The notes beneath the pieces were generated by a model that was not told the origin of the DNA, did not search any database, and saw only the letters and a program-made list of their open reading frames with translations. The position numbers and the translations under genes are program-made. From Aselliscus stoliczkanus (Eukaryota > Chordata > Mammalia > Chiroptera > Hipposideridae), in assembly GCA_033961575.1 (NCBI GenBank), contig CM066732.1:76050687-76114686 (forward strand): DNA of 64,000 nucleotides. The letters run 5' to 3'. Shown here piece after piece: positions 1-64,000 of the stretch (within the stretch, counting starts at the first letter, position 1; each line of letters begins with the position of its first letter).

Positions 1-1129
1 ACTTACGTATCATAAATAAGATAGCTGTTGATGCAAGACACACACTTCTTCACCATCTTTCCATATGCACCACGCATTCTTATATCAGAATAAGCTGTTT
101 ACCAGCCATTTTAATCACATATGGTTGAATGATTAAAATAACCATCAATACTTTACATAGTAAAGCTTTTCCAAAAATTGTAATGTACACAGTGACAAGG
201 AAAAAAATACCACAGTAATTCTGGACATATGAAGAGTGATTAGGCAGCTTCAAATCAAACTAGGCTTCTTTACTTGCACTAAGGGCAAATCTTTCCATTC
301 TCCACCAAATACTTAAGTTTCAATATATTAACATTAAATGACTCTTAATTTTCCTTCTTCCCTCCCTGCCTAAAATCTCTGTTATAATGCAGAAAGAGAG
401 ATTGAGGTAGTTGAACTTTAAAGATTTTTTTCATTCATGGTGCTGGCAAAAGTTTTCAGTGGGTGGGTGATACAGATCTTGGGATCTATCTTTGAACAAC
501 ATTAACTCATAATTTTAGCAGAAAACAAATAGCACATAGTGCTCATTTACTTACAAGTCAACAACAAGATCAAAGAATTTTGTGTATAAGAATTTGCCCT
601 TCTGATTTGGTTTTAGAAGGTATGACAATAAAATGCCCTAAGTCTAGCAGTAGAGAAAACAACTTTTTAAAAAGGGTATGAAGGAAACTCAGGATCACAG
701 AAATATAGCAGTTTAAGCATGAGTACTTTCACAAGCATAAATGTGGTATGTGTTACTGGCATGTGGTCTTTTTAAATAGGAATTGTGAAGAATGCTGGCT
801 ATATCATGAATTATAAGAAGCTAAAACCGATTCGTGAGTAGGGTTGCTAAAGAATACGTGGAAAGAACACATGATAGAATGCCGCCATCACTTTTTTGCC
901 TTTATGAGTTTGTTTTTGCTGGACCTTATTTATGGTGTGGCCTAAACCTTAATAATAATTAGGCAGAGCAGCATAGGCATAAAGTGAGGCATGGTAGTGT
1001 CAGTGCAAGGTCACTGGAGAGAGAAGCAGGAGCCTTCTTTTCCAAGTACTGTATTCCATTGCCACAGTCAGAACTATTGGAAATTATATACCTGTATTTT
1101 AAAAAATTGTTTATATATTTATTACCTAT

Positions 1130-1235
1130 CTTCCTCTACTAAAATGTAACTCTTTGAGAGTAAGACTTTATAATTTTTCACCACTGTATCCTCACTATCT
1201 TAAAATCGTACCAGGCAATTAAGATGTAAAATAAG
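1130..1235 (+). mobile_element. L2 LINE 3' end fragment
   Basis: The stretch reads like the familiar L2 3' terminus, with a phrase of the type 'ctttgagagtaagact...ccactgtatcctcac', and ends in an AT-rich TTTATTTAAATGA tail. It is old and diverged; the call is by eye. Confidence 0.45.
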
Positions 1236-2384
1236 TATTTATTTAAATGATAAGTGAAAGGTTATTAAATGTTTAGATGAGCTTTATAAATAGCTTTCAG
1301 AAATCGTACAATTCATACATTTTGTCCCACCAAAGTAGATTTATTTTTCTTCCTTACAAACTATGTTTAAGAGAGATGATGATGATGCGTTATAATAACC
1401 CTTTTAATATCAACAAATGGTCTTTTGGAGAAAGCCTAAAAAGATGGACTGGAAAGTATTTTGCAGATATTTTTCAGTTATCTAGCAGAGAGTGTATTAA
1501 TAGGTTGTAGATTATAGGCCTCCAAATAAATGGTTTATCTCAATCTTGTTTCGAATGCTACTTCTCAGATTGATATTCAGTTCAGTAATGCTGAAAAGAA
1601 ATTTGTATGTGCTATTCTGTTGTCTGAGAGGCTCATGGGACTGATGAGCTATTGAAGTAAGGCTAGGGTATCTCAAAGTCTGAAAAAAGCCATGAAGCAT
1701 CTTTGAGGCCTAGAAAAGCTTATGTCAGCATTTAGTTTTAACACATTTTTTGCGGGAAACGAGTAAACTCGTCATATAGCTTTTTATGCCCGATTACAAA
1801 GTGTTATGAGAAATGGTTGCTGCTATGAGAAATGATTCCCTTTAGAATTGCTTTGCTTTACTTTCATAGTTGTGCACCTTTTCTGTTTCTAATAGGTATA
1901 GTTTGAGTCTACTTCACAACAGATTAAATGTTTAACCTATTTAACACACCAACCATTCAATTCTTGCTAACCCATCCATGGCCACACCCAGGATCTTGCC
2001 TCATTTCTGAATTCTTAAACCCTAGTATTATGAGCTCCAAACTTAGCCTTCTGTCTACAGCTCTCTTTTCCTGTATTCTCATTGTAGTTGTTCTTTGACC
2101 TCTCCTAATTTTGACTTTGTTAGCAGCCCTTTTGTCCTTACCTCTTTCTCATCCAGCCTGGAGTGCTTGCTCCATCATTTATAACATTTATAATTGTGAT
2201 GTTAGACAGCTCTCCCCCATTTTCCATAAAAGCTTATTTCAACTCAGAGCAGTTCCTCTTGATCAGACTCTCGTCTTGTTCACAGGGAAATGGAAGCCAA
2301 TCAGAAATCAAATCCCTGAACTTCCTATATCTCTCATAACCCCCAACCACTTTGGCAGCCACACTCATTTATTGGCTTGCTTGC

Positions 2385-2720
2385 TTTTTTCTTTTTTTAC
2401 GTCTTCCTCTCCAGTCTGGGTGCCTTTTATTCCTTTTGCTTGCCCAACTACCCTGGCTAGAACCTCCAGTACAATTTTAAATACATGGGGCAACAGTAGA
2501 TATCCTTGTTTTGACCCTTATCTTAGGAGGAGAGCATTCATTGTGTCATTAAGTAGGATGTTAGCTGTGGGTTTTTCACAAATGCCCTTTAGTAGGTTGA
2601 AGAAGCTCCCTTCTATTCCTAGTGTGTTGAGTGTTTTTATCATAAAAAAAAAAAAATACGTCTACTGAGATGATCATGTTGTTTTTGTCCTATATTCTAT
2701 TAATACAGTGTATTAAATTT
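2385..2720 (-). mobile_element. L1 ORF2 fragment, antisense to SNX6
   Basis: The plus strand shows the complement of a standard L1 ORF2 segment, including a 'gatgttagctgtgggttttt'-type phrase and 'gagatgatcatgttgttttt'. Reading frames across it are shadows of the decayed reverse-transcriptase ORF and are not genes. Confidence 0.75.
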
Positions 2721-3299
2721 TATCTTTCCATTTCTAGCTATGCTAGGTCCCACGTACTTCTGGATCCCCTGGATCTTTGGGATCTCTTCTGTCTGAGTTT
2801 TCTCTTAACTCTGTGGCCTCTTCCCAGTATCCTTCATAGTCTTTTCTATATAATCATTCATTTAAGCCTGATTCTTCCTAGGTTCCTTGTTGAGTTCTCT
2901 AGGCGTCTATAGAAGTTTCTCAAGACTTCTAATTCCATAAATTATCCGTCTGTGATCTTATCTCCTGTGGCTTCACATACTCTACTGTGCTGTTAACTTA
3001 CAAATCTCGATCACTCTTGAGTCCCAGCTCTGTTTATTAGACAGCCTCCTAAAAAGCTCCATTTAGATGTCCCCTGGCATTTTACCCTCAGTTGAACTCT
3101 TCTTTCATATTTTCTATTTCGAAGAAGCAACCTCCCGGTTCCTTAAAACCTGAAAATTACCTATGACTCCTCCTAGTCCCTATTCCTATTAGGAGTCACC
3201 AAATTCTGTCTTTTTTATTCCCTTACTGTATTAAGAATGTGTCCTCTTCTACCACCAGATGTAAAGATTAGCTTTGACTTCCATAGTCCTTGTCTGAGT

Positions 3300-3590
3300 T
3301 ATTGAATCTGCCCCTGACTGGTCATTCAGCCTTTAGGCAGTCTTTTCTTTCTCATCCTTAGACTGTGTTAAGTTCCTTGGGTTCTCCCATAGTGCCCTGT
3401 GGATGCCTTTAACATTATACACCTCACGCTGTATTTAATCATATACTTACTTCTCTGCATCCTCCTCTGCACCATGAGTTTCTTTAAGAGCAGGGACCAC
3501 CTCTTAATCACCTTTATATTCTTGACACCTAGCCCAATGCATGACTATAATATATATTTGTTGTTGGTTTGTTAAATAAGTAAATTAATC
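3300..3590 (+). mobile_element. L2-like LINE fragment
   Basis: It contains an 'aagagcagggaccacctc' phrase followed by 'cacctagcccaatgcat' and an AT-rich tail, the usual look of an L2 3' end. Strongly diverged. Confidence 0.5.
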
Positions 3591-5029
3591 ACTATCAAAA
3601 AATTCAGTAAAAAAGAGAAAAACTGTGTGTTGGGAGACCTAAAGATAAAGCAGTAAATTCTAACTTGGAAGAGTTACATGAAGAGATGCCTTTGAACTTG
3701 GATGTTTAATTAAGTCTGAATAACATTTTTGATGGGAGGGAAGGTACCATTTCAGGTACAGAGGAGCCTAAAAGTTCAAAGTTTCTTTTGAGAACTGTTT
3801 GTAACATAACGGTTCTGTGGGGGTAGGATGGTAGATGGAAAGGTAAGTTGAGCCAGATTGTCCAAAGTCTTGAACACCATGCTAAGAAGACTGGCCTTCA
3901 TTCCTCTCAACATTGTGAAACTCTGTAAAAGTTATTGAGTAAGGAAGAAATGCTCAAAATTTGATTTTGGGAAGTTATCCCAAGCAACAGAATGGATTGG
4001 ATCGAGATAAGGGATGTTAACTGGTAGTCCAATATAGTGGTCTAGGCAAAAGATAATGAGGACTTTTAAATAGGATGGTGGGAATGTAAAGATACAGGCT
4101 TCAGACATTTGCTGGTAGGATTTGAGCTGTGAGAAAAGATAAGAAGTTATAGGTTACTTCAAGATATTTAATGAAAGGTATGAGATTTTAAGGAATAATG
4201 TGGGAGACTGGTTGGATGGAGGGTCCATGAAAAGGAACCAGAAAGAGGACAAATTTGGAGTTTAGATTATAATGAGTACTGTTTTAGACTCATCTAATGT
4301 GAGGTTAACAGAATCTACATGTAGGGATAGGATATAGGCATTTGGATCCAAGGTATAGGAAAGAACTTAGGGGTAGTAATAGAGATTTGTGAGTTATTTA
4401 CATAAAGATGAGCATTGAAACCATGCCAGTAGATAAGGAAATTAGATGGGATGTTTCTTTATGGGACACTGATGCAGCAAATGGGAAAGTCAGAGTTAGC
4501 TGCCTCGTATTTTCGCCTTTAGATAATGATTCATGCCACTCAAAATCATCTTTTCTGTCCCTTGTACTAGACCCCCAAAACAGGACAGGAGACAATGTTT
4601 GGATGAGTTTGGAATGAAGAATTTGCAGAATATATTTTCAGAGCTTTTAAAGAATCATATGATAGTATATTGTACACCATTAAATTTTATGTTTAAAGGA
4701 ACTCCTGAATTAACTTTTTAGTTGTCTTTATAGTATATAGTAGTGCTTGACAGAGTATGAGAGGGCTACTTGCATCAGAATTATCAAATATACTTATAAC
4801 ATTTGAGGTATCTAGGTCTTATTGAATCTGAATCTTTGTGGTAAACTTAAACTTCTCTTTAATGCCCTCAAGTTTGAAAAATCACTTATATACATGATGA
4901 AATTGCTACTTTATTGAATTTAAAAACTGGGATCCTTTTGAGATTGCCATTTTGATGTCAGAGAATAAAGGAGACATTACTTTCCATTTGTATTCTTAAA
5001 AAATGCTCTTATATTTACCTTTCTTTCAG

Positions 5030-5125
5030 TTAAGTGTGCGAGGGAAAAATAAAAAAGAGAAACTTGAAGATTTCTTTAAAAACATGGTTAAATCAGCAGA
5101 TGGAGTAATTGTTTCAGGAGTAAAG
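5030..5125 (+). CDS. SNX6: SNX6 exon, residues ~173-204 (linker and amphipathic helix)
   Basis: The 96-nt exon has a clean acceptor (ttctttcag) and donor (gtaag), in phase 0 at both ends. It encodes LSVRGKNKKEKLEDFF and continues to IVSGVK. In the SNX-BAR family this stretch links the PX domain to the BAR domain and forms the amphipathic helix that inserts into the membrane. The basic run RGKNKKEK is visible. It is the first SNX6 exon in the window. Confidence 0.95.
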
Positions 5126-5749
5126 GTAAGATTTTATCTGATTAACAGGAGTATTGGATTGAGAATTTACCCCTTTTAAGAGAGAGCTAGATTGAGATTT
5201 CAGATGTGCCGAAGATTATACTGGAATAAAAGAGAAGTTTCGACAGCAGAATCCTTAGGCCTGGGAAACTGGGCCCCCAGCCCGAGGTATACTCTTCAGA
5301 GAGCTCCTTTCTCCAACGATCTGCAGGTCCATGGGGATTTGCCTGCCTGGAACCCAAGCTCCTTCCCTCCAGACTGAACCATGTTCCAGTTATCTAGAAC
5401 TCCATAATTCCTAGGCCAAATCTTAAGCCTTTTTCCAGGTCCTGTGTGGGCTTTTTCCCTGAGTTCATCCTCCAGTGGGTAAACTGTGCCACTTGTTTGT
5501 GCATTCCATGGGAGGTGAGGGGGTGACGATGAAAAAGCTGGATAGAGGGAAGGCACAGGGGAGATCAGTGTGCAGGATGGAATGTCCAGCCACATACATA
5601 ATATGAGGTCCCTCTGGGTGCCCTACAGAGCTGCAGGGTAGACTAAAAGAGGGACTGTCTCCCATTTGTATACTTGCCCTTGGTTGTACAAATGTTAGGG
5701 GCAGACCTAGATTCAGATTCGGAACTAGAAGAGCTCAATTGAGTTTTTC

Positions 5750-5890
5750 ATCTTGTCTTGAGAAAAATCACTTTCTTGCTCTGAATCTTGGCTTTCACAT
5801 TTTCAAAATGTAGTTAATACCACCTGGCTCACAGGATTGTTTGAAAGATTGAATGAGACATATGTGTGAAAATATTTAGAAAGTTAATTA
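5750..5890 (+). mobile_element. MIR SINE fossil
   Basis: Old mammalian MIR-like sequence, with 'cactttcttgctctgaatct' followed by a 'cacaggattgtttgaaagattgaatgag' type core. Diverged, by-eye call. Confidence 0.5.
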
Positions 5891-5985
5891 TTTACCTAAA
5901 TAATACCTAAATTTTTCTTGATGTTCTAAAAATGGTACAAAATTGATTTATCTGAAAACTCTTATTAAAATATAGGAGAAAAATG

Positions 5986-6127
5986 GGCCGGCCGAGTGGC
6001 TCAGTTGGCTAAGAGCTCGCTCAAAAGTGCGAGCTGAGCTCAGAGCAACAGCAGTTGGATGCCCAGCCCGAGCTGAGCTGCCGCTGAGCTGCCAACAGGT
6101 AGCAGGATGGCTCAGCTTAAAAAAAAA

Positions 6128-6170
<43 letters not shown>

Positions 6171-6172
6171 AG
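5986..6172 (+). mobile_element. tRNA-derived SINE, 'gctc' form, with (TAAA)n tail
   Basis: Head GGCCGGCCGAGTGGCTCAG resembles a tRNA A box. The body ends in gatggctcagctt and is followed by a long (TAAA)n tail. A perfect 15-bp target-site duplication, TATAGGAGAAAAATG, lies at 5971-5985 and 6173-6187, so this is a fairly young insertion. Confidence 0.9.
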
Positions 6173-6621
6173 TATAGGAGAAAAATGCTTATATCACATT
6201 ATCAAGCAAATACTAAGAGATAAACATTGCTACTTTGTCATCATTACCTGTATTTAGACACATCTACAATACAACTTAGGTGTGAAGTACTATTTATTTG
6301 ATTTTACTTTGATTTTTTCAGAAACAGGTCAATTGGTAGGTTGACTATGCATGTGCTATTGCTACTTTCTAATAAGGACTCAGCTTACTTCCATTTTGAT
6401 GTGCTTATGCACTAATATTGAACATTTTTCTTAGCATTTAATGTAAATCACTATATTGATTATGCTTTTCATAGTTTTATTAGTAAAGTCATGATTAACA
6501 TTTTTTGAACATGTATAATGTCGTGTTTGGTAGCCCACATTTTCTTAATTAGTCATCACTACAACCCTACGGGTTAGATAGTGTTATCCCCATTTTTACA
6601 GTTACGAAAACTGGTATGTGG

Positions 6622-6780
6622 GGCCGGCCGAGTGGCTCAGTTGGTTAAGAGTTCGCCCAAGAGTGCGAGCTCTGAGCAGCAGGGTCTCCAGTTCGATTCC
6701 CGGCCTGAGCTGAGCTGCTGCTGAGTTGCCAACAGGTGGCAAGATGGCTCAGCTAAAAAAGAAAAAGAAAGAAAAAAAAA
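6622..6780 (+). mobile_element. tRNA-derived SINE, 'gctc' form
   Basis: Same family as the copy at 5986, with an A/G-rich tail. The flanks aactggtatgt and aacaggtatat look like a decayed target duplication. Confidence 0.85.
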
Positions 6781-6800
6781 CAGGTATATATGAATTACAG

Positions 6801-6916
6801 ATTTTTTTTTAATTTTTTTTTTGAGGGCAGTGTCACTGGCCCTCATATATGGGACCCGAACTGGGGCCGCTGGCTTCCCAAGCCAGCGCTTAACCGTTGC
6901 GCCACTCAGCCGGCCC
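6801..6916 (-). mobile_element. Short tRNA-derived SINE
   Basis: Reverse-strand copy of the ~100-bp short family. Oligo-T leads into gagggcagtgtcactggccc and it ends at the complement of the GGCCGGC head. It sits just after the SINE at 6622. Confidence 0.85.
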
Positions 6917-7186
6917 TAATTTGTATTTTTAATGTTTATCTGGCTTTGTTCCAAAGAAGAGTGAAGACAGTGGTTAATATGATAATTGTCCCAGACAGCA
7001 GTAAGGGCCCTCATGATTAAGGCCTGGCAGCCTTTAGGAATGGCCCGTAGAATACATAAAAGACGAAGAAAAATAGACTTACTTGTTTCTCAAAAGCAAT
7101 TGGTCACTCCCACTGGCAGTAATGTATGTGCTGGAGTTGAGAGCAGAACAGAGCAGGAACACGTTTTAGAGTGTGAAGGTGAACTA

Positions 7187-7266
7187 TTGGGTTGTTGGAA
7201 AAGTCATGACACATTTTTGCATTAAAAAACATAGAAAAATACATCATGACTTTCCCGACGACCCTA
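7187..7266. mobile_element. 80-bp mariner-type palindromic MITE
   Basis: The element is 80 bp with inverted ends (TTGGGTTGTTGG against TAGGGTCGTCGG) and is flanked by TA on both sides, the target-site duplication of Tc1/mariner elements. The length and design recall MADE1, but the sequence is different. It has no coding capacity and would have been moved by a transposase supplied from elsewhere. Confidence 0.8.
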
Positions 7267-7499
7267 TAAAAGGGGAGCTGCAAAACCATAGATTTCTTAC
7301 TTGCTGTATCTATAAAAATGCATCCATGTTCAAGTCTGAACTTAGTGAAATCAGTATAACATCTGATTATTAAAGGATAGGGTGCTGTTTCACTGATCAT
7401 CTTTTATGATTGTAAAAACCACTTTATGATAACAAAGCAGTTTACATAACACTAAAGCAAATAAGTGAAAAATGTTCCTATTTTCTTTTGATCCTATAG

Positions 7500-7605
7500 G
7501 ATGTGGATGATTTCTTTGAGCATGAACGAACATTCCTTCTAGAATATCATAACCGAGTTAAGGATGCATCTGCTAAATCTGATAGGATGACAAGATCCCA
7601 CAAAA
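7500..7605 (+). CDS. SNX6: SNX6 exon, residues ~205-240 (start of BAR domain)
   Basis: The 106-nt exon follows acceptor atcctatag and precedes donor gtaag. It encodes DVDDFFEHERTFLLEYHNRV and then KDASAKSDRMTRSHK, with the first base of a split serine codon. It begins helix 1 of the BAR domain, the dimer-forming membrane-curvature module shared with SNX1, SNX2 and SNX5. Confidence 0.95.
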
Positions 7606-7976
7606 GTAAGGTTTTCTCTGTGGCTAAAGCTTATAGTGTTTAATGAAATAATTACATAAAAAGTTACATTATTTACAGTTTGTGAAAGTCTTGATATAGA
7701 GTGGTGTTTCTTAAACTCGTTTGTGGAGTCTTGACTCCAAGACCCTTTTTAGCAAGCCTGTGAGGTCAACACTATTTTCTTAATAATACTATGCTTTTTG
7801 CCTTTTTCACCATGTTGACATTTATACGGATGATGCAAAAGCCTTGGTGGATAAAATTGCTGGTGCCTTAGCACAAATCAAGGCAGTGGCACCAGACTGT
7901 CCTAATAGTCATTGTATTCTTTCCTTCAATGCATTTGCAGTTTAAAAAATGTTTAATTAAGAATGTCTGTGATGAC

Positions 7977-8082
7977 GGGCCGGCCTAGTGGCGCAGTGGT
8001 TGGGCACTGGCTTGGGAGGCCAGCGGCCCTGGTTTGGGTCCCACATATGAGGGCCAGTGACACTGCCCCCCCCCAAAAAAAA
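7977..8082 (+). mobile_element. Short tRNA-derived SINE
   Basis: Short-family copy with a slightly imperfect 17-bp target duplication, aagaatgtctgtgatga before it and aagaatgtccctgatga after it. Confidence 0.9.
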
Positions 8083-8925
8083 AGAATGTCCCTGATGAAG
8101 CAGTATAAATTATTAATTGTATCAGCTCTCCCTTGAGTACACTTTTTATATTCTGAGTTATTAAATGGGAAGGTGTACATAAAGCACTTTATATACTGAA
8201 GTATGACGGTTCTGTCTAGAAAAGCATTTTAGTCATTGAGTTGCCATTGAACTGGCTGCTTTTTGCAAAAAACACCATTTTTACTTGAAAGAACAGCTGG
8301 CAGACAAACTATTATTATTCAGACTTCAGTATTTGGTAGACAGTTTCTTAAAAAGTAACTAAGCGAGCCTGGCACTTCAAAGAGAACAACTCACAGTATT
8401 TGTTAACAATGATAAAAATAAAGGTTTCCAGCAGTAGTTGGAATTTTGGAAAACCTGTCTCCATCACCATGAGCTTGCTTCCCAATAATTAAAGACTTGC
8501 CTGAGGAGATTGATGACATTAGTGAATGTGATATTTTTAATATTGTATACTAAAATGTGTTAACATTTCATAAGTGTGTCAAGATTTGCATAATTCATTG
8601 AACGATATTTTCTAAATGATCAAGTGTATGGTGTTACAAAATCAGTATGTAAAAGATCCATTCAAAGTACAAGATAGACTAAGGGTTTTTTTAACAGCTT
8701 TATTGAGGTATATTTGATATAAATAAGATGCAGTGTTCGGAGTATACCATTTGATAAGTTTTGACATGTGTGTGAAATTGTCATTATAGTTAAATTTAGT
8801 GAAGGTATCCATAATCACCAAAAGTTTCCTTGTGGCCCTTTGTAATTCCTCCCTCCCACCCCTTACCCCAGGCAACCACTGATCTGAGTTCTGTGTTTAT
8901 AGGTTAGTTTACATTTCCTAGATTT

Positions 8926-9038
8926 TTTTTTTTTTTTTTTTTTGAGGGCCGTGTCACTGGCCCTCCTATGTGGGACCCGAACTGGGGCCGCTGGCTTTCT
9001 AAGCCAGCACTTAACCACCGCGCCACTCGGCCGGTCCC
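8926..9038 (-). mobile_element. Short tRNA-derived SINE inside L1
   Basis: Reverse short-family copy. The duplication acatttcctagatttt flanks both sides. Confidence 0.9.
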
Positions 9039-9294
9039 AACATTTCCTAGATTTTTATGTAAATGAATTATATAGTATGTACACTTCATTGTCTGGCTTT
9101 GACATTCAACAGATTTATTTTGAAATTCATCCATGTTGTGTGTATCAATAGTTCATTCCTTTTTATTGCTAAGTGGTGTTCCATTTTATGGATATACCAC
9201 AGTTTATTCAGCTGTTGGACATTTGGGTTGTTGCTAGCTTTTGGCTATTACACATAAAGCTTACTTACATGAGCTTTCTATATGTAAGTCTTTG

Positions 9295-9440
9295 GGGCCG
9301 GCCGAGTGGCTCAGTTGGTTAAGAGCTCGCTCAAGAGTGCGAGCTGAGCTCTGAGCAACAGCTGTTCGAGGCCAGCCCGAGCTGAGTTGCCGTTGAGCTG
9401 CCAACAGGTGGCAGGATGGCTCAGCTAAAAAATAAATAAG

Positions 9441-9475
<35 letters not shown>

Positions 9476-9476
9476 A
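9295..9476 (+). mobile_element. tRNA-derived SINE, 'gctc' form, with (AATA)n tail
   Basis: Full copy of the 'gctc' family with a perfect 14-bp duplication, TATGTAAGTCTTTG, at 9281-9294 and 9477-9490. It is inserted in the antisense L1. Confidence 0.9.
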
Positions 9477-9730
9477 TATGTAAGTCTTTGTATGGACATA
9501 TGCTTTCATTTCTATCGGGTAATACTTAGTAGAATGAATGGGTCATGTGGTAAGTGTGTATAATTAACTTTTTAAAAAATTGCCAGACATTTTTCCAAAA
9601 TGATTGTAACACCATTTTACATTCCTACCAACTGTGTATGGGAGTTGCTCTTCATTCTTATCAACAAGGATAACCAGCCTTTAATTTTAGCCATTCTAAT
9701 AGGTCTATAGTGGTGTCTGGTGTGGTTTGA

Positions 9731-9850
9731 GGTTTTTTTTTTTGTTTTTTTTTTAGAGGGCAGTTTCACTGGCCCTCATATGTGGGATCCGAACCAGGGC
9801 CACTGGCGTCCCAAGCCAGCTCTTAACCACCACGCCACTCGGCCGGCCCT
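9731..9850 (-). mobile_element. Short tRNA-derived SINE inside L1
   Basis: Reverse short-family copy with a broken oligo-T tract. The flanking repeats tctggtgtggttt and tctggtatgattt are diverged. Confidence 0.85.
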
Positions 9851-9934
9851 CTGGTATGATTTTAATTTGCATTTCCCCAATTACTAATAATGTTGAACAT
9901 CTTTTCTTGTGTAAGACCTCCCACTTGATTCTTT

Positions 9935-10291
9935 TTTTTAACTTTATTGGGGAACACTGTGTTTTTCCTAAGACCCGTCAGCTCCAAGTCAAGTTGTCCT
10001 TCAGTCTTAGTTGTAAAGGGCACAGCTCAGCTCCAAGTCCGGTTGCCGTTTTCAATCTAGTTGTGGGGAGTGCAGCCCACCATCCCATGTGGGAGTCGAA
10101 CCAGCAACCTTGTTGTTAAGAGCACATGCTCTAACCACCTGAGCCATCCGGCCGCCCATCAGCAGCTCAGCTCAAGGTGCTGTGTTCAGTCTTAATTGTG
10201 GGGGGCTTGGCCCACCATCCCATTTGGGAATCGAACTGGCAGCCTTGTTTTTAAGAGCACTCGCTCTCACTAGGTGAGGCATCTGGCTGCC
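9935..10291 (-). mobile_element. VES-like tRNA-derived SINE
   Basis: The reverse complement reads gggcggccggatggctcagg...gttcgactccc, the head of a typical bat VES-like SINE. It is followed by a long body with a second tRNA-like segment and an A-rich end. The duplication cccacttgattcttt is present on both sides. Confidence 0.85.
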
Positions 10292-10675
10292 CCCACTTGA
10301 TTCTTTATCAAAGTTTTTTGGGCCCCTCTAGATTCCTTACATTTTCATATGGATTTTAGAGTCAGCTTGTCACTTTCTGCAAAAATACTTGCTGGGATTT
10401 TTGATTGGGGTTGTGTAGAATCTGTAGATCAGTTTGGGGAGGATTGATATTTTAAATTGATCTTCTGATATATGAATATGGTATACTCTCCATTTAGTTA
10501 GGTCTTTAAATTCTCTTAGCAGTGTTTTATAGTTTCTATTGGATAAATCTTATACATCTTTAGTTAGATTGATTCCTAATTATTTTTTCATGCTATTGTA
10601 AATAATGTGTTTTTTACATTTCAATTTCCAGTTCTTTGATAATGTATAGAAATACTGTGTGTTTTCAATGTTGAT

Positions 10676-10787
10676 TTTTTTTTTTTTTTTTTTGCGGGCA
10701 GTATCACTGGCCCTCATATCTGGAATCTGAACCAGGGCCGCTGGCATCCCAAGCCAGCGCTTAACCACTGCGCCACTCGGCCGGCCC
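10676..10787 (-). mobile_element. Short tRNA-derived SINE inside L1
   Basis: Reverse short-family copy flanked by tcaatgttgat on both sides. Confidence 0.9.
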
Positions 10788-13413
10788 TCAATGTTGATCT
10801 TACATCTTGCAACCTTACTAAATAATCTCAGTAGTTCTAGTAACTATTTTGTAGATTCTATAGCATTTTCTACATAGATGATCATTTAATAAAAACAGTT
10901 ATACTTATTCGTTTCCAATTTGGATGCCATTTATTTCTTTTCCTTGCCCCCATTGTACTATAGCTCTACCCTCCACTACAATGCTGATGGAAGTAGTGAG
11001 GGCAGGCATCTTTGCCTTGTTCTTATCTTATAGGGAAAGCATTCGGTCTTAGACCATTAATTATGACATTAGCTGTAGGTTTTTCCTAGATGCCTTTTAT
11101 TAGGTTAAGGAAATTTTCTTAAATTCCTAGTTTTCTGAGAGGGCTTTTCAAGTTGGGAATGAATGTTAGATTTTTGTCAAATGCTCTTTTTGCAACCACT
11201 GATATAGTTTTTCTTTAGTCAATTAATGTTATTAATTGCATTGATTGATTTTTCAAAAGTTAAATCAACCTTATATTCTTGGGATAATTATCATTTATAC
11301 CAATGGAGTTTAATGTAAAGAATACAAAAAGTTTGTATAATTTTAGATTTCCCATTGTACTAACCCTTAAAGAAACTACTTGTTGAGTTTTGATGTGGTG
11401 TCAAAGAATATCCACAATTATCTGAAAATATTAGTAAAATACTTCTTCCTTTTCCAGCTACATATCTGTTTCAGGCTAGATTTTTCTCCACAAACTTGAA
11501 AAAAGCATTACATCACAGTAATTGAATGCAGAAGCAGATGAGAGAATCCAGCCGTCTTGTATTAAGCCATACACAAAAGAGAGTCACAAAAATGTAACAG
11601 TGTCACTCTGCTCACTAATTTAAAAATATAGCTATTTTTCATTTGAAATGTTATTTATGTTAACATATAATGAATGGTTTTAATATTGATATTTTAAAAT
11701 GAAATAGTAAATATAAAAAATTTTTTACTTAAAAAAACCAGGCATATTAATAGACATAAACTACAGAAACAAAAGCTCTTTAGGGTTCTGAGTAATTTCT
11801 AAGAGTCTGAAGACCAAAAAGTTTGAGATCCTCAGACACAGAAACAAGTCTTGTAGGTACTAGAAGTATGAACCTCCATTTTGGAGTAGTTACATGCTGT
11901 AATAGAAAGGGGAAAATAAAGAAATCTCTGGCTTGGTAACTTCTACTCTTGTGTTATTCTTTTGGGAGGGTTAAGAGTTATTTTTATATTTTATTATACC
12001 TTTGTGATTTGCAGATTTCTTCTAATGAAGTAGTATTTTATACTTGCCTGTTCAGTAATTAAGAGCTGTAAAGTAAAAATGTGGGAAATTTGAATTCCTT
12101 CCTGGATTCATTACTGATTTGCTTCAGAGCCTTGGACAAGACACATAATTGGTCTTGTGTTGGTTTCCTTGTGACAATAAGGATTAAATACCTCATATTT
12201 TTACTCCTCTATTAAGAGAAACTTTGTCCCAGCCTATCTGCTCCCAGCTCCTCCATGAGGATCTACATTTACTTCCCTATTCCCTAATATACCCAGCCAC
12301 ATTGTGCACCCTCTGGACTCCAGATGTACCGTTTGCCTTCCTGGGAAACCCCACACTCCTCCCACGCTGACCAGGCTCTGGCCTCAGCCCATGAGCATCC
12401 ACCCCCCCATCCCCCCCAAAAAAAAAAACCAGAAAAACTTTGCAAACATGAAATGGTACATATTAGTGTTGATTGTAATAATTAGGAATAAGCTTATGTT
12501 TAGATTTGATCATTTAAAATAGAATCATAGTATTTTAATTTCTTAAAAAATTATTTAGTTCAAAAACACTGGCATACAGTATCTATTATGTGCCAGCCAT
12601 CGGTGATTTCAAGATGAAGAAAATATAGTTTTTGCCCTTAAGGAGTTAATAATTTTGCAGGCAAGATAAACATGAAAAACAAAAACTTACAATACATTGT
12701 AATCAGTCCTATCATAGAGGTGCATATTAGTGCTATGGAAACATAAAGAACTACAAAGATAGAGAATCATCTGTTCAGAAAACTAAAGAAAATAGTGATT
12801 CTTACTAATTCTATTATTTAGCCAAATGGAATGGTACTTTAAGATAGATGATAGTGAAACTATTTTACAAAATTATAAAGTAAAAACTGTTTTTTCATGA
12901 TTAATGAACTTACCCTGGACTTTGAAAAATTAAGCTTTTTAGCATCAGTGTAATGTATAAAATCAGGGCCATCTACATATTTTTTGTGATCACTTAATAA
13001 CATAGCTAAAGAGGACAATGTTCTCAGAGCCAGAAAGCATTAGAATCCAGGAATTTCTTGCTCTAAAAAAAAAATTTCATGGTCAGTTTAAGCATAAAAT
13101 ACTAATGTATTTAATATTAAAAATAATTTTTGATTCCTACCTCAGTAAACCACCTTTAAAGTAATTTTTAAGTTTGGGGTTTTTTTTTAACTTAAACTTT
13201 TTACAGATTTAAACAGGTGGAATCATCTGCTTACCATGTCCCCAAAGTAGTTTGTACCTACTTCTAATACAATACTCATCATATTGTAGTTTTTCTAATT
13301 TCCTACACCAGACTTTGGGTATCTCATATTACATACACATTGTTTGGCAGGTAGGTGTTCAGTAAGTATTCTTTAATCAATGAATAAATATATTCTTAAA
13401 ACTTTTTCCATAG

Positions 13414-13489
13414 GTGCTGCAGATGATTACAATAGAATTGGTTCTTCATTATATGCTTTAGGAACTCAGGATTCTACAGATATATGCAA
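13414..13489 (+). CDS. SNX6: SNX6 exon, residues ~240-265 (BAR domain)
   Basis: The 76-nt exon lies between acceptor ttccatag and donor gtaagg. It completes the split serine, encodes AADDYNRIGSSLYALGTQDS and then TDIC, and ends with two bases of a lysine codon. It is part of the first BAR helix; phase agrees with both neighbours. Confidence 0.94.
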
Positions 13490-14657
13490 GTAAGGATTCT
13501 GATTAAAAAACATTAAATATGAAGAAAACAAAAATTTTGTTGGCAGACTGGGCATACACAATACTTCAGACATTTTGAAATATTTTTGTCAAAACACATT
13601 GATAATAAGGAGCTTCTTTATATCAATAAAGAATTGATATATTCAATTTAGGTCGGTGTCAGTTTTTCCTTTCTCTCTTATTTTTTAAATCTGAGAAATA
13701 AAAATAGACCTTAATACAATATTTTTAACTTTTACTAAGTTTTATTTGATGAAAATGGACTGATTTGTGTGTGTGTGAGAGAGAGAAGGAGAGACAAAAT
13801 TTGTGTCAAAATGTTCTTAAGTTTTGATAAAAGTTTATTAGAAATTTAAAATGCTGTTTGGAATTAGAATATATATTTATGTATTTCATTGAAAGCCAAA
13901 TCAATTCAAGTAAAATTTGATGCTATCAGTTTACACTTTTTAAAGAGGCTGGCTGGCTATTCTAGTTTTTATAGTTTAGTGAATGTTGGGGCCACCGGAT
14001 GGGAAAGGTGTGTTGTGCATGTTAGTGTAGAGAAACGCTCTCTGGAAGTTTGCTTACACAGCTTTCCCTTACTTACTTTATGCTAGTTTTTTACCTTAAC
14101 TGTAATCTAACCATAGGTAATTTTAGTTCCTCCTATAATATTGTTTAAACCCAACTCTTCATTGAAAAGTAATTCATACTTTTTAAAAAATGTTAAGTGG
14201 AAAAACTATTTTCATAGTTTATGCCTACCTCTAAACCACATCCTTGAACTTCTTTCTAGTATATCCTCTCATTAGGCATGTAACATCTCAAGTTTTTCAG
14301 CAAAGCAAGGCACTGCAGTTTACACTAATGACCATGTTACCTTCCCAAAGATTTAGTTCTTGAGTCTTTGATAGAAGAAACAAAGTGAATCTTGCCATGT
14401 GTTATCTTACATAAACCTGTCAAAAGCAAGTTCTTTTAAATAAAGCGAAGTTCAAAGTTCATAAAATTATGTTTTAGCGTTCAATAGTATTTGCCCTAAT
14501 CCAATTATGTCATCTATAATTACATATTTTACAGAATACCTTTTAATAGTTTGGCATTGGGATATTTTTTTAGCTGGTTGTCAGCATTTGAGAAAGAGGC
14601 TGTTTAATTAAAAGTGAAAGTGAATTGTGAGAAGTTGGTTATTCATATCTGTTGTTT

Positions 14658-14694
<37 letters not shown>

Positions 14695-15218
14695 AGTGTC
14701 ACTGGCCCTCATATGTGGGACCGAACCGGGGCCACTGGCTTCCCAAGCCAGCACTTAACCACAGCGCCACTCGGCCAGCCCTCTGTTGTTTTCTAAAACA
14801 AAGCAACTTTATTTGAAAATGTTTAAACATAGCTATCAGTTATCTTCAAGAACTGCTCCAACTTCAGTGTTTTCCTTTTAAATCAGCCTATTGTCTCTTT
14901 GCATGTGATTGTTCTATAAGAATTGTGGAGGTATAGGCTTTATTTAGCATCATGTGGCATATTACTAAAGAATAGCAAGACAACTTTTTTAGATTTTTAA
15001 TGTATGGCTTAGACTGTTATCCTGTAATGGGAAATTTTTCTGTAACGGGTAGAAGTACAAAGAGATTTTTGTTGAACTAAATGAAGTAAACAAGACCATT
15101 AAATATTATTGTAATGAAATAAGAATGCTCATGGTTTGGTGGCATTATGTAGTCTCTGAACATTTCAAAGGGAAAATTATTTAAAGGTAGCTTCTGATTA
15201 AATATTTTTCTCTTCCAG
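13490..15218 (+). other. SNX6 intron
   Basis: About 1.7 kb, AT-rich, with one short SINE near its middle. Nothing else recognisable. Confidence 0.85.
14661..14781 (-). mobile_element. Short tRNA-derived SINE
   Basis: Reverse short-family copy with a long oligo-T tract. Duplication tctgttgttttct on both sides. Confidence 0.9.
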
Positions 15219-15258
15219 GTTTTTTCTCAAAGTTTCAGAACTGTTTGATAAAACGAGA
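15219..15258 (+). CDS. SNX6: SNX6 small exon, residues ~265-278
   Basis: A 40-nt micro-like exon after acceptor ctcttccag and before donor gtaag. It encodes the end of a lysine and then FFLKVSELFDKTR. Phase fits both sides, and the motif belongs to the BAR domain of SNX6. Confidence 0.94.
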
Positions 15259-16485
15259 GTAAGTATTGTTAATTAAACTTTGGTAATCTAAAACTGAACA
15301 TACAATAGTGTTTTAACTGGTGGCTATGTTTCACTTAATGGAGGAAGATGAGTTATACTTCAGAAGGATGAAGAAACAGATTTAGATTTGAAAATTTTCA
15401 GGAAATTCAGTTTTTATCATGGCCTTTTGTTATTTATGCAGATGTTCATATTCTTGTTCATTATAGATACTTGGTTTATTTTTATGAAAAAATGTTCTTT
15501 TCCGGGGTTTTTTTTAAGCTAGAAGAAAGATTTAGATTCATTATAACATTACCAAGACTATATTGCTTTTGATTCCCCTTGACTCACAGGTTCAAAAGTA
15601 AATTGTATCAATATGAGACAAGTATATCTGCACCTGGGTTTCATTCATAGTAGTAATAATTTAATATTGATAGTCTTGGTTTTCAGGGATTGGTCCAAAT
15701 ACAATAATATTTAACATTTTAATCACTTGATAAAATAGTGAAAATGTTTATTAGATGTTGAATGGTACTTAGATGAGAGTGGTAATGTCTAGTCCATTGT
15801 AGAAACCTGATTTCAGCATGACCTTTTCAATTGAGTGATGTGTAGCAGAGACAAGTAAAAGAAAAAGAGATATTCTCACACAAAGGAAAAAGTCCTTAAA
15901 CAAATAAATGTTGTTATGCTGGGGTCTATATAGCCCATTATTCTATTCTGCCTTCGATTTTTGTACCAAAGAGCATTTTCTGGGAAGATGAGTTTTGTGT
16001 GTGTGTGTATATTTACATTATAAGACTAGAGATTATAACAAAATAGCCTTACGTATTAGTTCTTTCAGAAACAAATGTCAAGATAGGGTTAGGTGTGCAA
16101 GAGATTTATTATGAGGAACAAAGGAAGGAACAGGAATAGACAGGAAGAGCCTTTGGACCACAATGCAGGTCTACTCCTGTGAAAGGAGAGGGCAGAAGAA
16201 AGAGTACTAGATAGGAAGAGTTTCAGACTGTATTGTATCACAGTTCTAAGAAAGTTTTGTCTAAGTCAAAGGGGCATCCCTGAGCCATAGTTACCCATTA
16301 GTGAAACTGTGCATCAGGCAGGAATTGGCTGACATTACTGCCCACTGTGTTCTGTGATTGGCTGGGTACAGCCAAGGCAAAGAGGGAGAATGGAACATAA
16401 TCTTGGTACAAACATGATTCTGGATCCAGAGAGATTGCACTGGGGGCTATCAAATAGCTGTGTTCCTTGCAGCATGTAATTTCTC

Positions 16486-16527
16486 CCTGTGTCTGTCTGT
16501 CTCTCTCTGTCTGTCTCTCTCTTTTTT

Positions 16528-16611
<84 letters not shown>

Positions 16612-16660
16612 TCCTTCCTTCCTTCCTTCCTTCCTTCCTTCCTTCCTTCCTTCCTTCCAG
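16486..16660. repeat. (CTGT)n (CTTT)n (CTTC)n microsatellite
   Basis: Pyrimidine tract of about 170 bp with three successive tetranucleotide phases. Both strands read through it as low-complexity open frames; these are not genes. Homopurine-homopyrimidine tracts of this length can form triplex DNA. Confidence 0.97.
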
Positions 16661-17084
16661 GGGTGTCTTCTTCCTTGTGCTTCTGCCTCATTTCTTCACT
16701 TGTGCCTAGAATGAGTGACTGGCCCCTTCCCCCTCCCTTTAACCCCTTTCCTTTAAGAGGGTCCTCAGCCCAGTGGAGCAGAGAGAGGGAACTGTCCTGT
16801 GTCTGGTACCCTTCTGGGACCATTTGGTATTGGCTCAAATGATAACCTAGCAACCTAGGCCACCTCCCTCTTTCTATAGCCTGATGTTAGTCCTTTTCTT
16901 CCAGCTCAGTTTGATACCCCTAAGATAGGGCCTGTCTAGGGAAAATCACCAAAGTAAGCAGTTTTTAAAAATGATAATTTGCTCCCCTGCTATTAAAGAA
17001 GAACAGTGCTTCCAATAATTGAGAAAGTATATGTGTCAGTTTTGAGAATCCATTTACAAATCAGTTGCTGTTCTTACGGTGTTG

Positions 17085-17335
17085 GTTTTATTTTATTTTT
17101 TATTTATTTTTTTTTTATTGTTTAGTTACAGTTGACATACAATATTATATTAGTTTCAGGTATGTAATATAGTGATTAGATATTTATATAACTTTATAAA
17201 GAGATCACCCAATAAATCTAGTACCCATCTGATATCATAAATATTGTAGTTATTACAATATTATTGATTATATTTCCTATGCTATACTTCACATCCCATC
17301 ACTATTTTGTAACTACCAAATTCTACTTTTTTTTC
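17085..17335 (-). mobile_element. L1 3' UTR fragment, antisense
   Basis: Contains the complement of a typical L1 3' UTR ('cagttgacatacaatattat' and a run about a base that moved with time), directly left of a long SINE. Confidence 0.65.
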
Positions 17336-17339
17336 TTTT

Positions 17340-17725
17340 TCTTTTTTTTTTAAAGATTTTATTAGGGAATCGGGGAAAGGGAACAGACAAGTTGCTGTCT
17401 TTTTTGTTCTTCAGTCTAGTTGTGGAGGATGTCGCTTCACTGGCCCATGTTGGTATCATCATTGTGCTCTTCCCCGGTGAGGCAGATCCGTCGCCAGCTG
17501 CTCACGCCGGCTGCCAGCCACTCACTGTAGCTCACAGCAGCCCACTGCAGCCTACACCATCGCCTGTGACTCACAGCAGCCCAGCTCCAGGTTGAGCTGT
17601 TGTTCACCTTCTTACTGTAGAGGGTGCAGCATTACTGGCCCATGTGGGATCCAAACCGGCGGCCCTGATGCTCAGAGCTCACGCTCCCAAGCCAACTCTT
17701 AACCAATGCGCCACCCGGCCAGCCG
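17340..17725 (-). mobile_element. Long tRNA-derived SINE
   Basis: Reverse copy of the ~450-bp long family. It starts with aaagattttattagggaatc and ends at the complement of the tRNA-like head. The body carries the tandem 'ccactcac-ctggctgc' motif typical of this family. Confidence 0.85.
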
Positions 17726-17854
17726 TCTTTTTGATGTTCTGACTGGGTGTTTTCTGCTATCTTACCTACCAAATCACTGATTTGCTCCTCTGCTTCATCT
17801 AGTCTGTTGATTCCCTCTGATGTATTCTTCATTTCAGTTATTGTATTCTTCATT

Positions 17855-18587
17855 TATTTATTTTTTTATTTTTTCTTTTTTTTTTTTTTTTTTTTTTGAG
17901 GGCATATGTGGGACCGAACCGGGGCCGCTGGCTTCCCAGGCCAGCGCTTAACCATTTTTTTATTTTTTTAAAAAAGATCTTATTGGGGAATTGGGGGAGG
18001 GGAATAGTGTTGGGGAATAGGGGAAGGGGACCGGCCAAGTTGTTGTTCTTCAGTCTTCATTGTGGAGGGCGCCAGTCACCATCTGGCTTCCTGTCGGCAG
18101 CTTGTGGCCTCTAAGCTCAAGGTGCTGTGTTCAATCTTAGTTGCGGGTAGGCGTAGCCAACATTTTGTGTGGGAGTGGAACCAGCAGCCTTGTTGTTAAG
18201 AGCGCACACTCTATCCACTGAACCACCTGGGCAGCTGCTCAGCTCACAGTGCCAAGTTCAGTCTTTAGTTGCTGGTGGGCATAGCCCACCATCAAACAGG
18301 CAATCTTGTTACACCAGCTGAGCCTCCCTGCCACCTATTGGCAGCTCAGTGGCAGCTCAGCTCGGTCACAGTGTCACTGGCAATCATGGGAATCGAACCG
18401 GCAGCCATGTTGCTCAGAGCTCGCACTCTTTTTTTTTTTTTGAGGGCAGTGTCACTGGCCCTCATATGTGGGACCGAAATGGGGCCGCTGGCTTCCGAAG
18501 CCAGCGCTTAACCACTGTGCCACTCGGCCGGCCCCAGAGCTCGCACTCTTAAGTCAACTCTTAACCAACTGAGCCACTCAGCCGTCC
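17855..18587 (-). mobile_element. Compound SINE nest (short + VES-like, with a second short SINE inside)
   Basis: The block is flanked by tgtattcttcattt on both sides, so it entered as, or grew from, one insertion in the L1. Its left part is a truncated short SINE (to about 17953). The remainder is a VES-like body in which another short SINE (18429-18535) is nested. Confidence 0.75.
18429..18535 (-). mobile_element. Short tRNA-derived SINE nested in a VES-like SINE
   Basis: Perfect duplication cagagctcgcactctt on both sides. The duplicated bases are themselves SINE sequence. Confidence 0.9.
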
Positions 18588-20289
18588 TGTATTCTTCATT
18601 TCTGACTGGTTCTTTTTTATGTTTCCTGTCTCTTGTTCTCACTGAGATCATTGAGCAACCTTATAAGCAGTGTGTTGAACTCTGCATTTGTCTCCATTTT
18701 ATCTAGTTCTTTTTCTGGAGCTTTGTTCTGTTCTTTCATTTGGGATATGTTTCTTTGTCTCTTCGTTTTGGCAACCTCCCTATATTTGTTTCTATGTAGT
18801 AGCTAGAGCTGCTATATTTTCCAGTCTTAGTAGAGTGGCCTTTTGTAGTAGGTGTGCTGTGGGATTTAGTGGCACAGCCTCCCTGGACACCTGAGCCAGT
18901 TGCTGCAGGTGTGTGCTTGGTGTGGGTTGTGTGTGCCCTCCTGTTATATTTGGGCCTTGATTGCTGTTGGCATTTCAATGGCAGGGATTGATTCATAGAC
19001 TAATTGGTTGTGAGGACTGGCCATGGCTACAGTGGAAGGGCTGTGGTGCAGGGGCTGACCCTATGGAGCAGGATTCACTTTAGTAGGGCTCTGATGCCTG
19101 CCAAGTCTGCCCTTAGGGTGTGGCATCTGTAGAGGTGGTTGGGTGGTGCCCTGGTGTGGTCTGAAGCTGGTCACCAGTTGTGTTTGTTGTTGAGCCTCTT
19201 GGGAGAGGCCCTGGTGCATTCCAAGGTCAGCCACTGCCTGAACCCTACCCACGGCCACTTAGTATGAGCTACAAAGTGATCTGCAGATGGTTGCCACTTG
19301 TGCTGGGCTTGGAGGTACCTGGGAGAGGCTAAGCTGCAATCCGAGGCCAGCTGCTTCTAGTGCCACTTGGGGCTGCTTAGCAAGAGGTACAGGACACACT
19401 GAGATCAGACTCTGTTTGTTTGGGGTTTGTGAATCTTTCAGAGACTTTAGGAAAGTCTGTAGCATGGAAAAGATACTGGAAGTGGCTTGGGTGAGCCCGC
19501 AAGTTAGTTGGGGTGGGGTCTCAAGGAATCACCAGGGCAGGGCAAATGATGTTAGCTAGGTTAACAGAGACTGATATAGTTCCCCGCCTGCTTGCACAGG
19601 CTACTTTCGGGGAGCTCTCAACAAAGGAACAGTGGCTTCTGCTGGCACTTCTGTCTGGGAGAAAGCTGCCCCTGCAGTCTTCACCCTGAAGCCAGATAGT
19701 TCAGTTCTGCCTCATATGTCCCTGTTCCCTTTTGAACTGCTGCCCTAGCGCTGGAGCTCAGAGCAAGTTAGTTTGTCAGCAAGTAAGTCCATGTATGGGC
19801 CCGTTAAGAGGAGACTCCAGCGACTTTCCATGTCATTCAGCCACAATCTCTACTGGTTTTCACAGCCAGAAATTATGGGGGGCTTCTATTCTCATCATTG
19901 GAACCCTGGACTGAGGAGACTGTTGTGGTACTGGGACCCCTCATTCCTTGAGGGGGGGCCTCCACAGCCAAGATATTCCCCCCCCCCACTGTTTAACTGA
20001 CACACATGGGTGTGGGACCAGTCCTTTCTGTGTCTCCATCTCTCCTACCAGTCTCAGTGTGGTCTCTGTATACCCTTAGTTATAGGACTTCTGTTCAGCT
20101 AGAATTCAGGCAGTTCTCGAAGGTTTTTCAGTAGTTTAGTTGTAATTATGATGTTGTAGGAGGAGGTGAGTACAGCGTTTACTTATTCTGCCATCTTGAT
20201 CAGAAGCCAGCAAGCAATTTCTCTTGAAGGAGGTTGGAGTGGCGTATTTCCATAGCCACTACAATCCTTATTTCCTTTAGTGTTTGCAT

Positions 20290-20740
20290 GTTGTTCTAGT
20301 TATTCTTGCTGTGTAACAAACCATCCTAAAATCAGTAGCTTAAAATAACAGCCATTTTATTATGCTAATGAATTATTTGGGTCAGGAATTTAGAAAGGAC
20401 ATATCATTACCTCTGTTCCCTGATGATCTCAGCAGAGAAGATATGAAGGCTGGGGCTGGAATCATCTGAATCACGCCTATGTCTGGGGTTCATGCTGGCT
20501 GCCAGCTGAGCCTCCTGCTAGGGCTGTTGGCTGTAACTCCTACACGTGGCGTTTCTTTGGAGCTGCTTAGGCTTCCTCGCAGCATGGTGGTTAGGTTCCA
20601 AAAGTGAGCATCCCAAAAGATGACAAGTGGGAGCTGCTAGTTTATAAGGCCTGAGCCTGAAACTGGCCCAACATCACTTTTTTATTGGTCAAGCAGTCTT
20701 AGAGCTCATATTCAAGGGGAAGAGCACCTGCCATGATGTA
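20290..20740. repeat. Old interspersed repeat of uncertain class
   Basis: The stretch 'ctgtgtaacaaaccatccta...aaaataacagccattttatt' and the following text are familiar from many mammalian genomes as an interspersed repeat. I cannot name the family with confidence. Confidence 0.35.
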
Positions 20741-20864
20741 AGGAGGGGAGCCATATTTAAGAACACCCAACATCCATGTAGCATGCTGTCTAAATTTACG
20801 TAAGTCAATTTATCTAAGTCAATTTTAACTTGTTAAGTTCCAGAAGTTTATTTCTCCTTAAAGT

Positions 20865-21830
20865 AATATTTTTTTAAGAAGAGGCAAGTTTTTTCTGACT
20901 TCATATTGAGGTATATTATATATATAGGAAAGAGCACATAGCAGAAGTGTACATCTCAGTGAAATTTTACAACTTTAACACACCCATGTAATGAACACCC
21001 CGATCAAGAAAGAGAACATTACCAGCAACCCAAATGCCGTGTCCTCCCCACTCCGCCCCCTTCAGCTGCCTTTTTTTTTCCCTCCAGCTGCCTTCTGAGT
21101 CACCACCTCCTACAATGGTAACCACTATCTTAGCTTCTAACAGCATAGATTAGTTCTATTTTCATATTTTATATAAAGCATTATGCAGTGTGCATTCTTT
21201 TACACCTGGTTTCATTTACTCAACACTATGTATATACGATTCATCCATGTTGTTACATGTAGGTATGTTTTCTTCATTCCTATTACTGTATAGGATTCCG
21301 TTGCAAGAATATACCTAAATTTATTTATCTCTTCTACTGTCAGTAGGCATTTGAATAGTTTATAGTGTGGAGCTATTTGCAAATAGTACTGCCAAGACCA
21401 TTCTTATATATCTTCAGATGAACATAAGGGTACATTTCTGTTGGGTGTAGATATCTAGGAGAATTGGTGGGTCACAGAATATCCACGTGAAAAGCTTCCA
21501 TAGATACTGCCAAGCTGTTTCCCAAAGTGATTGTACCAGTTACATTCCCAAAATGAATGTGAGCATTGGGATGCTACAAAAGCTTGTAATACTTGGCATC
21601 TTTTATCTTAGCCATTCTGGTGGATGTGTAGGGGTTTGTTTGTTTTTCTTTTAACCTTTTTATTTTGACAATAATTTTAGAATTACAGAAAAGTTGTAAG
21701 AATAGTACAAAGAATTTATATACATGCATCACCCAGGTTTCCTGAATGTTAACATTGTCTATGTTGCACAAATTTCTTGCATTCCAAAAAGTCCATATTC
21801 ATTCTGTTCTCTGCCCTTTGTGCACATCTG
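20865..21830 (-). mobile_element. L1 3' region fragments, antisense
   Basis: The plus strand shows complements of an L1 3' UTR and ORF2 end, with phrases such as 'ttgttacatgtaggtatgtt' and 'gccattctggtggatgtgta'. A second piece continues past 21640 to about 22480 around the SINE at 21866. Confidence 0.65.
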
Positions 21831-21865
21831 TCTTTTTTTTTTTTAAAGATAAAAATTAATTTTAG

Positions 21866-22290
21866 GGCCAGCCGAGTGGCGCATCGGTTAAGAGCTGGCT
21901 TCAGACGCCAGCTCTGAGCAGCAGGGCCCCTATTTGGATCCCACATATGAGGGCCAGTGACATTGCACCCACTACAGCTAAGATGGTGAACAACAGCTCC
22001 ACCTGGAGCTGGGCTGCTGTGAGTTCTTGGGGACAGTGTAGCTGCAGCCCCTGCTACAGTGGGCTGCTATAAGCTACAATGAATGGCCGGCAGCCAGTGT
22101 GAGCTGCCAAAAGCCGCCATGAGCGGCCGTCTATAGGCCTATGACCGATCTGCCTCACCCGGGAAGAGCACACTGATAATACCATCATGGGCCAGTGAAA
22201 CAGTGTCCTCCACAACTAGACTGAAGAACAAAAGGACAGCAACTTGTCTGTTCCCCTCCCCTGATTCCCCAATAAAAAAAATTTTTTTTT
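21866..22290 (+). mobile_element. Long tRNA-derived SINE
   Basis: Forward copy of the long family: tRNA-like head, 'cagctccacctggagctggg' core, and the 3' end tgattccccaataaaa. It is somewhat diverged. Confidence 0.85.
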
Positions 22291-22876
22291 AAATAATTTT
22301 AATACATAATAAGATTATTAATGATTCCCCTTAAGTCATCAAATATCCAGTATACAGATGTTCCCAGTTGTCTCATAAATGGCTTTTTACAGTAGAGTTA
22401 ATGTTTGAGTCAGATCCAAACAAGTTCCCAGTGTAGTATTTGGTTGATATGGTATATATGTTTTTATCAAACACTTGTCTGTCCAGACTGAATGAAGAGT
22501 TCTCATCTTTTTAGTCTGACATGGCTACTTCCCGTTTGATCTCAACTCAAACTAACCACATCTGTGTAGTACTCTTTTCAAGCACATTTTCTTAATGTTT
22601 TGACTATGTTTTCTGGTTGCCCTCAGCAGGAGGATTGGTTTGAATTGCCTAGTTTACCATTGTCAACCTATATTATGTTAAAATTGCGTACATACCAATT
22701 TCCATTGAAATGGTGGAGAGACAATATAAGTGAAGCTGAAGGGTGATATTGAAATTCGTTATAGCCAAGAAATTGAGTCAAATATAGAGCCGTTCCATAA
22801 ATTCACTAATCTCATTTGATCTTACCAGATTTACAAAGAAAAGTAACATATGTGCAGAAAGAAGTTATTTATAACA

Positions 22877-23305
22877 TAAATTTTTTTAAAAAACTGTATT
22901 GGGGAACAATGTGTTTTTTCTATCAACTCCAAGTCAAGTTGTTGTCCTTCAATCTTAATTGTGAAGGGTGCAGCTCATCTCCTAGTCCAGTCACCATTTT
23001 CAATCTGGGTTGTCAGAAAAGTCGTGACATATTTTTTCTATGTTTTTCATTGCAAAAATGCGTCATGACTTTTCCAACAACCCAGTAGTTTCGGGGGGCG
23101 CAGCCCACCATCCCTTGCGGGAGTCCAACTGGGAACCTTGTTAAGAGCACGCGCTCTAACCAACTGAGCCATCGGCTGCCCACCAGCAAGTCACTGTCTT
23201 CAATCTAGTTGCACAGGGCTCACTGGCCCATGTGGGAATCTAACCAGCAACCCTGTTTGTTTCTCAGAGCATGTGCTCTAACCAACTGAGCCACCCGGCT
23301 GCCCC
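22877..23305 (-). mobile_element. VES-like SINE carrying a mariner MITE
   Basis: Reverse VES-like SINE, same type as at 9935, interrupted by an ~80-bp palindrome at 23005-23086. Confidence 0.85.
23005..23086. mobile_element. Mariner-type palindromic MITE nested in a SINE
   Basis: CTGGGTTGTC at the left end and the complement CAACCCAG at the right enclose an AT-rich centre. It belongs to the same family as 7187-7266. The empty site in the SINE family reads caatctagttg, so insertion at a TA is clear; the left copy of the TA has since been lost or changed. Confidence 0.8.
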
Positions 23306-23398
23306 TATAACTTTAAATTTTTGTAGTAATTAAAAAAGAAAACACTGAGAATAGATGGTAAGTGCTGATTAAATGCCCAATTTTTTTCTCTTTTACAG

Positions 23399-23485
23399 AA
23401 AATAGAAGCACGAGTGTCTGCTGATGAAGACCTCAAACTTTCTGACCTTTTAAAATATTATTTAAGAGAATCTCAAGCTGCTAAG
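23399..23485 (+). CDS. SNX6: SNX6 exon, residues ~279-307 (BAR domain)
   Basis: The 87-nt exon lies between acceptor ctcttttacag and donor gtaac, phase 0 on both sides. It encodes KIEARVSADEDLKLSDLLKY followed by YLRESQAAK, helix 2 of the BAR domain. Confidence 0.95.
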
Positions 23486-24195
23486 GTAACTTGTTCAAAT
23501 AGACTGTTTTACAAAAAGCCCTATCGTTAGAGGTTGTTAAACTTGATTATTAAAGATGATTTATCTCTTGATTTTAAATTATATTTTCAAGTGAAGTTTT
23601 TTTTCTCATTTTAGAAATTTTAGATTAGGGAACCCCACATAAAAGTTTTCTCAGTAAACTTCTGATACAGTATAGTATGGAATTTTTTTTTTTTAATGAA
23701 TTTGGTGTATTCAGGTAAAGTGCCCTGCAAAACCAAAAGTAAAACTCCCAAATAAGTTTTATAGCTAAAGGATTCCTAATTTGGTCTATATAAGTCCTCT
23801 GTTGAGGGTGAGAGAACCATAAAACAAGGATATTTTTTAAGACAACTCATATTTCCTTTTTGAAATCTGTCTATGTGCAAGACTAAAACTCTTACTAAAA
23901 ATGTTCACCAATAATGTCTTAAAAGCACTGAAAACTTAGTGGCTCAGATACTTCAAAATCAGTGTTAATTTATGAATTAAGACATTTACAGAAAATTCTC
24001 ATTTGATCAGTGGTGCTTTGAACACCTAACCCTTTTAACTTTAAGGGCTTAGATTCAAATTATTTTTAGTCAGATGGTATATTATAAACCATCTCCATTG
24101 AATGGGTCAGGATAAAATGAATTATTTCTTTTTGAAGACTTTAATTTCATTATTTTATTATAGTATGTAGTTGTTAATAGATAACTTTTTAAATT

Positions 24196-24349
24196 TTTTT
24201 ATTTTTTTTTAATATTAATACCTTCATTTTATTTTATTTTATTTTATTTTTTTAGAGGGCAGTGTCACTGGCCCTCATATGTAGGATCCAAACCAGGGCC
24301 GCTGGCGTTCCCAAGCCAGCTCTTAACCACCGTGCTACTCGGCCGGCCC
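24196..24349 (-). mobile_element. Short tRNA-derived SINE with (ATTTT)n tract
   Basis: Reverse short-family copy. Flanks aatagataactttttaa and agtagataactttttag are the target duplication. Confidence 0.88.
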
Positions 24350-24454
24350 AGTAGATAACTTTTTAGAACAGAGTATGGCTTTAAAAGTAAATCTAATTTT
24401 TTAAGTAACCACAAGAAAGAATTGAAATTTAATTATAAGAATAAAACTTCAATG

Positions 24455-24855
24455 AGGCATTAGTACACAGCTTAATTAGAATGGCTAAAAGGAAAGAATT
24501 CTGACAAAAATGACAGCAACTGGGACTTTCACAGTATTGGGACTGTGGTACAATATTTTGGAAAAGTGTTGCAGTTTCTTTAAAAATTAAATGTAGACTA
24601 CTCTATGTTCTAGTCATTCCAGTTTCAGGTATTTAAAAACATGTCCCATAGATGTTCACAGCAGCTTTATTTGTAATAGCCAAAAACTGGCAACAATCCA
24701 GTTGCCCACCAAAAAGTCAGTGGATAAACAACTTGTGGTACAGCCATACAATGAAATGCTACTCAGCAATAAAAAGGAATTAACTACTCATACATGCAAC
24801 AAGATGGCTGAATCTCAAAATAATTTTCCTGAATGAAAGATGCAAAACAGTAAAA
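24455..24855 (+). mobile_element. L1 ORF2/3' end fragment, sense
   Basis: Contains the familiar L1 run 'cagcagctttatttgtaata' and 'ctactcagcaataaaaagga'. Decayed. Confidence 0.75.
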
Positions 24856-25810
24856 ACCATAATTTATACTAGAGTTCACTCTTAGTGTTGTACATCTATA
24901 AGTTTCAACAAATGTGTAATGACATGTATCCACCATCATAAGCATCATACAGAGTAGTTTCACTGCCCTAAAAATCCTGTGCTTCATTTATTCAATTTAT
25001 TCATCCTCCTTCCCCCAAACCCATTGATTTTTATTTATTTTTTTTTTTTGTCTGCATAGTTTTGCCTTTTCCAGAATGTCATATAGTTGGGCTTTTTCAG
25101 ATTGGCTTTTTTCACTTAGTAATATGCATGTAAGTTTCCTCTGTCTTTTCCTGGCTTGATAACTCTTTTTAGCATGGAATAATATATTCCATTGTCTGGA
25201 TGAACTAAATTTATCCACTCACCTACTAAAGGACACCTTGGTGGTTTCCTAGTCTTGGCAATTACGAATAAAGCTGCTATAAACATCCACACGCAAGTTT
25301 TTGGGTGAACATAAGTTTTCAACTCCTTTGAGTAAATACCAAAGAGCTCAATTGCTGGATGACATGGAAAAAGTATGTTTAGTTCGGTCAAACTGTCTCC
25401 CAAAGTGGCTGTACCATTCACATCCTCGCCAGCATTTGGTGTTGTCAGTGTTGTGAATTTTGGCCTTTCTAATGGATGTGTAGTGGTATCTCATTGTTTT
25501 AATTTGCATTTCCCTGATGACATATGATGTGAAGCATATTTTCACATGCTTATTTGCCCTCTGTGTATCTTCTTTCGTGAGGTGTCTGTTAAAAAAATTG
25601 GTCTTTAGCCTATTTTTTAACTGAGTTGTTCATTGTCCTATTGTTGAGTCATAAGAGTTCTTTGTATATTTTGGATAGCAATCCTTTATAAATATTTTCT
25701 CTTGGTCTGTGGCTTTTCTTCTTCTCTGGACAGTGTGTTGCATAGCACAAAATGTTAATTTTAATGAAGTCCATCTTATCACTTATTTCTTTCATAGATC
25801 ATACCTTTGG

Positions 25811-25922
25811 TGAATGGCATGGTGGTTAAGCTCTGGCTTGGGAAGCCAGCGGCCCCGGTTCGGTCCCACATATGAGGGCCAGTGACACTGCCCTAAAAAA
25901 AAAAAAAAAAAAAAAAAAAAAG
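25811..25922 (+). mobile_element. Short tRNA-derived SINE, degenerate head
   Basis: Forward short-family copy inside antisense L1. The head is eroded to gaatggcatggtggttaag, and the A-tail is pure. Confidence 0.8.
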
Positions 25923-26432
25923 TCATCACCAAACCCAAGGTCATCTGGATTTTCTCTTACATTATCTTCTAGGTGTTTTATACTTTTTCATTTTACATTT
26001 AGGTCTATAAACCATTTTGTGGTAATTTTTGTAAAAGGTATAAGGTCTGTGTATATAAATTCATTTCTTTCTTTTTGCATATGAATGTCCAGTTTTCTCA
26101 GCACCATTTGTTGAAAAGACTATTTTTTTCCCCATTTTATTATCTGCTCCTTATCATAGTTCAGTTGACTGACTTTATTTGTGTGACCCTAGTTCTGGGC
26201 GCTATTCTGTTCTGTTGACCCAGTATCACACCATCTGCATTGCTGTAGCTTTGGAGTAAGGCTTAAAGTAGATAGTGTCAGTCCTCTGACTTTGTTATTC
26301 TTCTTAATATTGTATTGGTTATTCTGTGTCTTTTGCCTCTCCACATAAACTTTAGAATCAGTTTGTCAATAAATACAAAATAACTTGCCAGGATTTTTAC
26401 TGAGATTATGTTGAATTTAAAGATCAAGTTGA

Positions 26433-26550
26433 GGGCCGGCTGAGTGGTGCGGTGGTTAAGCACTGGCTTGGGAAGCCAGCGGCCCCGGTTTGGGTCCGAC
26501 ATATGAGGGCCAGTGACACTGCCCTCAAAAAATAAAAAAAACTTAAAAAA
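26433..26550 (+). mobile_element. Short tRNA-derived SINE
   Basis: Forward short-family copy with duplication aagatcaagttga on both sides; nested in L1. Confidence 0.9.
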
Positions 26551-27154
26551 AAGATCAAGTTGAACTGATTTTTATAATACTGAATATCCCTATCCATGAT
26601 CATGAAATATCTCTCCATTTGTTTAGTTCTTCGATTTCCTTTTTCAGAGTTTTGTGGTTTCCCCAGATTTTGTACATTTTTTGTTAGATTAATACCTAAG
26701 TATTTCATTTTATGGGGTACTAATATAAATAGTATTGTGTTTTTAATTTCAGGTTTCACTTGTTCATTGCTGATATATAAGAAAGCCATTGACTTTGGTG
26801 TTTTAATGTTGTATCCTACAACCTTGTTATACTCATTTATTAGTTCCAGGAGGTTTTTTGTAGATTATTTCAGATTTCTGCATGAACAGTCATGTCATCT
26901 GTGAACAAAGACAGTTTTATCTTCCTTCCCAATCTGTATACTTCCTATTTCCTTTTCTTATTACATTATCTAGGACTCCCAGTACGATGTTGAGAAGGAG
27001 TGGTGAAATGGGACATCCTTGTGTTGTTCCTTATATAAGTGGGAAAGCTTCTAGTTTCTCATCATTAATTGTGATTTTAGTTGTGGGGTTTTTGTAGATA
27101 TTCTTTATCAAGTTGAGGAAGTTCCTTCTATTCCTGGTTTGCTGATACAGTCAA

Positions 27155-28105
27155 TTAATTGTTGACAAAAGTCTTAAGACAAATGATAATGAATACATAA
27201 AAAAAAGTTCAACATCATAAGGCATCAGGGAAATGCAACTCAAAATCATAGTGGTATTTCACTTCATACCCACTAGGTAGCTTTAATCAGAAAGAAAGAT
27301 ATCAAGTGTTGACAAGGATGTGGGGAAATTGAAACACTCGGACAATGTAGCCAGCCACTTTGGAAAACAGTGTGGCAGTTTCTCAATAGGTTCGATGTAG
27401 AGTTACCAGGTGACCCAGTAATTCCACGCGCAAGTAATGAGATACAAAAGAGAAATGAAAACGTGTCCATACAGAAACTTTACTCAAATGTTCATAACAA
27501 CATTACTCATAATAGACAAACGTGGAAACAAACCAAATGTCTATCAGCTGATAATGAATAAATCAATGTGGTATATTTGTACAATTAAATATTATTTAGA
27601 GGGCCGGCCGAGTGGCGCAGTGGTTAAGAGCTGGCTTGGGATGCCAACGGCCCCGGTTCAGATCCCACATGAGGGGCCAGTGACACTGCCCCTTTAAAAT
27701 AAATAAATAAATAAATAAATATATATATATATATATATATATTATTTAGAAATAAAAAGGAGTGAGGTACTGATTCATGCTGTAACATGGATGAACTTGA
27801 AACTTTTTGCTAAATGGGAAAAGCCATACACAAAAGGCCACGTATTATGATTCCGTATAATGAAATGTCCAGAGTAGACAAATCTCTGGAGACAGAAAGC
27901 AGATCAATGATGAGCGGAAGGGGAGGAATGAATGGAGAGTGACAGCTGATGGACATGGGGGTTCTTTTTGGGTGACGAAAATGTTCTAAAATTGATTGTA
28001 GTGACAGTTACACAACTCTGGGAGCATCCTAAAAACCATTGAATTGTATACAATGCTATATGGATGTGAATTGTATCTCAATAAAGCTGTTATAAAAAGA
28101 ATTTA
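27155..28105 (+). mobile_element. L1 3' end, sense, with SINE insertion
   Basis: Sense L1 ORF2 end and 3' UTR, ending in 'gtatctcaataaagctgtta' and a short A-run. One short SINE lies at 27601-27740. Confidence 0.75.
27601..27740 (+). mobile_element. Short tRNA-derived SINE with (AATA)n(TA)n tail
   Basis: Forward copy with duplication tattatttaga. The tail has grown into a (AATA)n and (TA)n microsatellite. Confidence 0.9.
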
Positions 28106-28226
28106 GAAGAGGAACTGGAATGTGGCATTCACTATATGTGTTAGTTCTGATGATGATGACTGGGTGGTGGTGGAGTGTAACTACCCGAAACATGCAGCAT
28201 ATATTGTAAAACATTCTGTTTTATAG

Positions 28227-28386
28227 GATCTCCTCTATCGAAGATCTAGGTCATTAGTGGATTATGAAAATGCTAATAAAGCACTGGATAAAGCAAGAGC
28301 GAAAAATAAAGATGTTCTACAGGCTGAAACATCCCAACAATTATGTTGTCAAAAATTTGAAAAAATATCTGAATCTGCAAAACAAG
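28227..28386 (+). CDS. SNX6: SNX6 exon, residues ~308-361 (BAR domain)
   Basis: The largest coding exon here, 160 nt. Acceptor ttttatag, donor gtact. It encodes DLLYRRSRSLVDYENANKAL, DKARAKNKDVLQAETSQQLC, CQKFEKISESAKQ and the first base of a glutamate codon. It is the long second and third helix of the BAR domain, rich in basic residues that face the membrane. Confidence 0.95.
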
Positions 28387-28470
28387 GTACTGTTATATTA
28401 ACCTTTGATCAGAAGGTATGCTTTATACTAGTATGTAAATTAAAGCTAATCTAGTTTCTTTTGTTCACAG

Positions 28471-28556
28471 AACTCATAGATTTTAAGACAAGAAGAGTTG
28501 CTGCATTCAGAAAAAATTTAGTGGAACTGGCAGAGTTAGAACTGAAGCATGCAAAG
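28471..28556 (+). CDS. SNX6: SNX6 exon, residues ~361-389 (BAR domain)
   Basis: The 86-nt exon follows a short 84-bp intron (acceptor ttgttcacag; donor gtagt). It encodes ELIDFKTRRVAAFRKNLVEL followed by AELELKHAK, the last BAR helix. The preceding exon reads open into the short intron for some codons (to 28454), so intron retention would give a short alternative end; there is no other sign of that. Confidence 0.95.
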
Positions 28557-28746
28557 GTAGTGTTATATTAAAGATTTAATAATTTAAGGAACTTATAACT
28601 TAGAAACAAGTCAGTTACAAAATTGATTCTAAGGGATACTGTAAGAACTATTGCTGAATTGGAATTTTGTTATCCAAGATTGGTTTCACGCCTTAAAAAT
28701 ATTTAGTTTTACTGAATCTTGTTAAAGTTCTCTTAAAAAGCAAAAT

Positions 28747-28851
28747 GGCGGGTCGGCCGAGTAGCACGGTGGTTAAGCGCTGGCTTGGGAAGCCAGCAGC
28801 CCCAGTTCGGGTCCCACAGATGAAGGCCAGTGACACTGCCCTCAAAAAAAA
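28747..28851 (+). mobile_element. Short tRNA-derived SINE
   Basis: Forward short-family copy, slightly diverged, between two aaaatggc copies. Confidence 0.85.
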
Positions 28852-28995
28852 AAATGGCTCAAATGCGGTTCTATTTTGGGTAAAAAAAAGTTATAAAAGT
28901 GACATTTTAATGAATCAGGGACATATTTAATATTTAACATTTTAGTCAACTTTATGTTGTATGTTTTTCTGCCACAATCAAAAAAAATTGGCAGA

Positions 28996-29445
28996 GGGCC
29001 GGCCGAGTGGCGCACTGGTTAAGAGCTGGTTTTGGGATGCCAGCGGCCCCGGTTCGGATCCCACATGAGGGCCAGTGACGCTGCCCTCTACAGCTAACAA
29101 CAGCTCCACCTGGAGCTGGGCTGTGCGAGCCCTGGTGATGGTGTGGGCTGCAGCCCCTGCTGCAGTGGGCTGCCATAGGCTACAGTGAGTGGCCCGCAGC
29201 CAGCGTGAGCGGCTGGCAGCCAGCGTGAGCTGCCAATAGCCGCGGTGAGCGACATCCAGAGGCCAGCGACCGATCTGCCTCATCCGGGAAGAGTTCAATG
29301 AGGATACCAACAGTGAAGCAACATCCTCCGCAACTAAACTGAAGAACAAAAAGACAGCAACTTGTCTGTTCCCCTTCCCCGATTCCCCAACGCTGTTCCC
29401 CTCCGCCAATTCCCCAATAAAATCTTTAAAAAAAAAAAAAAAAAA
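28996..29445 (+). mobile_element. Long tRNA-derived SINE, near full length
   Basis: Good example of the long family: tRNA-like head (A box gagtggcgcactggttaag, B box ggttcggatccc). The GC-rich middle has the repeated unit 'gcagccagcgtgagc'. The 3' end is attccccaataaaatcttta plus an A-tail. Confidence 0.92.
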
Positions 29446-29477
29446 ATTTAGTTCTATAGATAAGTATCCTTATAGAG

Positions 29478-29600
29478 GGTTTTTGTTGGTTTGTTTGTTT
29501 GTTTTGAGGTCAGTGTCACTGGCCCTCATATGTGGGACCCGAACTGAGGCTGCTGGCTTCCCAAGCCAGCTCTTAACCAACGCGCCGCTCAGCTGGCCCC
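29478..29600 (-). mobile_element. Short tRNA-derived SINE
   Basis: Reverse short-family copy with TTTG-rich tail; duplication cttatagaggt on both sides. Confidence 0.88.
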
Positions 29601-29612
29601 AACTTATAGAGG

Positions 29613-29770
29613 TGTTTTTTTTTTGTTGGTTTTTTTTAGCTGAGCCATCCTGCTACCTGTTGGCAGCTTAGCGGCTGCTCAGCTCGGCCTGGGTGTCAAA
29701 CTGCTGTTGCTCAGAGCTCAGCTTGTACTCTTGAGCGAGCTCTTAACCAACTGAGCCACTCGACCAGCCC
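29613..29770 (-). mobile_element. tRNA-derived SINE, 'gctc' form
   Basis: Reverse copy of the 'gctc' family placed directly behind the previous SINE, at the duplicated target sequence. Confidence 0.85.
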
Positions 29771-29877
29771 TAGAGTTTTTATAAGGTATTTGTTTACTTC
29801 GAATTTAGCCTTTTCTTAATTCTGATGAATTCATTATTAAGAATTCATCATTTTCTTAATAATGACACTGGGATGGT

Positions 29878-30131
29878 GACCGGTTAGCTCAGTTGGTTAG
29901 AGCTTGGTGCTGATAACACCAAGGCTGCCGGTTCGATCCCCGCATGGGCCACTGAGCTGCACCCTCTTTAAAAAGAGTCAAGCCAGCGGCCCCAGTTCGG
30001 TCCCACATATGAGGGCCAGTGACACTGCCCTCAAAAAAAAAAAAAAAAAAGTCAATTATGCCTTTGTATAAAAGCAATGTGTAACCAATGACCGTGGCTG
30101 ATCCCCAATAAAATTTAAAAAAAAAAAAAAG
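29878..30131 (+). mobile_element. tRNA-Ile-like SINE with a truncated short SINE inside
   Basis: The head ggttagctcagttggttaga with a gctgataacacc anticodon arm resembles tRNA-Ile. The end is ccccaataaaatttaaaa. A 5'-truncated short SINE (about 29981-30050) interrupts the body. Confidence 0.8.
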
Positions 30132-30547
30132 ATAAAGCTTGGCCCAAACCTCATGGTAATTTTTTAAGTGGAGAATCTTAGAATTGAGAGCTATTTTGAA
30201 GATCATCTGATTCAAACAAGAATAATATCTATAATGTTTCTGATGATCAGCTCTGCAAGACTGTAGTAACTAATATGGACACCAGTAGCATTTTTTTGAT
30301 TAGTTGTTAAAAAATACATCTTTCTTAATATAAACATTCCTTAAAAATTTATTTAACATTGCTATCTTCAGAGAGACTGAAAATTAAAAATGTATTCAAA
30401 AATCCCAAGACTAGAAATAAATATTAAAGGAATTTAAATAAACTTTTAAATGTTATTTTTTGATACATTTATAGCATTTACACTTCTGAAGTTATTAAAG
30501 CCTAAACACAAATCTACTTCTTCATAACTGATATATTGGTAGAAGGT

Positions 30548-30665
30548 GTTTTTTTTTGTTTTTGGTTTTTTTTGAGGGCGGTGTCACTGGCCCTCATATG
30601 TGGGACCGAACCTGGCCGCTGGCTTCCCAAGCCAGCACTTAACCACTGCGCAACTCGGCTGGCCC
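30548..30665 (-). mobile_element. Short tRNA-derived SINE
   Basis: Reverse short-family copy; flanks attggtagaag on both sides. Confidence 0.9.
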
Positions 30666-30939
30666 TATTGGTAGAAGTTTTGTCATGTAAAATACAAGAA
30701 AGAGAAGTTCATTCCTCTTTTAGAGTTTACCCTTCAGATATTTGAATAGTTTGTATTATCTATATATCTTCTGTCCTCCAGGCTGGATGTCCTTGGTCTA
30801 AATATTTTTCATCCCGTAACACCTCAGCAAGGCTTTGATAATATTATTACCCTCCAGTCATTGCTTTTTAAATATTACACCCAGAAATGAAAACACTTTT
30901 CTCTACATGGACTGATTATTGTACACATTTTTTCCTAGA

Positions 30940-31160
30940 GCATGTTTTATGTGTATAAACATTTTTTTAACTGTCCTATTGCACTAGTTTGATTTGGCTT
31001 ATAATCATACCCCCTTTTTTTTTCTTCTGTTTTTGTGGTTAAAAAACATAAAATTTACCATCTTAACCATTTTAAAATATTATAATTCAATAGTGTTAAG
31101 TACATTGACAGTGGGCAACAGATCTCTAGAATTTTTTCATTTATTGAGCATATAATATTT
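30940..31160 (-). mobile_element. L1 3' UTR fragment, antisense
   Basis: Complement of an L1 3' UTR ('aaatttaccatcttaaccat', 'acattgacagtgggcaacag'). Confidence 0.6.
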
Positions 31161-31174
31161 AAAATGTAATTGCA

Positions 31175-31293
31175 GGCCGGCCGAGTGTCACGGTGGTTAG
31201 GCACTGGCTTGGGAGCCAGCGGCCCCGGTTCGGTCCCACTTATGAGGGCCAGTGACACTGCCCTCAAAAAAAAAAAAAAAAAAAGTAAAAAAT
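31175..31293 (+). mobile_element. Short tRNA-derived SINE
   Basis: Forward copy with perfect duplication aaaatgtaattgca on both sides. Confidence 0.92.
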
Positions 31294-31468
31294 AAAATGT
31301 AATTGCAGGCCACATTTATGTATTAAATTTTAGCCTGCTAGTTTTATCCCAGTGCATCCCAATCTTTTGGAAACATGGATTTGATCATATAGTACTTAAC
31401 TCTTATACTAGTTAATCCTCCCAAGTGATGGCCATTTGTAATTTGTATAAACTTAAACTTTTAAGTCT

Positions 31469-31592
31469 TGGGCCGGCCGAGTGGCGCAGTGGTTAAGCGC
31501 TGGCTTCGGAAGCCAGCGGCCCCGGTTCGGGTCCCACATATGAGGGCCAGTGACACTGCCCTCAAAAAAAAAAAAAAACAAACAAAAAAAAA
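31469..31592 (+). mobile_element. Short tRNA-derived SINE
   Basis: Forward copy close to the family consensus, with duplication acttttaagtctt (second copy actttttaagtctt). Confidence 0.92.
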
Positions 31593-31920
31593 AAACTTTT
31601 TAAGTCTTCATCTAAATTTTTATTTAAAAGATTGATCAGGACCCAAGGAATCAACATTTGTTAATCTAATTGTAAAAGTACATGGCACCAAAAAAGTAAA
31701 TGATCCGTTCCCTCCCTTTCTTTCTATACTAATTGGTATTAACTTATTAATTTTCTTTGGTAGTTATTTAGATGGTTACGAATTGACCTGTTTATACTAT
31801 CATCAACCATTATTTCTCCATTTTTATCTATTAAAAACATAAGTGTCAAATTCCTTATTAAAATCAAGATATATGTTGTCTGATTTCTTGGTCTAATAAC
31901 CTAGTCAAAAGAAAATGCTT

Positions 31921-32048
31921 GGGCCGGCCGAGTGGCGCGGTGGTTAAGTGCTGGCTTGGGAAGCCAGCGGCCCCGGTTCGCTCCCACATATGAGGGCCAG
32001 AGACACTGCCCTCAAAAAAAAAAAAAAAAAATTAAATTAAAAAAAAAA
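31921..32048 (+). mobile_element. Short tRNA-derived SINE (first of two at one target)
   Basis: Forward short copy between two exact AAAAGAAAATGCTT repeats (31907-31920 and 32049-32062). Confidence 0.93.
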
Positions 32049-32062
32049 AAAAGAAAATGCTT

Positions 32063-32217
32063 TAGGGCCGGCCGAGTGGCTCAGTTGGTTAAGAGCTTGC
32101 TCAAGAGTGCGAGTTGAGCTCTGAGCAACAGCAGTTTGATGCCCAGCCCTAGCTGAGTTGCCGCTGAGCTGCCAACAGGTAGCAGGATGGCTCAGCTAAA
32201 AAAAATAAAAGAAAATA
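32063..32217 (+). mobile_element. tRNA-derived SINE, 'gctc' form (second at the same target)
   Basis: Forward 'gctc' copy following the second AAAAGAAAATGCTT and followed by a third (32218-32231). Confidence 0.92.
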
Positions 32218-32380
32218 AAAAGAAAATGCTTTGATAAGCTTGGCATGGTTTATATTTACTAAACCTGTGTTGGTTTCTAAAGAGGTTATAAACTAGGATT
32301 TTGTTACAGATCAAGGAGGGATTGGCAGACCCCAGCCTGTGAGCCAGGAATGGCGTTTATGTTTTTAAATGGTTATTTTT

Positions 32381-32489
32381 ATTTTTGTTTTTTTTTGAGG
32401 TCAGTGTCACTGGCCCTCATATGTGGGACCGAACCGGAGCTGCTGGCTTCCCAAGCCAGCGCTTAACCACCGTGCCACTCGGCTGGCCC
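32381..32489 (-). mobile_element. Short tRNA-derived SINE
   Basis: Reverse short copy, duplication taaatggttattttta. Confidence 0.9.
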
Positions 32490-32511
32490 TAAATGGTTAT
32501 TTTTAAAAAGC

Positions 32512-32644
32512 AGGGCCGGCCAAGGGCGTAGTGGTTAAGAGCTGGCTTGGGATGCCAGCGGCCTGGGTTCGGATCCCACATATGAGGGCCAGTGACACTG
32601 CCCTCTAAAAAAAATAAAAAAAAATAAAACAAAAAAAAATAAAT
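32512..32644 (+). mobile_element. Short tRNA-derived SINE
   Basis: Forward short copy 23 bp after the reverse one. A-rich tail with T and C interruptions; flanks aaaaagca. Confidence 0.88.
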
Positions 32645-32842
32645 AAAAAGCAAAAGAATACTATTTCATGGCATGTGATAATTATATGAAATTCAGATTT
32701 AATCTATAAATAAAATTCTGTTGGAGTATAGCCAAGCTTATTCATTCATGCTTTGTCTCTGATTGCTTTCACAGAACTACAGCAAAGTTGAATAGCTGAA
32801 ACAGAGACCAAATGTCCCTCAAAATCTAAAATGTTTAGCTCT

Positions 32843-33296
32843 TTTTTTTTTCTTTTTTTTTTAAAGATTTTATTGGGGGAATTGGTGGAGGGGAACAGCG
32901 TTGGGGAATCGGGGAAGGGGAACAGACAAGTTGCTGTCTTTTTGTTCTTCAGTTTAGTTGCGGAGGATGTTGCTTCACTGTTGGTATCGTCATTGCGCTC
33001 TTCCCGGATGAGGCAGATTGGTCGCTGGCCTCTGGATGTCGCTCACCGCGGCTATTGGCAGCTCACGCTTGGCTGCCAGCCACTCACGCTGGCTGCGGGC
33101 CACTCACTGTAGCCCATGGCAGCCCACTGCAGCAGGGGCTGCAGCCCACACCATTACCGGGGCTTGCACAGCCCAGCTCCAGGTGGAGCTGTTGTTAGCT
33201 GTAGAGGGCAGTGTCACTGGCCCTCATGTGGGATCTGAACCGGGGCCGCTGGCATCCCAAAACCAGCGCTTAACCAATGCGCCACTCGGCCGGCCC
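32843..33296 (-). mobile_element. Long tRNA-derived SINE, full length
   Basis: Reverse long-family copy of about 455 bp with a clean duplication, aaaatgtttagctctt. Confidence 0.92.
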
Positions 33297-33424
33297 TAAA
33301 ATGTTTAGCTCTTTATAGAAAGAGTTTACTGACCCCTAGTACAGACTGATGTCAGCCTCTGATTTCCAGATTTTATACTTTTTCAAATCTTTTCTGAAAT
33401 GTGTTCTCTGTGTTCAAATTTCTG

Positions 33425-33645
33425 ATAGTTCTAGTCCAGTGGCTTTTAACTGGAGACAGTTTTGCTTCCTTGGAGACATTTGTGTTTGTTGCAGTGGCGG
33501 GGAGGGGTTACTGGTATGTAGTGGGTAGAGGCCAGGGATGCTGCTAAACATCCTACAATGCACAGGACCCGTCCCCACAAGGTAGGGATTATGCAGCTCA
33601 AAATGTCAGGGTTGCCAAGGCTGAGAAACCCTTCTCTGTTACCTA
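33425..33645. mobile_element. hAT-like non-autonomous repeat fossil
   Basis: Ends 'ccagtggcttttaac' and 'gctgagaaaccc', with the core 'gccagggatgctgctaaaca', match a common old mammalian DNA-element family. The name is not certain. Confidence 0.55.
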
Positions 33646-34097
33646 AGATTTCTTAATGATTTTGTAAATCTGAACAGAGTCCCATTTTGGTCCCACAGTC
33701 CACATAAATTGTTCCATAAAGACTAGATATTAATTAAATTTACAATAAGATGGTTTGAAAGTACTTTGGATTTCACTTATTATAACTGGGATACATGTTG
33801 CCACATAGTTGAAATCTGGTTATAACAGAAAACGAGGTAGTTCAGTCACTTCTGTGTCCTTGCAGATGGTCTCAGACTCTTTATTAATGAAGTATGATAA
33901 GGACAGTTAAAAAAAAAAAAGTGATGATGCCCGACTATGAGGATGTGAGATGAGTCCTCGTATACCCTGTTGGTAAATTGTGGGTTAGTGCACACCCTTT
34001 GGGAGGGAGGTTTGGTGGTGTGTCAGAGTGCAGGGTGTGCATCTTTTTGACTCAGCAGTCCCGCTTGAGAAATATACCTTTAAGAAGTTAATTTTAG

Positions 34098-34556
34098 GGC
34101 CTGCCGAGTGGCGCATTGGTTAAGCGCTGGTTTTGGGATGCCAGCGGCCCCGGTTCGGATCCCACATGAGGGCCAGTGACGCTGCCCTCTACAGCTAACA
34201 ACAGCTCCACCTGGAGCTGGGCTGTGCGAGCCCTGGTGATGGTGTGGGCTGCAGCCCCTGCTGCAGTGGGCTGCCATAGGCTACAGTGAGTGGCCCGCAG
34301 CCAGCGTGAGCGGCTGGCAGCCAGCGTGAGCTGCCAAAAGCCGCGGTGAGCGACATCCAGAGGCCAGCGACCGATCTGCCTCATCCGGGAAGAGCGCAAC
34401 GACGGGAAGAGCGCAACGACGATACCAACAGTGAAGCAACATCCTCCGCAACTAAACTGAAGAACAAAAAGACAGCAACTTGTCTGTTCCCCCTCCCCAA
34501 TTCCCCAATGCTGTTCCCCTCCGCCAATTCCCCAATAAAATCTTTTTTAAAAAAAA
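34098..34556 (+). mobile_element. Long tRNA-derived SINE, full length
   Basis: Forward long-family copy, nearly identical to that at 28996, with target duplication aagaagttaatttta (second copy aagaagctaatttta). An 18-bp piece, gggaagagcgcaacgacg, is duplicated in tandem near 34387. Confidence 0.92.
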
Positions 34557-34654
34557 AGAAGCTAATTTTACAAATATAGACAGGCTCAAAGTCATGTGTC
34601 CCTCTTCTGTCATTATATAGGCAAAAAATTGACCTTAACCTAAACACCTAAAAT

Positions 34655-35050
34655 TTTTAAATGTTTATTTTCACTTAATTTCAGACTTTTCAGAAAGTTT
34701 TAAGAAAAGTACAAAGAATTACTGGATACTCTTCACCCAGATTCCCTAAATGTGCATATTACCACCTTTGCTTTGTCCTCCCCTTCCTCCCTCCCCACCT
34801 TTATACACATACCCACACATACCCGGTACCCATCTATTTTTGTATAAACCATTTGAGTAATTTGCCTCTTTACCCTTAAACACTTCAGTGTGAATTTCCT
34901 AAAACCAAGTAATTCTCTTAAATCCTCATTATAGTAATAAAGGTCAGGAATTTATACTGATGCTTATCTAATCCACAGGCTTTTATTCACATTCCACCAT
35001 TTGTTTCAGTAATGTCCTTAATGTCAAAAGGAAATTCAAGATAATGTGTG
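34655..35050 (-). mobile_element. L1 3' UTR fragment, antisense
   Basis: Complement of an L1 3' UTR ('acttcagtgtgaatttccta', 'ataaaggtcaggaatttata'). Confidence 0.6.
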
Positions 35051-35150
35051 GCATTCAGTGCATATCTTTTTAAACTTCTTTAATCTGGAAAAATTCCTGA
35101 GTCTTTGTATTACATAACATTGGACACCGTTAAAAGCACAGGCCTACAAA

Positions 35151-35316
35151 GGGCCGGCCGAGTGGCTCAGTTGGTTAAGAGCTCGCTCAAGAGCGTGAGC
35201 TCTGAGCAACAGGGTTGCCAGTTGGATTCCCGGCCTGAGCTGAGCAGCTCCTGAGCTGCCAACAGGTGGCGGGATGGCTCAGCTAACAAAAAAAAAATTA
35301 TATTAAAAAAAAACAC
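35151..35316 (+). mobile_element. tRNA-derived SINE, 'gctc' form
   Basis: Forward copy of the 'gctc' family; target duplication unclear. Confidence 0.88.
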
Positions 35317-35401
35317 AGTCCTTCAATTTGAGTTTATTTAATTATTGGGTTTAGGTTATATACTTTTGGCAGAAGTACCACAGAGCTGATACTCAGATTT
35401 T

Positions 35402-35527
35402 CTTTTTTCTTTCTTTTTTTTTTTTTTTTTTTGAGGGCAGTGTCACTGGCCCTCATATGTGGGATCCGAACCAGGGCCGCTGGCATCCCAAAACCAGCTC
35501 TTAACCAATGCTCCACTCGACCGGCCC
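35402..35527 (-). mobile_element. Short tRNA-derived SINE
   Basis: Reverse short-family copy with a long T tract. Confidence 0.88.
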
Positions 35528-35604
35528 AGGCACTGCTTGCTTTGATCATTTGGTTACAGTGATGTCTACGGGTTTCTCAATGGCAGAGTTACTATTTTAC
35601 ACTT

Positions 35605-35729
35605 CGTTTGTTTTTTTTTGTTTGTTCGTTTTTTTGAGGGCAGTGTCACTGGCACTCCTATGTGGGACCGAACTGGGGCCGCTGGCTTCCCAGGCCAGCG
35701 CTTAAACCACCATGCCACTCGGCCAGGCC
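35605..35729 (-). mobile_element. Short tRNA-derived SINE
   Basis: Reverse short-family copy, duplication tattttacactt on both sides. Confidence 0.9.
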
Positions 35730-35802
35730 CTATTTTACACTTTGGAATTAAAAAGTATTCTGCAGGGATTATGTAAATATACCATCACTCAACCAGCACT
35801 AT

Positions 35803-36010
35803 CCAATAGAACTTTGTGCAATGATGGAAATATTCTGTACTCACCACTCCAGTATCATAACCACTAGCCTTTATGTGGCTATCAAACATTTGAAATGTGG
35901 GTAGTGCAACTGAGGAACTAAGTTTGTATTTACTTTCAATTGATAGATATTTAAATTTTATGTAGTTGCATGTAGCTAATAGCTACAGTATTGACATTTT
36001 AGCCTCACAC
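35803..36010 (+). mobile_element. MER5A-like hAT element
   Basis: Reads 'cactatccaatagaactttg' and later 'gtgcaactgaggaactaagt', the familiar MER5A sequence. Confidence 0.75.
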
Positions 36011-36670
36011 TGTTTTTAGCCTCTCCATGAATTTTGTCTGAATCAATTATGATGGTTGCCAAGTGGTCATTTTCTAATTCCATCGTTCTTTATACATTAT
36101 AGTTGACTTTCTACTCTAAGGAAGAGGTTTTCCTTTATCCCCATTTATATATTAATGGAATCCAAATATACTTAAATTTGTCTTTATACATGTCTCTAAA
36201 TTTAGATGCTAGTTCATGTCTTTTACAAATGGGTGCTTAGGTATGAATTTTATAAAATTCTTTTATATAATCTTACTGTTTTTATAAAAAACTGCTATAA
36301 ATCTATGCTGATGTGTATTTTAATGGCTAAAGGAATGGTAAGAACCTATCATACAGTCAGAAAATGTTCAGTAGTTTAACTTGGATACAGCGTGCATATT
36401 TTGTCCCTCATTAGAACATGCCAGGTAATTTAAAATATTAATATTGGTCTAGATGGAAATTTACTGAAGAATCTAGTATATGCAAAGTAATTGTACATGA
36501 AACAAATTATGTAATTTTATGTCCTTAAACCTTTATTTGTGTATAATAAACAGCTGTTTCTAAAATTCTTTTTTAACAAATTTATAGTTATATGATTTCT
36601 AATAGTGTGTATTGTCAGTAAGACTACCAAGCTATTTGAATTTTGTAATTTGTTTTCCCTTCCTTTTTAG

Positions 36671-36724
36671 GGTAACCTACAGTTGCTGCAGAACTGCCTG
36701 GCAGTGTTAAATGGAGACACATAA
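36671..36724 (+). CDS. SNX6: SNX6 last coding exon, residues ~390-406 and stop
   Basis: After acceptor tcctttttag the frame reads GNLQLLQNCLAVLNGDT and then TAA. This is the conserved C-terminus of SNX6 and ends the BAR domain. Confidence 0.96.
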   Translation, partial: GNLQLLQNCLAVLNGDT

Positions 36725-37375
36725 GCCACACTCCACCTTCTGGTTAAAAAGGGCTGCCTTCCTTCAGATTGTATTTTTGTTTTCTTAATGATGTTAGGCA
36801 TTTACTGCTCACTGGAAACAAGAGAAACAGCTGACAAAGTGCATCTACTCTCTTTTCTTCTGAGAAACAATGGAGCGGTGCCGTCCGCAGGTGTGCCAGT
36901 CTGGTGAACACCGCACTCCTGCACCTGCGTGCTCTCCACGGCAGCTGTCGCTCCTCGTGCTGCGCTCCTTCTCAAAAGCCCAAAGTTCAGTCTTTTTTAA
37001 AGTAGCCTCTATAACTGTTTATTTTATGAATAGTATTCCTTATGGCTGCCAATCTTATTTACCTTTAAGTAATTTCTGAAGTTTAACCCTTTCAAAAATG
37101 TATTCTTCAAACAAGATAAAGATTGCCATTACCTTTTTTTGAATTTTGTTTTTAAGAAAACATTGTATACCACGTTAGCTCATTCATGTATCCTGGTAAA
37201 GCATCTTAATCAGACTTATTTTTAATCAATGAATATTTCTTAGAAGTTTTGGGACAGACTTTATGTAATCTTTCTAAGTATGATTTCTGAAAAAAAGCAA
37301 ATGCATTAGTATGTTTGCCTTAAACTTGTAGACTAAACCAACTATTGTCAAATAAACAGTGATAACAGTGATGGT
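36725..37375 (+). other. SNX6: SNX6 3' UTR with polyadenylation signal
   Basis: Sequence following the stop has the AT-rich look of a 3' UTR. A canonical AATAAA lies at 37351-37356, in the context ttgtcaaataaacagtgata. Cleavage is expected some 10-30 bases later. Another possible signal, AATAAA within taataaatctac near 37422, could give a longer form. The open frame at 36870-37079 is in the UTR and is not a gene. Confidence 0.8.
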
Positions 37376-38039
37376 TTTTAATTCTGTGGTCATTGTATCA
37401 CTCTAAAACCTGGAGTAGCTATAATAAATCTACTCCTATATAATGCTTGACAGAGCAGGTCTTAGCTTTTCGTATTTCCTTTAAAGCAGTATAGTGAACC
37501 AAGTTCACCAACCCCTTTACAAAAGAATGAGCTGCTTCTCTGCTTTTAGCACTTCACAGAAAATGAAATTGGGGAGAGGCAGGTTAGGGACAGCTATTTC
37601 TAAAGAGCAGGAGCTAAGAATATGGTCTGTTACAGTTTCCTGGATTCTTCCCTAGCTCAGCCAGTTAACCATATGACATTGAGCTACTTGGTAGCTGTCA
37701 TGCCAGTGTATAGATTAGTATGTAGAGAAAGAGGGCTGCTACAGGGAACAGCACTTGACGTGAGGAAAATACTGAAATATTTGGAAGAAAAGGGTACAAA
37801 ATCTTCCCAGACGGTCCTGATTAGTACCTGGACTAGGTCCCAAGGCCAGTCCTGGTGATTCCAGCCTTCCTCCGCACACGTTCTCTTGCCTCACTGTTGC
37901 ACTGGTTAATGTTTCTCTAACGTTTCCTGATGCCCTCTGAACTGTTGATTTTTCTGTTGGCTGAGAGATCTGTGAGTTCAGTCCTTCATGTCACCTTCAC
38001 TGGCGAAAATTTACCCATGTGATGCTCACCAGTGGGTGA

Positions 38040-38235
38040 ACGTGAGATGGAGAGCCCCAGCTTCTGGATTCGATGCCCTTCCTTCACCCAGTGCCCTTAG
38101 CCTCAGGCAGGTTCACTTGACCTTTCTCTGCTATCAACGACATATTGACCTACCTCACAGGGGTGTTGTGAGGATTAATAAATGTTGGTACAGTGCTTTG
38201 GAAATGTGAAGATGCTGTGTAAATGCTAAGAAATA
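38040..38235 (+). mobile_element. MIR SINE fossil
   Basis: The segment 'cctcacaggggtgttgtgag' followed by 'gattaataaatgttggtaca' matches the MIR core and 3' end. Confidence 0.65.
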
Positions 38236-39688
38236 GCAAGTAGAGAGCAAAAAGCTATAATGTTCCACATACCCATCAGTGGATGATACACACCTTGACC
38301 CCTTATATTTTTAGAGTACTTGTTGGGGTGGGGGTAGACTGGAAGGAGCAGTGTGAGGGCAGGGCGGTGGGTTCCTTAATATATAAATTAACTTGACTAC
38401 TGCACTATGCAAGGATTTTCTCACTAACAAATCGTACAAATTAGGTAAAAAATGTATGTTATTCCCTCAAAGGGTATACGGAGAAAAGATTCTACTTTGC
38501 ACCTTCAGAAAAATTGAAACATTATTCCATAACTCACTGCTTGTCCCTAATAAAAATAGCCCTAGATTTATTGTTCATTGAGTTGTGGCATTCAATTAAA
38601 CATTTATTGGACGTTGTTCCTGGGGAACAAAGGTGAAACAGGAAGATGCCAAATGGGAGAGACACCGTGTACAGACAGTCTAGGGTTCCCATCAAGTGAT
38701 GATGCTTTCTGCTCAGAGGGAGGACCTGGAGCAGACCAGCCAGTGGGAATGGCTTGGGGAGCCAACAACGGTGGGAACCAGAGTAGTGAGGTGAAGAACG
38801 AGATTATGCGATGAGATTGAAGAATGACGAGGAAATTGCAAAAGAAAGTGGGTCAGCGTTATGGATTTCTCTGGATAGAAACCCAAGAATGGAATTGCTG
38901 GGTCATAAGGTAGTTGCATTTCTAGTTTTTTGAGATACCTCCATACTGATTTCCATGGTAGCTACACCTATCTGCAATCCCACCAACAGTGTACAAGGAA
39001 GGGTTCCTTTTCTCCACATCCTTGTTAGCAACTGCTTGTTGATTTATTGATGATAGCCATTCTCACAGGATTGAGATGGTACCTAATTGTGGTTTTTATT
39101 TGCTTTTCTCTAATGATTATTGAGATTGAGCATTTTTTCATATATCTTGGCCATCTGTATGTCCTCTTTAGAAAAATGTCTCTTCATGCCCTCCGCCCAT
39201 TTTTTTAACTGGGTTGTTTTTATGGTGTTGAGTTAAATGGGTTTTTTATAAATTGTGGATATTAACCCCTTATCTGATGTATCATTGGCAAATGCTAATT
39301 CGAAAAATATATGGACCCCTATGTTTATTGCAGCACTATTCACCATAGCCAAGATATGGAAACAACCAAAATGCCCACCGATAGATGATTGGATAAAGAA
39401 ACGGTGGTACATTTATGCAATGGAGTATTACCCATAAAAAAGAATGAAATCACCATTTGCAACAACATGGATGGACCTAGAGAATATTACTACGCTAAGC
39501 GAAATAAGTCAGACTGAGAAAGACAAATACCATTAGGTCTCACTTATATATGGAATTTAAAGAACAGAATAAATGAACAAACAAAACAAACAGATCCAGA
39601 AGAAAAGAAAAAACAACAACTGAGGGTTACCAGATTGGGGGGCGGTAGGAATGGGGCAGAAGGTGAAGAGATTAGAAAGTACAAGTTA

Positions 39689-40143
39689 GGGCCAGCCGAG
39701 TGCCCCATTGGTTAAGAGTTGGCTTCCTGGCCCGGAGCTCTGAACATCGGGGCCGCTGGCTTGGATACCACATATCCAAGGTATCCAAGGATACCTCCAC
39801 CTGGAGCTGGACTGCCGTGAGTCCCCAGCGAAAGCGTAGGCTGCAGCCCCTGCTGCAGTGGGCTACCGTGAGTGGCCGGCAGCCAGTGTGACCGGCCCGT
39901 GAGCCGCTGTCCAACGGCCAGCGACCGATTGCCTCATCCCGGAAGAGCGCGATGATCATAAGACCAACATGGGCCAGTGAAGCGACGTCCGCCACAACTA
40001 GAGGAACACAGGGACAGCAACTTGTCTGTTCCCCTTCCCCTGATTCCCCAACGCTGTTCCCCCCTCCCAGTAGTCTGTTCCTCTTCCTCGACTCCCCAAC
40101 GCTGCTCCCCTTCGCCAATTCCCCAATTTAAAAAAAAAAAAAA
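39689..40143 (+). mobile_element. Long tRNA-derived SINE
   Basis: Forward long-family copy, more diverged than the SNX6 intron copies. Flanks agtacaagttag and agtacaaattag form the target duplication. Confidence 0.88.
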
Positions 40144-40355
40144 AGAGTACAAATTAGTAGTCACAGTATAGTCATGGGGATATGAAATACAGTATGGGGA
40201 ATATAATAATGTAAAGATTATGTGGGGGTGCCACATGGGCAGCGGACTCATCAGGGAGATCACTCCATGGACTGTGTAGATGCCTGACCACCGCGCTATA
40301 CACACCTGAAGCTGAAATTGAACAATACTGAATGTCGACTATAATTAAATACTCA

Positions 40356-40356
<1 letters not shown>

Positions 40357-40397
<41 letters not shown>
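40357..40397. repeat. (TA)n microsatellite
   Basis: About 20 TA repeats within the L1 3' UTR. Confidence 0.97.
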
Positions 40398-40399
<2 letters not shown>

Positions 40400-40736
40400 T
40401 GGAATGTGGTGTACAGCATAGGGAATATAGTCGATGGTATAGTAACAACTATATACGATGTCAGAGGAGTATGAGTTTGGTGGGGTTATCATTTTGTGAG
40501 GGATTTAAATGTATATTATATTGCTTTGGACACGTGAAACTAATAAAAAAAAAACAGTCTACGGTTTGAAAGGAATCACTCAACAGCAGACAAAAATATT
40601 GGAAAAAAAAAAAACCACGAAGGCCTTGCCGTCATATTTTAAACGCACAGTGCTGCTCTAAAACAGGAATTGGCAAAGGATGGCCTGTGGACCAAATCAG
40701 GCCCAGCAGCTGCTTTTGTAAATAAACTTTTATAGC

Positions 40737-40737
<1 letters not shown>

Positions 40738-40801
<64 letters not shown>
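40738..40801. repeat. (CA)n microsatellite
   Basis: About 30 CA repeats directly after a hAT-like fragment (40665-40737, 'ggcctgtggaccaaatcagg'). Confidence 0.97.
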
Positions 40802-40803
<2 letters not shown>

Positions 40804-41342
40804 TCACTGCAAAATTTGCAGTGGATGAAGTTCCCACTTTGCCCTGGTTTTTTTCCTCAAGGTTGAAATCTTGACTTTTTCCCCCTATAGGTTTGACTAG
40901 GTTTAGTTGTTGCGTACGTTGAACCAGTTCACCTGTTGGAAGTAATTTGAGACAGGCTTACTCAAGAAGACGCCGGGGGGGGGGGGGGGGGACGGGCCCG
41001 AGTAAGTAAGTGGGTTGGGGAAACCTTAACTTCCAAGTTTAACGGACTATCCTCATAACAGTGGTGTCTAGTGAGGACGAGTCCCTTGAGGACGGCTGGC
41101 GGAAACAAAATAGGCTGAAACAACCTTTTTACCGAAAGGAAGGTGAGACCAACCCCAGGGCGCACGATGATGCTTCGTGAGGGGGGCACCGGAGCCGGCC
41201 AGGTAGCGAAGATGGCCTGGGGAGTCAACAACCGGGTGAGAACCTGTGGAGCGAGAGGAAAGGGTTTCTGCGAGGCGACTGGAGGATAGCAGGAGGGGAC
41301 ACTGCAAATGAAAGTGGGTCAGGCGTGTAGACCAGTGAGGCT

Positions 41343-41480
41343 GAGAGACTGGTATATATCTATATATACCAGTCTCTCTATATATACATATATATACACA
41401 CACACATATATATATATATACATATACATATATATACATATACATATATATATACATATATATACATATACATATATATA
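41343..41480. repeat. Perfect hairpin followed by TA/CA-rich repeat
   Basis: A perfect 16-bp inverted repeat (GAGAGACTGGTATATA, loop TCTA) at 41343-41378 is followed by about 100 bp of mixed TATA, CATA and CACA repeats. Confidence 0.95.
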
Positions 41481-42300
41481 TGATATTCGTAATGTTTCGT
41501 ATTAATAAAACCATAAAAGTTGACCTCATTGACCTTTCTGAAGCGGGGCACTACTGCAGAAAAGAAAATTGAGTAAAATGGGAGAGGGGGCAAGGGTGGT
41601 TGGTTTAAAAGAAGAAGTTCTGTGGGAGGGGAGAGAGCGACTCAAGCCGGCCCTAAAACCGGGGGCTGAAACTCTACTTGCCTTTAAAACCAGGGAGTGC
41701 AAGTCTTTTTGAATGTACGCCGCCGTCTCCGGGTAGAGATGGGAACACGTCCAGAACGTGTCCACCTGCACCCACGCCCATCCTCTTTCTCTGTGGACAA
41801 GCAATATAAAAACGAGCGGGAGAGCTCGACATTAAGCAGGCTATAAGCTGGGCTACGAGTAACTAAAACAATGAGCCGCTTGGACAGGGCATCTTTCGCC
41901 TCTTCTCATTCCTATCCTGCCGGGATCAACCCACCAGCCCTTATACTTCGGGGTTCGCCATGATTTCTTGCGGATGAAAAAACAGAGCCGGGAATACGAA
42001 GGAGCAAAGCAAGCCAAAACTGCAGTTGTTGTGACTATCAAGAATTTTAACATCATGCCCCAAGGCGAAATAAGTTCTCCGTCACAGTGTCAGTTTCGGG
42101 GTGATTCTCTCGCGTGGCATCTCCTCAGACAGCTTCCAGCGAACGACAGAGAGGTGGGCACACCGCTTGAGAAATCCTAGCCTTAAACCCCCTTCAGCTG
42201 GCTCAAAATAAAAGTTTAAAAAGAGACGGTAGTAGCAAGACACCCGCAAAAACGAGACAACAACAGTTAAGAAAACAAAGCGACCCGAGACAGCCCCAAG

Positions 42301-42322
42301 TCCTGTTCTTAGTACCGAAAAC
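42301..42322 (-). terminator. 3' box of the variant U1 gene
   Basis: On the minus strand, just after the RNA end, GTTTTCGG...AAGAACAGGA resembles the snRNA 3' box GTTTN0-3AAARNNAGA. It is less perfect than in the four canonical copies. Confidence 0.5.
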
Positions 42323-42324
42323 GC

Positions 42325-42488
42325 CAGGGGAAAGCGCGAACGCAGTCCCCCACTATCACAAATTACGCAGTCGAGTTTCCCGCATTTGGGGAAATCGCAG
42401 GGGTCAGCACATCCGGAGTGCAATGGATGAGCCTCACCCTGGGAAAACCACCTTCGTGATCGTGGTATTGCCCCTGCCAGGTAAGTAT
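42325..42488 (-). ncRNA. U1 snRNA, variant copy (9 differences)
   Basis: Exactly 164 nt, as in human U1. The 5' end ATACTTACCTG, which pairs with 5' splice sites, is intact. So are the U1-70K loop GATCACGAAGG, the U1A loop ATTGCACTCC and the Sm site AATTTGTG. Against the four other copies it differs at RNA positions 19, 20, 27, 53, 60, 107, 123, 133 and 157. At 157 it carries the base I recall from human U1. Changes at 20, 27 and 60 keep or strengthen stem pairs, and 107 is in a loop; 19 breaks a pair in stem-loop I. With the promoter kept at exact spacing it may be an expressed variant or a young pseudogene. Confidence 0.85.
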
Positions 42489-42528
42489 GAGTTGCTCTGC
42501 CCGCCACGGCCCCGACTCTCGCGCTCGC

Positions 42529-42712
42529 CTCGCTTTACACGCACGGTCACTTCCCTCTCGCGGCCTCCGCACCCTCGCTGCCTCAGGGCCCCTCGCCCCA
42601 TCCTCGCCCGTCGGGAGAGTAACCTCTGGGGCATTTGGATCTCGGGACGCGCGGGACGTGGGGCGCAGGCTGAGCGGGACCGGCAGCCCCTGCGCGCCCT
42701 GCTCATCCGCAT
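42529..42712 (-). promoter_or_regulatory. U1-type promoter (PSE and DSE) of the variant copy
   Basis: The PSE at 42529-42551 reads agtgaccgtgcgtgtaaagc on the minus strand, starting 41 bases from the RNA start as in the other copies. An octamer-like ATGCGGAT lies at 42705-42712, about 220 bases upstream. Homology with the other U1 promoters stops near 42745. There is no TATA box, as expected for Pol II snRNA genes. Confidence 0.8.
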
Positions 42713-43989
42713 ACGCCACGCCCTTGTCGTGACGTCCCTGGCGTTCTTGCTTTTCTCTCCGCGGGCGACCGTAGTAGAGTTAGGTCAGCTGTGACTCGCG
42801 TAGATCGAATGAATATTCGTTTGTAGTTTAAAGTTATATTGAGGGGTTCGATTTTCTCACCGTGTTTTTCTAATCTCTTCCCTGGTGGGAAATAACAGTT
42901 TGGGCTTGTCAGCCCTCGGATAGGTTTCTAGTTTGTTTCCGTTTTTATGGCTGCTTTTGTGGCCCGGAGCAGGTTAAGGGCAGGTTTGTCTGACCTCTAG
43001 GTTTCTCTAGATATGATGCACTGACTGTGTTCAGTGAAAAAAATAAGTGCGTAAATATATGTAGTATGCTACCCTTTGTCTAGGAAAATTATGAAAATAG
43101 AAAAAAAAATGACTTTAGAACGCAGCCCATTGACTGTAAGCATCTTCAAGGATAAGGACAAGAACTGCAAACAAATACTGAAGAGTCCCACAGTAAGTTT
43201 ACTTAGCGCTGTGTGCACTGTAGGAATGAGCTAATGAGTAAAAACGGTTGTTGGGAGTCAAGGTTCTCACTGTGGGAGGAGGTAGAAAGAAATACGGAAT
43301 GGGGGAGGGCAAGGAGGAAGCATGTGGTGTTAAGTTGGAAATTGGAATTGAAGCTATCGGTGTGGTGGGCTCGTTATTGTTAACAGATACAGATACGCGT
43401 AGGGAATATATGTATTTACTAGCTCTACCCACCGAAGAGGCCTGGAAGCAAAGACACCCAGTAGCAGTGAGCGTACCTAGTGTCCTGCTCTTGCTTCCTA
43501 AATGCCATTCCCCACCAAAAAGAACCACTGCTCTTTGGAGACAGAGATGATTTCCAAGAGTCGGGGAAGGTGACTCCTTCCCTGGATGAGCCTGGAACAT
43601 CTTGTGCCGGAAAATAAGGAAATGCTTCAAAAATTATATGAACATCTCAAAAGGTAGCCAACTTGAAGGGGCTTTCATAAGTCCAACCTGAACATCAAAG
43701 TAAATAAAAACGGTTATGGATTAGAAACAACTGAATAACAACCATATCGATTGTACATAAGGGAAGGAAGGAAAGTTCTTCCTTACAATCGAACACCAAC
43801 TAATAGATAATAGAATGAATGCTGGAATTAAGAGAAATCAACTTTGGCAATCATAATGCAGGAGCCATCAATGGATATCAGAATCTGTTGTGTTAAAAGT
43901 TTGAGAAGGAACAGGATATTTACATATCTTCAAATCATCTCCTCCACACAAATCACTTAACAATTACAAAAGGCAAGCCCGGCGAACAC

Positions 43990-44475
43990 CTCCGGGAGGC
44001 AGATGGTCACAGTACTGGCCCCATGTGCACCCGCGTGCTTCCGTCGTACCCTCCCGTATTGACTCTGGGCTTGGCTACGTGACCTTCTTTGGCTAGTGGA
44101 ACATTAGCAGAAGATTTTTTTGTTGAAAAGCATTTTCTCATCGGGACTTGCTCTCACTTGCTGTCCCAAGACCACCATGAGAAGAAGCCTGGGTTAGCCA
44201 ATTGGAGGCTAACCTGTAGGAGGTTAGCCTGTTGGAGGAAGCCTGGGTTATATAGCCTGTTGGTGAAGATGAACCATGTCAGCGGAGTACCCTTAGACTG
44301 ACCAGGCCCCAGCTGACTGTAGCTGTATGGGTGAACCCACCTGAGACCTGAAGAACTGCCCGGCTGAACCCAGAATTGCAGATCCATAGAACTGTGAGCA
44401 AATAAAGTGGTCATCAATTCAAATCAATATGCTTTAGGGTGATTTGTTACCCAGCAATGGATAACTGATACACCA
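43990..44475 (+). mobile_element. MLT1-like LTR (ERVL-MaLR)
   Basis: The 3' part reads 'gtgagcaaataaagtggtca' and 'gggtgatttgttacccagca', then 'atggataactgatac', the typical MLT1 end. The middle contains a local duplication of 'agcctgggtta' and 'ttagcctgttgg' motifs (44186-44265). Confidence 0.7.
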
Positions 44476-44839
44476 CCTTAACGAAGCAATCGATGTTACC
44501 ACCACCAACAATTGAACAAACTGACTTCATGTGCCTCCAAATGTGATGCCCAGGAGAGGACAATGTATTAATTTGATAGGGCAGTCACGATAAAGTACAG
44601 GCATGCCTCATGTTATTGTGCTTCAATTTAGCGCACCTCACAGATGTTGCAAGGATGGTGGATAGGCAAGACTATCCACCAGCAAAAAAGGTAAAGACTC
44701 GCTTTTTGTGATCCTCACTTCATTACCGTGGTCTGGAACCAAAACTGTAAAATATCTCCGAGGTGTGCCTGTGCCACCACCTGGGTGGCTTAAAACAACA
44801 GACATTTATTCTCTCGTTGTTCTGGAAGCTAGAAGTCTG

Positions 44840-44936
44840 GGCCGGCCGAGAGGCGCGGTGGTTAAGCGCTGGCTTGGGAAGCCAGCGGCCCCGGTTCGGT
44901 CCCACATATGAGGGCCAGTGACACTGCCCTCAAAAA

Positions 44937-44987
<51 letters not shown>

Positions 44988-44989
44988 AA
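44840..44989 (+). mobile_element. Short tRNA-derived SINE with (AATA)n tail
   Basis: Forward short-family copy with a long AATA microsatellite tail; no clear target duplication. Confidence 0.88.
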
Positions 44990-45307
44990 TGCATACCTGA
45001 ATGTGATTATTGGACAAACCCAAAATTGAAGGATAGTTTACAAAATAACTGGCCTGTAGTCTTCAAAAATGCCTGCGTAATGAAATACAAAGAGCACGTG
45101 GAACTATTTCAGATCAAAGTAGGTTAAAGAGATATGACAACTGAATGCGACGCGTGGTTTTAAATTTTCCTTTGGTATAAAGGACATCATTAGGACAATT
45201 GATGGACATTGAATAACGTCTGTAGAGTAAATAATATTGTATCAATGTTAACTTCTTGACTTTGATCATTGTAGTTGGGGTTGGTTAAAATGATCCTTTG
45301 TTTTTAG

Positions 45308-45405
45308 GAACTACGCGCCAAGAAAGGAAGCTTCCTGAAACAACCACTAATCCAAAAGGATGCTACAATACGTTTCCTTGGATCTTTCCGCAGCGAGGAC
45401 CTCAG
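45308..45405 (+). other. Possible exon of unknown transcript
   Basis: A 98-bp segment lies between a good acceptor (ctttgtttttag) and a good donor (ctcaggtgag). It is open in two frames and contains several CpG. I do not recognise a protein in either frame. It could belong to a non-coding RNA or be chance. Confidence 0.2.
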
Positions 45406-45525
45406 GTGAGCCTTCCCTGACCCTATAATCTCTAGTCTTGTGTGTTGCCTTGCTGTGCTCCGCAGCACCGACCACTCACGAAAACACCGTGGTTTTTGCT
45501 CACGCCTGGTGAAGATGCCCCTTTA

Positions 45526-45666
45526 TTTTTTATTTGTTTGGTTGTGTTTTTTATGTGCGTGTTTTTTTTGAGGGCAGTGTCACTGACCCTCATATGTGGG
45601 ATCCGAACGGGGGCCGCTGGCTTCCCAGGCCAGCGCTTAACCACCGCGCCACTCGGCCGGCCCAGG
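45526..45666 (-). mobile_element. Short tRNA-derived SINE
   Basis: Reverse short-family copy with a clean 15-bp duplication, gaagatgcccctttа-type (gaagatgccccttta). Confidence 0.92.
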
Positions 45667-46265
45667 GAAGATGCCCCTTTAACCTCCGCTCGATCTCGAG
45701 ACTTTTCTGTATGGAAGTGAAAAAGACCAACCGGGCGACCTGAAAGAGGCCACCGAACCTCCCAGGACGGAAGTGCGACGTTTCTGTTCGTTAAATTTTC
45801 GGAGACGATGCCGCACCCCTCCGCGGCCCACACGTCTACCGCGGGAACCGACGCCTTGCCAACATTCTCAGTTCGTTTTCCTTTCACTTACATTAGGTTA
45901 CTACATACTCTGAAAGAAAGATCATGAATGAGAATTAAAAGTTTCATATTAAATTGGTATCGAAACTCGATCTTCGTATTTAACGTTTAATTGACGCTGC
46001 GCGTGTCATTTTCTCTGAACCCATGGTGAGTCCAACCCCGAGCCCTGACCCATCCCCTTGGCGGGGCCTAACCGCTGGGCGCCGGGCGCGGCGAGATCCA
46101 GTCCTCTCGCGGCGAGATCCAGTCCTCTCGCCCCCCCCCCCCCAACCCCTCGCCCGAGGTCCCGGACTCGTCCCCGCGCGCCCACCTGCGCCCTCCCCGC
46201 CCGCGAGACACCGGCGGATCCGAGTGGGCCACAGGGCCGGGGACGTCACGACAAGGGCGTGGCGT

Positions 46266-46450
46266 ATGCGGATGAGCAGGGCGCGCAGGGGCTGCCGGTC
46301 GCGCTCAGCCTGCGCCCCCACGTCCCGCGCGTCCTGAGATCCAAATGCTCCCGAGGTTGCTTTCCCAGCGGGCGAAGCTGGGGCGAGGGGCCCTGAGGCA
46401 GCGAGGGTGCGGAGGCCGCGAGAGGGAAGTGACCGTGCGTGTAAAGCGAG
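46266..46450 (+). promoter_or_regulatory. U1 promoter (DSE and PSE), left outer copy
   Basis: The octamer-like ATGCGGAT is at 46266-46273 and the PSE agtgaccgtgcgtgtaaagc is at 46428-46450, starting 63 bases before the RNA. A CRE-like gacgtcacg and GC boxes lie just upstream of the octamer. The PSE differs from the human U1 PSE, as I recall it, at few positions. Confidence 0.85.
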
Positions 46451-46490
46451 GCGAGCGCGAGAGTCGGGGCCGTGGCGAGCCGAGCAACTC

Positions 46491-46654
46491 ATACTTACCT
46501 GGCAGGGGAGATACCATGATCACGAAGGTGGTTTTCCCAGGGCGAGGCTTATCCATTGCACTCCGGATGTGCTGACCCCTGCGATTTCCCCAAATGTGGG
46601 AAACTCGACTGCATAATTTGTGGTAGTGGGGGACTGCGTTCGCGCTCTCCCCTG
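46491..46654 (+). ncRNA. RNU1: U1 spliceosomal snRNA, left outer copy
   Basis: U1 is the RNA of the U1 snRNP, which pairs with 5' splice sites at the first step of spliceosome assembly and also protects transcripts from early polyadenylation. The gene is exactly 164 nt. All functional parts are present: 5' ATACTTACCTG, stem-loop I with the 70K site, stem-loop II with the U1A site, stem-loop III, the Sm site AATTTGTG, and stem-loop IV with a TTCG loop. It differs from human U1, from memory, only at position 157 (C for T), in an internal loop of stem IV. Confidence 0.97.
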
Positions 46655-46664
46655 TTCTTTTGAG

Positions 46665-46679
46665 GTTTTGAATGTCAGA
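46665..46679 (+). terminator. snRNA 3' box, left outer U1
   Basis: GTTTTGAATGTCAGA starts 10 bases after the RNA end and fits the 3' box used by the Integrator complex for 3' processing. Confidence 0.75.
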
Positions 46680-46887
46680 TTTTGGGAGTTGGCGAACTGG
46701 TGGTCTTGCAGCCTTAGACCCCCACGGACTGCTGTTAATAAATACGCTGGTGTGTTTCCGAATCGGACTTCCTTTTTTTTCTCTCAGTAAAAGATCTGTT
46801 CGTTGGCGGGTGTTTTTCCAAACCTTTCCTTCCTGTGTTGGATGAGTGGCCAAGAAATCTGCTCCATGAGCTATTTAATCACAATCT

Positions 46888-47301
46888 ACTTTTTTTTTTT
46901 TTTTTTTTAATTGTGGAATTGGAGGAGGGGGACAGACAAGTTGCTGTTCTTTTTTGTTGTTGTTGTTCTAAATTAGTCTGGTTGCGGAGGGCGTTGGTAA
47001 TTTCCCGGATGGGGCAGATCGGTCGCCGGCCCCTGGACGGCCGTGAGCGGCCGGCTCACGGCTGCTCTTGGCAACTCACACCAGCTGTGGGCCACTCATG
47101 CTGGTTGCCGGCCACTCACGGTAGCCTGCTGCAGCCTATGCCGTGGCAGCCCAGCGCCAGGTCCAGCTGTTGTTCACCATCTCAGCTGTAGAGGCCGCAG
47201 CGTCACTGGCCCTAAATATGCGATCCTACTGGGGCCCTCCCTGCTGCTCAGAATTGGCTCTCAAGCCAACTCGTAACCAACACGCCACTGGACTGGCCCC
47301 A
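46888..47301 (-). mobile_element. Long tRNA-derived SINE in the left arm
   Basis: Reverse long-family copy. Its mirror lies at 62649-63062, so it inserted before the arms were duplicated or has been copied between them. Confidence 0.88.
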
Positions 47302-47355
47302 GAATCAACATTTTTAACAAAAGATTCCCAGTTGATTCCATTCCATACACATACA

Positions 47356-47362
47356 AGATATA

Positions 47363-47412
<50 letters not shown>
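47356..47412. repeat. (TA)n(CA)n microsatellite
   Basis: TA repeats followed by CA repeats; the mirror copy is at 62538-62594. Confidence 0.97.
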
Positions 47413-47414
<2 letters not shown>

Positions 47415-47753
47415 ATTTTAGTTTTCCTGTCTGACTTTTACCTAGTGGAATTGTAAATTCCAGGAGGTCAGGGATCCTTGACTCTTGTCGACTGCTTCCT
47501 CTGTAGTTGCCTACAATAGCGCATGGTTCGCTGTAGGCTTTTAATGTACTTATTGGATTAATTCCTTGATCTCAGGCTTCAAAAAAAAAAGTTTCCCAGC
47601 AGGTTCCCAGGTTGTACCTCTGAGTCTGTCAGATTAATAATACTGTGCCCTTCCTACAGAGAAATTACAGAATTGGAAACACTCTGTTCAGCTTCATCAG
47701 TAATGTCTCTGAACACCATTTGCTTGAAGCCCCTAGGTGAGAGCTATTCAACA

Positions 47754-47779
47754 ACAACAACAACAACAACAACAACAAC
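47754..47779. repeat. (CAA)n microsatellite
   Basis: About nine CAA units, mirrored at about 62175-62203 in the right arm. Confidence 0.95.
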
Positions 47780-49905
47780 GGTCCCTGAGCCCAGGGAGAG
47801 GATCCTCTAGTCCAACCATCAGCCTCCAACCTAGCCTCCCTTCAGCCCCTTCTCACTTTAGGAGAATGTGATAATTGTAGAGACATCAGAAAAAGGCAGG
47901 TCAAGGGTAAGCACCTTATTTTTCTCACATACCTGCCCCTTCTGGTCATCCACTGCTCCACCCTTGTTCAAGCTGCAGGGGGCTCAAATTTTTACTTTTA
48001 CCCTTTTAAGGTTTCTGACAGGGCCTGACAATTAAAAGGACATAAAACAGATTAACCGGAAGAAAGCATACAGATTTTCACATGTACATGGGAGCCCTCA
48101 TAGGAAAGTGACAACCCAAAGAAGTGAGGCTAGCTAGGCAGGTCTCCAAGCAGCCCTGGTTCCTTTTATTGGAGAACAGTATATGGATACAAGATCTAGT
48201 GCTTGGTGTTTATTGATACTGGTGGTGTATCATTGTTATTAGGCCCTGTACCTATTTTATTCAATGGATTCTAATCTATGATTATTATTATTATCATCAT
48301 CTTGATTTGGTCAGTGGGAGCTCTTTCAAACCGGCTCCTGTGTGCTTGACATGTCCCCCTCCCCCTTACCCCTCCCCTCCATCAGTCTCTGTACATTTCT
48401 TAACTTTTTATTACAGATACAAGCTCCTGGCTCAGCTCCGATTTTCCCGGCCTGAGAGCCTGGCCTCCCCCGGTGCTGCCCACAATGACCTAGGCTCACT
48501 TTTTGGCGCTGTGAGACTTACTGGGAAGCGATGGAGAAAAGATATCGGGCTACGCGGGGAGACCACGTCCAGGGCTTCGCCAGGCAGATAGATACCAAGC
48601 CCGCCGTGGTGGCCAGTCTGGGGGCTTGGCTCCCCTCCTCTGCCCACTCGCCCGAATCGTTTGGCAGAGACGGCCGCTTCCTGAAATAGATCAAGGTTCT
48701 GTGGCTTCCTGGAGAGGCACTGGACTCCAAAGGGGAGGGGCAGAAAACACGGGTGTCCCGGTTGGACTCCTCGTCCTGGCTCCATGTATTTTACAAGCGT
48801 TTCAGATCCCATCTGGTGTGTGTCCACCACCCAAGACCGTTCATTCACTCCGCGGATGTCCCACAGGAGCACAGCAAGCCACACCGAAGAGGCCTTCCCT
48901 CGCTCTACTGTAGTGTGTCGCTAAGCCCCCCTCCCCCGACTGAGCGGCAGGCACCTCCGCACCTTCACCTTCGGATGAGGGGCAGTGCCTCTGAGGCCTC
49001 CTGCTACTCTCTCAGTGACACCTCAGACAGGAAGAGGCGGCCATCCTGGGGCTCACACTCGCGTATGCTGGTCACCAAAACCCACTGCCCCTACCCCCTG
49101 CCCCCCTCCCACCCCCGTACCCTCGAAGCACCAAAGCTAGGTTCACACCTCCACATCCCTCAGAGGCCATATCTAATGAAGGTCTAAGGTTCTGTCTTTG
49201 TTCCCTGTCCGGCTGGCCTCCGCAGATGGTGACACTCGAGGCTGGGGGCTCTCGGTAGCTGCAGAGCAATAGAATCTTCCTGAAGGTCCCCTGTCAGACT
49301 GCAATGGCACAGCCTCAGGCTCAGCCCGCCTTAGCCGTGGGTCAGCGGGAAAGGCTGAGGCTGCAGCGAGGAGACCGGGAGCAGCTCCGGCTCGCCAGGA
49401 GAGGAAGACGTGCCGGGAAACGCAGTCTCCAGTTTGAGAGGCAGTACCAGAGCCGAAAAGAGCTGGTGGGCTCAGGGCGCAGGACTCAGGGGAGGGCGGC
49501 AGCTGGGCCCCCGAGGCTTCAGAGAGCCACATTCCCATCGCGGTTCCACGGCTGAGTCCTCTCTAGGAGGCGGTCGGTACGGCTGTGTACATCGAATCTC
49601 TGGAGTTTCCTTCCCACAGGAGGGAAGAGAGCAAGGACTTCTCTGCGCCCACACTCCCTCGCCCCACACGGCTTTGTCCCCAAGGGGAAGCCGGCGCCTT
49701 CCTGGCGAAAGCCCAGTCCCTTTCTTCCCGGGTGCTCCCTGGTTGGGCCTCCGCATCCTCCTCTTCAGGCCCTGCCAATTTAGCCTTAAGGGCCCATCGC
49801 CAAAATTGGCCACATGCTCAGAGCCCACAGGCCTGCTGCGGACTAAGGTGGGGCTGGACGCCAGGCGGCGGCGCCCTTCCCGGTGGCGCAAAAGCGTCAG
49901 GCACT
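47780..49905. other. Left-arm sequence between outer U1 and tRNA-Tyr
   Basis: GC content rises after 48400 and CpG dinucleotides become common. A ZNF143-like site may lie at 49408-49428 (the complement reads actgcgtttcccggcacg). Several long overlapping open frames exist on both strands. None resembles a known protein, and frames on opposite strands overlap, as expected by chance in GC-rich DNA. It could be a promoter-type CpG island. Confidence 0.5.
49890..49893 (-). terminator. Pol III T-run after tRNA-Tyr, left arm
   Basis: TTTT on the minus strand, 13 bases after the tRNA end; a minimal Pol III terminator. Confidence 0.7.
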
Positions 49906-49995
49906 TCCTTCGAGCCGGAGTCGAACCAGCGACCTAAGGATGTCCGTACGGGTCTAGCCTACAGTCCTCCGCTCTACCAGCTGAGCTATCGAAGG
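49906..49995 (-). tRNA. tRNA-Tyr (GTA) with 17-nt intron, left arm
   Basis: Minus strand: acceptor stem CCTTCGA pairs with TCGAAGG, A box TAGCTCAGCTGG, anticodon GTA, B box GGTTCGACTCC, discriminator A. A 17-nt intron lies one base 3' of the anticodon, the standard place, and must be removed by the tRNA splicing endonuclease. The mature RNA is 73 nt before CCA addition. Identical to the right-arm copy, intron included. Confidence 0.97.
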
Positions 49996-50196
49996 GCGCA
50001 CGCTGCCAGGGTCGGGTCATTGCTTTTTCTTGAGATGACACACGCCAAGACGCCTTGGGTTGGGCGTGTTGGGGCGCGGTGGGAAGCCCCTTTGAAGAGA
50101 GCCGAGTACACGCTGCCGCCGCTCCCTCTCCCGGCGGGCGGAGCGAATCCTCAGCGCGTGGCTGCTCCCGGGGCTTAGTGGTGGCCCGGGCCTCGG

Positions 50197-50216
50197 ACTA
50201 CGATTCTCAGGATGCC
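50197..50216 (+). promoter_or_regulatory. ZNF143/Staf-like site, left arm
   Basis: ACTACGATTCTCAGGATGCC matches the ACTACAATTCCCAGNATGC consensus of ZNF143 at most positions. ZNF143 serves many snRNA and tRNA-Sec type promoters and bidirectional CpG promoters. It lies about 200 bases upstream of tRNA-Tyr. Confidence 0.55.
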
Positions 50217-50689
50217 TGGGCCCAAGCTCTCACCAGTTGCCTCGTTTACCCTCCCCGCGCCCCTTTCTGCAGTGGGGGACGACAGCAGCCCGTGGCCAGA
50301 AAGCGGGTAAGAGGGGCCTTGGCGAAACGGCTGCGTGGGGTGGGTGGGAGAGGCCTCCCGGGGTGGGGGGAAGGAGGAGGGCCCACCCGAACGCGCACGG
50401 GGTATGCCGCCGGCTGCGAACCGCCTAGTCAGCCACCTGCTGGTTTTTAAGTAAGTGCCTTTAGTTCAAAATTATCCTTACGCCAAAATGTATGTTTGGT
50501 GTAGCATATTCAAAGCCAACATCGTCTTGCCCAGATCATGCAGGTCTCCTGGTTGGTCTCCCTGCTGTGGTCCTCGCCACCCTGGCAATGAGAGTGATTT
50601 TATTTTTTTTCCCCCGGGGATGGGGGTGGGGAGAGGAGGGGTCAGCTCAAGCCATCCTCTGCGCAAAACCTTCTGGTTCGCTGAGATTT

Positions 50690-51235
50690 AAAGCCTTACA
50701 ATGGTCTAGGGGACCCTCATGATCTTACCCCCACCCAGTCACCTCTCTGACTTAATTTCGTACAACTTTTTAATTTTGCTCGGGGCACAGGGCCTCCGTG
50801 CTATTCTCTATACACCGTCCCTACCTAGGCCTTTGCTCCTGTTGATCTTTGTGCTAAGGATGCTCTTTCTTCGTGGACATCCCCGCGACAAAACTCCCTC
50901 ACCCCACTTTGGGCCTTTGCTCACATGACACCTTCTCAGTGTGCCCCCTTCTGACCACCCAGTTTAGCACACCACCTGCCCCTTACTGTAACTCCGACCC
51001 CACCTTCTCTCATTTGTTTTCTGTTTTCATAGCTCTTAACTTCTAACATACGAATTAATTTACCCATTGATTCCATTGTCAATTTCCTCCCACCCCACTC
51101 CCCTTCTCTAGCTAAAATATGAGCACCAAGAGGTCTTTTGTTCCCCAGTTCCTGAACAGTGTTTGGTACCTGGTATGCACTCAAGAAACAGTTGTTGAAT
51201 GGACAGATTCTCAATGTCATCAAAGAGATCAGAAT
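50690..51235 (+). mobile_element. L2 LINE fossil in the left arm
   Basis: Text such as 'tttgggcctttgctcacatg' and 'tggtatgcactcaagaaaca', ending 'gttgttgaatgg', is a typical L2 3' end. Mirrored at about 58725-59270. Confidence 0.65.
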
Positions 51236-52315
51236 ATAAAAGAATGAAACCAGCGTTCACCCAGGAGGAGATGCAGAGTGTCTTGTTTGATCACAGAACA
51301 GAGAGTTTCTTAAGTTGAGAACGGCAGAGCTCCCAGCACATAACCACCCATCCCAACCGCCTCCTGCACTGAAGAGACTTGACTGGACGGACTCTAGCTT
51401 GGCTTCTAGCAGCATCGGGTCCCGTCCCTAGGATTGACCTCCAGCCCCCATTAAACGCCTGTCCCAGAAAAGTTCAACATCTGACCGCCCGTTCTTAGAG
51501 CATTTATGTAACAGGGCTTACCACTGTGCATACGGATCTCTTACAACTCCCAAGTGTCCCTCTCGAGGACCGAGAGCCATTCCTTTGAAATGTAATCGAG
51601 AAGGACAGAGCCTCTGTCTTCCCTCCCAGTGCCCGGGAGGATAACACCCTAAACTCCAGTCATCGCCAGCCAACGAACACAGCTGACCTAATTGACTTTA
51701 TACTGAGCGACCCTTTGTCGTTTTTCACGTCTCTGATTCTACTGAGCCCCCTCCCTCTCATTCTCCCTTTAAAGTGCCCACGTCACCTCTGCACAAATGG
51801 GAATGGAGCTCAGCTTTTCCCTTACTGTCAGTAGTTACTGAATAAAATGTTCTTCGCCACTTTCACTACAGTCTGCTGTGTTTATCCTTGACAGAGTCCA
51901 AGTCAGAAGGGACCAGAGGGCACTTTGTGGGGCCACCCTGTGTGCGTGCTGGGGCAGTACGAGGGGAGAAGGTTGGAGGGCGCCTGACTCCGACCACTGG
52001 GGCTCCCGGGAGGCCCCCCACCTGGCTGCGATGGAAGGGGGGGCCGTTCAGCGCTTTAACCGGGTTTTCTTTCTACAAAACTTAGAATCCTGGGTGCTCG
52101 GTCCAGCGTTCTTAGGTTAGGCCACTGCATATTCTGAAGCACGTTGTGTCCCTTTGACTCAGAAAGACCCCATGAGTAAAACATAAGCATGATTTCTTAT
52201 TCAGCGGCTTAGCGCTCACTATCAACTGGTAAAAGGGCCTTTCCTGAGTTTTCGATTACTTGAAGATGAGATCGAGCAGGCGAGGACAAAAATGGGCAGA
52301 AATTTTCTTCTGCAG
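51236..52315. other. Left-arm sequence before the inner U1
   Basis: No gene recognised. The stretch near 51770-51900, with tgaataaaatgttcttcg, has an LTR-like polyadenylation motif, but no ends were found. Confidence 0.4.
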
Positions 52316-52545
52316 TGAGGAAGGTGAGACCAACCCGGAGCCCTGACCCACCCCCCTCGGTGGGGCCTAACTGCTGGGCGCCGGGCGCGGCGAGATCCGG
52401 TCCTCTCGGAGGTCCCACCCCCCACCCCCCGCCCCGAGGTCCGGGACTGGTCCCCGCGCGCCCACCTGCGCCCTCCCCGCCCGCGAGACAACGGCGGATC
52501 CGAGTGCGCGACAGGGCCGGGGACGTCACGACAAGGGCGTGGCGT

Positions 52546-52729
52546 ATGCGGATGAGCAGGGCGCGCAGGGGCTGCCGGTCCCGCTCAGCCTGAGCCCCAC
52601 GTCCCGCGCGTCCCGAGATCCAAATGCCCCAGAGGTTACTCTCCCGACGGGCGAGGCTGGGGCGAGGGGCCCTGAGGCAGCGAGGGTGCGGAGGCCGCGA
52701 GAGGGAAGTGACCGTGCGTGTAAAGCGAG
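52546..52729 (+). promoter_or_regulatory. U1 promoter (DSE and PSE), left inner copy
   Basis: ATGCGGAT at 52546-52553 and the PSE at 52707-52729, with spacing equal to the outer copy within one base. Homology with the outer U1 gene begins near 52322, about 450 bases upstream of the RNA. Confidence 0.85.
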
Positions 52730-52769
52730 GCGAGCGCGAGAGTCGGGGCCGTGGCGAGCCGAGCAACTC

Positions 52770-52933
52770 ATACTTACCTGGCAGGGGAGATACCATGATC
52801 ACGAAGGTGGTTTTCCCAGGGCGAGGCTTATCCATTGCACTCCGGATGTGCTGACCCCTGCGATTTCCCCAAATGTGGGAAACTCGACTGCATAATTTGT
52901 GGTAGTGGGGGACTGCGTTCGCGCTCTCCCCTG
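52770..52933 (+). ncRNA. RNU1: U1 spliceosomal snRNA, left inner copy
   Basis: 164 nt, identical by eye to the left outer copy at all positions. All protein-binding loops and the Sm site are intact. It lies 6279 bases downstream of the outer copy in the same direction, with unrelated 3' flanks. Confidence 0.97.
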
Positions 52934-52941
52934 ATGAGTCG

Positions 52942-52958
52942 GTTATTCAAAAATTAGA
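52942..52958 (+). terminator. snRNA 3' box, left inner U1
   Basis: GTTATTCAAAAATTAGA, 9 bases after the RNA end, fits the 3' box pattern. Confidence 0.75.
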
Positions 52959-53485
52959 TTGCTTGCGTTTCCCGAGCTGCTCGTGTCGCGTGACATACCT
53001 GCAGCCGTGGCGAAAAAAGATAAGGTTCTCCACTACGAAAGAAGTCACCGACGACAACCCAGTCTCGCGCCTGCCCCTTTCTCTCTCTCTCTCTCTCCTC
53101 TGAAAATAAGGGTGCAAGTAAGTGACCGCCACAGCTTAGAGGCACCCAGGCTGGAATTCCCAGGGCATTGGAGTCCAGGACAGAAATGCGCTTTTTGGTT
53201 TATAGACAAATCCCAACTTTTGAGTTAAAATTCCATTAGCACCACCTTTATTTTCATGACAAACTAAGTGGGAAGATTTTTCAATTTTTGCAATCCCTAA
53301 AGTTGAGGGGAGTGACTGACTAAAGCTGATTTCCTTTCTTCAGAATCTTTTTCCTAGGGACCAAACCAGAGGACCTGCGGGAAATTATCATGCAATGCTG
53401 TTACAGGTTTTGCCCGTTCTGTAAAAGCAGAAACCTGCTGTCTTCAATACTCGACTACTCCCCCCAGTTGTCCTAATTGGTTTTG

Positions 53486-53488
<3 letters not shown>

Positions 53489-53530
<42 letters not shown>

Positions 53531-53568
53531 TAGTAGTAGTAGTAGTAGTACTAGTAGTAGTAGTAGTA
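53489..53568. repeat. (TG)n and (TAG)n microsatellite at the inner edge of the left arm
   Basis: About 19 TG units, then TAG units with one TAC interruption. The same tract in reverse orientation bounds the right arm (56343-56427). Arm similarity ends here. Confidence 0.95.
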
Positions 53569-54239
53569 GATAGTTTACTACAATGTTGAGTGAGTGAAAT
53601 TTTAACAATTTATGCCCTTAAGCTGACAAACATGCCCTCAAATTTTACTTCAGTTTCACAATACTGCAGTTTGTCTAGTGATCACGGCCTTATGTCCCTG
53701 TGAATCAAGGAATTCTAACAGTCAAAATGTCACTTGTGCATTCCTCTTTAGTTTCATAGGCTACCAGCACATCATATACATATTAAATAATTATATTCCT
53801 CTCTTGGGACATATTCCTATTTTCCTGTTAAATGAGCTGACAAAATAGGAGCGTCCTGAAACCTTTTAGAAATCCTTTGCCATAAATATAGTTCTCCATA
53901 AGTAAAAACTAACAAGAATTTAGACTCATCCACTAGAGGAACAGAAAAGCAGAACAGAGATCAACTACAGACATAAACTTTGGAGATGACTAGATAATCT
54001 GAAAGTGAGGATAACTGCAGAATTAGGGACTACAGGGCTTGTTAATGGAATGACGAATTTATTTTTCTAAGATATTGTACAAATCTATATATTGGTCAAC
54101 TATTTTATCAAATACAAATTACTTCTTTAGAGTGATTGCTCTTTTGAAATTACCTCATTTTTTAATTGACTCTCGGCTAGGTCTGGAGGAACACAAATCT
54201 GTGTGTGCCCTCAAAGAGAGTAGGTCACTTATTACCAGG

Positions 54240-54784
54240 TGTCAGGTCCTGCGTGGCAAGGGCAAGTGGGACACGAGAGGGGTGACGCAGATTAAAGAAA
54301 AACAAGACAGAAGAAAGATAAGAGCGAGACAAAGGGACTCAGCCAAAGAAGACTGAGCCCAAGGGACTCAGCCAAAGAAGACTGAGCCCCGAATCGGGTC
54401 AGCGCATAGCTTTTATTGAGAATTTTCAAGGAAGCAAACTGTAACAAATCATTAACCGTGGTTTGTAGTTCTCAGGATTTACACAGTCTTTTACTCCCCT
54501 GTAAGTGCTCTCTCCAGGGTGCACTGTGACTTGCTCTTCCATTAAAGGATTTATCTTGTTTTACACTGTGATAACCTCTGAGACTCAGACCCAGTCTCTG
54601 CCTATCATCTAAAGAATGCTTACCATGACTACCTAGCCATTATCCCAAATTCCAGCAGCTAGACTCTCAGGGAGTATACTTGAATTATTACTAAAAGACT
54701 AGCTGTTACTTTGTTTTAGGGTAAAAGCATCTAAAGTTTTATTCCTATGTAAATACAAAACCTAGCAATTAAAGGGGTCTCACA
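54240..54784 (-). mobile_element. Solo-LTR-like endogenous retrovirus remnant
   Basis: On the minus strand the element begins TGTGAGACCCC and ends CCTGACA (545 bp). It has a promoter-like middle and ctcaataaaagctatgcg as the R-region polyadenylation signal. A 29-bp unit is duplicated in tandem at 54332-54389. No internal viral genes were seen next to it and no target duplication was found. The class is uncertain. Confidence 0.55.
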
Positions 54785-55637
54785 CCACTGTATCTTACAG
54801 AGGGCTGTATCTGTTTCTTAAAGCTTCAGCATCTGTTGCTGCAACAAGGCACTAAATGAAGGAATTTACACAAGGCTGTTAACATAACTCATGGTCAGCA
54901 AGCTGCCTGGAACTCTCATGGCCTGGAGACCTTTGGCCTCTGAGGAGACTTTTCACAGCAGAGCCCTTAGGCAAATGCATCAGCTTCTCACAGGCCTGAG
55001 TTTGTCAGAGGCCTGTGCCTCAGTTTCCAAGGGGCTTGAGTCCCCAATATCTCAGTTCAGGGGTTCCCCACGGAACTACCGCGTGGCTTGGGTTGTCTCC
55101 CCTCTTTTAGGAGATCTTACCCGTCTTTGGCTGCGTAGTTAGCTCATTGGGGTACCACAGGAACATGTCACAAGTGTAGTGAATATATTGTCTCCTATAG
55201 GAGAAAAGGCACATGGGTTCATAGAGGCAGGAGATATTACATGACCAACCATAAGGCAGCACCCCTAATATCCAGTGCTGAGCAGGGCAATGTGGCCTTG
55301 TCAGACACTGGGGTGCTGTCAGCTTCCCACAACCAGGTAAAGAAATTGTGTCTTCATCCACTTTCCCTCTTTCCAGGAGTTGATTTAGGCTTGGAGGGCT
55401 AAAGTAGGATGCTGGAGGACCAGAGGGACAAACAGCAGAGAAAAGAGGAAGAGGGTCCTGTAAAAGAGAAATTGTCATTCTTACATTTCCTCTCCATTGT
55501 TCTCAATCTTTCCTCCTATCTATCCAAATAATGTTATGCTTTCTCTTAAAATGATATTAACCTTATTGTGAAGTCCTGCACGACAAAGAGCAGTGAAACT
55601 CTGGAAGGGCGGCAAAAGATTAAATAAAAACAAGCCT

Positions 55638-56065
55638 TGGGCCGGCCAAGTGCCGCATTGGTTAAGAGCTGGTTTTGGGATGCCAGTGGCCCCGGTTCGG
55701 ATCCCACATGTGAGGGCCAGTGACACTTGCCCTCTACAGCTAACAACAGCTCCACCTGGAGCTGGGCTGTGCGAGCCCCGGCGACGGTGTAGGCTGCAGC
55801 CCCTGCTGCAGTGGGCTGCCATGGGCTACAGTGAGTGGCCGGCAGCCAGCGTGAGCTGCCAATAGCCGCCGTGAGCGACCATCCAGAGGCCGGCTACCGA
55901 TCTGCCTCATCCGGGAAGAGCGCAATGACGATACCAACATGGGCCAGTGAGGTGACGTCCTCCGAAACTAGACTGAAGAAAAAACAGACAGCAACTTCTC
56001 TGTTCCCCTTCCCCAATTCCCCAACACTGTTCCCTTCCCCTGATTCCCCAATAAAATCTTTAAAA
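55638..56065 (+). mobile_element. Long tRNA-derived SINE in the spacer
   Basis: Forward long-family copy ending attccccaataaaatcttta. It lies only in the spacer, so it came after, or outside, the arm duplication. Confidence 0.9.
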
Positions 56066-56069
56066 AGCA

Positions 56070-56342
56070 AGAGGCCAATGCTTTGGTGCAAGCTGGGGCC
56101 AAGGAACCAACAGTCTCTTAAGGACTGAAGGTCCCACATCTGGCCAAGCCAAAGCTTTTATTGAGAAACACCAAAAGAAGAAAGGTTTTATTCTCTCCAA
56201 GGTCTGTGATAACGTGCCTGCTGGCTATCTCCCTGCACTCCCCTTCGCATTACAAGTACTGTGCCTTTATGCACCCACGCTTTTACCCCAGGGGATGGCT
56301 CCAGGATCAAGAAGCCATCCGATGAGGGAGACAGCCTGTCTT
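56070..56342 (-). mobile_element. LTR-like fragment next to the right arm
   Basis: The minus strand contains gagaataaaacctttcttc and then tttctcaataaaagctttgg, a doubled polyadenylation motif like an LTR R region. The ends are not visible; the left part may have been cut by the SINE at 55638. Confidence 0.35.
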
Positions 56343-56378
56343 CTACTACTACTACTAGTACTACTACTACTACTACTA

Positions 56379-56427
<49 letters not shown>
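56343..56427. repeat. (CTA)n and (CA)n microsatellite at the inner edge of the right arm
   Basis: Reverse copy of the tract at 53489-53568, with some unit-number differences. Confidence 0.95.
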
Positions 56428-56429
<2 letters not shown>

Positions 56430-56817
56430 CAAAACCAATTAGGACAACTGGGGGGAGTAGTCGAGTATTGAAGACAGCAGGTTTCTGCTTTTACAGAACG
56501 GGCAAAACCTGTAACAGCATTGCATGATAATTTCCCGCAGGTCCTCTGGTTTGGTCCCTAGGAAAAAGATTCTGAAGAAAGGAAATCAGCTTTAGTCAGT
56601 CACTCCCCTCAACTTTAGGGATTGCAAAAATTGAAAAACCTTTCCACTTAGTTTGTCATGAAAATAAAGGTGGTGCTAATGGAATTTTAACTCAAAAGTT
56701 GGGATTTGTCTATAAACCAAAAAGCGCATTTCTGTCCTGGACTCCAATGCCCTGGGAATTCCAGCCTGGGTGCCTCTAAGCTGTGGCGGTCACTTACTTG
56801 CACACTTATTTTCAGAG

Positions 56818-56841
56818 GAGAGAGAGAGAGAGAGAGAGAGA

Positions 56842-56877
<36 letters not shown>
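56818..56877. repeat. (GA)n microsatellite, expanded
   Basis: About 60 bp of GA with small interruptions. The left-arm counterpart near 53081-53099 is a much shorter CT tract. Confidence 0.95.
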
Positions 56878-56880
<3 letters not shown>

Positions 56881-56997
56881 GGCAGGCGCGAGACTGGGTT
56901 GTCGTCGGTGACTTCTTTTGTAGTGGAGAACTTTATCTTTTTTCGCCACGGCTGCAAGTATGTCACGCGACACGAGCAGCTCGGGAAACGCAAGCAA

Positions 56998-57014
56998 TCT
57001 AATTTTTGAATAAC
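56998..57014 (-). terminator. snRNA 3' box, right inner U1
   Basis: Mirror of 52942-52958, same sequence on the minus strand. Confidence 0.75.
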
Positions 57015-57022
57015 CGACTCAT

Positions 57023-57186
57023 CAGGGGAGAGCGCGAACGCAGTCCCCCACTACCACAAATTATGCAGTCGAGTTTCCCACATTTGGGGAAATCGCAGGG
57101 GTCAGCACATCCGGAGTGCAATGGATAAGCCTCGCCCTGGGAAAACCACCTTCGTGATCATGGTATCTCCCCTGCCAGGTAAGTAT
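57023..57186 (-). ncRNA. RNU1: U1 spliceosomal snRNA, right inner copy
   Basis: 164 nt, identical by eye to the left inner copy. It points at the spacer, toward its mirror gene 4.1 kb away. All functional loops and the Sm site are intact. Confidence 0.97.
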
Positions 57187-57226
57187 GAGTTGCTCGGCTC
57201 GCCACGGCCCCGACTCTCGCGCTCGC

Positions 57227-57410
57227 CTCGCTTTACACGCACGGTCACTTCCCTCTCGCGGCCTCCGCACCCTCGCTGCCTCAGGGCCCCTCGCCCCAGC
57301 CTCGCCCGTCGGGAGAGTAACCTCTGGGGCATTTGGATCTCGGGACGCGCGGGACGTGGGGCTCAGGCTGAGCGGGACCGGCAGCCCCTGCGCGCCCTGC
57401 TCATCCGCAT
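57227..57410 (-). promoter_or_regulatory. U1 promoter (PSE and DSE), right inner copy
   Basis: PSE at 57227-57249 and octamer-like element at 57403-57410, mirror of the left inner promoter. Confidence 0.85.
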
Positions 57411-57634
57411 ACGCCACGCCCTTGTCGTGACGTCCCCGGCCCTGTCGCGCACTCGGATCCGCCGTTGTCTCGCGGGCGGGGAGGGCGCAGGTGGGCGCGC
57501 GGGGACCAGTCCCGGACCTCGGGGCGGGGGGTGGGGGGTGGGACCTCCGAGAGGACCGGATCTCGCCGCGCCCGGCGCCCAGCAGTTAGGCCCCACCGAG
57601 GGGGGTGGGTCAGGGCTCCGGGTTGGTCTCACCT

Positions 57635-59742
57635 TCCTCACTGCAGAAGAAAATTTCTGCCCATTTTTGTCCTCGCCTGCTCGATCTCATCTTCAAGTAA
57701 TCGAAAACTCAGGAAAGGCCCTTTTACCAGTTGATAGTGAGCGCTAAGCCGCTGAATAAGAAATCATGCTTATGTTTTACTCATGGGGTCTTTCTGAGTC
57801 AAAGGGACACAACGTGCTTCAGAATATGCAGTGGCCTAACCTAAGAACGCTGGACCGAGCACCCAGGATTCTAAGTTTTGTAGAAAGAAAACCCGGTTAA
57901 AGCGCTGAACGGCCCCCCCTTCCATCGCAGCCAGGTGGGGGGCCTCCCGGGAGCCCCAGTGGTCGGAGTCAGGCGCCCTCCAACCTTCTCCCCTCGTACT
58001 GCCCCAGCACGCACACAGGGTGGCCCCACAAAGTGCCCTCTGGTCCCTTCTGACTTGGACTCTGTCAAGGATAAACACAGCAGACTGTAGTGAAAGTGGC
58101 GAAGAACATTTTATTCAGTAACTACTGACAGTAAGGGAAAAGCTGAGCTCCATTCCCATTTGTGCAGAGGTGACGTGGGCACTTTAAAGGGAGAATGAGA
58201 GGGAGGGGGCTCAGTAGAATCAGAGACGTGAAAAACGACAAAGGGTCGCTCAGTATAAAGTCAATTAGGTCAGCTGTGTTCGTTGGCTGGCGATGACTGG
58301 AGTTTAGGGTGTTATCCTCCCGGGCACTGGGAGGGAAGACAGAGGCTCTGTCCTTCTCGATTACATTTCAAAGGAATGGCTCTCGGTCCTCGAGAGGGAC
58401 ACTTGGGAGTTGTAAGAGATCCGTATGCACAGTGGTAAGCCCTGTTACATAAATGCTCTAAGAACGGGCGGTCAGATGTTGAACTTTTCTGGGACAGGCG
58501 TTTAATGGGGGGCTGGAGGTCAATCCTAGGGACGGGACCCGATGCTGCTAGAAGCCAAGCTAGAGTCCGTCCAGTCAAGTCTCTTCAGTGCAGGAGGCGG
58601 TTGGGATGGGTGGTTATGTGCTGGGAGCTCTGCCGTTCTCAACTTAAGAAACTCTCTGTTCTGTGATCAAACAAGACACTCTGCATCTCCTCCTGGGTGA
58701 ACGCTGGTTTCATTCTTTTATATTCTGATCTCTTTGATGACATTGAGAATCTGTCCATTCAACAACTGTTTCTTGAGTGCATACCAGGTACCAAACACTG
58801 TTCAGGAACTTGGGAACAAAAAGACCTCTTGGTGCTCATATTTTAGCTAGAGAAGGGGGAGTGGGGTGGGAGGAAATTGACAATGGAATCAATGGGTAAA
58901 TTAATTCGTATGTTAGAAGTTAAGAGCTATGAAAACAGAAAACAAATGAGAGAAGGTGGGGTCGGAGTTACAGTAAGGGGCAGGTGGTGTGCTAAACTGG
59001 GTGGTCAGAAGGGGGCACACTGAGAAGGTGTCATGTGAGCAAAGGCCCAAAGTGGGGTGAGGGAGTTTTGTCGCGGGGATGTCCACGAAGAAAGAGCATC
59101 CTTAGCACAAAGATCAACAGGAGCAAAGGCCTAGGTAGGGACGGTGTATAGAGAATAGCACGGAGGCCCTGTGCCCCGAGCAAAATTAAAAAGTTGTACA
59201 AAATTAAGTCAGAGAGGTGACTGGGTGGGGGTAAGATCATGAGGGTCCCCTAGACCATTGTAAGGCTTTAAATCTCAGCGAACCAGAAGGCTTTGCGCAG
59301 AGGATGGCTTGAGCTGACCCCTCCTCTCCCCACCCCCATCCCCGGGGGAAAAAAAATAAAATCACTCTCATTGCCAGGGTGGCGAGGACCACAGCAGGGA
59401 GACCAACCAGGAGACCTGCATGATCTGGGCAAGACGATGTTGGCTTTGAATATGCTACACCAAACATACATTTTGGCGTAAGGATAATTTTGAACTAAAG
59501 GCACTTACTTAAAAACCAGCAGGTGGCTGACTAGGCGGTTCGCAGCCGGCGGCATACCCCGTGCGCGTTCGGGTGGGCCCTCCTCCTTCCCCCCACCCCG
59601 GGAGGCCTCTCCCACCCACCCCACGCAGCCGTTTCGCCAAGGCCCCTCTTACCCGCTTTCTGGCCACGGGCTGCTGTCGTCCCCCACTGCAGAAAGGGGC
59701 GCGGGGAGGGTAAACGAGGCAACTGGTGAGAGCTTGGGCCCA
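57635..59742. other. Right-arm sequence between inner U1 and ZNF143-like site
   Basis: Mirror of 50217-52320. It holds the reverse L2 fossil (about 58725-59270). No gene was recognised; open frames mirror those of the left arm. Confidence 0.5.
58725..59270 (-). mobile_element. L2 LINE fossil in the right arm
   Basis: Mirror of the left-arm L2 copy. Confidence 0.65.
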
Positions 59743-59762
59743 GGCATCCTGAGAATCGTAGT
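59743..59762 (-). promoter_or_regulatory. ZNF143/Staf-like site, right arm
   Basis: Mirror of 50197-50216, unchanged. Confidence 0.55.
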
Positions 59763-59963
59763 CCGAGGCCCGGGCCACCGCTAAGCCCCGGGAGCAGCCA
59801 CGCGCTGAGGATTCGCTCCGCCCGCCGGGAGAGGGAGCGGCGGCAGCGTGTACTCGGCTCTCTTCAAAGGGGCTTCCCACCGCGCCCCAACACGCCCAAC
59901 CCAAGGCGTCTTGGCGTGTGTCATCTCAAGAAAAAGCAATGACCCGACCCTGGCAGCGTGCGC

Positions 59964-60053
59964 CCTTCGATAGCTCAGCTGGTAGAGCGGAGGACTGTAG
60001 GCTAGACCCGTACGGACATCCTTAGGTCGCTGGTTCGACTCCGGCTCGAAGGA
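59964..60053 (+). tRNA. tRNA-Tyr (GTA) with 17-nt intron, right arm
   Basis: Plus strand copy. Exon 1 is 59964-60000 with the anticodon at 59997-59999, the intron is 60001-60017 and exon 2 is 60018-60053. A and B boxes and all stems are intact. The intron contains gtac, which can pair with the anticodon, as usual for tRNA-Tyr precursors. Confidence 0.97.
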
Positions 60054-60065
60054 AGTGCCTGACGC

Positions 60066-60069
60066 TTTT
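60066..60069 (+). terminator. Pol III T-run after tRNA-Tyr, right arm
   Basis: TTTT 13 bases after the tRNA end. Confidence 0.7.
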
Positions 60070-62170
60070 GCGCCACCGGGAAGGGCGCCGCCGCCTGGCG
60101 TCCAGCCCCACCTTAGTCCGCAGCAGGCCTGTGGGCTCTGAGCATGTGGCCAATTTTGGCGATGGGCCCTTAAGGCTAAATTGGCAGGGCCTGAAGAGGA
60201 GGATGCGGAGGCCCAACCAGGGAGCACCCGGGAAGAAAGGGACTGGGCTTTCGCCAGGAAGGAGCCGGCTTCCCCTTGGGGACAAAGCCGTGTGGGGCGA
60301 GGGAGTGTGGGCGCAGAGAAGTCCTTGCTCTCTTCCCTCCTGTGGGAAGGAAACTCCAGAGATTCGATGTACACAGCCGTACCGACCGCCTCCTAGAGAG
60401 GACTCAGCCGTGGAACCGCGATGGGAATGTGGCTCTCTGAAGCCTCGGGGGCCCAGCTGCCGCCCTCCCCTGAGTCCTGCGCCCTGAGCCCACCAGCTCT
60501 TTTCGGCTCTGGTACTGCCTCTCAAACTGGAGACTGCGTTTCCCGGCACGTCTTCCTCTCCTGGCGAGCCGGAGCTGCTCCCGGTCTCCTCGCTGCAGCC
60601 TCAGCCTTTCCCGCTGACCCACGGCTAAGGCGGGCTGAGCCTGAGGCTGTGCCATTGCAGTCTGACAGGGGACCTTCAGGAAGATTCTATTGCTCTGCAG
60701 CTACCGAGAGCCCCCAGCCTCGAGTGTCACCATCTGCGGAGGCCAGCCGGACAGGGAACAAAGACAGAACCTTAGACCTTCATTAGATATGGCCTCTGAG
60801 GGATGTGGAGGTGTGAACCTAGCTTTGGTGCTTCGAGGGTACGGGGTGGGAGGGGGCAGGGGTAGGGGCAGTGGGTTTTGGTGACCAGCATACGCGAGTG
60901 TGAGCCCCAGGATGGCCGCCTCTTCCTGTCTGAGGTGTCACTGAGAGAGTAGCAGGAGGCCTCAGAGGCACTGCCCCTCATCCGAAGGTGAAGGTGCGGA
61001 GGTGCCTGCCGCTCAGTCGGGGGAGGGGGGCTTAGCGACACACTACAGTAGAGCGAGGGAAGGCCTCTTCGGTGTGGCTTGCTGTGCTCCTGTGGGACAT
61101 CCGCGGAGTGAATGAACGGTCTTGGGTGGTGGACACACACCAGATGGGATCTGAAACGCTTGTAAAATACATGGAGCCAGGACGAGGAGTCCAACCGGGA
61201 CACCCGTGTTTTCTGCCCCTCCCCTTTGGAGTCCAGTGCCTCTCCAGGAAGCCACAGAACCTTGATCTATTTCAGGAAGCGGCCGTCTCTGCCAAACGAT
61301 TCGGGCGAGTGGGCAGAGGAGGGGAGCCAAGCCCCCAGACTGGCCACCACGGCGGGCTTGGTATCTATCTGCCTGGCGAAGCCCTGGACGTGGTCTCCCC
61401 GCGTAGCCCGATATCTTTTCTCCATCGCTTCCCAGTAAGTCTCACAGCGCCAAAAAGTGAGCCTAGGTCATTGTGGGCAGCACCGGGGGAGGCCAGGCTC
61501 TCAGGCCGGGAAAATCGGAGCTGAGCCAGGAGCTTGTATCTGTAATAAAAAGTTAAGAAATGTACAGAGACTGATGGAGGGGAGGGGTAAGGGGGAGGGG
61601 GACATGTCAAGCACACAGGAGCCGGTTTGAAAGAGCTCCCACTGACCAAATCAAGATGATGATAATAATAATAATCATAGATTAGAATCCATTGAATAAA
61701 ATAGGTACAGGGCCTAATAACAATGATACACCACCAGTATCAATAAACACCAAGCACTAGATCTTGTATCCATATACTGTTCTCCAATAAAAGGAACCAG
61801 GGCTGCTTGGAGACCTGCCTAGCTAGCCTCACTTCTTTGGGTTGTCACTTTCCTATGAGGGCTCCCATGTACATGTGAAAATCTGTATGCTTTCTTCCGG
61901 TTAATCTGTTTTATGTCCTTTTAATTGTCAGGCCCTGTCAGAAACCTTAAAAGGGTAAAAGTAAAAATTTGAGCCCCCTGCAGCTTGAACAAGGGTGGAG
62001 CAGTGGATGACCAGAAGGGGCAGGTATGTGAGAAAAATAAGGTGCTTACCCTTGACCTGCCTTTTTCTGATGTCTCTACAATTATCACATTCTCCTAAAG
62101 TGAGAAGGGGCTGAAGGGAGGCTAGGTTGGAGGCTGATGGTTGGACTAGAGGATCCTCTCCCTGGGCTCA
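60070..62170. other. Right-arm sequence between tRNA-Tyr and outer U1
   Basis: Mirror of 47780-49890. It is GC-rich to about 61500, with a possible second ZNF143-like motif (actgcgtttcccggcacg near 60533-60550). No gene was recognised. Confidence 0.5.
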
Positions 62171-62537
62171 GGGACCGTTGTTGTTGTTGTTGTTGTTGTT
62201 GTTGAATAGCTCTCACCTAGGGGCTTCAAGCAAATGGTGTTCAGAGACATTACTGATGAAGCTGAACAGAGTGTTTCCAATTCTGTAATTTCTCTGTAGG
62301 AAGGGCACAGTATTATTAATCTGACAGACTCAGAGGTACAACCTGGGAACCTGCTGGGAAACTTTTTTTTTTGAAGCCTGAGATCAAGGAATTAATCCAA
62401 TAAGTACATTAAAAGCCTACAGCGAACCATGCGCTATTGTAGGCAACTACAGAGGAAGCAGTCGACAAGAGTCAAGGATCCCTGACCTCCTGGAATTTAC
62501 AATTCCACTAGGTAAAAGTCAGACAGGAAAACTAAAA

Positions 62538-62538
62538 T

Positions 62539-62588
<50 letters not shown>

Positions 62589-62594
62589 TATATC
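62538..62594. repeat. (TG)n(TA)n microsatellite
   Basis: Mirror of the tract at 47356-47412, with a different repeat number. Confidence 0.95.
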
Positions 62595-62648
62595 TTGTAT
62601 GTGTATGGAATGGAATCAACTGGGAATCTTTTGTTAAAAATGTTGATT

Positions 62649-63062
62649 CTGGGGCCAGTCCAGTGGCGTGTTGGTTACGAGTTGGCTTGAGAGCCAATTC
62701 TGAGCAGCAGGGAGGGCCCCAGTAGGATCGCATATTTAGGGCCAGTGACGCTGCGCCCTCTACAGCTGAGATGGTGAACAACAGCTGGACCTGGCGCTGG
62801 GCTGCCACGGCATAGGCTGCAGCAGGCTACCGTGAGTGGCCGGCAACCAGCATGAGTGGCCCACAGCTGGTGTGAGTTGCCAAGAGCAGCCGTGAGCCGG
62901 TCGCTCACGGCCGTCCAGGGGCCGGCGACCGATCTGCCCCATCCGGGAAATTACCAACGCCCTCCGCAACCAGACTAATTTAGAACAACAACAACAAAAA
63001 AGAACAGCAACTTGTCTGTCCCCCTCCTCCAATTCCACAATTAAAAAAAAAAAAAAAAAGTA
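62649..63062 (+). mobile_element. Long tRNA-derived SINE in the right arm
   Basis: Mirror of the left-arm SINE; a few substitutions separate the two copies. Confidence 0.88.
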
Positions 63063-63269
63063 GATTGTGATTAAATAGCTCATGGAGCAGATTTCTTGGC
63101 CACTCATCCAACACAGGAAGGAAAAGTTTGGAAAAACACCCGCCAACGAACAGATCTTTTACTGAGAGAAAAAAAAGGAAGTCCGACTCGGAGACACAGC
63201 AGGGTATTTATTAACAGCAGTCCGTGAGGGTCTAAGGCTGCAAGACCACCAGTTCGCCAACTCCCAAAA

Positions 63270-63284
63270 TCTGACATTCAAAAC
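63270..63284 (-). terminator. snRNA 3' box, right outer U1
   Basis: Mirror of 46665-46679. Confidence 0.75.
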
Positions 63285-63294
63285 CTCAAAAGAA

Positions 63295-63458
63295 CAGGGG
63301 AGAGCGCGAACGCAGTCCCCCACTACCACAAATTATGCAGTCGAGTTTCCCACATTTGGGGAAATCGCAGGGGTCAGCACATCCGGAGTGCAATGGATAA
63401 ACCTCGCCCTGGGAAAACCACCTTCGTGATCATGGTATCTCCCCTGCCAGGTAAGTAT
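63295..63458 (-). ncRNA. RNU1: U1 spliceosomal snRNA, right outer copy
   Basis: 164 nt, equal to the left outer copy except for one base: RNA position 58 is T here and C in the other copies (GAGGTTTAT against GAGGCTTAT). The base lies in the stem of stem-loop II, where a C-G pair becomes a T-G wobble. Everything else is intact. Confidence 0.96.
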
Positions 63459-63498
63459 GAGTTGCTCGGCTCGCCACGGCCCCGACTCTCGCGCTCGC

Positions 63499-63683
63499 CT
63501 CGCTTTACACGCACGGTCACTTCCCTCTCGCGGCCTCCGCACCCTCGCTGCCTCAGGGCCCCTCGCCCCAGCTTCGCCCGCTGGGAAAGCAACCTCGGGA
63601 GCATTTGGATCTCAGGACGCGCGGGACGTGGGGGCGCAGGCTGAGCGCGACCGGCAGCCCCTGCGCGCCCTGCTCATCCGCAT
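63499..63683 (-). promoter_or_regulatory. U1 promoter (PSE and DSE), right outer copy
   Basis: PSE at 63499-63521 and octamer-like element at 63676-63683, mirror of the left outer promoter. Confidence 0.85.
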
Positions 63684-64000
63684 ACGCCACGCCCTTGTCG
63701 TGACGTCCCCGGCCCTGTCGCCCACTCGGATCCGCCGGTGTCTCGCGGGCGGGGAGGGCGCAGGTGGGCGCGCGGGGACGAGTCCGGGACCTCGGGCGAG
63801 GGGTTGGGGGGGGGGGGCCGAGAGGACTGGATCTCGCCGCGAGAGGACTGGATCTCGCCGCGCCCGGCGCCCAGCGGTTAGGCCCCGCCAAGGGGATGGG
63901 TCAGGGCTCGGGGTTGGACTCACCATGGGTTCAGAGAAAATGACACGCGCAGCGTCAATTAAACGTTAAATACGAAGATCGAGTTTCGATACCAATTTAA

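Follow-up and report, generated by a model that had tools for sequence, protein, structure and literature searches.

A palindrome of about 31.4 kb, in which six U1 genes form three mirror pairs beside one tRNA-Tyr pair, was found between SNX6 and EAPP in the bat Aselliscus stoliczkanus. Two arms of 14.3 kb enclose a spacer of 2.77 kb (Table 1). The window, the whole stretch of 64,000 nucleotides that was analysed, ends inside the right arm; an extra 40 kb of the same assembly was used for the full arm extent, and coordinates above 64000 continue the window numbering beyond its edge. As a whole, the locus is best explained, with slightly more confidence than doubt and on the basis of sequence, by an inverted duplication of an old U1 site followed by gene conversion from arm to arm, the result probably being the main U1 locus.

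Table 1. Features of the palindrome and its left flank, in window numbering.
Feature	Positions	Strand	Remarks
SNX6 coding stretches	5030..36721	+	residue ~173 to end, with introns; tblastn; left neighbour of palindrome
Left arm	39295..53570	+	mirror of 70669-56339
U1 gene e	42325..42488	-	left arm, outer, away from spacer; RF00003 169.2 bits; 9 differences from a
Promoter block of e	42489..42742	-	U1 promoter
Promoter block of a	46236..46490	+	about -255 to -1
U1 gene a	46491..46654	+	left arm, toward spacer; RF00003 174.3 bits
tRNA-Tyr(GTA)	49906..49995	-	Rfam RF00005 56.6 bits; ARAGORN with introns; 17-nt intron at 37/38; TTTT downstream
Promoter block of b	52516..52769	+	U1 promoter
U1 gene b	52770..52933	+	left arm, toward spacer; RF00003 174.3 bits; RNA identical to a, c
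Spacer, ~2.77 kb	53571..56338		single copy; SINE-bearing interspersed repeat at ~55638-56066
Right arm	56339..70669	-	window shows 56339..64000; 6,669 bases run past window end
U1 gene c	57023..57186	-	right arm, mirror of b; RF00003 174.3 bits
Promoter block of c	57187..57440	-	U1 promoter
tRNA-Tyr(GTA)	59964..60053	+	identical mirror copy; Rfam, ARAGORN with introns
U1 gene d	63295..63458	-	right arm, mirror of a; RF00003 172.7 bits; one substitution from a, n.58
Promoter block of d	63459..63713	-	U1 promoter
U1 gene f	67461..67624	+	right arm beyond window; identical mirror of e; RF00003 169.2 bits

Alignment of the arms gave 14,202 identical columns out of 14,248 (99.68%), which rules out a chance origin of their likeness; two long arms more than 99% identical around a short spacer make this a large palindrome. 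An earlier note had described an inverted repeat at 45949..64000 with near-identical arms of at least 7.6 kb. These arm parts are present (45949-53573 and 56336-64000), but the true arm length is 14.3 kb, and the check on longer sequence to the right confirmed the palindrome, with arm ends at 39295 and 70669. Position 45949 was rejected as an arm edge since it merely mirrors the last base of the window. The spacer has the size that the note gave it (2.8 kb) and is not duplicated, but it is not unique, as it holds an interspersed repeat. Two SINEs were found in each arm, and an early reading of the arms as free of SINEs was withdrawn. A Pfam search with ten ORFs returned nothing above the curated cut-off.

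The suggestion that the locus lies in the EAPP-SNX6 region was confirmed. SNX6 coding sequence, found with a human SNX6 query, lies on the left, and the EAPP coding sequence begins at 73771, to the right of the palindrome and beyond the window. In agreement with this, part of a paper on a human deletion lists EAPP, RNU1-27P, RNU1-28P and SNX6, seemingly in map order (PMC7336736). RNU1-27P and RNU1-28P (14q13) thus share the EAPP-SNX6 neighbourhood with the bat genes, whereas two copies are named in that part of the paper and six U1 genes are present here (PMC7336736). Since the human list places both genes between EAPP and SNX6, this interval is probably an old U1 site that was expanded in this genome. 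The host chromosome is presumably an autosome, judging by human 14q13. Pfam gave no match for two SNX6 stretches, and one SNX6 coding stretch also matches sorting nexin-5 in PDB.

All six U1 genes are full-length matches to RF00003, with scores of 169.2-174.3 bits against a gathering score of 69.5. Two U1 genes and one tRNA-Tyr gene per arm had been claimed; four U1 genes (172.7-174.3 bits) and both tRNA genes were indeed recovered there, but a third U1 pair, e/f, had been missed. Likewise, convergence of the U1 genes on the spacer holds for a to d, but the outer pair points outward. All six share one sequence between -70 and -40, which is compatible with a PSE near -60, and the 3' box is good in b/c, fair in a/d and irregular in e/f, both elements being judged by eye against the consensus. 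Homology between the U1 units stops at the last base of the RNA. The differences among a, b and e in promoter and RNA body are clumped; the use of this as proof of a mosaic history was withdrawn, because common descent of such clumps cannot be read from three types of unit when an outgroup is lacking.

The tRNA genes show a cloverleaf, a GTA anticodon, an intron at 37/38 and a downstream T run. A tRNA-Pro identity, which came from a bacterial-code scan, was rejected, as intron-aware ARAGORN gives Tyr(GTA) with a 17-nt intron. The view that one palindrome mixes U1 genes, which belong to Pol II, with a tRNA gene of the Pol III class is supported. Its components are ordinary and its architecture is unusual. 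Among open-licence papers, searches listed no report of U1 palindromes or U1-tRNA clusters, and such reports may exist in print.

U1 is required for nearly all splicing, and the rest of the assembly was searched for it. The promoter of gene b matched six places, all of them inside the palindrome; at the sensitivity of this search there was no U1 promoter outside it. A genome-wide list of U1-like matches, which is a lower bound because 40 of 9,644 candidates were scored, holds 34 outside the palindrome: 32 look like retrocopies and two lie in one diverged cluster, which resembles a variant-U1 locus. A pattern search with at most two mismatches listed 23 places. Three are U1 genes of the palindrome, which has six, and the remaining 20 were all among the 34 already. 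At n.157 the base of genes a-d is carried by all 28 readable retrocopies (the other four of the 32 end before it), which indicates that RNAs of the a-d type were once reverse-transcribed. Taken from sequence, the palindrome is probably the main canonical-U1 locus of the genome.

The arms differ by 46 substitutions, 23 of them transitions, and 24 indel events. The longest indel is at most 41 bases and all five of at least 6 bases sit in simple repeats, and neither arm therefore has a transposable element that the other lacks. Single-base changes in short runs of C or T make up at least six of the 24, and three of these fall within a stretch of 15 bases; six apparent substitutions at 49101-49112 in a first alignment were rejected, as they represent three one-base C-run indels. 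The substitutions are unevenly spread. Over 19 bins the variance/mean ratio was 2.9, a value attained by 0.015% of 20,000 uniform placements, and it was 2.2 (P 0.002, 5,000 placements) for the 33 substitutions that remained once a 3' flank of 200 bp had been removed at every U1 gene. The outer 3 kb of the arms holds 20 of the 46 against 9.7 expected (P 0.0005), three of the 20 also lying in a U1 3' flank, and the inner 3 kb shows no excess (10 of 46). The longest substitution-free gap was not significant once U1 3' flanks were removed (P 0.06); in the in-window arm part with nearby changes merged, the gap gave P 0.04 and 0.09.

It is this uneven divergence that favours gene conversion, which appears somewhat likelier than a young duplication. 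The second arm may have arisen by copying no more than roughly a million years ago and have diverged little without any conversion, a serious possibility that falls short of an even chance. Such an event would also yield 99.68% identity, as a divergence of 0.32% would build up in under about one million years at a rate typical of mammals. Moreover, the outer junction on the left appears to be the derived one: an L1-like element is intact across the right edge, judged by one other copy, and flips orientation at the left edge. The uneven spread and the excess in the outer 3 kb speak against a young duplication; local differences in mutation rate could give uneven divergence too. Upkeep of the RNA gene copies by gene conversion, as proposed earlier, agrees with the uneven divergence and falls short of proof. 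Under the preferred reading of duplication followed by conversion, an old mammalian U1 site would have grown by an inverted duplication, after which sequence would have passed between the arms, so that much of each arm was reset and the outer ends less efficiently. Each gene would be transcribed separately, U1 by Pol II from its own PSE and tRNA-Tyr by Pol III; the palindrome would contribute gene dosage and sequence upkeep, and no new kind of transcription.

That two haplotypes or hairpin reads were misassembled as an inverted repeat is very improbable. The one-base indels in short C or T runs do resemble residual long-read errors, and the share of transitions, just half, points the same way. 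Against this, the whole stretch is without N inside a 162-Mb contig, the arms join different flanks (SNX6 and EAPP) and enclose a single-copy spacer, and a haplotype duplication would not be expected to yield mirror-image copies around a spacer. The haplotype-duplication error that the earlier note had feared is thus largely answered by the distinct flanks and by the number of substitutions and indels.

The known systems offer partial parallels. Portions of two papers describe several identical U1 genes and expressed variants at human RNU1 (1p36) and RNVU1 (1q21) (PMC13083260, PMC7073466); multiple identical genes plus variants are also present here, in a compact palindrome at another chromosomal site. 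According to sections of another study, mammalian X palindromes are kept by GC-biased gene conversion, with arms more than 99% identical and, in human, a GC content of 46.3% against 41.2% in the flanks (PMC8981503). The arm identity and the raised GC are shared; unlike them, this palindrome has neighbours on both sides that are autosomal in human, and it bears housekeeping RNA genes. GC is 54.9% in the arm part 45949-53573 (51.3% without RNA units), 45.1% in the spacer and 38.2% in the SNX6 stretch, the high arm value being partly due to RNA genes and CpG islands. A GC value for 36.8-42.2 kb, first taken as flank, was set aside because this stretch reaches into the arm. The RNU2 array, in which U2 snRNA copies are kept alike by concerted evolution (part of PMC4291461, citing Pavelitz et al.), is similar in that multiple copies of one snRNA gene are kept alike, homogenisation being a candidate process at the palindrome, and differs in being tandem rather than made of inverted pairs. 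U1 gene copies are said in the same source to evolve in concert (PMC4291461).

Concerted evolution of U1 is hard to catch at work, and a compact palindrome whose flanks differ lends itself well to such a test, as the differences between its arms can be tallied, followed across related species and held against the places where snRNA transcription raises mutation. Such loci are likely to be collapsed in assemblies from short reads, and similar ones may therefore have gone unnoticed. A bolder and rather doubtful idea is that almost all canonical U1 comes from this one autosomal palindrome, its arms serving as mutual repair templates against the high mutation rate of actively transcribed snRNA genes, a rate that would reveal itself in the crowding of arm differences on the 3' side of U1 genes. 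Twelve of the 46 substitutions lie in a total of 510 bp of U1 3' flank, a range picked after looking (circular shifts, P 0.005); with 100 to 500 bp taken at each gene P was 0.005 to 0.009, and with 50 bp it was 0.30. If the idea is true, U1 3' flanks would evolve at about ten times the pace of the remaining arm, and this would also account for homology of the U1 units ending where the RNA does.

Whether or not these readings hold, genes e and f may be decaying, which would leave four useful U1 genes; the case is evenly balanced. The pair differs from a at nine places in 164 nt but at only two in the promoter between -112 and -1, its 3' box departs from the consensus, and the combination of bases that e/f show at n.19, 20 and 27 occurs in none of the 32 retrocopies. 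The retrocopies were, however, selected by likeness to a and b and are somewhat biased against e/f-type copies. A T at n.53 in four of the 32 was rejected as a mark of e/f origin, because it is a CpG site and the other e/f bases are absent. In favour of working genes, the Rfam score is high (169.2 bits), the promoter is retained, and the pair keeps the splice-site-pairing 5' end and both loop sequences that bind protein, with an Sm site altered in its last base only.

The earlier note described the last 18 kb of the window as folding back on itself. It was found that both arms (45949-53573 and 56336-64000) and the four U1 genes in them are present, but that the palindrome had been drawn too small. 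The left limit at 45949 is an artefact of the window end; the arms extend past the window and carry a third U1 pair. An assembly search located the window at G000:C6:76050687-76114686 (contig C6 of the species' own assembly, G000), and the full limits come from an arm alignment that included the next 40 kb (locus L009). Between the arms, 14,202 of 14,248 aligned columns are identical (99.68%), with 46 substitutions and 24 indel events. The palindrome is a real structure, unusual but not alien.

Coordinates of the palindrome, its flanking genes and the second U1 cluster (window positions except for contig C13)
Feature	Position	Strand	Remark
SNX6 matches	4967-36721	+	seven, about residue 173 to the end
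Left arm, full	39295-53570		
U1 gene e	42325-42488	-	inside the window
Right arm, full	56339-70669		
U1 gene f	67461-67624	+	in L009, beyond the window
EAPP stretches	73771-95632	+	six, 85-96% identity
Second U1 cluster	about 25,267,997-25,277,247		L015, G000 C13; three copies, 97.6, 97.0 and 87.2% to U1a

Sequence context was inspected for 15 of the 24 indels. Nine fall in simple-repeat arrays or in a long run of T, and a minimum of six alter a short C or T run by one base. Such one-base differences (49098-49112, with three in 15 bases; 51100; 51136; 51445) could be residual long-read errors. Transitions make up only 23 of the 46 substitutions, below their usual share in mammalian DNA.

Gene e, absent from the earlier note, is identical to f; this outer pair points outward, while a-d point inward. 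Together with two tRNA-Tyr genes, each with a 17-nt intron, the palindrome holds six U1 genes within 31.4 kb. It fills about 31 of the 37 kb separating the coding regions of SNX6 and EAPP. SNX6 was traced by tblastn with a human SNX6 protein (two matches 100% identical, the others including intron read-through), and EAPP likewise with an EAPP protein, its last stretch matching Pfam Eapp_C (3.3e-33). A human deletion paper lists the gene order EAPP, RNU1-27P, RNU1-28P, SNX6 (PMC7336736), so the U1 site probably arose before human and this mammal diverged. The expansion here may be younger than the site, and an old mammalian U1 site was probably reshaped into a palindrome.

Across the 2.19-Gb assembly, the 250-bp upstream sequence of U1b has six matches, every one of them inside the palindrome. 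A search with the arm sequence gave at least 34 U1-body matches elsewhere; these 34, a lower bound, were all retrieved and inspected, and 32 are retrocopy-like. A direct repeat of at least 7 bases adjoins 30 of the 32, L023 and L049 being the exceptions; some of these repeats are just 7 bases long and may be coincidental. In 26 of the 32 the stretch after the RNA is at least 60% A. The remaining two matches lie on C13, beside a third copy at 87%. Promoters there are diverged and AT-richer, yet alignable at stretches that we take to be DSE- and PSE-like. Both close C13 copies differ from a at n.22, 60, 62 and 77 (positions in U1 RNA). Since three retrocopies (L035, L046, L050) also differ at three or four of these positions, the actual bases being compared at n.60 only, the C13 cluster was probably expressed. 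The e/f bases at n.19, 20 and 27 do not co-occur in any of the 32 retrocopies; the one at n.19 recurs by itself in L025, and those at n.123 and 133 in L045.

The earlier note proposed that gene conversion maintains the RNA gene copies. Compared with uniform placement, arm substitutions form clumps (P 0.00015; P 0.002 without the U1 3' flanks), and 20 of the 46 fall in the outer 3 kb (9.7 expected; 3 of the 20 within a U1 3' flank), which fits conversion because exchange is expected to fail near the end of homology. The inner 3 kb hold 10, without excess. A very young inverted duplication, for which conversion is not needed, would account for the 0.32% divergence, and local mutation rates could produce the clumps. 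Moreover, the longest substitution-free gap falls short of significance once the 3' flanks are left out (P 0.06), and a test confined to the window, with nearby changes merged, gives a weak result (P 0.04 and 0.09). Clumping and the outer excess nevertheless favour conversion, which is on balance the likelier process. We lean slightly towards an old U1 site that underwent inverted duplication and arm-to-arm conversion, the palindrome probably being the main U1 locus; young duplication without conversion is a somewhat less probable account.

Both outer arm edges (39234-39295; 70668, beyond the window) lie in a presumably L1-like element. It is unbroken across the right edge, judged from one copy in L043, and changes orientation at the left, which therefore appears to mark the derived junction.

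The 170-bp stretches downstream of the three U1 pairs, 510 bp in all, contain 12 of the 46 substitutions where 1.6 are expected (clumps at 42251-42293, 46722-46824 and 52999-53037). This density is about 10 times that of the rest of the arm, and P is 0.005 under circular shifts preserving clumping, for a window chosen post hoc. No substitution falls within 250 bp upstream (2.4 expected) and one falls in the RNA body (492 bp; 1.6 expected). A 3' bias would fit transcription continuing beyond the RNA end. Such a hotspot would explain why homology among the unit types a, b and e ends at the RNA's last base, while promoter and gene remain alike. That the palindrome supplies nearly all canonical U1, its arms templating repair against high mutation of transcribed snRNA genes, seems rather unlikely. 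Between -199 and -113, unit a alone differs at ten sites, of which one is an indel; within the RNA body, e alone differs at nine. A mosaic history is not deduced from these clumps, since telling whose history they record would take an outgroup in addition to the three unit types.

The arm part 45949-53573 has 54.9% GC (51.3% outside RNA units) and the spacer 45.1%; raised arm GC is likewise described for primate X palindromes (PMC8981503). A 95-bp SINE core occurs 27 times in 39.3 kb left of the arms and 24 times in 33.3 kb to the right, as against two per arm (10.0 expected, P 0.003), at mirror positions. This shortage is compatible with either constraint or purging through conversion. One repeat, some 430 bp long (55639-56066, 28996-29432, 32858-33296, 34097-34566) starts with the SINE core and continues into other sequence. 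Among the SNX6 coding stretches, a tRNA-Ile-like match (29878-29952, 45.6 bits) with a mismatched acceptor stem is perhaps SINE-derived.
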